A stretch of DNA of 40,285 nucleotides, taken from a virus. Under the pieces are notes generated by a model, which was not told where the DNA came from, ran no database searches, and saw only the letters and a list, made by a program, of their open reading frames with translations. The stretch covers positions 1 through 40,285 of the IMG/VR virus record IMGVR_UViG_3300005663_001645; one strand, written 5' to 3'. Shown in pieces: positions 1 through 40,285 of the stretch; within the stretch, counting starts at the first letter, position 1, and every line of letters starts with the position of its first letter. Made by a program: the position numbers and the translations under genes.

Positions 1-3000
1 ACGATGGAATTATAAGTGATTTTGCTCTGCCAGGCATTTTTGGGGCGGTTGATTCATTAAATGCAGCAGCGCCAAGTATTTTTAAAGATGGTAAGACGCT
101 TTCTACGATTAATAAAATCAAAAGGATTAAGTCTTTTTCAGATCCTAACTTCTTTACAACCTGGATTAAAGATGGTGGATTACCCTTTGCCAGCCCTATA
201 GGCGATGGTACCGGAGTTTTTGAGCTAACTACCGTTAGCGGTATTACCGCTTCAAACTCAGTAGATTTTGGGCAAGGCAAAGCAACTCTGACAGTTGAAG
301 ACCCTTACCGATTAATGGTTGTAACAAGAGACGATATAGATCGCGCAATCACAGATGCCGTCAATCTATTCAAACAAAACAGCTTTTTTAGAGTAACTCA
401 ATTTCAATTAGAGCAGAGCATACTAGATCTAACAGCTAGGCTTAATCAGATTCGTAAACAAACTGGAGCTTCAGAGATAAGGTTCCAAATAAACGAAGAT
501 ACAATTCTATATAAGAAATTAACTGCTCGTATAGATAGATCTGGTAGGGAAATTGAGTTCAAGTTTGATTCTGGCATTTTAGGTTCAAACCTTTTTGCTT
601 TTGACAATTCGGCCGTTAGTTTGAGTCATGATGCAACTGAGGGGCAAGAGGGGCTTCAAGGTAGTGAAATTGATTTGTTTAAGCAGATTGTTCAAAACAC
701 TTATACTCTGATGGGCCTTAAGTATACAACTAGGTCTGAAATCAAAAGTTTTAATAAGAAGACAAATCAAGTTAGAAAGAATATGCGTCTTCATTATGCT
801 AATAAGCCAATCATTCAACCAATGGATGTTGTATCTATATTTGTTAGCACCAAAACGGTTCATGACCCATTTATGAATCAAGGGTTAAGAATAAACTATT
901 CTGATGATTCATTATTAAATGCGATTGATGATACAATAGGAAATATAGAATCAGCATGGGATGATATTAAAAATACGTTTAGTGGCGGATCAAATGGGGC
1001 AAGCTATTTAGAGAATGAACGAAATGCTATAGCGGGACCAGATTTTCCATTATGGCTCTGGGGCTTGATGAGGAATGACTTTACACGTCAGGCCGCAGGA
1101 ACTTGTGTATTTAATGGAATAGTAAAATCATCTTCTCACAGTTATGATGGCGGAAAATATACACTATCAGTGAATGCTGATGATAATTGTCACTATTTTA
1201 ACAAAGGGCAGATAAATATCAACCCATCGTTAGAGGTGTTTAATAGTGCTATTTATGATCCTTTAACACCATTTAAACTAGATTTTGATGAATCGTCTGG
1301 AATGATAAGGGGTGAGGTACCTGCGCTTTTAGATGCAAATGCTCGTCTTTTAAATAATGGGTCTGTAAAGGCTAAGCTTGGGAGATACAAGGGTCAACCT
1401 TTAGATCAGAAGACTTTCAACAGGGTAGATGTAGAGCACGTTGCGTCAAATCTAAACAATGCAAACAGTGATTTTGGAAGACAGTTTAGAAGAAAATTCA
1501 CAAACCCTGATGGATTTGTTTATCGTTGGAAGGAAGGAATTGGCTCTCTTGTATTGTGGGGTGAGCCATATTCAGATCTGACACATCTTGGCTCTATGAG
1601 GAGCGAGAGATCGCCAATCATAACACGGGATCCTTTTGCAGGCCAGGACACAATGAATGTCCTATCATTGCTCATTACTGGTCAGCCTTACAATTTTAAT
1701 ACTTTCATGAAAGGAGCATTGGAGCTTGGTCAGCTCAATAAAGATGATTTATTTAATGAAGTTATTTCGGCATCTTTCTTTAGGGGGCTTGTTAGCGATA
1801 CGACCAGACAAAATTCTATATGGGGCAATTTTATTCCGTTCAAAAAGCTGGTTGTAAATGAAAAAGAATATGTAGCCTTAGCGGGTGGCCAGCACGATCT
1901 AATTACAAGAAATAGTAGGCTTAACAAACTATTACGAGACAGAGCAGAGGCTTTTGATTTAGCCACTCAACATAATCCAGGTTTCAAAAACACCCCAATG
2001 TTTCACAAGTTTGATTTAGGTGGTGTTGTTGCTGCTGTTGCAGATGGCGCTGACATTACAGCTATACAAAAGCTGACAATGGATATTATTCAGCTTGATT
2101 TTGAAATTATAAAAGAAACTAATGAATTTGAACATAGCAAGCAGGCCTTGGCCATACAGAGTGCAGACGGAACATTAAGCATTTTTGGCGATGATGTTTC
2201 ATTTGATCCATCTTTAACCCTAGAAGGGGGCGAGGTAAATGAAACTAAGCGAAGAATAGAGCGAGCAGAGTTTAGAAACAAGATAAACAATCTCACTTTG
2301 CGCAGGCTGTGGAAGGTTAAATCAAATGAAGATACAAACTTATTTATAGTAGACGATACTTATGATAAGAATTATGATATTCAGCAGTTTGAGCGCTCAC
2401 TTTCTGGAAAGATGGAAAACTGGAAGAGCAACTATGCTACCGCATTTAATCAGATAGAAAGCGTTAGACAAATTCTTGGCCTTGAGGTCTTTGCAGATAG
2501 TCAAGGGCATATACGAGCACGACCACCGCAGTATAATAGAATGCCAAGTAGTGTATTTAGAACTATGCTACAAGAAAAGGCTGAAAAGGGCATTAAAGTA
2601 TTTCCAGATTTTCTAGAGAGCCTATTCTTCAATCAAATACAGGGTATTACAGACCAGTTGGAAATCGTAGAAGATCAGATCAGGTTGCGTGCTGCCGCAT
2701 TAGGTAACAATACTGATTCAGATGTTCAGAAGTTAATTGGTGGTGGTTTTAGGTTCTTAACAAGGCCAGATACTGGAAAGTTTGGTGGTCAAGATATACG
2801 TAGTTTGATGGAGCAAAATGAGCCGGATATTACGGAAGAAACTACATCCTCAGCATTACAATCATTAGCGGTGGAGGTTAATAGCAGGATCAATGCAACG
2901 GTTAATTTTGACGCTGTTAGAAGGGTAGAGGCTGCAAGTGCAAGTGCAACATTTACCGGAACGGCCAGGCAAGATGTAATTTCCAAAATATCAGAAAGGA

Positions 3001-4586
3001 TACGCCAGAGAACTAGGCAGAACAAAGTGCCATCAAGCGTTAAGGACATTATGTCCAATGATAGGGCGTCTCAGGGTAATGGGCGCAGTCAGGTGGATAT
3101 CCTTAGAGTATTTACTCAGATTGGACAATTTGTATCTGAAAGACAACGATTGATGAAAAGACTCAAGCCGGCAATTTCAAACTTAAGGGAAGGCCTGGCA
3201 GTTAATGGGAAGGATGTTGAGGCGGGCATGAGCCTGTTGCTTCCCAATCTAAATAGGAAGCCAGATAAAATATTCCCAGAACTTTTAGAAGGAATGATTG
3301 AAGATGAGAATACTCATGATTTAGGCACAGGATCAGGCGCAAGGTATATTCTTTCTGATGATAAGATTATTAGCTTTACTGTGAATGAGACTGAGCCACC
3401 CTACAATTTTGTACAAGTTGATGGTAGACTTGGTCAGGGCATTGTACCGTTACCCTCAGGATTAGAGGTCTCTAATGGCGGTAATGCAATTGCAACAGCA
3501 TGGGCAGTAGACTATGACATGTGGCGCATGTATGGATTCCGAGCTGCTAACCCCGTTACTTTGCCATTTTTTGATGATCCTAACTCACAGTGCGCACCTT
3601 ATGCTGTATATCTCTTAAATTTAGCTAGAAAACAAATACTAACTGCAACGTGTACCGTTATAGGAAATGAGTTTATTCAGGCTGGTGAGGTTTATTATAT
3701 AGAGAGCTATGATCTTCTTTTCTATGCAAACTCTGTATCGCACAGCTTTACATATAATGGAACATATACAACCACTTTAACTCTTACATTTGGGCGCAAT
3801 CCTGGTGAGTATATTCCAACACAGCTAGATATTATAGGAAAGGGACTATATTCAAACAGCCACCGCTCAGATCTGGTAAGGCAAGTCAGGCATAATCGTG
3901 GAGATAACTCAGTTCATTTAACTGTTCTCGTGCGTGACACTGCTCAGGGCACAATATTTGAAGATGAATTCAATAATGTTAGAAACTTAGTTCAGGGAAG
4001 GTTTGCTGAACAGAATAGGCAGAATCTTTCTAATATGTTACTTTCAGCCTCAGGGTTACTAACGCCTACTAGTTTTAATGAAGTGCTCTTTATAGAGTTA
4101 AGGATATATGAGAATACAAATCCTGATGTAAATCTACCGAAAAGCGATGACATTGAAGAAGTGGCCAAGAGCGTAAAGGCATGGCTAGAAAACCCAGTAA
4201 AGATAGATCTAGAAAATCCAAAAGAAGAGATGCTTCCTGATACAGCAAGCGAAACGAGAATTGATGCAAATCGTGTTAAAGTTGAACCTGTCAATCTAAA
4301 TAGTGATAACAGTGAAACGGGAGAAATTAGATCACCATCATCTCAGGCCTGGGCTATGGCGAGACATCTTAATGCAACAACTGCCTTCCCAGATTTTGAT
4401 ACCGTCACTGCAAACGCTGAAGCGGCAGCAGAAGATGGCGAAGAAGCAAAAGCAGGAGCATTCGAACAATCAGCAGATGCTTTATTGGCTAGGCGTGAGG
4501 TTGAGATGCTAACACAGATTATTGTCGATGTGTGGATAACATTCAAAACACCAGAAGTTATAGCGTCAGAAACCGATAAGAAGTAA
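1..4586 (+). CDS. Giant baseplate hub protein, 5' truncated by window edge
   Basis: The reading frame (first full codon at base 3) is open from the window edge, so the Met at 315 is internal and the true start lies upstream; at least 1528 residues are present. Near the end (about nt 3590-3870) the strand pattern IESYDLLFYANSVSHSFTYNG followed by TTTLTLTFGRNPGEYIP resembles the closing beta-barrel segment of gp27/gpD-like hubs (Mu gp44 class), which often carry a 'V.H.....G.Y.TTLTL..GR' signature. The middle (about nt 2050-3300) is charged and largely helical, unlike ordinary hubs of 350-500 residues, so this is a hub with large insertions. The tail (nt 4140-4580) is acidic and low in complexity. 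It lies 4 nt upstream of the spike gene, the classic hub-spike order. The hub would join tail tube to spike. The role is inferred from motif and synteny; a different large baseplate component is possible. Confidence 0.6.
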   Translation, partial: DGIISDFALPGIFGAVDSLNAAAPSIFKDGKTLSTINKIKRIKSFSDPNFFTTWIKDGGLPFASPIGDGTGVFELTTVSGITASNSVDFGQGKATLTVEDPYRLMVVTRDDIDRAITDAVNLFKQNSFFRVTQFQLEQSILDLTARLNQIRKQTGASEIRFQINEDTILYKKLTARIDRSGREIEFKFDSGILGSNLFAFDNSAVSLSHDATEGQEGLQGSEIDLFKQIVQNTYTLMGLKYTTRSEIKSFNKKTNQVRKNMRLHYANKPIIQPMDVVSIFVSTKTVHDPFMNQGLRINYSDDSLLNAIDDTIGNIESAWDDIKNTFSGGSNGASYLENERNAIAGPDFPLWLWGLMRNDFTRQAAGTCVFNGIVKSSSHSYDGGKYTLSVNADDNCHYFNKGQININPSLEVFNSAIYDPLTPFKLDFDESSGMIRGEVPALLDANARLLNNGSVKAKLGRYKGQPLDQKTFNRVDVEHVASNLNNANSDFGRQFRRKFTNPDGFVYRWKEGIGSLVLWGEPYSDLTHLGSMRSERSPIITRDPFAGQDTMNVLSLLITGQPYNFNTFMKGALELGQLNKDDLFNEVISASFFRGLVSDTTRQNSIWGNFIPFKKLVVNEKEYVALAGGQHDLITRNSRLNKLLRDRAEAFDLATQHNPGFKNTPMFHKFDLGGVVAAVADGADITAIQKLTMDIIQLDFEIIKETNEFEHSKQALAIQSADGTLSIFGDDVSFDPSLTLEGGEVNETKRRIERAEFRNKINNLTLRRLWKVKSNEDTNLFIVDDTYDKNYDIQQFERSLSGKMENWKSNYATAFNQIESVRQILGLEVFADSQGHIRARPPQYNRMPSSVFRTMLQEKAEKGIKVFPDFLESLFFNQIQGITDQLEIVEDQIRLRAAALGNNTDSDVQKLIGGGFRFLTRPDTGKFGGQDIRSLMEQNEPDITEETTSSALQSLAVEVNSRINATVNFDAVRRVEAASASATFTGTARQDVISKISERIRQRTRQNKVPSSVKDIMSNDRASQGNGRSQVDILRVFTQIGQFVSERQRLMKRLKPAISNLREGLAVNGKDVEAGMSLLLPNLNRKPDKIFPELLEGMIEDENTHDLGTGSGARYILSDDKIISFTVNETEPPYNFVQVDGRLGQGIVPLPSGLEVSNGGNAIATAWAVDYDMWRMYGFRAANPVTLPFFDDPNSQCAPYAVYLLNLARKQILTATCTVIGNEFIQAGEVYYIESYDLLFYANSVSHSFTYNGTYTTTLTLTFGRNPGEYIPTQLDIIGKGLYSNSHRSDLVRQVRHNRGDNSVHLTVLVRDTAQGTIFEDEFNNVRNLVQGRFAEQNRQNLSNMLLSASGLLTPTSFNEVLFIELRIYENTNPDVNLPKSDDIEEVAKSVKAWLENPVKIDLENPKEEMLPDTASETRIDANRVKVEPVNLNSDNSETGEIRSPSSQAWAMARHLNATTAFPDFDTVTANAEAAAEDGEEAKAGAFEQSADALLARREVEMLTQIIVDVWITFKTPEVIASETDKK

Positions 4587-4590
4587 TACC

Positions 4591-6657
4591 ATGGCAGCAG
4601 GTAGAATAGGATCAAAAATAGGCGCATTTAGGCGTGCAACCATTCGGGGCTTTAATCCGAATGGAACTGTGCGTATTGGCCTAGATGAAGGCCCTAGTGG
4701 CAAGCCTAGTACATATAATGTTCCTATATCAGCGGCGTGGACTGGTAAAGATGGTGAGTTTGTTGGGGGATATCCAGAAAAAGGGCAGTCTGTTGTAGTA
4801 AGCCAGGGCCAGAGTGGAGAATGGTATATTGTAAGTTTTATTAATTCTAATGATACTTTTAGCGCATCATTCGTAAGCAGCGGATCAACAAAGATGTCCG
4901 CATTGCGACCTGGTAGAGCCTTATTGCAATCGAAGAATGGTGTCAGGCTATTTACCGACCCTAATATCGGCATTCAGGCTGGTAGCGCACGAAGTTTCAT
5001 GCATATTAATCCAATTAGAGATATAATAAGTCATAATTTTGATTCTGAATATAGCTTTACAGAGGCGTCACGGCATATAAATCAGCCAATTAAAAGAGAC
5101 TTGTCAGATAATTTAAGTCGAAATGTACTAGGCTCTACGCTTGATTCGCAGGCATATGATTCGTCTTTGTTTTCTGTGGGTATGGATCCTTTAACCGCAA
5201 TATGTCCTCGTACTGTGGGAAGTACCATAAGAAACCTACCGCTAGTAGAAGATAGGGAGATTATATATGAGTTTGCTAGGAGCTTTAGATTTACAACAGA
5301 TGATGATGAATCTGCTAAATATGATGACCCAACTATAAGCTCACAACAGCCAAAAGTAAGTCGTCGTAATATGCGTTCGGATGCTTTTAGCTTATCTCTT
5401 GAACATCCTAACCATTTAATGGAAACCATAAAGGGTACAGGCGTAGATGCATTTGGTAACATTTTAGACATCAACAGGTCGCCACTGCCTATTGGCAGAA
5501 CAGAGCCCCTTTCATTAAGAAAGAATACAAGCAAGTCTGATGCTTTCAATCTAATCAGGGGACAACATAGAAAAGCTATCGCTTATCATTTTGAAATAAA
5601 TGCAAGGAAGGGCGGCATTGATGATGAACCTGTACCGTCAGCTCCACCAGATATAAATAAAATAGATAATTATGCAAGAGATAGAAGCAGACTATCAGTT
5701 GATATTGATAAAGAGGGGCAATTTAAGATAAACATTCCCGCTTCAAGTGAAATAGGCAATATTCCACTCTTGACTAGGCACGAAAGCTTCTCTGTAGTTG
5801 ATGCTAAAAAGACAGGAGAAATACATCCTGATGAATTTGTTAGAAATGAGGATAAGCAGGACATTTTACTAGAAAGTTTTGCAGGTAAGGCTATTATTGG
5901 CTTAAGTGCAAGTAATGATGATCTTGAAGGGTTCGCATCTCCTATAGATAGAAATACTGGAGAGCCAATAAAGTATGGCACTGCATTTCATGATATTACA
6001 AAGGTATGTATAAGCTTTACTGAAAACTCACCATTTCTTGATGCCAGCTTAGACGGTGAGCCGACCAGGGATTTTATCGAATACTATCCCGAGCATCATC
6101 TTAACACAAGTTTTACTCCTTTAGAAAAGATTGTATCAGATGAAATAATAATCTCTGGGCCAGATGCAGATGCTGGTGGTAGAAGCGGGTCTATAAATCT
6201 AGATGGATTTCTTTCACTTAATATTGGGGCAAATACTGTAGATAGGCAGTCAATGTGGATAGATACTGCCGGAGGCATTGTAGCAAATATAGGAAGAGAT
6301 CTGCGTAACGTTAGTTATGCTGGTCGATTTGATGGCGATGTCTTTATGGAGATCGGCGGTGCTGGGATTGGAAATACCTTTGATAGTAGATTTGCAGAGG
6401 TAAATGATGGACAAAGGCTTGGAAATTTACAAGTGCATGTATTAACTAGTAATGGCGTTATGGTATTTAAAATGGGCACTAATGAGAATGGCTCAGCCGG
6501 AGTGGATATATCATCACCTGGGAACATAACGATTTCTTGCCAGCAGGATATGTTTTTCAAAGCTGTTGGGGCGATAAAGTTTGACGCTAATATGATTATG
6601 TTCCATGCTGAGGACGCAAAGCGCGTTGTGCAAAAAATACCTAACAAATCAATTTAA
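4591..6657 (+). CDS. Baseplate central spike protein (gp5/gpV/VgrG-like)
   Basis: This 688-residue protein opens with a short beta domain (about residues 15-88) containing RRATIRGFNPNGTVRIGL, PEKGQSVVVSQ and GEWYIVSFI. That layout is typical of the OB-fold at the base of phage spikes. The C-terminal third is Gly/Asn-rich and repetitive (GSINLDGFLSLNIGAN, WIDTAGGIVANIGRD, SPGNITISCQQDMFFKAVG), as in gp5/VgrG beta-prism or beta-helix needles. The middle (about residues 110-480) is polar and not recognised; no lysozyme domain was seen. It follows the hub gene after 4 nt with no promoter visible between them. The protein would form the trimeric tip that pierces the host envelope. No PAAR-like partner was recognised nearby. 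Confidence 0.75.
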   Translation: MAAGRIGSKIGAFRRATIRGFNPNGTVRIGLDEGPSGKPSTYNVPISAAWTGKDGEFVGGYPEKGQSVVVSQGQSGEWYIVSFINSNDTFSASFVSSGSTKMSALRPGRALLQSKNGVRLFTDPNIGIQAGSARSFMHINPIRDIISHNFDSEYSFTEASRHINQPIKRDLSDNLSRNVLGSTLDSQAYDSSLFSVGMDPLTAICPRTVGSTIRNLPLVEDREIIYEFARSFRFTTDDDESAKYDDPTISSQQPKVSRRNMRSDAFSLSLEHPNHLMETIKGTGVDAFGNILDINRSPLPIGRTEPLSLRKNTSKSDAFNLIRGQHRKAIAYHFEINARKGGIDDEPVPSAPPDINKIDNYARDRSRLSVDIDKEGQFKINIPASSEIGNIPLLTRHESFSVVDAKKTGEIHPDEFVRNEDKQDILLESFAGKAIIGLSASNDDLEGFASPIDRNTGEPIKYGTAFHDITKVCISFTENSPFLDASLDGEPTRDFIEYYPEHHLNTSFTPLEKIVSDEIIISGPDADAGGRSGSINLDGFLSLNIGANTVDRQSMWIDTAGGIVANIGRDLRNVSYAGRFDGDVFMEIGGAGIGNTFDSRFAEVNDGQRLGNLQVHVLTSNGVMVFKMGTNENGSAGVDISSPGNITISCQQDMFFKAVGAIKFDANMIMFHAEDAKRVVQKIPNKSI

Positions 6658-6668
6658 GGAAAAGGATA

Positions 6669-7082
6669 ATGGAAAAATTAAAGAAAGCACTAAAAATGAG
6701 ACTTCAAAGTTCAGGTAAAGTTTCTGGAGCTGCGAAAGATGTAGATGGCAATAAGGTTCATTTGGGTGTAGATATTTTCTCTGATGAAATATTAGAAGTC
6801 GCACTTGAAACCTCAATGTCTATGTTGAGTCAATTTGACGTGACTCCATATATTGATGGATATGATTTCAAATTGTTACGCAAATATCAGGAGTTACTGG
6901 TTCAAGGCGCCACTATTCAGCTATTAGCTGGACAGTCGTTATTGGAGAGGGGAAGAGAGTTTACACTTACTGATAGTGGTATAAAGTTCACGCCACCATC
7001 GGTTTCTGAGATATTAAACACACAATGGTGTTTTGAATATCAAATGTATATGGAAAAAATTAGACTGTTAAAAATGAAGTAA
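6669..7082 (+). CDS. Conserved-looking small tail protein, unknown function
   Basis: This 137-residue protein starts at ATG 6669 behind an AAAGGA ribosome site. It begins basic (MEKLKKALKMRLQSSGK). Residues 40-110 are predicted mostly helical (LEVALETSMSMLSQF, LLRKYQELLVQGATIQLLAG), and the C-terminus is helical too (CFEYQMYMEKIRLLKMK). No signal peptide or membrane segment is visible, and no family is recognised. Its place between spike and hydrophobic tail gene, with gaps of 11 nt and 1 nt, makes a baseplate component or assembly chaperone likely. That is inference from position only. Confidence 0.55.
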   Translation: MEKLKKALKMRLQSSGKVSGAAKDVDGNKVHLGVDIFSDEILEVALETSMSMLSQFDVTPYIDGYDFKLLRKYQELLVQGATIQLLAGQSLLERGREFTLTDSGIKFTPPSVSEILNTQWCFEYQMYMEKIRLLKMK

Positions 7083-7083
7083 A

Positions 7084-9273
7084 ATGTCCTGCAGCCCGAA
7101 TGATAATAGTATCAATGTGCCCACTAATCCGGGGAATCCTTTCCCTGGATTGGGTATACCGTTTTCTCCGCTTCAGATTCCTCTGCCAGATATTGATCTG
7201 CCAACCGATCTGATCGAGGATTTTCTTGATCTGCTTAAGCAGTTAGGTGCATTGTTCCCATCTGGGCTATTCAAGCCAAATCCAGATTTTGGCATGAGTG
7301 GCATTTTAGATTTCATAGCCAATCTTCTCAGTCAGTTGGCCCCATTCTTGTCGTTCTACAACTTTATAATGGCCGCTCTAAACCTCATTATTTGTATAAT
7401 TGAGGTTCTTTGTGCAATTCCTAATCCGTTTGCTGTAGCATCAAAACTTAAAAGACTATTCTCCGAGTGTCTTCCGCCGTTCTTAAACCTATTTCCGTGG
7501 CTAGCATTGATAGCAATGATTTTAGCGTTGCTTCTATTAATTCTGGCTTTGATTATTTATATTATTGAAACAATTATCGCAATTATCAAAGAGATAATAA
7601 AAAACTTGATAGCATTGGTTAACGTACAAACTTTGAATGATGTCACAGCCGCTTTAGCTATTGTTCAGAAGATTGCTTCCTTGTTATGTTTGATAGAGAA
7701 TATACTAGCAATTCTGTTAGCAATTGCTGCTATTATGGCAGTCATCCAGGCGCTTATGGCGTTCTCTGGAACATCAATTTGTGCAGATGAGGACGGAGAA
7801 GGTTGTTGTCCTTTGGAAATCTGTCCACCATTCATTAAGGAGAATTTTGAGATAGCAGTTACCAATGGTGAATTTGTATATCATCGCAGAGTTGGTCTTA
7901 ATGTCACTGACATTCCTGGGATTCCGGCAGAACTGGCCGAGGCATTATCAGCATCGATCGCACCTAAGAGAGAGGAAAGGTGGCAGCTATTCGATACAGA
8001 TCCAGATCCTGAATTGCCTATCAAATTGATTATCACGGATTCACTACCAGCTTTGAGCGCTCTTTCATTTTTTGGACCACAGATTTTTTATCCAGAACAG
8101 AGTTTTGACGTCGACACACCTCCAACTCGTTCGCCTTATACCGTAGATATGCGAATGTTCATTGATCCTGGTGTTTTTCATCCTACTGATACTGGTGGGG
8201 CCAGATTTATGCGTATCAACGATTGTATTGTTGTTCGTAAGCCTTATGTTGGTGAAATTACATTCAACGCACTTACTGTTTTTGGAATTACGATTCCTAC
8301 TTTCAATGACACAACAGGAACTTTCAATTTAGAGGGCGGACAAGTATTTGAGGATGATGGAGAAACTCCATTTGAGGTAGAGGGAACTGTAGGCTCCTTA
8401 ACCGTTATGACCCAGGCTAGTTTGAATGATTTCATTTTTGCCGAACCTACTACCGTAACACCAAGCGTTGATGATGGTTATAGGATTACAGACGTGGAAT
8501 TTGTATGGAAGCCAAACCATCCAGCATTGGCAGGTCATTATCTTATTACAGTAGGATGTTTTCCTGAAGTTAATTTGGAAAAAGCTGCACTTAACGCATT
8601 TATAACGGCAGAGGGTACAGATGCAATTTTGGATAGATTAGATGACGCTCCAGATGGTGTACTTGTTCCATCGATAGGGATATTGCCAAATGTTATAGGC
8701 GCTCAGCAATGTGTTCAAACCGCATTGGATACGCTTAGGACTAATATTACGGTAGAAACAGCGGCACAATTTCAAGCCACAATGGAGACATGTTTGAATG
8801 ATCTTAAAGATCAAACAACTGCAGTTTTCTGTGATGCATTTATTTCTGCTGTTAGTCAATTCAAGAGCACATTCTCAATAGATACAGACGTTCAGTTTAC
8901 TACTAGACCTATCATTATAGCTGTAATTTTGCGAGATGCCGGTGGAACTAATATTGCAACAAACATACCTGAAGAGTGTTTGGATGGTATTTTAGACAAA
9001 TTGCATGTCTTGGCAACTTTTGGAGAGGCCGCAAGATTTACATATGACAGGGAGAATATACGTTTCCTTTCAGAGTTAACAAGCAATGTTTCTGGCGGTG
9101 GAGAGCTAACAATCATATTTGATGGTAACATATTCAGTACATTTAATGAGAGTACGGATTTTGATGTACCATCCTCTATTACAGAAGACATGCTCACTTA
9201 TACCTTCGTTGATGCAGCTGCAGAGCCTGCCAAGCGTCGTGATGTGATCGATGTGGCTCAGGATGGTTCCTAA
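7084..9273 (+). CDS. Tail-module protein with very hydrophobic N-terminal third
   Basis: This 729-residue protein has three parts. Residues 1-75 are rich in Pro, Gly and Asn. Residues about 79-118, 139-180 and 193-230 are strongly hydrophobic, with runs such as LIAMILALLLLILALIIYII, enough for several transmembrane helices. Residues 240-729 are soluble-looking, beta-rich and acidic, with scattered Cys. No signal peptidase site is visible. A virion protein with buried membrane-active helices could enter or line the host inner membrane during DNA ejection, as tape-measure segments do in other phages; this is inference. It begins 2 nt after the previous stop and overlaps the next gene by one base (TAATG), so it is cotranslated with baseplate genes. 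I recognise no family. Confidence 0.6.
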   Translation: MSCSPNDNSINVPTNPGNPFPGLGIPFSPLQIPLPDIDLPTDLIEDFLDLLKQLGALFPSGLFKPNPDFGMSGILDFIANLLSQLAPFLSFYNFIMAALNLIICIIEVLCAIPNPFAVASKLKRLFSECLPPFLNLFPWLALIAMILALLLLILALIIYIIETIIAIIKEIIKNLIALVNVQTLNDVTAALAIVQKIASLLCLIENILAILLAIAAIMAVIQALMAFSGTSICADEDGEGCCPLEICPPFIKENFEIAVTNGEFVYHRRVGLNVTDIPGIPAELAEALSASIAPKREERWQLFDTDPDPELPIKLIITDSLPALSALSFFGPQIFYPEQSFDVDTPPTRSPYTVDMRMFIDPGVFHPTDTGGARFMRINDCIVVRKPYVGEITFNALTVFGITIPTFNDTTGTFNLEGGQVFEDDGETPFEVEGTVGSLTVMTQASLNDFIFAEPTTVTPSVDDGYRITDVEFVWKPNHPALAGHYLITVGCFPEVNLEKAALNAFITAEGTDAILDRLDDAPDGVLVPSIGILPNVIGAQQCVQTALDTLRTNITVETAAQFQATMETCLNDLKDQTTAVFCDAFISAVSQFKSTFSIDTDVQFTTRPIIIAVILRDAGGTNIATNIPEECLDGILDKLHVLATFGEAARFTYDRENIRFLSELTSNVSGGGELTIIFDGNIFSTFNESTDFDVPSSITEDMLTYTFVDAAAEPAKRRDVIDVAQDGS

Positions 9274-10991
9274 TGGCAGAACATGTGCCTAAGAGGATTG
9301 ATGAGGCAGGAGAAGAGGATGTCCAGGACATTCAACAGGACATTTCTATATTGGCCAAAAAGTACATTGTCCCGATAGATCGAATCAAAAGTATAGCCAA
9401 GCCTGGGCCTGGAGATGATGCTTATGAAGAACTAGAGCCAGACAACTCTAGACAGGTAGAGAGTAGGGCGCATGCATTCCTAAGGTTTATTGGATTCCCT
9501 GTTGTGGCCGGAAATGATAAAGAATTTTATAATCCTGGATTTGATCCGACTGGTCAGTCTATAGGAACACATTCTGGCCAAGCCACTTTAAAGCAGAGTG
9601 TCGTTTCTAGTTTTAATTCTAACTCAGTATTAAAGTCAATGGTGGAAACCCGAGAGCAAGATCCAAAAGATTTAAGGTCCATATTTGTAAGGCAGGATAT
9701 GGCTTCTTCTGTTTATAGCATAATAATGCGACATGTAAGAAATTTTAAGATGTTTGACGCTGGGGATCCATTTAAAGACGATAAACAGGATAAAAAAAAC
9801 GAAAATAGATCGTCTGAGGCAATATCTTTCTTTTTAGCAAATTTGCAAATAGATACAGGTCTTGTTATTGATGCTTTTACCAAGACACCAATCGGGCCAA
9901 ATTTTTCTGGCATAAGGCACATATTACATCCATTTGTTGTTGATCCTAGAATCGATATTACAGTAATGCCCGATGTTAATCAGATAGCTGTACCTTTTTT
10001 ACTAAACAAAGAGGCACTAAAGCTTGATAAGGGTATATTTGTAAAAAGGCCAGGAATTGAATTAATAATAAGAGAGAGATTGAGGGATACCGGTAATGAT
10101 GCTACAGATTTCTTTAAGAATGTTGAGAAGCTTTTAAATAATGAGCAAACTCCAGTATCGGATACAGACACTAGAACAGAAAACGAATTAAGGCTAACCG
10201 TAGAGGCTTTATTGGATGATAATGAGATAAGCCAATCTGCAATTGACTCGGACATTGAAGGAATAACTAGCGTACAGGTAAGAAACATACAAACACTGGT
10301 TAAAACTATAAGAGCTATTATTAGCAAGCTAAACGAATCTATATTGGCAATTGACAGGGTAAAACAGGAAATTAACTTGGTACCATTGCCAATTGCAGAA
10401 GGCCCTGAGACAGGGCAAGCAACTCTTAATCGACGAGATATTTCGAATATTACAGATATAGATAAAAGAATTGTAGAGCTAAATATAAAGAAACATAATG
10501 CGGAACGCAGAATTGCAGCAGAATTAGATCTAGGGGAGTTTGCATCACCTTTTAGTAGCAGTGTAAATGATGACGATGTAGTTAAGATAAGCGAGAAATT
10601 ACAAGAAGATATTGATCAAAGGGCCAATTTAGCTAATAAGGCTTTTAAAGCAATGGGAGATATAGAGATTATATCTGGAGAGGTTAGCGGATTAGGACTG
10701 CTTGATATACTGGCTATTTATGTGGCTTTATGGGCTATGGATGAAAAATCGTTAATAAGCATGCTTGATGATCAATCATTCAGCAGGCTGAAGAATTTCT
10801 TTAAGCCATTATTAAAGGGTGCGGCAGCCGATCGAGGTCAAAGCAGCTCTGAGAAGTATGACATTAAAATTGCTTTAGAGAATTTTGAGAAAAAACTTGT
10901 TAACGTACTAGCTTTTATAGATAGAGAGATAGAGCGCCAGGGGGTGGCGCCTGGCGAGGAAGCTAGTGGAACAATATCAGCAGACAGCTAA
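9273..10991 (+). CDS. Baseplate-module structural protein, unknown family
   Basis: This 572-residue acidic, mostly helical protein starts at an ATG overlapping the previous stop (TAATG). Residues about 60-240 contain conserved-looking blocks such as AHAFLRFIGFPVVAG and GIRHILHPFVVDPRIDITV. Residues about 280-440 are rich in Glu, Lys, Asn and Ile and look coiled-coil-like. The C-terminal part is helical with an acidic tail. It has no signal peptide or membrane segment and no enzymatic motif. Its position directly before the gp25-like wedge gene suggests a baseplate or tail-tube-attachment component, but no homology is recognised. Confidence 0.55.
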   Translation: MAEHVPKRIDEAGEEDVQDIQQDISILAKKYIVPIDRIKSIAKPGPGDDAYEELEPDNSRQVESRAHAFLRFIGFPVVAGNDKEFYNPGFDPTGQSIGTHSGQATLKQSVVSSFNSNSVLKSMVETREQDPKDLRSIFVRQDMASSVYSIIMRHVRNFKMFDAGDPFKDDKQDKKNENRSSEAISFFLANLQIDTGLVIDAFTKTPIGPNFSGIRHILHPFVVDPRIDITVMPDVNQIAVPFLLNKEALKLDKGIFVKRPGIELIIRERLRDTGNDATDFFKNVEKLLNNEQTPVSDTDTRTENELRLTVEALLDDNEISQSAIDSDIEGITSVQVRNIQTLVKTIRAIISKLNESILAIDRVKQEINLVPLPIAEGPETGQATLNRRDISNITDIDKRIVELNIKKHNAERRIAAELDLGEFASPFSSSVNDDDVVKISEKLQEDIDQRANLANKAFKAMGDIEIISGEVSGLGLLDILAIYVALWAMDEKSLISMLDDQSFSRLKNFFKPLLKGAAADRGQSSSEKYDIKIALENFEKKLVNVLAFIDREIERQGVAPGEEASGTISADS

Positions 10992-11020
10992 TATTTTGTC
11001 CTATTTATGAAGCATTAGCT
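10986..11020. repeat. Inverted repeat at the end of the 572-aa gene
   Basis: AGCTAAT at 10986-10992 is matched exactly by ATTAGCT at 11014-11020, with 21 nt between them. The left arm overlaps the stop codon of the 572-aa gene, and the right arm lies 16 nt before the gp25-like start. No T-run follows, so it is not a clear intrinsic terminator. It could be a processing or folding element, or chance in an AT-rich gap. Confidence 0.25.
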
Positions 11021-11036
11021 TATATTGTGAAAATTA

Positions 11037-11471
11037 ATGTCATTTGACTTCAAAATTTCGGATGGTGACCTCTCAATAGGGCAAGATGGTGATCTTAAAA
11101 AGGTTGAAAACACTGAGAAGTTAATTCAAGATATCCTTAAGATTGTTATCACGCCAATGGGGTCTAACCAGTTTTATCCCTGGTATGGCTCTCGTGTATC
11201 TAAATCTCTGATAGGCCAAGTTTTTGATTTTGAATTCCTGTCAACCGTGGCCTCCAGCCAGCTTCAGAATGCACTGGAAAACCTTCAAAGATTACAGCAA
11301 GAACAGGCTCGACAGCAAAGTGTAACGCCGTTTGAGCAGCTCGCAGCCCTTAAAGGGGTAAGGGTAGAAAGAAACCAGGTAGACCCCAGATATTTCCTGG
11401 TTGTAATTAGTGCTGTGACTCGCGCGCTAACCGAAGCAAACACTTCGCTTACAATCAAACCAACATTGTAA
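11037..11471 (+). CDS. Baseplate wedge protein, gp25/W family
   Basis: This 144-residue protein has the usual length and layout of the GpW/gp25 family: N-terminal MSFDFKISDGDLSIGQDGDL, then LIQDILKIVITPMGSNQFYPWYGSR, a helical middle (about residues 62-100), and a C-terminal strand YFLVVISAVTRA. The 'P.G.....P.YGSR' block is characteristic of gp25-like sheath-initiator proteins such as T4 gp25 and Mu gp46. It acts in the baseplate wedge, where sheath polymerisation begins. In Mu-like order it directly precedes the J-like wedge gene; here a 222-nt gap holding an HNH remnant lies between them. The start at 11037 has no strong SD. Confidence 0.85.
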   Translation: MSFDFKISDGDLSIGQDGDLKKVENTEKLIQDILKIVITPMGSNQFYPWYGSRVSKSLIGQVFDFEFLSTVASSQLQNALENLQRLQQEQARQQSVTPFEQLAALKGVRVERNQVDPRYFLVVISAVTRALTEANTSLTIKPTL

Positions 11472-11529
11472 GTTAGCAATTTTCCAGCATATAATTGATA
11501 TTACCTGCGCGGGTAAAGGTATAATAAAA

Positions 11530-11690
11530 ATGGTTTGTATAAAGGTATGTAAAATATGTGGAAAAGAAAAAGATACGGTGGAATTTTTCGTTCAATGAAC
11601 GACAACAAGTTTAAAAAGTGTTGGGCTCTTGAAAATTTAAGGCCATATTCCGCTAAGCAAAATTGTCTAGACAACTGTAGGCGGGTGTAG
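11530..11690 (+). pseudogene. Decayed HNH homing-endonuclease fragment
   Basis: This explains most of the 222-nt gap between the W- and J-like genes. ATG 11530 opens a 22-codon frame reading KVCKICGKEKDTVEFFVQ, like the Cys-x-x-Cys zinc knuckle often found at the start of phage HNH genes. In another frame, 11556-11690 encodes 44 codons with RYGGIFRSMND, then FKKCWALENLRPYSAKQN and a stop. 'CW.L.NLRP..A..N' is the characteristic C-terminal half of phage HNH proteins, including the central Asn region. The DHI/His core between the two halves is missing and the halves are in different frames, so it is read as an internally deleted remnant of a former homing endonuclease or HNH insertion. Recognition is from motif memory only. 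Confidence 0.5.
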
Positions 11691-11693
11691 TGA

Positions 11694-14600
11694 ATGGTGC
11701 GCATAAGGTCAGCCAACGAAATTATTTTAAGTCTAATAGACTATTACAGATCTACTGCGGCTTTGTTAGACACAAAGCCCGGAACAGTTACTAGAGATGT
11801 AATAATTGACGGGCCGTCATCGCAGCTAGCCAGACTTTATGAAGAACTTGCAGGTGTTGCTAATTTACAGTCACTATCTCTTACAGTTGGTGCCGATTTA
11901 GATCGATTATCTCAGAATTTTGGAGCCGTCCGACAGAGGGGCGCTAAGGCAAGCGGCCCCGTGCTATTTACTTTTAACAATTTAGATGCTGATATTCCGA
12001 TTAATAAAGGAGACATAGTTCGGGCTAAAAATGGTCAGACCTTTGTAGTTCTTAATAGCTTCACAATAAGCACAATTCTTGAGACCACATTTCGCGCAAC
12101 AGCTGCTAGATTTAGATCCGATTTAGACTTTGTAGGCATTACTGATGCGTTTGTGGCTGAGATTCTTGTTGAAGCAACGTCTTCGGGCATTCAGGGTAAC
12201 ATTTCAAAATATTCAATAACTAGCACTGCTATCGCAGCTATCAATAATGTGACTAATGCTTCGCCATTTGGTGGCGGAAGAGATACAGAAGATGATTCCA
12301 CTTTCCGTAACAGAGTATTGGCGATTTTCAGTGGTGCTAATACGGGCACAGCTTTAGGATATAAAAATGCCGCACTATCTGATCCGTCAGTAATTGATGC
12401 CATAGTAATTGAGCCTGGCGACGATCTTATGACTCGTGATGGCACTCAGGTTTCTGTATCTAGCGATGGTACTAGAACTATAACTTCGACAGGAACTGGC
12501 GGGAAAGTAGATGTTTTGATTTTCGGAACAAGGATTCAGGAAACTGTTGATAGTAGAATCTTCCAAGAACTTAGCAATACCGGTGATACAACTAATTCAG
12601 AAAATGATTTTGTTCTTGGTCAAATTGCTGCCGATGTAAATAAGACCGTTGCAAGAAAAAGGCTCGATAATCTTGATGATGGAACCCTCCCAAGCCAGCC
12701 AGTTAATAGCATTGTGTCAGTTAGCGGATCTTTAAGTGGTGGAAATTTTGTCGAAAAAGCAACTGACAGTTTGGGCAGAGTTACAGGAAATTTTGAAATT
12801 GTAAAGGATACAGGAGCTTTTGCCGGAAGCCCTTGGGCATTTGATAAGCTTCATTGGGTTGATAATAAGATAAACGATCTGGAAGAAGATAAAACAAAGA
12901 TTGCATTTAATGGGCAGGATCCATTATCTTTTACAGACCTTCTTGAAATTAATGTTGGACGGCAAAACATAGCTGTTATCAATGAAAATAGTCAGGTATC
13001 TTCGAGCGATAGAAGCTCGGTACAGCTTGCACATTTCCCCACATCAAACGTAACAAGAGTTTTCAACACAACTACTGGGGAAAGATATATAGTCTCAAAC
13101 CAAAATCCTGATGGGTCTGGAAGCACAAATCTGACAGGGCGAATCGTAATTAGAGGACAGAGCCTGCCGGCAATAAGTGATACCCTGCAAGTAGATTATA
13201 CGTGGGTATTTGATTACGATCCTACTTTTGATTTTGACAATCGAGCGACAACAACTAATCCACGGGCTGTACAGGACAGTATAGATTGGGGCTTTCCAAA
13301 TGCAGTGAGAAGAGAGCGAGCAATACTTATGGCCTCAGGCTCTTCGCTTTTGGTTACAGTTACTCATCCAATAAGCTCAATTGTTAGTGTTAATGTTTTT
13401 GAAGAAGATACCGGTACAGTTACCTTATCTTCAGGCAGGTTGGCCTTTATAACTTCAGTTGCCGTTACTGGTGTAATTAGCATAATCAGAAGCTCTGATG
13501 GGACCGATGTGTATAATTCAAGTGATGCTGATGGGTCTTTCAGTGGCAATACAATATTCTTACCAACAGATACGGTGGCCAGTTTTGGTGACAGTGTAGC
13601 TGTAACATATAATGCGACAGATGTTTACAATGCTGATACACAAGGTAATTTTAGTAGCAATATTATCACAATTGTACTTTCTGCAATCGCTACAGCAGGA
13701 ACATTGGTAGAAGCAAATTATATTGCGAATGTAAGCACATTATTTCCAAGCACTCTCTTGCCATCATTGCCTGCAATTCGTTCAGGAAATACTTTTGATA
13801 TTGATGGGCCGGATAATGTAGGGACGCAACCTACAACGCATGTTTTTGCTGGAGATGGTAGTATTGTTAAAAACCTAAGACGCGCTCCATCGAATTTAGG
13901 CCTTACGATATCAGGGTCTGTATCTCCGGGCATTATTACAGTAACTGGAACCACATTATTATTTGCGCAAGATGTAGTCTACACAGTTGGTACGGCAGGG
14001 TTAAAACAGAATATTTCATCTGCTGTCAAGTCATTCCTTGGCCTGGCCACAAACCAATCAGTGCCATCAAATGTAAAACTGGCAAGAGTTACAAAAGTTG
14101 AGCGTGTCAGTACGACATCTAATTTATCTATGCTTGCAGTGCTTGATACGTATGATTTGAGAGGTTACGCTATTCTTGACAATAGTTTTGTCAAAGAAGA
14201 GTCTATCGTTGATATGTTATTAGCATCAACAGAAGTAGAATTACCATCAACACCAGATAATCTAGCAAATGTGCCTAGTGTTGGAGACAGAATTCGTATT
14301 ACGTTTCATGTATCTACTACGGCAGATACAGAGAATGTATCATTTAGCAGAAGTGGACTATTATATACCAATAAACGTTTTGCGCTTGTTGATACAATGG
14401 CAGTATCTAGTGGGTTTACATCTGCACCGTCTGCCGCGGCCACATTAACTGTGACCAGTTTAAACCAGCCCATAACCAGGTCACGATATAAAGTGCTCTA
14501 TGATTATACTGCTCCAAAAGTAAATGAGAGAATAACGGTTAGATATAATCTTGATAAGCTTATAACCGATGTTACTTTGGCAATAGAAAACACGCGACCA

Positions 14601-14933
14601 ATCAATGCGGATGTTCTTGTTAAGGCCTCCGTTTCAATACCTGTAAATGTAACAATGAATGTAGTTGTAACGGAATCATTTGTCAACAATACTGAAATTG
14701 TTAGGCAGAATGTACAAGACGCCATTACTTCAGCATTAAATGCCACGGCATTAGGAACTGTTGTTGATTCAAGCGATCTGATAAATGCCGCATATGGAGT
14801 GGCTGGCGTTGACCGTGCAAGAATATTGTTCTTTAACAAAGCGAGCGAGTCAGGCTCCGTTCTTAGTATACAAGCTCTTAAAAATGAGTTTATTACTGCT
14901 AATGTTGTAACTATTACTATTGAAACACGATAA
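11694..14933 (+). CDS. Baseplate J-like wedge protein (gp6/gp47 family), enlarged
   Basis: The N-terminal 250 residues follow the baseplate-J pattern: a helical start (LSLIDYYRSTAALLDTKPGTVTRD), DLDRLSQNFGAVRQRGAKA, a beta segment, then FGGGRDTEDDSTFRNRV near residue 200. The last 120 residues (PINADVLVKASVSIPVNV, VDSSDLINAAYGVAGVDRAR) match the family's C-terminal domain. Usual members have about 350-650 residues; this one has 1079 because residues about 290-930 hold inserted beta-rich modules. One begins NVTRVFNTTTGERY (residue 452) and another is a Thr/Ser-rich strand repeat (residues about 590-680). Both have counterparts in the next gene. The protein would form the wedge that couples hub to fibres. 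The start directly abuts the HNH remnant and lacks a good SD. Confidence 0.85.
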   Translation: MVRIRSANEIILSLIDYYRSTAALLDTKPGTVTRDVIIDGPSSQLARLYEELAGVANLQSLSLTVGADLDRLSQNFGAVRQRGAKASGPVLFTFNNLDADIPINKGDIVRAKNGQTFVVLNSFTISTILETTFRATAARFRSDLDFVGITDAFVAEILVEATSSGIQGNISKYSITSTAIAAINNVTNASPFGGGRDTEDDSTFRNRVLAIFSGANTGTALGYKNAALSDPSVIDAIVIEPGDDLMTRDGTQVSVSSDGTRTITSTGTGGKVDVLIFGTRIQETVDSRIFQELSNTGDTTNSENDFVLGQIAADVNKTVARKRLDNLDDGTLPSQPVNSIVSVSGSLSGGNFVEKATDSLGRVTGNFEIVKDTGAFAGSPWAFDKLHWVDNKINDLEEDKTKIAFNGQDPLSFTDLLEINVGRQNIAVINENSQVSSSDRSSVQLAHFPTSNVTRVFNTTTGERYIVSNQNPDGSGSTNLTGRIVIRGQSLPAISDTLQVDYTWVFDYDPTFDFDNRATTTNPRAVQDSIDWGFPNAVRRERAILMASGSSLLVTVTHPISSIVSVNVFEEDTGTVTLSSGRLAFITSVAVTGVISIIRSSDGTDVYNSSDADGSFSGNTIFLPTDTVASFGDSVAVTYNATDVYNADTQGNFSSNIITIVLSAIATAGTLVEANYIANVSTLFPSTLLPSLPAIRSGNTFDIDGPDNVGTQPTTHVFAGDGSIVKNLRRAPSNLGLTISGSVSPGIITVTGTTLLFAQDVVYTVGTAGLKQNISSAVKSFLGLATNQSVPSNVKLARVTKVERVSTTSNLSMLAVLDTYDLRGYAILDNSFVKEESIVDMLLASTEVELPSTPDNLANVPSVGDRIRITFHVSTTADTENVSFSRSGLLYTNKRFALVDTMAVSSGFTSAPSAAATLTVTSLNQPITRSRYKVLYDYTAPKVNERITVRYNLDKLITDVTLAIENTRPINADVLVKASVSIPVNVTMNVVVTESFVNNTEIVRQNVQDAITSALNATALGTVVDSSDLINAAYGVAGVDRARILFFNKASESGSVLSIQALKNEFITANVVTITIETR

Positions 14934-17900
14934 TGGCTAATCTAAGGCTAGTAAGACTAAAAGTGCTTGATAGCACCTCTATTAGGGTTCGGTTTACCGA
15001 GCCATTGAGTCCGCTTATCAACACCTCAAGTGTCATTATAGTCTCCAATATTGTTGGGGTTCCAGATGCAGAGGTGCTTAAGGTAACTATTAGTGGCGAT
15101 ACGATGGATATTAAGTCGTTGCCAATGACACCATTTGCTTCGTATTTTGTCACATTCAAAACTACAAGCTCTTCAGATTTTAAGTCGGTAAATGGTAATT
15201 TCCTATTTGAAGATGGAACTACTAATGCCCCGCTCGTGCTTGGACAAGAAGATCCTGATGATCCTATTAGAGAGTTCCTTATCAACTTATTGAAGGATAA
15301 TGTTTACAATTTGGACACGGGCACATTAGTAAGAACAATAGTTAATGGCCAGTCAACTTTCCTAGCAGGTGCATTGCATGATATTGGTCAGGCCAAAAAT
15401 GACAACTATCTTCTCAACATTATTCCTGATGAAAGGAAAACCCGAGGGGGCGGACCATATGATAGATTAAACGAGGAAGGAGCATTTAAGACTGTTCGAG
15501 TTGGTCAAACTCAAACTAATGCCACATTGCCTGGAACCATAAGTTTTGCCAGTTTTCCTAGTGGTCCGATTACGCTACAAGCAGCAACTATATCCGGTGA
15601 AACACTGATGGCCGGAACTGGTGCATCAACATTCGATAGATTAACACTAACGGTCTTAAAAAGATTTGTAACCAAATTACTTAGCGTTAGCGTTAGGTAT
15701 GCGTCTGATGGTGCTACAGAAACTTATGATATAGCAACATTTGGATATCAAGTATTAAATCCAAGGTATGATCAAGCTTTTGCGTCTCCTCTGCTTACCT
15801 TAACTGATACGCAGTTCCAGTTAAGCGATTTATCATTTGAGGATGATTCTTTTAGACTACCTATTCCTGGCGATGTTATTACTGTAAGCTATGAGTTCAA
15901 GAATGAAGGAAAATTCGTTGACGAAGACAGCGTTATGGTATCTCAGGTGCTAGATGCAGTGCGTGAGTCAACTTTACCAATTGCTACAGAGTTTTCACTT
16001 AGTCATGCCCCGGTTGTAACGGCAAATGATACAATTGCAGCGGCTGATGGTGTTACATTTTTGGATCCAGAATCTAATCCTCCATTTACCGCCACTCACC
16101 CGGCATTTGCAAAAGAAATACCCTTTAGGACTGAGGGCTTGCCTAAAAATACAGGAGAATATGCTGTTGATTATACGACTGGTAGGGTGTTTACATATGG
16201 TGCCGTATCAAATGATGGAACAGGAAACTTCCCACCAACAGCAACATATAAATACAGAAGCGTATTTCGTGCTGATTTAGATTATACATATGATACCGGG
16301 CTTGTAGAGCTTGTTACTAACCCATTAAGAGATTTAACTACGCAGATAGCTAAAATTTCATTTGATTATGAGCAAACTTTAATCCCAGAAGTAGACTTTA
16401 AATCCCAAATTCACAAAGAGGTACTTGCTGAAAGAATTAATAACAGATTAAATTCAACAAATTCTCTTTCGGTCTTAAATGTTCCAGTCACAAACGTTTT
16501 TAGGATATTTAATGAGACAACCGGTGAAGTTTATAAGGCCACAAGATTTAATAACGAGAAAGTGTATTTCAATTCAAATAATCAGCCAAGAATATTCAGT
16601 ATTGAGCGCGAAAGAGCTACATTTGCCGATACTTTCAATGAAACACTACTAATAGATAGTGAGTTTGCCAATGTACTGGGAACTAGAGTATTAAAAATCT
16701 TATTACAGAATAATAATGTAATTTCTTCTACAGAAGATGTCATTGCGGCGAGTTACAACACTAGCGTAGCTTTTAGTAGGGCTGATGTCTTTGTGGAAGA
16801 GTTATATTTCGACGCACAGGTAATATCAGAGACAGCCAATACTAATAGGCTAACTATTGGTAGATATCAAGTTGATTACAGGAATGGTATAATCTTCCTA
16901 GGCGTCTCGTCAACCCAAACTGCTGATCTAGGCTCAATTAGCTATAAAAAGCCAGCTATACTTTCAGATAATAATCATTTAATTAGCGTTTCTGAGCTTT
17001 ATCACAGTATAAGCACAATTATAGGAATTAATAAGCGAATAGCTTTAAGCTCATTTAGTGACACTGAGATATTGCCAAATGTTTTCGATATTGCTGACGA
17101 AAGATTTTTGAATGGTGATACTGCTCTTTCTTATCTGGTATTGGGCGGAACTATTACCGTACAAGATGATATCAAAAATGTAAGGAACATTTATGACGCA
17201 TATGACCTAAATAATAATGCTACATTGACAAATTTTGCTGAAGGTGCAACTGTATCTGCAAATGTTATTACTTTAGATTCTAGTGGCGTATTAAAGCAGG
17301 ACCTTGCAGTGGTTCAGACCGGATTAGTTGTATCGGTTCCAATGGTGTCTCCTGCGGCTGAGATATTTTCGGTTATTAGTGTAACAAGAACGTCTGATAA
17401 TGTTGAGCTTTTCGATGGTAGTGGATCATTTACTGGATTTGATATAACCCTATCTGGTCTTGGGACCCCTGTTGTTGGCGAGATTGTACAAGTTACATAT
17501 AGGGCTGCATTAACAGGGGCGGCAACTCCAATTGTAGATTACAATAGGGGCGATTATTTTGTTGATTATACTTATCTAGCAGATGAAATAATTGTCAGCT
17601 ACGAATATGGTGATAATGTACTTGATTTTAGGGAAGGAAACGCTCTTGATGAGGGCGATGAGTATTTTGTTACTTATCATGTGGGCGCTTTAAGAGATGC
17701 ACTATTAAAGAACTTTGGAAGTCTTATAGATATTCCAGTAATGCAGACTTTCGATACCACATTGCCAAGAGAAAGCTATCGAGACGCTTTGAAGGGAGCA
17801 TTGCAGTCATTCACTAAGGGGCCTACCATCCCTTCTATGAAGAGTTTAGTTTCTAACATATCCCACATAGAGCCAGACATTATCGAGGCGGCTTTCCAGG

Positions 17901-20900
17901 TCTGGTCATTGGGCGTAAGCCATCTATATCCCAATGTAGTAGATTATACTGGAGATATACAGTTATTGTCCGCTAAGTTTGATAATGGCGCATTGGTCTC
18001 AAATTCGAATGAGACAATAACATTCCCCGTTTCTAGTAATCTCAAAATAGAAGACGGAACATTGGAATTTTGGACCATTCCAGATTGGAACGGACTTGAC
18101 AATGATGCAACATTAACATTCCAGGTCTTAAAAGATGGGTATATTATAGATGCATCGGAAGTATTTATTGGGGCCTCAAGCTTCAATCCTACATATGATA
18201 CGCAAAATAAATTCACAGTAAATAGGCTTGATGACCCAAGCCCAATCGGCCTGCCATCTAAAGTTTATACTGATGTAGGTTTTTTTGTTTATTATAATGT
18301 TGACGATAAGCGCTGGAATGTATTAGCCAAAGAGAAGCTAGACAAGTCAGATGGCTATATGTTCTCGGGCACGATCGAGTCGTCTGGCGAAGTATATGAT
18401 GTTAAGTTCATTCCAGAATTGGGAGAGATTAACGACGTATTGAGGAGCGGTACTAGCAAGATAGAATTTGAATTTAATCTAGATGGGCAGGATGTATTAA
18501 GCGCCGATGGGTACACTACAGGCGATGGATATTCTCCTAGTGATGGTTATGTGATTGGATTCTCGTTTGATGGCATATCACTCATGGCTGATGATGAGCA
18601 TTACCTATTTGATTTTGGAGAAACGGAATCAATAAATAGATTCTCATTATACAAAGACGGAAAGGGTTATTTGAATTTTAGGGTCCAAGATCGGGGAGAT
18701 CCGATTACTGGCAGGACTAATCAATTTAAGGTGAGCGCTGATATTTCTGATTGGCTAGCAGGCCAGAGGCATCATATAGCCGCCGCATGGAAGTTGAATA
18801 CTTCTGATAGGCAGGATGAGATGCATCTGTTTATAGATGGCGAGGAGGTTCCAAACATTTTGAAGTTTGGAGGCAGGCCTGTAGCAACATCTACAGATAG
18901 GTTCAGAACCGTTAAACCAGAGCTTGTAGTGGGCGTACTTCCTAAGAATGCTGTTGCGGGAAATGATCTTAGTACGACCGCAGGATCGACTACAGTTACT
19001 TCAGAATCGGTAGATTTTAGTGTAGCAGGAATTGTGCCTGGTGATACGATTAATATTCGAGAGACAGGGTTTGGTACTTTTACAATCGTAGGAGTATCTG
19101 GCGGCGTGCTTATCCTTTCGGCGCCAATGACAACTACTTTATCAGATGCTCGATTCTCAGTAAATGAATTCTCTTCAGTTGTAGCAACGCAACTTGATCT
19201 GTTCTCAAATTTAGCGGTATCCATTATAGACGGGTCAACCAGTGTAGAAACAGAAATACCCGGATTAAGAGCGGCAATACCAGCATATACTATTAGCAAG
19301 AACAGCTCTAATGAAGATGTGTTGACAATTCTAGGTAGCGCTAATGCCGGAGACACTGTTGTTATACGTACATTAGGATTAAACCACAGAAGGTGTCGTG
19401 AAACACATTATGTTTGGGGCAATACGAATAGTATAATAAAGACACAGCTTCCATCGCCTATTAGCCTAGATGAGGTAAAGGTTTTACCAGTATTATTGCC
19501 ACTTACTCCGATAGGCCCAGATAATGCCGTACTAATTGTTGGTAGATTCTTTGCCACTGGGCTGGCAGCAACTCAGCCATCTAATGTCACAGAAGGCAGG
19601 ACACTGTCTGTTCGTATTACTGGCGGCAATGTATCATTTTCTACACCACCGACTGTTACGATTAATGGAACTACGGTTTCTGGGCCTCTTTTTGAGACAT
19701 TGACCTTCACCTCCTCCGGGACACAGACAACAACTGAAAGGTTCTTAACGGTTACATCTGTTGATGTTGCGACAACCCCGCTTGCAACTTCAAAGAATTC
19801 AATTGCTGTCGAAATAAAGGAAGAACTTTCTATCACTGTAGCAGATGGAAACACGACATTCCCAGTAATCAGATTTAGCTACCAACTTCAGACAAGCACT
19901 TCACTTGCCGGTACATCTGGCTCAACGCTATTAACGGATACTGATGCCGTTATAGTGGAGTCATTCGTTGACAATCTTATAGTAATAAAGGCTCCGGCAC
20001 CTGCTGCGGGATCGTATACCATAACGGACAGAATTGATAATGATAGTTTTACAGTAACCCCTGCGCTCCCCGCTACATTTACAGGGGGAGAATATGACAT
20101 ATTCAATATCTCAGTTGGTAGGAGCGGATTCCAGAATGGATGGTTTGTATTTGAGGAGGCCGGTGCGGGCACAATTCCATTCCCACTTAAAGAGGGCCTA
20201 TATGAATTTGATTATTCTGCCTATATGGAAGTTAAGATTGATCCAGTTCAAAACTATACAGCATATATAGGCTCAGATCTTAATGGAAACAAGCAATCTA
20301 AGGCCATAATTGATGAGTTTAGATTGCTTTCAGGGTCAATTTCTGATGTTAGAGTCGGAGAAACATTAGCAGTAAACGAAAAATCAGTTACTGTTGACTT
20401 TACTACCTTAACGCCTTTTAGCGCGGATAGTGACACTTTAATGCTCTTACACTTTAATTCTAAGCCATTTGAAAATTCGGCAGATTTTTGGGTTACTGCA
20501 GATAAGACATTCTTACAGTCTGGAAGAGCTGTTAATGATAATTTTGGGCAAAGCCTTGTTGTGACGGATAAGGGAATAAGAAAAGAAAATAAGGGATTAT
20601 TATCGACTATATCTGAAGGCAGTATTGAATTTTGGGCAAGTCCAAGGTTTGACACTCATAACGATCCGGCTACTAGATTCTATTTTGACGCCAGTTCATC
20701 GGTAATAGAAGAAGTAGTTAGCATTACTAATACAACAGTAAAGGCATCCGGCTCTATCTCCAGCATATCTAGCGTAAGACTACAAACAGACATAGACAAC
20801 ACTGGTATAGATTTCTTTGCTGGTGGAACAATAGAGGAAAATTTCAAGACCATTAAGCTAGGAAAGGCCTTACCATCACAAAGGACGCCGGTCAAAATCG

Positions 20901-21625
20901 GCTATGTACCATTGGGTCTTTCTGGAGATAGAATATCTATATATAAGGACGGTGATGGATTTATTGTTTTCAACATTAGAGCTAATGGTGTAGATTATCA
21001 GGTTCGTCAGTTTGTGTTCTGGGCTAGAGACACCTGGCACCGCATTAGGGCAACATATAAGTTAAATAGAGCTGATAATCAGGATGAGCTTCGTTTGTTT
21101 GTTGACGGGGAAGAGCGAGGGACAGTATATTTCGGTCTAGGATTATTATTTGGACAAGGCATTTCATTCGGACAGGGATTTGCCGGAGCAGACACATCTG
21201 CTTTGACAAGCGATATTAACTTTACTGACCCAATAAATGACTTTTTCATAGGGTCAGACTTCTTAGGGGTTAATACTGCAAATGCAAGAATAGACAATCT
21301 AAGACTAAGTAATAGGGCCAGAAGCCCATTAACAGTAGCTGGTCAGGATATCGATATCAACTATAGTACTAATCTTGATATAGTATTTCCTGTAATAGAA
21401 GACGCATTCACAACCTTTCTTTGGGATTTTGACGCTATTAGGTTTAAAACAGATGATCTTTCAATACTTAGAGATGAAGAATTCGGAATCTTCAACTTTA
21501 CCCTGAATGTCATTGATTCTTTTGACATAGTATTAGGTAATGCCAAGATTCAACAGGTTTTGGAGTCTCTAGTATTTGCATTAAAACCAGCTCAATCAAA
21601 AATAGAGATAAATTACATTCAATAG
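14933..21625 (+). CDS. Giant baseplate/fibre protein with two LamG-like lectin domains
   Basis: This 2230-residue protein overlaps the J-like stop by one base. Residues 1-75 resemble a small Ig/Big-type beta domain. Residues about 100-185 are helical (IREFLINLLKDNVYNLDTG) and may be the wedge-docking part. Residues about 500-850 contain beta modules shared with the J-like protein. Two concanavalin/LamG-like domains follow. The first starts near residue 1041 (GTLEFWTIPDW) and includes HHIAAAWKLN and MHLFIDGEEV near 1280-1305. The second starts near 1896 (GSIEFWASPRF) and includes WHRIRATYKLN and LRLFVDGEERG near 2035-2062. Each closes with a strand of type 'IDEFRLL' or 'IDNLRLSNRARSP'. Such folds usually bind glycans, so adsorption to a host surface sugar is likely. 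Its exact role, tail protein I equivalent or fibre, is inferred from order. Confidence 0.7.
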   Translation: MANLRLVRLKVLDSTSIRVRFTEPLSPLINTSSVIIVSNIVGVPDAEVLKVTISGDTMDIKSLPMTPFASYFVTFKTTSSSDFKSVNGNFLFEDGTTNAPLVLGQEDPDDPIREFLINLLKDNVYNLDTGTLVRTIVNGQSTFLAGALHDIGQAKNDNYLLNIIPDERKTRGGGPYDRLNEEGAFKTVRVGQTQTNATLPGTISFASFPSGPITLQAATISGETLMAGTGASTFDRLTLTVLKRFVTKLLSVSVRYASDGATETYDIATFGYQVLNPRYDQAFASPLLTLTDTQFQLSDLSFEDDSFRLPIPGDVITVSYEFKNEGKFVDEDSVMVSQVLDAVRESTLPIATEFSLSHAPVVTANDTIAAADGVTFLDPESNPPFTATHPAFAKEIPFRTEGLPKNTGEYAVDYTTGRVFTYGAVSNDGTGNFPPTATYKYRSVFRADLDYTYDTGLVELVTNPLRDLTTQIAKISFDYEQTLIPEVDFKSQIHKEVLAERINNRLNSTNSLSVLNVPVTNVFRIFNETTGEVYKATRFNNEKVYFNSNNQPRIFSIERERATFADTFNETLLIDSEFANVLGTRVLKILLQNNNVISSTEDVIAASYNTSVAFSRADVFVEELYFDAQVISETANTNRLTIGRYQVDYRNGIIFLGVSSTQTADLGSISYKKPAILSDNNHLISVSELYHSISTIIGINKRIALSSFSDTEILPNVFDIADERFLNGDTALSYLVLGGTITVQDDIKNVRNIYDAYDLNNNATLTNFAEGATVSANVITLDSSGVLKQDLAVVQTGLVVSVPMVSPAAEIFSVISVTRTSDNVELFDGSGSFTGFDITLSGLGTPVVGEIVQVTYRAALTGAATPIVDYNRGDYFVDYTYLADEIIVSYEYGDNVLDFREGNALDEGDEYFVTYHVGALRDALLKNFGSLIDIPVMQTFDTTLPRESYRDALKGALQSFTKGPTIPSMKSLVSNISHIEPDIIEAAFQVWSLGVSHLYPNVVDYTGDIQLLSAKFDNGALVSNSNETITFPVSSNLKIEDGTLEFWTIPDWNGLDNDATLTFQVLKDGYIIDASEVFIGASSFNPTYDTQNKFTVNRLDDPSPIGLPSKVYTDVGFFVYYNVDDKRWNVLAKEKLDKSDGYMFSGTIESSGEVYDVKFIPELGEINDVLRSGTSKIEFEFNLDGQDVLSADGYTTGDGYSPSDGYVIGFSFDGISLMADDEHYLFDFGETESINRFSLYKDGKGYLNFRVQDRGDPITGRTNQFKVSADISDWLAGQRHHIAAAWKLNTSDRQDEMHLFIDGEEVPNILKFGGRPVATSTDRFRTVKPELVVGVLPKNAVAGNDLSTTAGSTTVTSESVDFSVAGIVPGDTINIRETGFGTFTIVGVSGGVLILSAPMTTTLSDARFSVNEFSSVVATQLDLFSNLAVSIIDGSTSVETEIPGLRAAIPAYTISKNSSNEDVLTILGSANAGDTVVIRTLGLNHRRCRETHYVWGNTNSIIKTQLPSPISLDEVKVLPVLLPLTPIGPDNAVLIVGRFFATGLAATQPSNVTEGRTLSVRITGGNVSFSTPPTVTINGTTVSGPLFETLTFTSSGTQTTTERFLTVTSVDVATTPLATSKNSIAVEIKEELSITVADGNTTFPVIRFSYQLQTSTSLAGTSGSTLLTDTDAVIVESFVDNLIVIKAPAPAAGSYTITDRIDNDSFTVTPALPATFTGGEYDIFNISVGRSGFQNGWFVFEEAGAGTIPFPLKEGLYEFDYSAYMEVKIDPVQNYTAYIGSDLNGNKQSKAIIDEFRLLSGSISDVRVGETLAVNEKSVTVDFTTLTPFSADSDTLMLLHFNSKPFENSADFWVTADKTFLQSGRAVNDNFGQSLVVTDKGIRKENKGLLSTISEGSIEFWASPRFDTHNDPATRFYFDASSSVIEEVVSITNTTVKASGSISSISSVRLQTDIDNTGIDFFAGGTIEENFKTIKLGKALPSQRTPVKIGYVPLGLSGDRISIYKDGDGFIVFNIRANGVDYQVRQFVFWARDTWHRIRATYKLNRADNQDELRLFVDGEERGTVYFGLGLLFGQGISFGQGFAGADTSALTSDINFTDPINDFFIGSDFLGVNTANARIDNLRLSNRARSPLTVAGQDIDINYSTNLDIVFPVIEDAFTTFLWDFDAIRFKTDDLSILRDEEFGIFNFTLNVIDSFDIVLGNAKIQQVLESLVFALKPAQSKIEINYIQ
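18134..18550 (+). repeat. D-G-Y tripeptide cluster inside first LamG-like domain
   Basis: Five Asp-Gly-Tyr tripeptides occur here, with codons starting at 18134, 18350, 18506, 18524 and 18542. The last three are spaced exactly 18 nt apart (six residues), reading ADGYTTGDGYSPSDGY. Asp is always GAT while the Gly and Tyr codons vary, so the repeat is conserved at the protein level rather than being a recent DNA duplication. Confidence 0.75.
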
Positions 21626-21632
21626 GTAAAAA

Positions 21633-24557
21633 ATGATAGCTCGCAAAGACGTAAGCATTATCCATAATCGTTGGCATGACGCCCAACGTGTCGATAAGAC
21701 AGATATGGATGTTGAACAAAATAGAGGCATTGATACAGATGCCGCAACCATTCATAATCATTTTGGTTCTGGCGTCTTGCTTGAAAGTCCAGAGCAACCG
21801 ATTATTTTTGACTCTGATAATTTAATAGCTAGCCAGGCAGCAATTGAGGCTGCGGGCAATTTTGATGGCATTGGCCTTGCTGCTCATTTGCAGCCAAGTG
21901 ATATAAACTTAGGAAATCAATTAGAGGTAAATCTTACTGGTTCTAGTGTAATTGGGCGTTTATCAATTAAAGTTGCAATTATAGGATTGTCATTTGATAA
22001 TACTGTTCAGATGGATAGGCTATATTTCTACAAGAATGAGAAACAGGTCACATCGAAGCATTATAAGCGAATTTTAACAATTTTCTTCAATGATTTTAAA
22101 GGAAACAATAACTGTTCTCGTAGTTTAGGCGGTAGAGTTGTAATTAGAGAGACTTCATCATTCCAGCTTTCCACAGATCCGATGATGGAAAGACAGGATG
22201 TTTCTCCTGATTTATTCTGGAGAGATTTTAAGGTATCAGACTCTGCAATATCATTATTTGATACGATACAGAATGGTATGGGGTCAGAATTTAGTGCGGA
22301 CGCACTATCGCTTGATATCAGCGGCACAACCGATCGTGAGATGGCAGCTAATGATGTGACATCTCAGGTTGGGCAGAAATTTCAAGCAAATACAGACAAT
22401 ATTCAGAAGGTAACTCTTCTTATTGGTGCCCGACAGAAGGATACAGGGCCTGAAGCAGATAAATTCGACTGGACCGGAGACATTGTCGTTAGCATTTATC
22501 CGCTTCAGACCAGCGTGAGCTGCCCAGTAGATATTGTACCATCATTGGCGATAGATTTTGAGCCGAGCAATGAGCCGATAGCACAGCTAAGCTTTGACCA
22601 GGCCTCGCTAGAAGATGCTGGCTATGTACTTACAAGCGTTGCTCAGCCGGTTGACTTTGTATTTAGTTCGACTAAGTTGGGCGATCCCGCTACCAGTAAT
22701 GTCGTCAAAGATCGTTTCTATGCTGTTACTATAAAGCGATCTGGATCTGCAACATCTGGCACGCTATTTTTAGGCGTAGGAATTAATAGGACCGCAGATT
22801 CCCGCGTAACACTATTTAGTGGAGTTTGGGTTGATGTTCCAGAAGAAGACTTATGGTTCCAAGTTTGGACTGATGCTGCAAAGATAGCCGATGGGCGTGG
22901 ATATGATGAAGGAAATGGAATTCAATATGATAAGACCACCACTGATGAATTAACCGGCGCAACCATAGATAATCAGGTTAGGCATTTATCATTTGCTGAT
23001 ACTGGAGAAAATATACTCAATATTGCTGTTATTCAGGCTATTGGGGAAGAAACCGTAACGGTACAAGACGAAAGAACTGGCAATAATGTAAATTCTCGCA
23101 GGAAATTCGTTCCGTCTTCTAGTTTTGTAGATGAGTCTGGATTAAGTTCGCTGCAAGGCGTTTCTAACCCATTTATTATTGGATGCACACAAGATACTAA
23201 CCCAAAACAAAATGCCATACTTGAGAAAGTCCAAACAATACCTGGCCTTGCAAGTGGCGACCAGTTTTGTATAGTAAATCCAGATCCTGATTCTCTCTCA
23301 TTGAACGTTATAGGAAGTAAGCTTATTCCGAATATAAGTAGCGCTTTCGATTATCGAATTTTTGGTGCCGATCTTTGTACTGATGGATATGGAGATGTAA
23401 ATGGCGATGGTTATATTGATGCAGCTGATATTGCTGCAGCATCACAGTTAATTGGCGAGAGTTTGTTATTCAATTCAACTCAACAAAAAATCATTGATGG
23501 ATACTTCTCAGCTCTTGAAGTATTGCGCGCAGATGTAAATGGCGATGGTTATGTTACCGCCACAGATGTTGACCTAATTACACAGTTCGTTAATAGACAA
23601 ATTAACGCATTCCCGGCTGGAGGTTCATTTACACACATATGTTATACTGTTCAGCAAAGCACAGGTAGATATGATGGGTATTTCGATTGTGATGGCTATG
23701 TGCGACTTGATGGTTATACTGGGCTTAATATTATAGATCCTGGTGACTTGTCTGCTGAAGAGCTTAAATATGATGGCTATTTAACCACACCAACGATAGA
23801 GGGCGACAGCACGTTTACTACTGTGCCATTCCCTGGGGTGACATATAGGATTGACCCACAACCATATTGGAGGCCAGAATCCCTCGCATTAAGCAGTGAA
23901 ACTAGAGCTGTGCCTGCGACATTCTTTGTTAGTACTTCTATAGACCCGCCAGATTGTTCTCAAACGCTTTCATTTGAGTGTACAGATAGAACGGCTGTCA
24001 CACCAGAGTGTGATCCTGGCAGAAATGACTTCCTAGTACCTGACAACCTAATTATAGGCAAGGGAGATATTGTCAGTCTGGATGGCACTAAACATAAGTT
24101 GGATTTTGAAATTGGAACAGTAATTTTGCAACTTCCTCAAACTCCTTTTGAAGAGGCTTCAATTAATCTATTCGATAAATTAGTAGCTGATCGTGGAGAT
24201 GGTATAACTAGAGGAGGTCTGCCCGCAATGAGGTATTCTGACTGTACAACGGTACAGGATGCAGACTTTGCATTAAATAGGATTAGATTTTCTGTTTCTG
24301 TGCAGGCTTTTGTGCCAAATATAGATGGATATACTGAGGAAGATGGTTATGGCGTTATTGTAGATGACATAATCGGTGTCCATTTGGATCATTCAACCGG
24401 AATCTTAAAACTTACAATCAAGGATCTTTTTGTGGACACGGTATTTATGACACTAGTTACAAAGTTGCAGATATTAGTATATCTGAAAAAGGCTGGGTGG
24501 AATAATGTCATTACAGTTGTCGAGCCGAGTCAGATCGCAGGATTGTTGAGCACATAA
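21633..24557 (+). CDS. Tail protein with dockerin-like calcium-binding pair
   Basis: This 974-residue protein starts 7 nt after the giant fibre gene. Residues 1-580 are beta-rich and unrecognised, beginning with a His/Asp-rich segment (ARKDVSIIHNRWHDAQRVD). Residues 588-599 (DVNGDGYIDAAD) and 634-645 (DVNGDGYVTATD) are two D-x-N-x-D-G-x-[IV]-x-x-x-D loops. Each is followed by a helix (IAAASQLIGE; VDLITQFVNRQ), the layout of a type I dockerin, though the 46-residue spacing exceeds the usual 32-36. Ten D-G-Y tripeptides lie in residues 584-906. Several Cys occur in the C-terminal third. It is likely an outer baseplate or fibre component, possibly calcium-dependent, docking onto a partner. It overlaps the next gene by one base (TAATG). 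Confidence 0.65.
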   Translation: MIARKDVSIIHNRWHDAQRVDKTDMDVEQNRGIDTDAATIHNHFGSGVLLESPEQPIIFDSDNLIASQAAIEAAGNFDGIGLAAHLQPSDINLGNQLEVNLTGSSVIGRLSIKVAIIGLSFDNTVQMDRLYFYKNEKQVTSKHYKRILTIFFNDFKGNNNCSRSLGGRVVIRETSSFQLSTDPMMERQDVSPDLFWRDFKVSDSAISLFDTIQNGMGSEFSADALSLDISGTTDREMAANDVTSQVGQKFQANTDNIQKVTLLIGARQKDTGPEADKFDWTGDIVVSIYPLQTSVSCPVDIVPSLAIDFEPSNEPIAQLSFDQASLEDAGYVLTSVAQPVDFVFSSTKLGDPATSNVVKDRFYAVTIKRSGSATSGTLFLGVGINRTADSRVTLFSGVWVDVPEEDLWFQVWTDAAKIADGRGYDEGNGIQYDKTTTDELTGATIDNQVRHLSFADTGENILNIAVIQAIGEETVTVQDERTGNNVNSRRKFVPSSSFVDESGLSSLQGVSNPFIIGCTQDTNPKQNAILEKVQTIPGLASGDQFCIVNPDPDSLSLNVIGSKLIPNISSAFDYRIFGADLCTDGYGDVNGDGYIDAADIAAASQLIGESLLFNSTQQKIIDGYFSALEVLRADVNGDGYVTATDVDLITQFVNRQINAFPAGGSFTHICYTVQQSTGRYDGYFDCDGYVRLDGYTGLNIIDPGDLSAEELKYDGYLTTPTIEGDSTFTTVPFPGVTYRIDPQPYWRPESLALSSETRAVPATFFVSTSIDPPDCSQTLSFECTDRTAVTPECDPGRNDFLVPDNLIIGKGDIVSLDGTKHKLDFEIGTVILQLPQTPFEEASINLFDKLVADRGDGITRGGLPAMRYSDCTTVQDADFALNRIRFSVSVQAFVPNIDGYTEEDGYGVIVDDIIGVHLDHSTGILKLTIKDLFVDTVFMTLVTKLQILVYLKKAGWNNVITVVEPSQIAGLLST
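23382..24350 (+). repeat. D-G-Y tripeptide cluster in the dockerin-like tail protein
   Basis: Ten Asp-Gly-Tyr tripeptides are encoded at 23382, 23406, 23496, 23544, 23673, 23691, 23709, 23772, 24324 and 24342. Several are spaced 18 nt (six residues). Two of them (23406, 23544) form part of the dockerin-like loops; the others sit outside such loops, as in YDGYFDCDGYVRLDGY. Asp is GAT throughout and the other codons vary. Confidence 0.75.
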
Positions 24558-25114
24558 TGGCGTTAATTGGATTGAAAATACCGGCTGAAATCTCTAGAAT
24601 CTTTACCAATGTAAAGGTGCCTGGGGAAAGAGACCCATCAGATCATGTTACTATGTTCTATATAAGCGGAGAGCTTAAGCCGAAAGATATCGCAAAAGTT
24701 TGTGCAGCCCTACCTGGTGTGTTGGAGAACATCACACCCTTTGAAGCTGTTGTTAAGACAATTACATGTTTTCCTGAGGGCGACGAAGGCGTACCTATAG
24801 TGGGCGATGTCATATCTAAAGAGTTGACGGGGTTAAGAATAAAAATCGTCAAATTGCTTAACAAAGAGAAAATTGAATACTCTAAGAAGTTTTCAAAATT
24901 CAAACCGCACGTAACCCTATCTTACAGTAATGATAAGATAGACAATATCAAGCTACCAACACCGGCAAAGTGGTTAGTAACTGAATTGATTTTATGGAGC
25001 GGCGATCAGGATGATAGTGGAATTATTATTACATTCCCATTATATGAAAAAGTGTCTGCGGCAAATATTGCCCTGGCGCTAGCTGATGTATTTTGTAAGT
25101 TGGCACATGTTTAA
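24557..25114 (+). CDS. 2H phosphoesterase (LigT / 2'-5' RNA ligase-like)
   Basis: This 185-residue protein carries the two H-x-T motifs that define the 2H family: HVTMFY at residues 30-35 and HVTLSY at residues 118-123, each in a strand, with PHVTLSYS the stronger match. The length fits single-domain members. 2H enzymes hydrolyse cyclic 2',3' or 2',5'/3',5' phosphodiester bonds. In phages they include the Acb1 anti-CBASS nucleases (T4 57B) that destroy cyclic-nucleotide alarms, and RNA-repair or CPDase enzymes. Which role applies here is not visible. The gene starts within the previous stop (TAATG) and so is cotranslated with tail genes, although it is unlikely to be structural. The C-terminal AANIALALADVFCKLAHV is a hydrophobic helix. 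Fold confidence is high; specific substrate is unknown. Confidence 0.8.
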   Translation: MALIGLKIPAEISRIFTNVKVPGERDPSDHVTMFYISGELKPKDIAKVCAALPGVLENITPFEAVVKTITCFPEGDEGVPIVGDVISKELTGLRIKIVKLLNKEKIEYSKKFSKFKPHVTLSYSNDKIDNIKLPTPAKWLVTELILWSGDQDDSGIIITFPLYEKVSAANIALALADVFCKLAHV

Positions 25115-25316
25115 AGTTGGCGATGTTATAACAGTGAGAGAGGCCGTTTGGGCTGGCATGCACTGTGGTTCTCCAGATGAGCTGCCAAGTGGACCAATTG
25201 TCTGGATACAGCCCACGGGTGCAAACCGGGTACAAATAGAGGGTAGTGGATATTTATTCAGGCCTAAGGATGTTGAATTATTATGGGCGGATATAGATGT
25301 TAAAGAATTTGAATAA
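25107..25316 (+). CDS. Small SH3-like/beta-barrel protein, unknown function
   Basis: The reading frame can start at ATG 25086 or ATG 25107. The second gives MFKVGDVITVREAVWAG, a typical beta-barrel opening, and an 8-nt overlap with the upstream gene like others in this window, so it is preferred (69 residues). The sequence reads as short strands with turns (SGPIVWIQPTG, NRVQIEGSGYLFRPKDVEL), as in KOW/SH3-like or DUF-type phage small proteins. It has Trp and Cys but no catalytic motif. The downstream RHH gene begins 1 nt after its stop. A regulatory or nucleic-acid-binding role is possible but not shown. Confidence 0.55.
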   Translation: MFKVGDVITVREAVWAGMHCGSPDELPSGPIVWIQPTGANRVQIEGSGYLFRPKDVELLWADIDVKEFE

Positions 25317-25317
25317 G

Positions 25318-25488
25318 ATGGTTTTACGAAGCATTTATCTTGATCCAGAGATGGATCAGGTGCTATCTAGATTGGCAGCGTCTAAATTAGTTACTAAATC
25401 TGTATTGATACGTAGTCTTTTACAAGAAGTTATTGGGAAACCCCCGCTCAAGAGGACGATGGATTGTAATTGCCTTGTCCCAGTTTGA
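25318..25488 (+). CDS. Ribbon-helix-helix (CopG-like) DNA-binding protein
   Basis: ATG 25318 follows the previous stop after 1 nt and gives 56 residues; an upstream in-frame ATG at 25297 would add seven residues (MLKNLNK) overlapping the preceding gene. The sequence VLRSIYLDPEMDQVLSRLA followed by VTKSVLIRSLLQEVIGK is a textbook ribbon-helix-helix arrangement: one strand that pairs in a dimer, then two helices. Such proteins are small transcriptional repressors or antitoxin-type DNA binders. The C-terminal tail ends DCNCLVPV, with two Cys of unknown purpose. No toxin gene is adjacent, so a phage regulator is the likelier reading. It sits exactly at the switch from the tail module to the glycan island. 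Confidence 0.65.
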   Translation: MVLRSIYLDPEMDQVLSRLAASKLVTKSVLIRSLLQEVIGKPPLKRTMDCNCLVPV

Positions 25489-25521
25489 AAGGATCTTATT
25501 AAATATAAACCTATTATCGTT

Positions 25522-25527
25522 AAGGAG
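25522..25527 (+). promoter_or_regulatory. Strong ribosome binding site deciding start 25533
   Basis: AAGGAG lies 5 nt before ATG 25533. This is one of the best SD sites in the window. It shows that translation of the thioredoxin-like lipoprotein originally began here rather than at ATG 25581, which has no SD. Confidence 0.7.
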
Positions 25528-25532
25528 TAAGT

Positions 25533-25580
25533 ATGCGACGTGTTTTATTTGTAATTTTATGAGTTTTTAGCTGCCTGAGC
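25533..25580 (+). other. Signal-peptide leader interrupted by in-frame TGA
   Basis: From ATG 25533 the frame reads MRRVLFVIL, then TGA at 25560-25562, then VFSCLS, and joins ATG 25581 in the same frame. The combined stretch has a basic start, a hydrophobic core and Cys residues at candidate lipobox positions (VFSC, or SMGC just after), which is the layout of a bacterial lipoprotein signal peptide. A single TGA is the only interruption. A nonsense change from TGG or CGA, stop read-through, or a sequencing error would all give this. Confidence 0.65.
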
Positions 25581-26075
25581 ATGGGATGTAGTGAAAACAA
25601 CTACATGGTGCATCATGCAACAGTAGAAGCTGAGCAGGAACAAATCAGGTGGAACAATTATAGTCAAACGCTACTGTTAACGGCTCATTATACTAAAAAG
25701 CCCGCATTGATATATTTTCACTCAGATAGCTGTTCTGCCTGCGAAGATATGGAATCTAAAACCCTTTCTGATAGAAAGGTTATTTATTTGATTAACAATT
25801 CATATGTACCTATAAGGATTAGCGATTCTGAAGATCAATTCCACGATGTGGCAAATAGGTTTAATTTGAAGATAGACGGCGGTGTGCCAGTACCTTCCAT
25901 GATTATTTTGTCTTCAACCAATATTCCTAAAGAGATAATTAGAGTATCTGGATTTATAGATGCTATGACATTGGCCCTTGTGTTGGAGTCTTCTGTAACA
26001 ATTGATGTGCTTGCACGAGTTGAAGATAGTATAGATCAATTATTCCAATTGCCCGAAGAAGTAGTGGTCCCTTAA
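25581..26075 (+). CDS. Thioredoxin-fold protein (former lipoprotein), leader nonsense-interrupted
   Basis: From ATG 25581 the protein has 164 residues. ALIYFHSDSCSACEDMESK is the active-site strand and helix of a thioredoxin-like (thioredoxin_7/DUF255-type) domain, with C51-S-A-C54. A later block with a likely cis-Pro, GGVPVPSMIIL, and a final helix complete the fold. As a thiol-disulfide protein it would normally act outside the cytoplasm, given the lipoprotein leader encoded just upstream at 25533. The TGA at 25560 would remove export, leaving either a cytoplasmic form from 25581 or a low-level full-length form by read-through. Phage thioredoxin-like lipoproteins could help fold disulfide-containing virion or glycan enzymes, or act in superinfection exclusion; both are speculation. 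It precedes the first glycosyltransferase by 14 nt. Confidence 0.7.
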   Translation: MGCSENNYMVHHATVEAEQEQIRWNNYSQTLLLTAHYTKKPALIYFHSDSCSACEDMESKTLSDRKVIYLINNSYVPIRISDSEDQFHDVANRFNLKIDGGVPVPSMIILSSTNIPKEIIRVSGFIDAMTLALVLESSVTIDVLARVEDSIDQLFQLPEEVVVP

Positions 26076-26076
26076 G

Positions 26077-26086
26077 ACGTTATAAC
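26077..26086. promoter_or_regulatory. 10-bp palindrome before first glycosyltransferase
   Basis: CGTTATAACG is a perfect palindrome ending 3 nt before ATG 26090, in the gap after the thioredoxin-like gene. Its core TATAAC resembles a -10 box, but it lies too close to the ATG to drive a normal leader. It could be an operator or a leaderless start; chance is also plausible. Confidence 0.25.
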
Positions 26087-26089
26087 GGC

Positions 26090-27199
26090 ATGAGGGTAAA
26101 AATACAGCAGTTTTTGTGTGGAAAGTGCCATAGTTGGGCAGTTGTAGGCCAATGCATTGGAAGAGAGCTTTTAAAGCTTGACCATAATGTTGAATTCTTT
26201 TCAACAGATGGCATTAAAGATAAGTATGTGCCAGATTATTTAAGGCCGTTTCTGAAAGATAACAAGGCTGATTCTCCAAACTTTGTGGAACCACAAGGCA
26301 CGTATGGCATGCAAATTAGCTATACTGCCATGAAGAATTTTCCACACTTTTTAAGGCATGGAAATCAAAACAAATTTGCTATTTATAATTATGATGGCTC
26401 GGTTCTCCCAGAGCACTGGGCTAAGTACAGCCATTGCGTCGATAAGCTGCTACCATCTTCTGAATATTCGAAAAAGGTATTTCTTGACGCAAAGATACCA
26501 GAAGACAAATTAGAGGTAGTTCCACATGGTATCGATATTGAAGATTTCAATGTAAAGCCATATAAACTGAAGACGAAAAAGTCAATTAAGATTCTGAACG
26601 TATGTGGCCAGTTACATCGAAGGAAGAATCTATCAGGGATTTTAGACGCTTATGGTAAGGCATTCACAAAAGACGATGATGCTTGCTTGGTGTTGAAAGT
26701 GGCTGATAAGCTACCAGAGACTAAGTTTGAGGTTTCTTTCAGAGATCTATATAATAAGTGGCGTTCCAATAATAAAAACGGCCCAGAAGTTGAAGTCATT
26801 TATGATTATATAGACAGTATAGAGAGCCTATTCTTAGCTTGTGATATACATTATTCACTTTCAAACATTGAGTGTTTTCACATTCCATCATTGCAAAGTA
26901 TGGCTGCGAAAAAGCTCACTATACAATCAAATTATGGTGGCAGCGTAGATTTCATGAATGATAGCAATTCATTGCTGGTAGAAGGTAATATTGGGCGATG
27001 CCCGCCTAGATATCAATATTGGACACCATCGCCATATGCCGAAATGTTTATTCCAAACAGCGATGATGCTATTGAAAAACTTAGATATGCTGTCGATAAC
27101 TATGATAGTCTGATGGAAAGGCTTATGCCAGCCATGGAAAAGACGGTGGAACAATATACCTGGGCTAATGTGACAAAACAAATTATAGGTTTACAGTGA
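26090..27199 (+). CDS. Glycosyltransferase family 4-like (GT-B)
   Basis: This 369-residue protein has the two-domain GT-B layout. The N-terminal half ends with the linker VVPHGIDIEDF (about residue 145), a classic GT4 signature. The C-terminal half begins with ILNVCGQLHRRKNLSGIL, matching the 'G.....KN...ll.A' donor-binding strand, and contains SNIECFHIPSLQSMAAKK, the position of the usual E-x7-E nucleotide-sugar motif. Only the first Glu is clearly present; the second is not conserved in standard form. It would transfer a sugar from an NDP-sugar to a glycan or protein acceptor. It opens the glycan island, and its last four bases (GTGA) overlap the next gene's start, giving tight coupling. 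Confidence 0.8.
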   Translation: MRVKIQQFLCGKCHSWAVVGQCIGRELLKLDHNVEFFSTDGIKDKYVPDYLRPFLKDNKADSPNFVEPQGTYGMQISYTAMKNFPHFLRHGNQNKFAIYNYDGSVLPEHWAKYSHCVDKLLPSSEYSKKVFLDAKIPEDKLEVVPHGIDIEDFNVKPYKLKTKKSIKILNVCGQLHRRKNLSGILDAYGKAFTKDDDACLVLKVADKLPETKFEVSFRDLYNKWRSNNKNGPEVEVIYDYIDSIESLFLACDIHYSLSNIECFHIPSLQSMAAKKLTIQSNYGGSVDFMNDSNSLLVEGNIGRCPPRYQYWTPSPYAEMFIPNSDDAIEKLRYAVDNYDSLMERLMPAMEKTVEQYTWANVTKQIIGLQ

Positions 27200-28017
27200 T
27201 AGAACTAAAGAAAGATATAAAAAACACAACATCAGATGATGATATGTTCACTGTGCAAAAAGACAGCAGCATAGATTTGAGCATAATCGTGCCGGTATTC
27301 AACAATGTTAACTTTACAATGTTAGCCCTTGAGGGGCTTGGCAAGCTGCCTAGCAATTATGAAGTGCTTATTGTGGATAATAACAGCGAAGATGACACAG
27401 AAGAAGTAGTAGAAGAATTCATAACAAAAGCACCAAAAGACAGGGCCTCTATTTCTTATATAGGATGTCCTAGAAATATGGGATTTAGTGCAGCTAATAA
27501 TAAAGGATTCAAATATTCAAGAGGCAGGAATATTCTATTCCTAAACAATGATATTCGTATTGAGGATGATTTTGAAACGTGGCCAGAGGAAATGGTGCGA
27601 TTAGCTGAAGAGGGTTATATTATTGGCGCAGATGGCGGGCTGTTGGATGGTCAATTCAACTATGTAACAACGGGTACAAACTTGCCACGGACAAACCGTT
27701 GGTATTTGAGCGGCTGGTGTTTATGTGGATCCAGAGAAACTTTTGACAAGTTAAAGCTCAACCACTACTCTAATTCAGAAGGGCAAATTGTTGAGGGAAC
27801 ACAATCGTGGGGACCTTGGAACGAAAAGTTCTTCCTTTATTTTGAGGATGGTGATTTAACTTGGCGAGCAAGAGACCTTGGAATTGAGCTTAAGGAGATA
27901 AGAGTACCAATTCATCATTTCGGCAGAATTACAGGTCGTAAATATGGAATGTTTGGATATTATAAGAAGTCCCAAAGGATATTCAAGATAGAGTGGAAAG
28001 AAAGATATAGATCATGA
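27196..28017 (+). CDS. Glycosyltransferase family 2 (rhamnosyltransferase-like)
   Basis: GTG 27196 overlaps the previous stop in GTGA; ATG 27244 is a possible alternative start. The GT-A fold is clear: SIIVPVFNN, then LIVDNNSEDDT, then RNMGFSAANNKG, then ILFLNNDIRIEDDF with the metal-binding NND motif. WNEKFFLYFEDGDLTWRARD follows, with the acidic catalytic residues of the 'F.Y.ED.D...R....G' block typical of rhamnosyltransferase-type GT2 enzymes. There is no membrane segment, so it is a soluble enzyme. It overlaps the next small membrane-protein gene by 4 nt (ATGA). Confidence 0.9.
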   Translation: MIELKKDIKNTTSDDDMFTVQKDSSIDLSIIVPVFNNVNFTMLALEGLGKLPSNYEVLIVDNNSEDDTEEVVEEFITKAPKDRASISYIGCPRNMGFSAANNKGFKYSRGRNILFLNNDIRIEDDFETWPEEMVRLAEEGYIIGADGGLLDGQFNYVTTGTNLPRTNRWYLSGWCLCGSRETFDKLKLNHYSNSEGQIVEGTQSWGPWNEKFFLYFEDGDLTWRARDLGIELKEIRVPIHHFGRITGRKYGMFGYYKKSQRIFKIEWKERYRS

Positions 28018-28229
28018 TAAATCATTTAAAGAATATAGTTCTAATAGGGGCCATCCCGGTTATAATGTTTTGGATTGCCGTCCTTCTGGGATTTTGGTTT
28101 TATCCAGAGGACATGGATGGCGCAAGTAACCTGATAATGGTATTTGCCGGTACAGGTTGTTTGGTTGCACTATTCTTGTTAGTGCGGAACATAAGGCGTG
28201 GCATAGAGTACTTTCTTAAAAGGAAATAA
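28014..28229 (+). CDS. Small two-helix membrane protein
   Basis: This 71-residue protein has a transmembrane helix at about residues 8-28 (IVLIGAIPVIMFWIAVLLGF) and another at about 39-58 (NLIMVFAGTGCLVALFLLV), joined by an acidic loop (YPEDMDGASN). The basic tail is RNIRRGIEYFLKRK. By the positive-inside rule both ends probably face the cytoplasm. It sits between two GT2 genes with ATGA and TAATG overlaps, so it is cotranslated with them. It could anchor glycosyltransferases at the membrane or be a membrane effector such as a superinfection-exclusion or holin-like protein. No family is recognised. Confidence 0.6.
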   Translation: MINHLKNIVLIGAIPVIMFWIAVLLGFWFYPEDMDGASNLIMVFAGTGCLVALFLLVRNIRRGIEYFLKRK

Positions 28230-29053
28230 TGATCTATGTATTGACGCTAACTTGGAATGGCCTTGATAGTCTTAAAAAGCTCAAAGGTGGTCTAATAAGA
28301 AATCTCAACAATGTTGATACAGATTACGACGCAGTATGGTGTGTCCGTGACAATGGTTCTACAGATGGGACTGCTGAGTGGTTAAATGAAATTAGGAAAT
28401 ACGGAAATGTTGCGACGCTTCCTTTACTTATAGATCACAATAGAGATAATTTTGCCCAGGGAGTTAACTCTTTAGCAAATATGGTTTATGACGAATACGA
28501 TTATGCTAATTCTAATGATTTTTTCTTGCTTCTAAATAATGATGTAGAATTTGTTGATGATACGTCACTATTAAAAATGATGCATCTGATGAAAGATCCT
28601 AAGGTTGGTGTGGTTGGTGCCAGGCTGCTATACAGTGGTACGAATAAATTGCAGCACGGTGGTGTCATATTCGGACGTAGGTATAGCAACATGCCATATC
28701 ATTATCGGCACCAAGAAGAATCTGATAAACACGCGGAGAAGAACCGATACTTTCAAGCAGTAACTGCGGCATGTTGTCTAATTAGGGCTAAGGCGTTTCA
28801 GAAGATGAGTGAGATATATTTTTGGAGTTTTGAAGATACAGATTTATGCTTAAGAATCAAGAAGGCCGGATGGAAGATTGCATATTGTGGAGAAACCAGA
28901 ATCTACCATGAGGAAAGTGCGTCATTGAAGAAGAATCCGGTCAACAAAATGTTCCTCCAACAGAATGTAGAGCACTTCAAGAGTAAGTGGTTTGGCAAAT
29001 ATGAGCTTGACCACGAGAAGTATTTGAAAAATCCTAACTATAAAGTGATTTAG
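28229..29053 (+). CDS. Glycosyltransferase family 2
   Basis: This 274-residue GT-A protein follows AAAAGGA and overlaps the previous stop by one base (TAATG). It shows YVLTLTWNG, VRDNGSTDGT, FFLLLNNDVEFVDD (metal-binding NND), and FWSFEDTDLCLRIKKAGW followed by RIYHEESAS, the conserved 'ED.D...R....G......H..S' end of rhamnosyltransferase-like GT2 enzymes. It is related in layout to the GT2 gene at 27196 but is clearly diverged, so it is not a recent duplicate. It would add a sugar to the same or a linked glycan. Confidence 0.9.
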   Translation: MIYVLTLTWNGLDSLKKLKGGLIRNLNNVDTDYDAVWCVRDNGSTDGTAEWLNEIRKYGNVATLPLLIDHNRDNFAQGVNSLANMVYDEYDYANSNDFFLLLNNDVEFVDDTSLLKMMHLMKDPKVGVVGARLLYSGTNKLQHGGVIFGRRYSNMPYHYRHQEESDKHAEKNRYFQAVTAACCLIRAKAFQKMSEIYFWSFEDTDLCLRIKKAGWKIAYCGETRIYHEESASLKKNPVNKMFLQQNVEHFKSKWFGKYELDHEKYLKNPNYKVI

Positions 29054-30015
29054 TGGGGATGCGCAAATTAACCACTAAATACTTTCCATTCTCACCTGGC
29101 ATCCCTTGGCAAATAAAGAATGGAAGATACGTTCGGCCAGAGGTTTCTGGCTCTATATTGCGGTCTGTATTAAAAGATAAAGATATTGTTGTAGCAGCTT
29201 TTGGCGGCTTATTGGAGTCGTTTTTTTCATTATCTATTCTAGAGGCCATAAACTATATGATGCCTGGTCATAATCTGTTTTGGTGTGGCCGTTCAGAGTA
29301 TCATTCATTGGTTGAGCAAAATGGTCTAGCTAAGCCGTTTGATATGATAGATCAATCAGTTCTGGATCGATTTCCTGTGCCCGTTTTTTTTGACAAAGAG
29401 AATCGTGCCTATTTTAATTGCCTGAACAACTATTTAAGTGTAAATTCTTATTATTTGTCGCCAGGATACAACGATCTTAGGCCGGCAGTCAAGCAAATCG
29501 CAGAAAAAAGCACAACATCTTGGGAGGTGCGCTTCAGTCCCCAATTAAGGCACCACGAGAGCCGTCAGGAGCCCTTTCCATCAAGGAGAAGGGCTCCGTA
29601 TGTATTGGTGCTCCCAGACCGTACAGGGCTGTCTGAGTGCGAGATAAGCTGTCTTAATTGGGATGCCCGCAAAATACGCTCTTTCTCCACAATGTTACAG
29701 CCAGAGTTTAAACTAATTGTGATGACCAATAATCCTGGAATATATTTCAACACCAATGCTGAGGTTATTCCATTCACGTTAGAGGATATAGTACGCCTAT
29801 TACCACGAGCTTATGCTGTTTTATCTAAAGATGTTGATATTTTATTGCTGGCAATAGCTTTGTCCAATACAAAAATATTATCAAACGCTGTCTGCGCCCC
29901 AATGAGCTTGGAGAAGAATGCTAAATTCCTCTTAAAAAATAATGATATATACACATCTGAAGGCCTGTCTCCAGAAACCGCATGGGGGCATATAACAAAA
30001 TTAGGAAATATATGA
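29053..30015 (+). CDS. Probable GT-B-like glycan protein, family not recognised
   Basis: GTG 29053 overlaps the previous stop (TAGTG); ATG 29059 is an alternative two codons later. The 320 residues have an N-terminal Rossmann-like segment (KDIVVAAFGGLLESFFSLSIL, then NLFWCGRSEYHSLVEQNG). A linker with RRRAPYVLVLPDRTGL and a second Rossmann-like half follow (FKLIVMTNNPG, AYAVLSKDVDILLLAIALSN). This resembles GT9/heptosyltransferase-type GT-B architecture with a conserved-looking acidic surface, but diagnostic residues are absent. The local order within a chain of glycosyltransferases supports the call. It could instead be an ADP-heptose or polysaccharide-processing relative. Confidence 0.5.
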   Translation: MGMRKLTTKYFPFSPGIPWQIKNGRYVRPEVSGSILRSVLKDKDIVVAAFGGLLESFFSLSILEAINYMMPGHNLFWCGRSEYHSLVEQNGLAKPFDMIDQSVLDRFPVPVFFDKENRAYFNCLNNYLSVNSYYLSPGYNDLRPAVKQIAEKSTTSWEVRFSPQLRHHESRQEPFPSRRRAPYVLVLPDRTGLSECEISCLNWDARKIRSFSTMLQPEFKLIVMTNNPGIYFNTNAEVIPFTLEDIVRLLPRAYAVLSKDVDILLLAIALSNTKILSNAVCAPMSLEKNAKFLLKNNDIYTSEGLSPETAWGHITKLGNI

Positions 30016-30767
30016 CTGTCTCAATAATGATTGTAACATATAATCGTCTTAGTTTGACAAAGCAAACGTTAGAAAACCTGTTTAAAGCCACAAAATATCC
30101 ATATAATCTCATATTTGTAGACAATAACTCAAGCGATGGGACGATAGGCTTTCTAGATAAGACGCTACATGGCAAGATGGAACAGTTTAATTCATTTAAA
30201 GATTATTCTATAATATCTAATAGAGACAATAGAGGGATTGCCATTGGAAGAAACCAGGGATTAGCAGAAGCCGTTACGAAATATGACAGTGAATGGTTTG
30301 CTACACTTGATAATGATGTATGGGTTCCAGAGGGCTGGTTAACTGAATGTGTCGAAATTTTACAAGCCAACAGACAATATGCTTCTATAGGGGCCAATAT
30401 GGAGAATGTAAAGTACCCTATTGTTAATTTGAATGGAAAGGAGTTTCAAAACAAACCTCAAGGAAATTTAGGTACCGCCTGCATGGTGTTTAATAGATCT
30501 TTGCATAAAATGCTTGGTTATTTTAATTACAAAGACTATGGAAAATATGGTGAAGAGGATGCAGACTGGGGGATGCGCATCCGTGTAATAGGCCTCAAGC
30601 TTGGATATATCAAAGAGAACGGAAAGCATCTAGGCGAGGGACAGCACGACAAAGGAGAGTATAGAGAGTTTAAAACGGCATCTCACAAGAGGAATTTGGC
30701 AAAGTTTAACGCAAACTGTCGAGACTATGCCCGGCGCATTAAGCCACTATACATAAATTTTCGATGA
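30012..30767 (+). CDS. Glycosyltransferase family 2
   Basis: ATG 30012 overlaps the preceding TGA (ATGA); an upstream frame extension to 29982 has no reason to be used. The 251-residue protein starts MTVSIMIVTYNR, followed by LIFVDNNSSDGT, NRDNRGIAIGRNQG and WFATLDNDVWVPEGW, whose DND serves as the metal-binding DxD. YGEEDADWGMRIRVIG is the acidic catalytic block. The C-terminal GEGQHDKGEYREFK is polar. It is a soluble single-domain GT-A enzyme. It ends in ATGA overlap with the 709-aa gene, so the two are coupled. Confidence 0.9.
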   Translation: MTVSIMIVTYNRLSLTKQTLENLFKATKYPYNLIFVDNNSSDGTIGFLDKTLHGKMEQFNSFKDYSIISNRDNRGIAIGRNQGLAEAVTKYDSEWFATLDNDVWVPEGWLTECVEILQANRQYASIGANMENVKYPIVNLNGKEFQNKPQGNLGTACMVFNRSLHKMLGYFNYKDYGKYGEEDADWGMRIRVIGLKLGYIKENGKHLGEGQHDKGEYREFKTASHKRNLAKFNANCRDYARRIKPLYINFR

Positions 30768-32893
30768 AAATTGAGATCTTACCTAATGAGTTAAAAAAAT
30801 ATACAGTATCTTCTAAATCTTGTGTTTTTCAAAAAGACGGTATAAGAATTGGCCCGAGATTTGGAAGAATTACTTTCGACTTATCTGAAATAAATGCTAC
30901 TAAATGTGATTTACATTTTAAAAGGATATCAGGTGATGGTAAGACAACAATTAAGTCGGAAAATACAATTGATGCAATAGTGGTGTCAAAAGTATCTCAA
31001 ACTTTCAGCATCCATATAAGAAATGAAGTTTATATAACTCGCGAGATTGGTAAAGGAGAAGTTGTTCTATCTAGTATAACGGCTCATTCTAATAAAGAAG
31101 AAAATATGCCTAATTGGAGAGAAATCATAAAACGGTGTAGCAAGTATAAATGCATTAGAATGGTTGGTGGACAACTATTTGCTAGCTCTGGCGGGTTTAT
31201 AGAGGATAACAATACTATAAAGAAGATTTCGACCAATCCGCCCGGTATGTTCACTCGTGAGGAAAATAGAATTAAATTTCTAGGCTCTTGCGAAATTTTA
31301 GACATACATATGGGCGGTAAAGATCCAATCTCTGTGTCATCCCCATATGCTCACCGAGAAAAACCAGGCCCCAATATTTCAACCTCTGTAGAGCGGCCGG
31401 TTAATTCAATCAAAATTGCCAATGTGCCTAATCAGATTCCGTTCCCGCTTCCTACGCAACAGGATCAGTCTCAAATGAACAACAGTATAGTATTTAACTC
31501 CACGGCACTAAATGCGTTTGCAAAATTTGGTCAGATTAAAAATAAACTTGTTAAACCTATACGCAGTAACAATAAAAACTATCTACTTATTAGAAAGGGT
31601 GCGCGCTGCTCATTATCACTCTCTGAAATACAGGACAATTCTGAATATATTGTTGTAATTAAAGCTAAGAAGCTTAATGGGAATGGTAAATTGTGGCTTA
31701 CATTTGCCTCTAAAGAAAATGATTTCACTGATAGAGTTGGAGCCGTACTTAGTGGCAATATAAGTAATAAGTATATTACGTTAAGAACGAAAACGTGTAA
31801 ATATGGGCAGTTTCATAAGCTTAATATATCAATGGAAGATACTTGCTCTGGAGAAGTTCTAATAGAAGAAATACTTATTGTTGAAAATATAGGCATTACG
31901 CGAACAAAGGGCCTTATAGAGTATGGGTTTAGCACTGCAGAGGCCCGGGATATTCCACCGTCATTATCATTTGGGCTTTCACTTAACCTAGACGATGATA
32001 CATTTGATCCGATTTATCAGGGGGCAAAAAGTTTTGCCAAATATGTCCCGATAAAAACAACAGAGACAGTGGATACGATCTCTGGAAGTGTGGCCACAAC
32101 TACAATATCTGGGATGAGCTGGTTAAATAAGGTTAGCCCTATATTTCCAGAGCTTAGAGTTATAAAGAACACGAATGCGATAGGTGGCGAAACCTTAATG
32201 ATTGGCAGGATGGGATCGTTGCTGCCGGCCAAGCGTATATGGGTTGATGCTTTTTTTGAGAAGGAAGCTATTGATAGCGATTTGGCGGTTTTAAGGAGTG
32301 CTGCGCAAATTTTTAGTCCGTCATTGTTAAATGTTGATCTGCTAAAATCAAAACTTCCTAATGTCAAAGTAGATCTGTGTACCAGGCCGGTCCCGTATAT
32401 AACGCCAAAATCAGTTCCATATTTTGAAAACAAAGAATTCGCATTATGTTTTCATAGAGGCCATGAGTCAACGTATCGAATCATAAAGGCCTGGAATCCT
32501 CAGCTTCCCAAAATGGCGCTAGTCGGAGCCAGAGGGGGCTTCCCCGACACTGTAATACCTGTTAATGAATATATGCCCTATGAAAATCTATTATTCTTAA
32601 TTTCCAAATGCAAGTTCATAATAGACATACCTACATATAGAAACTATAATTCCGCATTTTTGGATTTGGCACATCATATGGGCGTACCAATTATAAGTTC
32701 AAACTGGTTTGTCATTGATAAGGATAATTGTATTTTCCTGCCACCTGTTGAAGACATTGGGAAGCTGAAATCTCCAACTACGGAGGCAATCATAGATGGT
32801 GCAAATAGGGCTAATAATATGCCCAGGAAGAATGCCAGGACAGATCAATATAAAGCGAAGTTTATAGCAAGTTCTGCTAGATTATTTATTTAA
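30764..32893 (+). CDS. Beta-sandwich plus GT-B-like fusion protein
   Basis: This 709-residue protein starts in an ATGA overlap. Residues 1-100 are a beta-rich domain with alternating strands (GPRFGRITFDLSEI). Residues about 110-170 look Rossmann-like. Residues 265-385 form a beta-sandwich with carbohydrate-binding-module-like strands (NNKNYLLIRKGARCSLSLSE, GKLWLTFASKEN). Residues about 400-709 look like a GT-B pair of half-domains, containing YMPYENLLFLISKCKFIIDI, then ALLD-like AFLDLAHHMGVPIISSNW, the usual acceptor/donor region with helix-strand pattern. No catalytic residue is certain. It faces the opposite-strand fucosyltransferase gene and overlaps it tail-to-tail by 8 nt. Confidence 0.5.
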   Translation: MKIEILPNELKKYTVSSKSCVFQKDGIRIGPRFGRITFDLSEINATKCDLHFKRISGDGKTTIKSENTIDAIVVSKVSQTFSIHIRNEVYITREIGKGEVVLSSITAHSNKEENMPNWREIIKRCSKYKCIRMVGGQLFASSGGFIEDNNTIKKISTNPPGMFTREENRIKFLGSCEILDIHMGGKDPISVSSPYAHREKPGPNISTSVERPVNSIKIANVPNQIPFPLPTQQDQSQMNNSIVFNSTALNAFAKFGQIKNKLVKPIRSNNKNYLLIRKGARCSLSLSEIQDNSEYIVVIKAKKLNGNGKLWLTFASKENDFTDRVGAVLSGNISNKYITLRTKTCKYGQFHKLNISMEDTCSGEVLIEEILIVENIGITRTKGLIEYGFSTAEARDIPPSLSFGLSLNLDDDTFDPIYQGAKSFAKYVPIKTTETVDTISGSVATTTISGMSWLNKVSPIFPELRVIKNTNAIGGETLMIGRMGSLLPAKRIWVDAFFEKEAIDSDLAVLRSAAQIFSPSLLNVDLLKSKLPNVKVDLCTRPVPYITPKSVPYFENKEFALCFHRGHESTYRIIKAWNPQLPKMALVGARGGFPDTVIPVNEYMPYENLLFLISKCKFIIDIPTYRNYNSAFLDLAHHMGVPIISSNWFVIDKDNCIFLPPVEDIGKLKSPTTEAIIDGANRANNMPRKNARTDQYKAKFIASSARLFI

Positions 32894-33824
32894 TATCGCT
32901 GTGAAACTTATTGATAATTTTCTCGTAACCAACTTTAAACGAGGAAAGTTGTTGTAATTTTTGTGTTCTGAATATTTGGCCTCGTATATCGCCTACCCAG
33001 TTTTTGTATCTTTCTTCTGTGAATCCCTCGATACGACCGATTAATCCTTTTTCATTAATTCTGAATTTCCTACCAGTTTTCTGCACATAGTCCCTTAGGT
33101 CTATGTAGGAATGCTTCGGGAACTTGTGGTCATCTATATTATAGCAGCCCATATAGATAGGTATGGTCCCGGCGCGCCATACATCGGGGAGTTTCTCTGT
33201 GAAGTATCCATGTGTGTAAATTGGGTCATGAGAGTTCTCTGTGCAAATGGAGAATTTTGCCTTTCTTAGGACATCATGTTTTGATTTGGCGTTACCGCGA
33301 AAATATGGCCTTTTAATTGGCATTTGACCATACCAAGACACTTTATACTTGGACTTTTTATGCAGCAAGTCTGCTAATTGTAAGCGCAAAGAGTATAGTT
33401 CTGAATGGTGTCTTGATGACTTATTATTTGCAACAAATACGATTTCATCCGTTTTTTTATTCCATTCCACCCAGCTTTCCGCCAATTTCTCCGCTGACGG
33501 GAAGTGGTGATAAGATGGGTGATTCATGGCAACGACCTTGTTTTTCGATTTGGGAAAAGCCTTGGTAGCCCAAGAGAAAATGTATTTGAATTTTGAAACA
33601 AATTTGGGGTCATAGTCTCTATCTAATACACAATAGGGTTCAACAACCCATATACTATCGTGTGGTTTCGGTTTTCTTATTGAGTACCAACCCATTCCTA
33701 TATTTATTTTATTAGGGTCATATTTGGGGCTACGCCAAATCTCTCCTTTTTCATTTTCGAAAACTTTAGTCACAGGGCCGGTTTGTGGCGAATATACTAT
33801 GTTTATTATTGCTTTATTTGGCAT
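32886..33824 (-). CDS. Alpha-1,3-fucosyltransferase, GT10 family
   Basis: This is the only gene on the minus strand in the window. The 312-residue product has the GT10 signature at about residues 190-230: FSICTENSHDPIYTHGYFTE, then KLPDVWRAGTIPIYMG. This includes the Glu and Lys that bind GDP-fucose and the GTIPIYMG strand. A downstream KFPKHSYIDLRDY and the N-terminal half (acceptor domain) complete the family layout. No transmembrane anchor is visible, as in bacterial soluble members. It would move fucose from GDP-fucose onto GlcNAc or a similar sugar. No GDP-fucose synthesis genes (gmd, fcl) are in this window, so the donor would come from the host or from elsewhere in the genome. The start at 33824 faces the divergent GT2 gene. 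Confidence 0.9.
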   Translation of the reverse strand: MPNKAIINIVYSPQTGPVTKVFENEKGEIWRSPKYDPNKINIGMGWYSIRKPKPHDSIWVVEPYCVLDRDYDPKFVSKFKYIFSWATKAFPKSKNKVVAMNHPSYHHFPSAEKLAESWVEWNKKTDEIVFVANNKSSRHHSELYSLRLQLADLLHKKSKYKVSWYGQMPIKRPYFRGNAKSKHDVLRKAKFSICTENSHDPIYTHGYFTEKLPDVWRAGTIPIYMGCYNIDDHKFPKHSYIDLRDYVQKTGRKFRINEKGLIGRIEGFTEERYKNWVGDIRGQIFRTQKLQQLSSFKVGYEKIINKFHSDIK

Positions 33825-33839
33825 GTTTTGCTCATAATT

Positions 33840-33849
33840 GTTATATAAC
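33840..33849. promoter_or_regulatory. Palindromic TATA-like element between divergent genes
   Basis: GTTATATAAC is a perfect 10-bp palindrome in the 46-nt gap between the minus-strand fucosyltransferase start and the GT2 start at 33871. TATATA reads the same on both strands, so it could serve as a -10 box in both directions. On the + strand, TTGGCA at 33819-33824 is 17 nt upstream of TATATA. Expression of the inverted gene needs its own promoter, which supports this call. It remains unproven. Confidence 0.35.
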
Positions 33850-33870
33850 GAGAATGGCGAGGCAATGAAT

Positions 33871-34614
33871 ATGAAAAAGATGGTTGTACTGGTTCCGAGC
33901 TATAAAAATAGCCTTTGGTATGAGAGAAATCTTTCATCTATCATATCACAGGATTATGATAATTTTACAGTTGTTTACGTAGACGACTGCTCGCCAGATA
34001 ATACCGGAGATCTTGTTGCAAAATATATAGCCAAACATAATCAGCAAGACAGGGTAAAATTGATACGCAATTCAGAACGCAAAGGTGCCTTGTGTAATCT
34101 ATACGATATGATCCATGATTGTGACGACGACGATATAGTGGTCACATTAGATGGTGATGATTGGTTTGCTAATGCTGTAGTGTTAAAAACAATAAACGAA
34201 GTTTACCAGAACAATGACGTTTGGATGACTTATGGAAGCTATCAAGATTGTCCAGGCATGACACGCGGGTGTTGTAAGCCATATGAAAATCAAATTATAA
34301 ACGCTAACTTGTTTAGAAACGTACCATGGAGAGCAAGTCATCCTAGAACTTTTTATGCTTGGCTTTTCAAAAAGATCAAGAAAGAGGATTTTTATGACCC
34401 AAATGGCAAATGGCTAGATATGGCTTGGGATTTATCTTTTATGATGCCAATGCTAGAGATGTCTGGGAGTAGGCATAAATATGTGCATAGCATATTGTAT
34501 TCTTATAACAATGAAAATCCAATTTCAGACTACAAAGTAAATCAAGCCAGACAAGGTGCGCTTGATAGGTGGATTCGTTCAAAACCCAAATATAATAAAA
34601 TAGATCAGGCTTAA
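33871..34614 (+). CDS. Glycosyltransferase family 2
   Basis: The open frame runs upstream to a TTG at 33838, but ATG 33871 has GGCGAGG 8 nt before it and is preferred; ATG 33865 is too close to that SD. The protein (247 residues) begins MKKMVVLVPSYKN and shows VVYVDDCSPDNT, LIRNSERKGAL and DIVVTLDGDDWF, the typical GT2 strand order with DGD as the metal-binding motif. The second half has TRGCCKPYENQIINANLF and WDLSFMMPMLEMSG, fitting a GT-A enzyme of the EpsJ/WcaA type. It is soluble. It begins the + strand run after the inverted gene. Confidence 0.88.
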   Translation: MKKMVVLVPSYKNSLWYERNLSSIISQDYDNFTVVYVDDCSPDNTGDLVAKYIAKHNQQDRVKLIRNSERKGALCNLYDMIHDCDDDDIVVTLDGDDWFANAVVLKTINEVYQNNDVWMTYGSYQDCPGMTRGCCKPYENQIINANLFRNVPWRASHPRTFYAWLFKKIKKEDFYDPNGKWLDMAWDLSFMMPMLEMSGSRHKYVHSILYSYNNENPISDYKVNQARQGALDRWIRSKPKYNKIDQA

Positions 34615-34653
34615 TAGTATTGAAAGAAAATACAATAGATTTTTGGAGACTAT

Positions 34654-35385
34654 ATGACTGTTACATTTATAGAGTTAGGCGATAAGGGGCAATTAGGTAA
34701 TCAATTATTTCAAATAAGTAGCGTAATAGGCTCTGCTTTGTACCATAATGATGATTGGATACTGCCCAAATGGTTGTATTTTAATTACTTCAATATTCCT
34801 GCTAATTACTTTTCTAATGAAATACATATAAATAGGATACATAACGAATTATGTTTTCATTATGCAGGCATACCCAGTTTTAAAGGTGAAGTGGTTAGTT
34901 TAAGTGGTTATTATCAAGCATCTAAATATTGGCAAGATTATGCGAATGTAGTATTGAAATTACTAATGCCTAAACGGTTAGGGAGCTATAAAGATTATAC
35001 AGCAATACACGTTAGACGAACAGACTATCTAATTCACACAGAATGTTACAGTATACTGGATATGCATAACTATTATGAGAAAGCTATGATGGCGTGTCCA
35101 AGCAAAAATTATCTAATATTTTCAGATGATCTTGATTGGTGTAAAAAACACTTTGTGGGGAATGAATTCAGTTTTTCTGAAGAGAGACATCCAGCAATTG
35201 ATTTAGGCAACATGATAGGCTGTAAAAATAACATTATAGCTAATTCCTCATTTTCTTGGTGGGCAGCCTGGTTAAATAAAACACCAGATAAGAAAATAGT
35301 TGCTCCGGTCACATGGTTTGGGCCTAAATTGTCATTAACACATGATACAAAAGATCTTTTACCGAAAGAGTGGATTAAAGTATGA
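34654..35385 (+). CDS. Alpha-1,2-fucosyltransferase, GT11 family
   Basis: The 243-residue product has the three GT11 motifs: GQLGNQLFQ at residues 12-20, IHVRRTDYL around residue 119 (motif I, GDP-fucose binding), and IIANSSFSWWAAWLN near residues 194-208. YLIFSDDLDWCKK lies between them. This matches alpha-1,2-fucosyltransferases such as WbsJ and FutC; the length is slightly short of the usual 280-300. It begins with TTGGAG 5 nt upstream. With the GT10 gene next door, it implies a fucosylated glycan able to carry both 1,2- and 1,3-linkages, as in Lewis- or blood-group-type structures. The actual product is not shown. Confidence 0.92.
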   Translation: MTVTFIELGDKGQLGNQLFQISSVIGSALYHNDDWILPKWLYFNYFNIPANYFSNEIHINRIHNELCFHYAGIPSFKGEVVSLSGYYQASKYWQDYANVVLKLLMPKRLGSYKDYTAIHVRRTDYLIHTECYSILDMHNYYEKAMMACPSKNYLIFSDDLDWCKKHFVGNEFSFSEERHPAIDLGNMIGCKNNIIANSSFSWWAAWLNKTPDKKIVAPVTWFGPKLSLTHDTKDLLPKEWIKV

Positions 35386-35453
35386 AAGAATTAGCGGAAA
35401 AGTTTAACATCTCGCCCGGAACCGTCAGATCCATTAAAAGGGGAGACACATGA
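35382..35453 (+). CDS. 23-residue helix-turn-helix peptide or remnant
   Basis: ATG 35382 overlaps the fucosyltransferase TGA (ATGA). The 23 codons encode LAEKFNISPGTVRSIKRG in their centre, a clear helix-turn-helix pattern ('LA..F.IS..TVR.I..G') like the DNA-recognition end of HNH or phage regulatory proteins. It is too short for a full HTH fold, so it may be a remnant of a larger DNA-binding or endonuclease gene, or a tiny coupled ORF. Its stop lies inside the CACATGA...TCATGTG inverted repeat. Confidence 0.4.
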   Translation: MKELAEKFNISPGTVRSIKRGDT

Positions 35454-35462
35454 TCTCATGTG
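35447..35462. promoter_or_regulatory. Perfect 16-bp inverted repeat, operator-like
   Basis: CACATGATCTCATGTG has 7-bp arms (35447-35453 and 35456-35462) around a 2-nt spacer. It overlaps the end of the HTH mini-ORF and lies 9 nt before a strong SD. Symmetric sites of this size usually bind dimeric regulators. A hairpin with a 2-nt loop is unlikely, which favours DNA binding over termination. Not proven. Confidence 0.4.
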
Positions 35463-35470
35463 AAAATCAT

Positions 35471-35479
35471 AAAGGAGGT
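35471..35479 (+). promoter_or_regulatory. Near-consensus ribosome binding site for start 35487
   Basis: AAAGGAGGT sits 7 nt before ATG 35487 and is the strongest SD in the window. It shows that the intended start of the CgeB-like glycosyltransferase is 35487, upstream of the frameshift. Confidence 0.7.
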
Positions 35480-35486
35480 ATAAAAC

Positions 35487-35525
35487 ATGGTTAAGGTTTT
35501 ATTTTTGCCCCTTAACTATGGATGA
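35487..35525 (+). other. Frameshifted N-terminus of the CgeB-like glycosyltransferase
   Basis: ATG 35487 encodes MVKVLFLPLNYG and then meets TGA at 35523. This is a typical first Rossmann strand of a GT-B glycosyltransferase. A +1 shift near 35520-35523 would join it to EGDVIQKGVYDAFREAG in the downstream frame. Removing the seven bases ATGAAGG (35518-35524) restores YGDVIQKG in frame, so a 7-bp insertion is a plausible cause. Confidence 0.6.
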
Positions 35526-36474
35526 AGGTGATGTCATCCAAAAGGGCGTATATGATGCTTTTCGCGAAGCTGGTTGTGACTTAGAGGTATTTGATTACTT
35601 TGCTATTTATCAAAACAACAAGATGCGCATACATACGGTACGGCAGCAGTTCTATAATAAAGCTCTCGAATATAAGCCAGATCTAATACATATGCAAATA
35701 CAGCATACTAGAGTGATTGATAACCGTATTGTATCTAAAATAAAGCGCGCACTTCCAAAAACTATCATAACAAATTGGACTGGTGATGTTAGAAATGCTG
35801 TACCCAATACGTTTAAAAACATTGCCAATGTAGCTGATTATAACTTTATATCCTCTACAGGTCAGCTCGAAATGTTTAAGAGAGAAATCAAAAAGGATGT
35901 TAAATACTTGCAAATTGGATATGATCCAAAGCTTTATTATCCAGGCACAGTGCTTAAATCAAATTTTGAATGGGATTGTATTTTTATTGCCAATAACAAT
36001 ACCAAAGAGGGCTATCCCGGCCGAACTGCCAGGACACAGACATGTAGCGGTTTAAGATCGGTATTTGGAGATAGATTTGCCCTATTTGGTAATGGGTGGC
36101 CGAAGGGGTTTAAATCCAAAGGATCTATAGATCAAAAAAGAGCAGCATCCGCCTATCATAAAAGTGTATGCGCCGTTAGTGTCAGTCATTATAATGATTT
36201 GGATCATTATTTTTCAGATAGGCTCTTAATGTGTATGGCATCTGGTCGTCCTACCATTTCCCTTAAATTCCCTAAATGGGAATCTTACTTCACAAATAAC
36301 TGCGATTTGGTAATGGCTGACTCGGTTGATGATATAGCTAATAAAGTTAGATACTTAAAACAAAACCCAGAGTTGGCGAGCTATATTGGCAAATCTGGTG
36401 CAGAAAAAGTTCTAGCAGAACACACTTACACCAGCAGGATTAACGATCTTTTAAGCATAATTGGTCTTAAATAA
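35518..36474 (+). CDS. CgeB-like glycosyltransferase, start-proximal frameshift
   Basis: The 318-residue frame from ATG 35518 lacks the first Rossmann strand, which is encoded in another frame at 35487. It contains LIHMQIQHTRVID, KTIITNWTGDVRN and KYLQIGYDPKLYYPG, then WDCIFIANNNTKEGYPGR, FALFGNGWPKG and SDRLLMCMASGRPTISLKF. This is the layout of CgeB/Glyco_trans_1_2-type GT-B enzymes. Loss of strand one would damage the nucleotide-sugar domain unless frameshifting rescues it. It overlaps the FkbM gene by one base (TAATG). The rest of the frame has no further lesion, suggesting a recent event, a programmed shift, or an assembly error. Confidence 0.75.
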   Translation: MDEGDVIQKGVYDAFREAGCDLEVFDYFAIYQNNKMRIHTVRQQFYNKALEYKPDLIHMQIQHTRVIDNRIVSKIKRALPKTIITNWTGDVRNAVPNTFKNIANVADYNFISSTGQLEMFKREIKKDVKYLQIGYDPKLYYPGTVLKSNFEWDCIFIANNNTKEGYPGRTARTQTCSGLRSVFGDRFALFGNGWPKGFKSKGSIDQKRAASAYHKSVCAVSVSHYNDLDHYFSDRLLMCMASGRPTISLKFPKWESYFTNNCDLVMADSVDDIANKVRYLKQNPELASYIGKSGAEKVLAEHTYTSRINDLLSIIGLK

Positions 36475-37085
36475 TGGATGAAGATGCACATTATCAGACT
36501 GTAATGAGATGGTATAAGGCCGATCGAGAGCAGAATCTTAGGCTGGCTTACCCGCTTACAGAAGATAGCGTAGTATTTGATCTTGGCGCCTATGATGGTG
36601 CTTGGTCTAAAGAAATACATTGTAGGTATAAATGTACCGTCCACGCATTTGAGCCCGTTAGTTCATGTTACAAGAAAGCCGCTGCAAATCTCCGAGATAT
36701 TAGGAAAATACATCTACATACCTATGCATTAAAAAGTTTTAACGGGACAGCTGATATTTTTGTTGATAAAGATGGTTCCAGTTTCCATAATATAACAAGC
36801 TCTAAAGAGACTGTAGAGGTGAAATCAGTTGTTGACGTTATTAAAGAGCTGAAAATTGATTTTATAGATTTGATTAAACTTAACATAGAGGCAGATGAGT
36901 ATGAGGTTTTGGAGGCCCTGATTGCCGAAAACATGTTAGCTATGTTTGGAAGTTTGCAGATACAGTTTCATAGAGATATACCAAACTATAAAGCTAGGCG
37001 ACAAAAGATATATGATCAATTATTAAAAACTCACAAAAGAGATTACAATTTTGATTTTGTGTGGGAGGGCTGGTCAAAGGCATAA
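36474..37085 (+). CDS. FkbM-family methyltransferase
   Basis: This 203-residue class I SAM-dependent methyltransferase has motif I VFDLGAYDGAWS (residues 34-45), CTVHAFEPV for the second strand acidic residue, and IDLIKLNIEADEYEVLEAL, a hallmark of FkbM-type O-methyltransferases. These enzymes often cap sugars in glycan or natural-product pathways. It is soluble. It begins in the stop of the frameshifted GT (TAATG) and ends 2 nt before the next GT start. Confidence 0.88.
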   Translation: MDEDAHYQTVMRWYKADREQNLRLAYPLTEDSVVFDLGAYDGAWSKEIHCRYKCTVHAFEPVSSCYKKAAANLRDIRKIHLHTYALKSFNGTADIFVDKDGSSFHNITSSKETVEVKSVVDVIKELKIDFIDLIKLNIEADEYEVLEALIAENMLAMFGSLQIQFHRDIPNYKARRQKIYDQLLKTHKRDYNFDFVWEGWSKA

Positions 37086-37087
37086 TT

Positions 37088-37879
37088 ATGGAAATCCCTT
37101 TCACATTTGGCATCATAACATACGCTGATGAAGGCGTAAATGATCACCTATTAAAAGCTATTGAGTCAATTAGAGTGCTAAAGATACCAGAATATGAAAT
37201 TCTTATAGTTGGGCATAAGGGCAAATTAGATGCACACCCCAAAACATCTGAAAAGAATAAAGATGTACGTATTATAAATTTTGATGATACTATTAGGCCC
37301 AAATGGATTACTAAAAAGAAAAACCTAATAACAAAGCACGCTAAGTATAATAATATAGTTTATCAACATGACTATATTACTTTTGATAAGAATTGGTATA
37401 ATGGATTTAAGAAGTTTGGAACTGAATGGCATGTTTGTATGAATAAGATACAAAATAATGATGGAACTAGATATAGAGACTGGGTTCTATTTCCATACCA
37501 TTTGGTGTGGCATAGGCCTAAAACCAAGAACCTATGGGACTATGTTGGTATTAAAAACAACCGATCCATGTTGCCATATGACGAGAAGAGATTTACAAAA
37601 TGGCAGTATATATCTGGCGCCTATTGGGTGGCTAAAAAGATTGTGATGCAGGAGTTTCCGTTAGATGAAAAGCTGCTTTGGGGGCAAGGAGAAGACTGTG
37701 TATGGTCATTAGAGGTTATGAAAAGATATAACTTTACAATGAATCAACACTCTACCGTTCATCTTCTTAAATTTCATAACCCGGCATTTAGCCCTCTTAC
37801 ACCTGAGTGTTATAAAAAGCTAGACGAATATTGGAAGAAAAACATAACAGGAAAAAATGATAAAGGCAATCCTATATGA
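37088..37879 (+). CDS. GT-A (family 2-like) glycosyltransferase
   Basis: The frame extends upstream to GTG 37061, but ATG 37088 has AAAGG 7 nt before it and begins MEIPFTFGIITYAD, so 37088 is preferred (263 residues). The order is FGIITY, then YEILIVGHKG, then IVYQHDYITFDKNW, whose HDY aligns with the usual DxD, then ISGAYWVAKK and LLWGQGEDCVWSLEVMKRY, where GEDCVW is the acidic base block. This fits a GT2-like family seen in O-antigen and phage glycan clusters. Its end overlaps the HAD gene by 23 nt. Confidence 0.75.
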   Translation: MEIPFTFGIITYADEGVNDHLLKAIESIRVLKIPEYEILIVGHKGKLDAHPKTSEKNKDVRIINFDDTIRPKWITKKKNLITKHAKYNNIVYQHDYITFDKNWYNGFKKFGTEWHVCMNKIQNNDGTRYRDWVLFPYHLVWHRPKTKNLWDYVGIKNNRSMLPYDEKRFTKWQYISGAYWVAKKIVMQEFPLDEKLLWGQGEDCVWSLEVMKRYNFTMNQHSTVHLLKFHNPAFSPLTPECYKKLDEYWKKNITGKNDKGNPI

Positions 37880-38480
37880 TTTAGATGGCGTATTGGTTGA
37901 GGCAAGAGAGTGGCACTATGTGTCTCTGAATAGAGCTTTGGAAGAAATAGCTGGCACTACGATAAACCGCGAAGAACATGAAGGCGATTTTAATGGCTTA
38001 CCGACCAGAAGGAAGCTTGCTAAACTTGTTTCACTGGGCAGGGTTAAAAGCGAAGATCGCGACAGAATATGGAGCAAAAAACAAGACCTTACAAAGGATA
38101 CCATACGTGAGTTAGGAAAATACGACAAGGTAAAGGAAAGGCTACATCATTTTACGGCAAACAGCGGCTTTGTATCTGTTTGTGTAACAAATAGCATAAC
38201 TGAAACCGCTGAATTGATGTTAAAATATACCGGGCAATTGGATTACATGAAATTTTTCATCTCCAATCAGATGGTTACGCACCCAAAGCCCAGTAGTGAG
38301 CCTTATATTGTAGCAATGGTGCGGCTGGGACTAGAGCCAAGTGAATGTATAATTGTAGAAGATTCTGAGGTTGGAATGCAATCTGCCGTGCCAACGGGCG
38401 CGCCCATATGGGGTGTAAATAATTGCGCAGATGTTACCGAAGAGAGTTTTATGGAATTTATGAAGAACAGGGCAAAATGA
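37857..38480 (+). CDS. HAD-superfamily phosphatase
   Basis: This 207-residue protein begins MIKAILYDLDGVLVEA: D8 is the phospho-accepting Asp and D10 the acid/base of DxDxV. Motif II Thr/Ser is in VCVTNS (about residue 108-113), the Lys of motif III is in HPKPSSEPY (about 144), and motif IV acids lie in IIVEDSEVGMQSA (about 165-177). The cap domain between residues 15 and 80 is of the beta-phosphoglucomutase type. It would remove or move a phosphate on a small sugar phosphate. Followed within 1.3 kb by a sugar nucleotidyltransferase, it may act in making an activated sugar. The ATG overlaps the upstream gene by 23 nt and follows AGGAAAA. Confidence 0.85.
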   Translation: MIKAILYDLDGVLVEAREWHYVSLNRALEEIAGTTINREEHEGDFNGLPTRRKLAKLVSLGRVKSEDRDRIWSKKQDLTKDTIRELGKYDKVKERLHHFTANSGFVSVCVTNSITETAELMLKYTGQLDYMKFFISNQMVTHPKPSSEPYIVAMVRLGLEPSECIIVEDSEVGMQSAVPTGAPIWGVNNCADVTEESFMEFMKNRAK

Positions 38481-39046
38481 GCATAAGCAAAGAGCTATTA
38501 GAGGAATTTTCTTCATATTCTCCTGTATTTATTGAAACGGGCACCTTGAATGGTGAAAACGTTAAGAGGGCCATGTCTGCTGGGTTCAATAAAGCATATT
38601 CAATTGAACTAAGCGAGATTATGTTTAAAATGGCACGGCGTAATTTGCAGAATGTACAGAATGTAACGCTGATAAATGGTGATTCTGGTGCTGAGCTAGT
38701 TAAGTTGCTTAAAAATATAAATAAGAAATGTGTATTCTGGTTAGATGCCCATTATAGCGGTGGAGATACAGCGGGGCATAGACAGGTTCCACCACTTCTT
38801 AAAGAGCTTAATGCTATTGCGCAGCATCATATTAAAAATCATCTCATATTAATAGATGATGTTAGAATATTCAAAAATGCGCCAAATGATCTGGATGTTA
38901 CTAAGTATGCCAGATATAGGCAATCTGACAGTCTAAGCTGGGCAAATATTATGTCCGGTCTTTATAAAATAAATCCTGAATATAAATTGCGTTTAGAAAC
39001 TGGCTTTGCTGAAAACGATATCTTAATAGCAACACCCGGAGAGTAA
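38477..39046 (+). CDS. Class I SAM methyltransferase-like protein
   Basis: ATG 38477 overlaps the HAD stop (ATGA) and gives 189 residues; an upstream extension to 38423 is not needed. FIETGTLNGENVKRAMSAGF resembles motif I of Rossmann methyltransferases, AYSIELSEIMF is the acidic second strand, LINGDSGAEL the next, and CVFWLDAHYSGG the motif IV/V strand, with LILIDDVRIF after it. This set resembles small SAM-dependent O-methyltransferases found in glycan clusters. No target-specific region is visible. Confidence 0.7.
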   Translation: MSISKELLEEFSSYSPVFIETGTLNGENVKRAMSAGFNKAYSIELSEIMFKMARRNLQNVQNVTLINGDSGAELVKLLKNINKKCVFWLDAHYSGGDTAGHRQVPPLLKELNAIAQHHIKNHLILIDDVRIFKNAPNDLDVTKYARYRQSDSLSWANIMSGLYKINPEYKLRLETGFAENDILIATPGE

Positions 39047-39050
39047 GTTA

Positions 39051-39788
39051 ATGGATACAAAAACTTTAGCAAAAATATTGAATAAAGACATTTTGCCCAC
39101 ACTTACAGATTTTAAGGGTGGTCAGCTTGTTTTCTGGGAAGTTTTCAAACAGAATGAGATAATTGGCACTCCGATAAAGAACGTTCTGGAGCTTGGCATT
39201 ATGACATTGAAGAATGGTGCCCCACCAGACTTGCCGGGACAGTCAACAAAAACGCTAATGGTATTATGTGATTATTATGAAGCTAACAAGTATATCTCGT
39301 TAGATATTGATGATTGTATGGATACCATTCAAAGATGTGCTAGATGGGCCGGCGGGCGAGGTGTTAAGGTAAGCGGTCATCGATTTATAAAGTCTAATAG
39401 CATACATTTTGATGTCAAAAAAGAATTTCCAAATGGTGCAGATTTAATATTCTTAGATACCAATCATGATGATAGCTATCCAACAAAAAAATTGCGTCAT
39501 CGCCCACAGGGGCACGCCGATTCGGGTGGAGCCGGGATGACATACAAAGAGATATGTTACTATGCTCCGCACCTTACCAGGAATGGCAGGTTGTTTCTTC
39601 ATGATACAAGGAATCGCTACGCTGTTAAGAGCTATGGTGTTAATACAGATGGGGCTATAGAAAAATTCCTAGATCATCATCCAGAATTTCTTTTCAAGGA
39701 GCACGCCCCTAATAATAATGGCCTTGGAGAGATCTATCACAAAGACTCTGAAGTTGCAACACTTTATAGGAGAAAACATAATGGTTAA
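39051..39788 (+). CDS. Class I methyltransferase-like (cephalosporin hydroxylase-type) protein
   Basis: This 245-residue protein has NVLELGI as motif I, ANKYISLDID for the second strand, and ADLIFLDTNHDDSY then GRLFLHDTRN later, the 'D..H' and 'HD' pattern of CmcI-type and FkbM-related methyltransferases. It includes several His and Asp residues that may bind a metal. It starts 4 nt after the previous gene, and its last 8 bases overlap the nucleotidyltransferase start. It probably methylates the same glycan; substrate unknown. Confidence 0.65.
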   Translation: MDTKTLAKILNKDILPTLTDFKGGQLVFWEVFKQNEIIGTPIKNVLELGIMTLKNGAPPDLPGQSTKTLMVLCDYYEANKYISLDIDDCMDTIQRCARWAGGRGVKVSGHRFIKSNSIHFDVKKEFPNGADLIFLDTNHDDSYPTKKLRHRPQGHADSGGAGMTYKEICYYAPHLTRNGRLFLHDTRNRYAVKSYGVNTDGAIEKFLDHHPEFLFKEHAPNNNGLGEIYHKDSEVATLYRRKHNG

Positions 39789-40285
39789 TGTAGTCATCCC
39801 TATGGCAGGGAGAGGAAGCAGGTTCGCACAAGTCGGTTATACATTTCCAAAGCCACTAATTGAAGTATATCATGAAGGCGTTAATAAGCCCATGATTCAA
39901 ATGGTGGTAGAAAATATAGGCGTAAAAGGAAAATATGTATTTTTAGCTTTAAAAGAGCATTGTGACAATTATGCTCTCAAGTATCTTCTTCCGCTCATTT
40001 GTAAAGACAACCAATGTGAAATTATAGAAATAGACCAGGTAACAGAGGGCGCAGCCTGTACAGTCTTGCTGGCCAAAGAGTTTATAAATAACGATGATGA
40101 GCTAATTTTGGCCAATTCAGATCAATGGATTGATTGGAGTTCGGAGCATTTTTTACAATCGTTAAGAAGTCGCGATGCTGATGGTGGTATTTGTACTTTT
40201 TATGCAACACATCCAAAATGGAGTTTTGCCAGGGTAGAGGAAGAAACAAATATTATTACTGAGGTTGCGGAGAAGAAGCCGATAT
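39781..40285 (+). CDS. Sugar nucleotidyltransferase, 3' truncated by window end
   Basis: ATG 39781 has AGGAG 8 nt upstream and overlaps the previous gene by 8 nt. The visible 168 residues begin VVIPMAGRGSRFAQVGYTFP and KPLIEV, the nucleotide-binding 'G.G.R.......PKP' loop of sugar-phosphate nucleotidyltransferases such as RmlA and GalU. LILANSDQWIDW replaces the usual GD metal site with NSD. It would make an NDP-sugar donor for the glycosyltransferases upstream. The C-terminal part lies outside the window. Confidence 0.85.
   Translation, partial: MVNVVIPMAGRGSRFAQVGYTFPKPLIEVYHEGVNKPMIQMVVENIGVKGKYVFLALKEHCDNYALKYLLPLICKDNQCEIIEIDQVTEGAACTVLLAKEFINNDDELILANSDQWIDWSSEHFLQSLRSRDADGGICTFYATHPKWSFARVEEETNIITEVAEKKPI

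Follow-up and report, generated by a model that had tools for sequence, protein, structure and literature searches.

A 40,285-base linear virus record from IMG/VR, a single metagenomic record analysed over its whole length (hereafter the window), carries a gene for a thioredoxin-fold lipoprotein whose signal peptide is interrupted by an in-frame TGA at codon 10. A related giant phage has an intact syntenic ortholog, TGA is used in the standard way as a stop codon, and the gene lies in a spot of variable content. The explanation we favour, with a probability of a little under 60%, is that a nonsense mutation arose recently in the gene for an exported redox protein that the phage can do without.

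Results

We infer that the window is a fragment of a giant myophage. Its tail and baseplate genes include sheath initiator and baseplate J domains, and the nearest cultured match of its baseplate protein is in Bacillus phage G, at 30% identity. A 974-aa structural protein contains a dockerin type I-like calcium-binding repeat pair (23393-23571; Pfam Dockerin_1, 1.8e-10), which is kept in the related locus L005 described below. The stretch from 26090 to 39788 is a phage-borne glycan-building cassette, made up of an extended series of glycosyltransferases (Pfam groups 1 and 2, families 10 and 11) with methyltransferases and a HAD hydrolase among them.

The interrupted gene (25533-26075, plus strand) is preceded by the Shine-Dalgarno sequence AAGGAG (25522-25527, plus strand). 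The original prediction called this a strong site, and its duplex energy at ATG 25533, -8.7 kcal/mol, is indeed the best among the 28 window genes, matched or beaten by 0.8% of sampled background positions. The TGA (25560-25562, plus strand) falls in the hydrophobic core of the signal peptide, the leader reading MRRVLFVIL*VFSCLSMGC, and beyond it the frame stays open up to a TAA at 26073-26075, passing through the next in-frame ATG (25581-25583), the lipobox Cys19 codon (SMGC, 25587-25589) and the thioredoxin domain's CxxC redox motif, CSAC (25731-25742), all on the plus strand. With any hydrophobic residue in place of the TGA, the leader has a PROSITE-like lipobox ending at Cys14 and, by inspection, another at Cys19, in agreement with the earlier view that it would be a complete lipoprotein signal if the TGA were read as Trp. 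Under the standard code the TGA interrupts the continuous signal peptide that, with a lipobox Cys, characterizes a bacterial lipoprotein; given a sense codon 10 the window gene would have both, as its homologs L005 and L017 do.

The read-through translation matches Pfam Thioredox_DsbH (PF03190) above the cut-off (E 1.7e-7), with further Pfam matches to Thioredoxin_7 and Thioredoxin_2, and phmmer finds Thermus thioredoxin and DsbD among PDB sequences (E 3.8e-6 to 9e-4). An AlphaFold model built from three sequences has a mean pLDDT of 81, exceeding 90 in the domain and low in the leader and linker, and Foldseek with this model returned Thermus thioredoxin and DsbD-gamma (E 1.8e-8 and 2.8e-8). 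The Pfam match, the DsbD-gamma fold match and CSAC place the protein in the thioredoxin fold by both its fold and its CxxC motif, and the domain is as intact as had been predicted. It resembles the C-terminal (gamma) domain of DsbD and Thermus thioredoxin 2lst in these two respects (Foldseek E 1.8e-8 to 7e-8, ~20-24% identity), but unlike these it is a stand-alone short phage lipoprotein without the DsbD-alpha and DsbD-beta parts, and its leader is TGA-interrupted. With the DsbH disulfide reductase it shares the Pfam match and the character of a small exported thioredoxin-fold protein; a Spirochaete homolog (L091) is likewise a lipoprotein-like protein. We use the label DsbD-gamma/DsbH-like and reject DsbH itself because the protein scores 21.4 bits against the NCBIfam DsbH equivalog (NF043050), far under its cut-off of 190. 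Our literature search found no on-point paper on a phage thioredoxin lipoprotein.

The only ortholog found lies at positions 11424-11945 of L005, in the related giant-phage contig IMGVR_UViG_3300018080_006015, and is ~33% identical, with 67% of third positions different. The gene order there is a 990-aa structural gene, a 142-aa gene, the ortholog and then glycosyltransferases, and the flanking structural gene and glycosyltransferase are the same as those of the window gene. Besides synteny, the two genes have their CxxC and their leader register in common: the L005 leader, MKKLIFVILLALFCFSFGC, starts at the equivalent ATG, aligns without gaps to that of the window, has Leu (TTG) at codon 10 and, as in the window, takes 19 codons to reach the lipobox Cys19 (SFGC). 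In L005 the signal peptide is intact and the stop codon overlaps the start of the next gene; in the window the two genes are 14 bases apart. Because the equivalent ATG, the same codon count to Cys19 and a leucine in place of the stop are all present in L005, the signal peptide is ancestral and the stop is the departure; nor is the leader a product of chance, since an intact homologous leader matches it in register. The comparison of the disputed base in a relative thus returned a leucine codon, from a gene that has its leader rather than one that starts at the place of 25581 with no upstream signal.

Two distant phage homologs (L016 and L017) both begin with hydrophobic leaders, of which that of L017 fits the lipobox pattern and that of L016 does not. 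In each, the thioredoxin-fold leader protein precedes what are apparently the same unknown genes (L016 1312-3201 in G003; L017 1495-3027 in G007), and these surroundings look like a second conserved neighbourhood of this protein type. A profile scan of bacterial genomes added three distant homologs. No second close copy was found by a single-protein scan, by tblastn in cultured phages, by two profile scans or by an exact-pattern scan in which any codon was allowed at the TGA position.

The lipoprotein gene is part of the cargo of a variable spot, which related giant phages fill differently. In the relatives, the interval that the structural gene and the glycosyltransferase enclose is empty, holds one or two other ORFs or holds longer insertions, and the lipoprotein gene was found by profile search in 4 of 23 records, the window counted. 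The variable cargo of the window also comprises a 2H phosphoesterase/LigT-like protein (24557-25114, plus strand; Pfam 2_5_RNA_ligase2, 5.9e-11) and two small ORFs of 76 and 63 aa (25086-25488, plus strand), the second with a weak ribbon-helix-helix match. The right edge of the spot is the flanking glycosyltransferase (26090-27199, plus strand; PHROG 2170, 4.4e-22), which is present in the L002-L012 loci. We also observed a weak match of the LigT-like protein to the anti-CBASS protein Acb1 (E 0.012, below the cut-off); it is possible that this is a counter-defence gene.

TGA terminates 8 of the 28 listed window genes, and the 12,710 window codons include 132 TGG and a single internal TGA. When the window was compared with 20 relative loci (~29 kb of the window and ~354 kb of the relative loci aligned), the TGA at 25560 was the only premature stop across the aligned window, so that its description as a lone stop holds. 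The other interior stops listed for the relative loci lay at gene ends or at or upstream of starts; four were checked by translation around them and the others judged from gene coordinates. In stretches of seven relatives, 213 tRNA genes were parsed, and none of them has the UCA anticodon that a suppressor would have. A TGA-recoded genome (code 4 or 25) was rejected given the single internal TGA, the genes ended by TGA and the lack of a UCA tRNA among those parsed. An RNA element at the TGA finds no backing either, as the downstream RNA has no unusual fold (z -1.03) and no Rfam match. ARAGORN also called stop-reading tRNAs in relatives, with anticodon TTA in G003 and CTA in G013, G016 and G017 (L075 c11588-11662; L081 8637-8710; L085 2888-2978; L087); TAA and TAG still terminate ORFs in these relatives.

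Discussion

The intact gene product would be a thioredoxin-fold lipoprotein of the DsbD-gamma/DsbH type, exported via its signal peptide and lipid-anchored at Cys19, with a probable role in disulfide exchange in the host cell envelope during infection. One base change that turns codon 10 into a stop would halt translation within the signal peptide, and for that reason little or no product is likely to be made. We take the change to be probably a real base, and a young one, because nothing has yet been lost from the ribosome-binding site, the leader register, the CxxC or the whole of the frame downstream. Loss of the gene is evidently tolerated, as it is cargo in a spot of variable content. Against a reading of decay, the frame of a dead gene would soon be closed, and no other window gene has a ribosome-binding site as strong as the one kept here; this fits with youth and also with some continued function. 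Of the three options in the original prediction (recent export loss, a cytoplasmic isoform from 25581 and TGA readthrough), the first is the best supported, as a loss of export or expression or as the base error that the prediction had proposed to exclude by a check.

Since the searches turned up no other sequence from this phage species, a mutation and a sequence error are inseparable. A sequencing, assembly or population-consensus error, with a sense codon at 25560 and an intact lipoprotein, is in our judgement unlikely, if a reading to be taken seriously. One substitution would be enough, the codons one step off TGA including TTA (Leu) and TGG (Trp), and the window is one metagenomic record with no second copy; the other window genes, however, align cleanly to relatives, which argues that the window consensus is good. 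A frameshift or homopolymer indel would not explain the TGA because the register with L005 is preserved. Alternatively, a cytoplasmic thioredoxin isoform might arise by re-initiation at ATG 25581, 18 bases past the stop. This ATG is in frame and near the stop, with the complete domain downstream, but it has no Shine-Dalgarno sequence (-2.2 kcal/mol, against a background median of -2.1), which leaves an SD-driven internal start unsupported, and it is leader codon 17, a Phe in L005, with no homolog beginning there. Re-initiation after a nine-codon leader is possible, with nothing found in its support, and we consider such an isoform quite improbable. Insertion of selenocysteine is scarcely credible. 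Some of the NCBIfam matches are thioredoxin-like selenoproteins, but the TGA is in the signal peptide, away from the CSAC redox site, and no unusual hairpin follows it; a selenoprotein, which would have its UGA at the redox position with a SECIS hairpin after it, was rejected on these grounds.

Low-level readthrough of the TGA by a near-cognate tRNA-Trp, by which a small amount of lipoprotein would still be made, seems to us improbable, and nothing in the window supports it directly. In five jumbo relatives, representing four lineages as G016 and G017 are near-duplicates, the tRNA-Trp(CCA) genes (L071 c7628-7701; L077 c10949-11020; L079 8057-8130; L084 11830-11902; L086 9274-9346) carry in every case a mismatch (U.U or C.A) in the bottom pair of the anticodon stem, as compared to 13/208 other tRNAs of the same genomes, and A24 is apparent, by reading the sequences, in four of the five. 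A tRNA-Trp with a 4-bp stem can read UGA with its top pair open, and G24A favours readthrough; bottom-open tRNA-Trp(CCA) accounts for 267/38,615 in 42,109 bacterial genomes (PMC13092985). The UGA reading in that work was, however, tested for top-open and not bottom-open tRNA-Trp, TGA is a common stop in these relatives, with no internal TGA found in their aligned genes, no tRNA gene was found within the window, and no stimulatory RNA structure lies downstream of the TGA. One of the odd tRNA-Trp genes, searched against cultured phages, gave no match. The mismatch in the tRNA-Trp of the relatives may have an effect on UGA reading. It might further be speculated that giant phages of this clade carry an open-stem tRNA-Trp(CCA) that leaks at UGA, and that the leader UGA is kept so that production of the exported redox protein stays low and depends on that tRNA; we hold this to be very unlikely. 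Readthrough by tRNA-Trp is therefore offered as a testable idea and not as an explanation, and the evidence does not require a phage that uses TGA to place a redox protein.

At face value, the interrupted gene is a minor instance of gene loss in phage cargo, or else of a base error. The odd tRNA-Trp common to the relatives represents a directly testable candidate for UGA readthrough. The case also brings to light a small group of giant-phage thioredoxin-fold lipoprotein-like genes, apparently uncatalogued, three of them intact.
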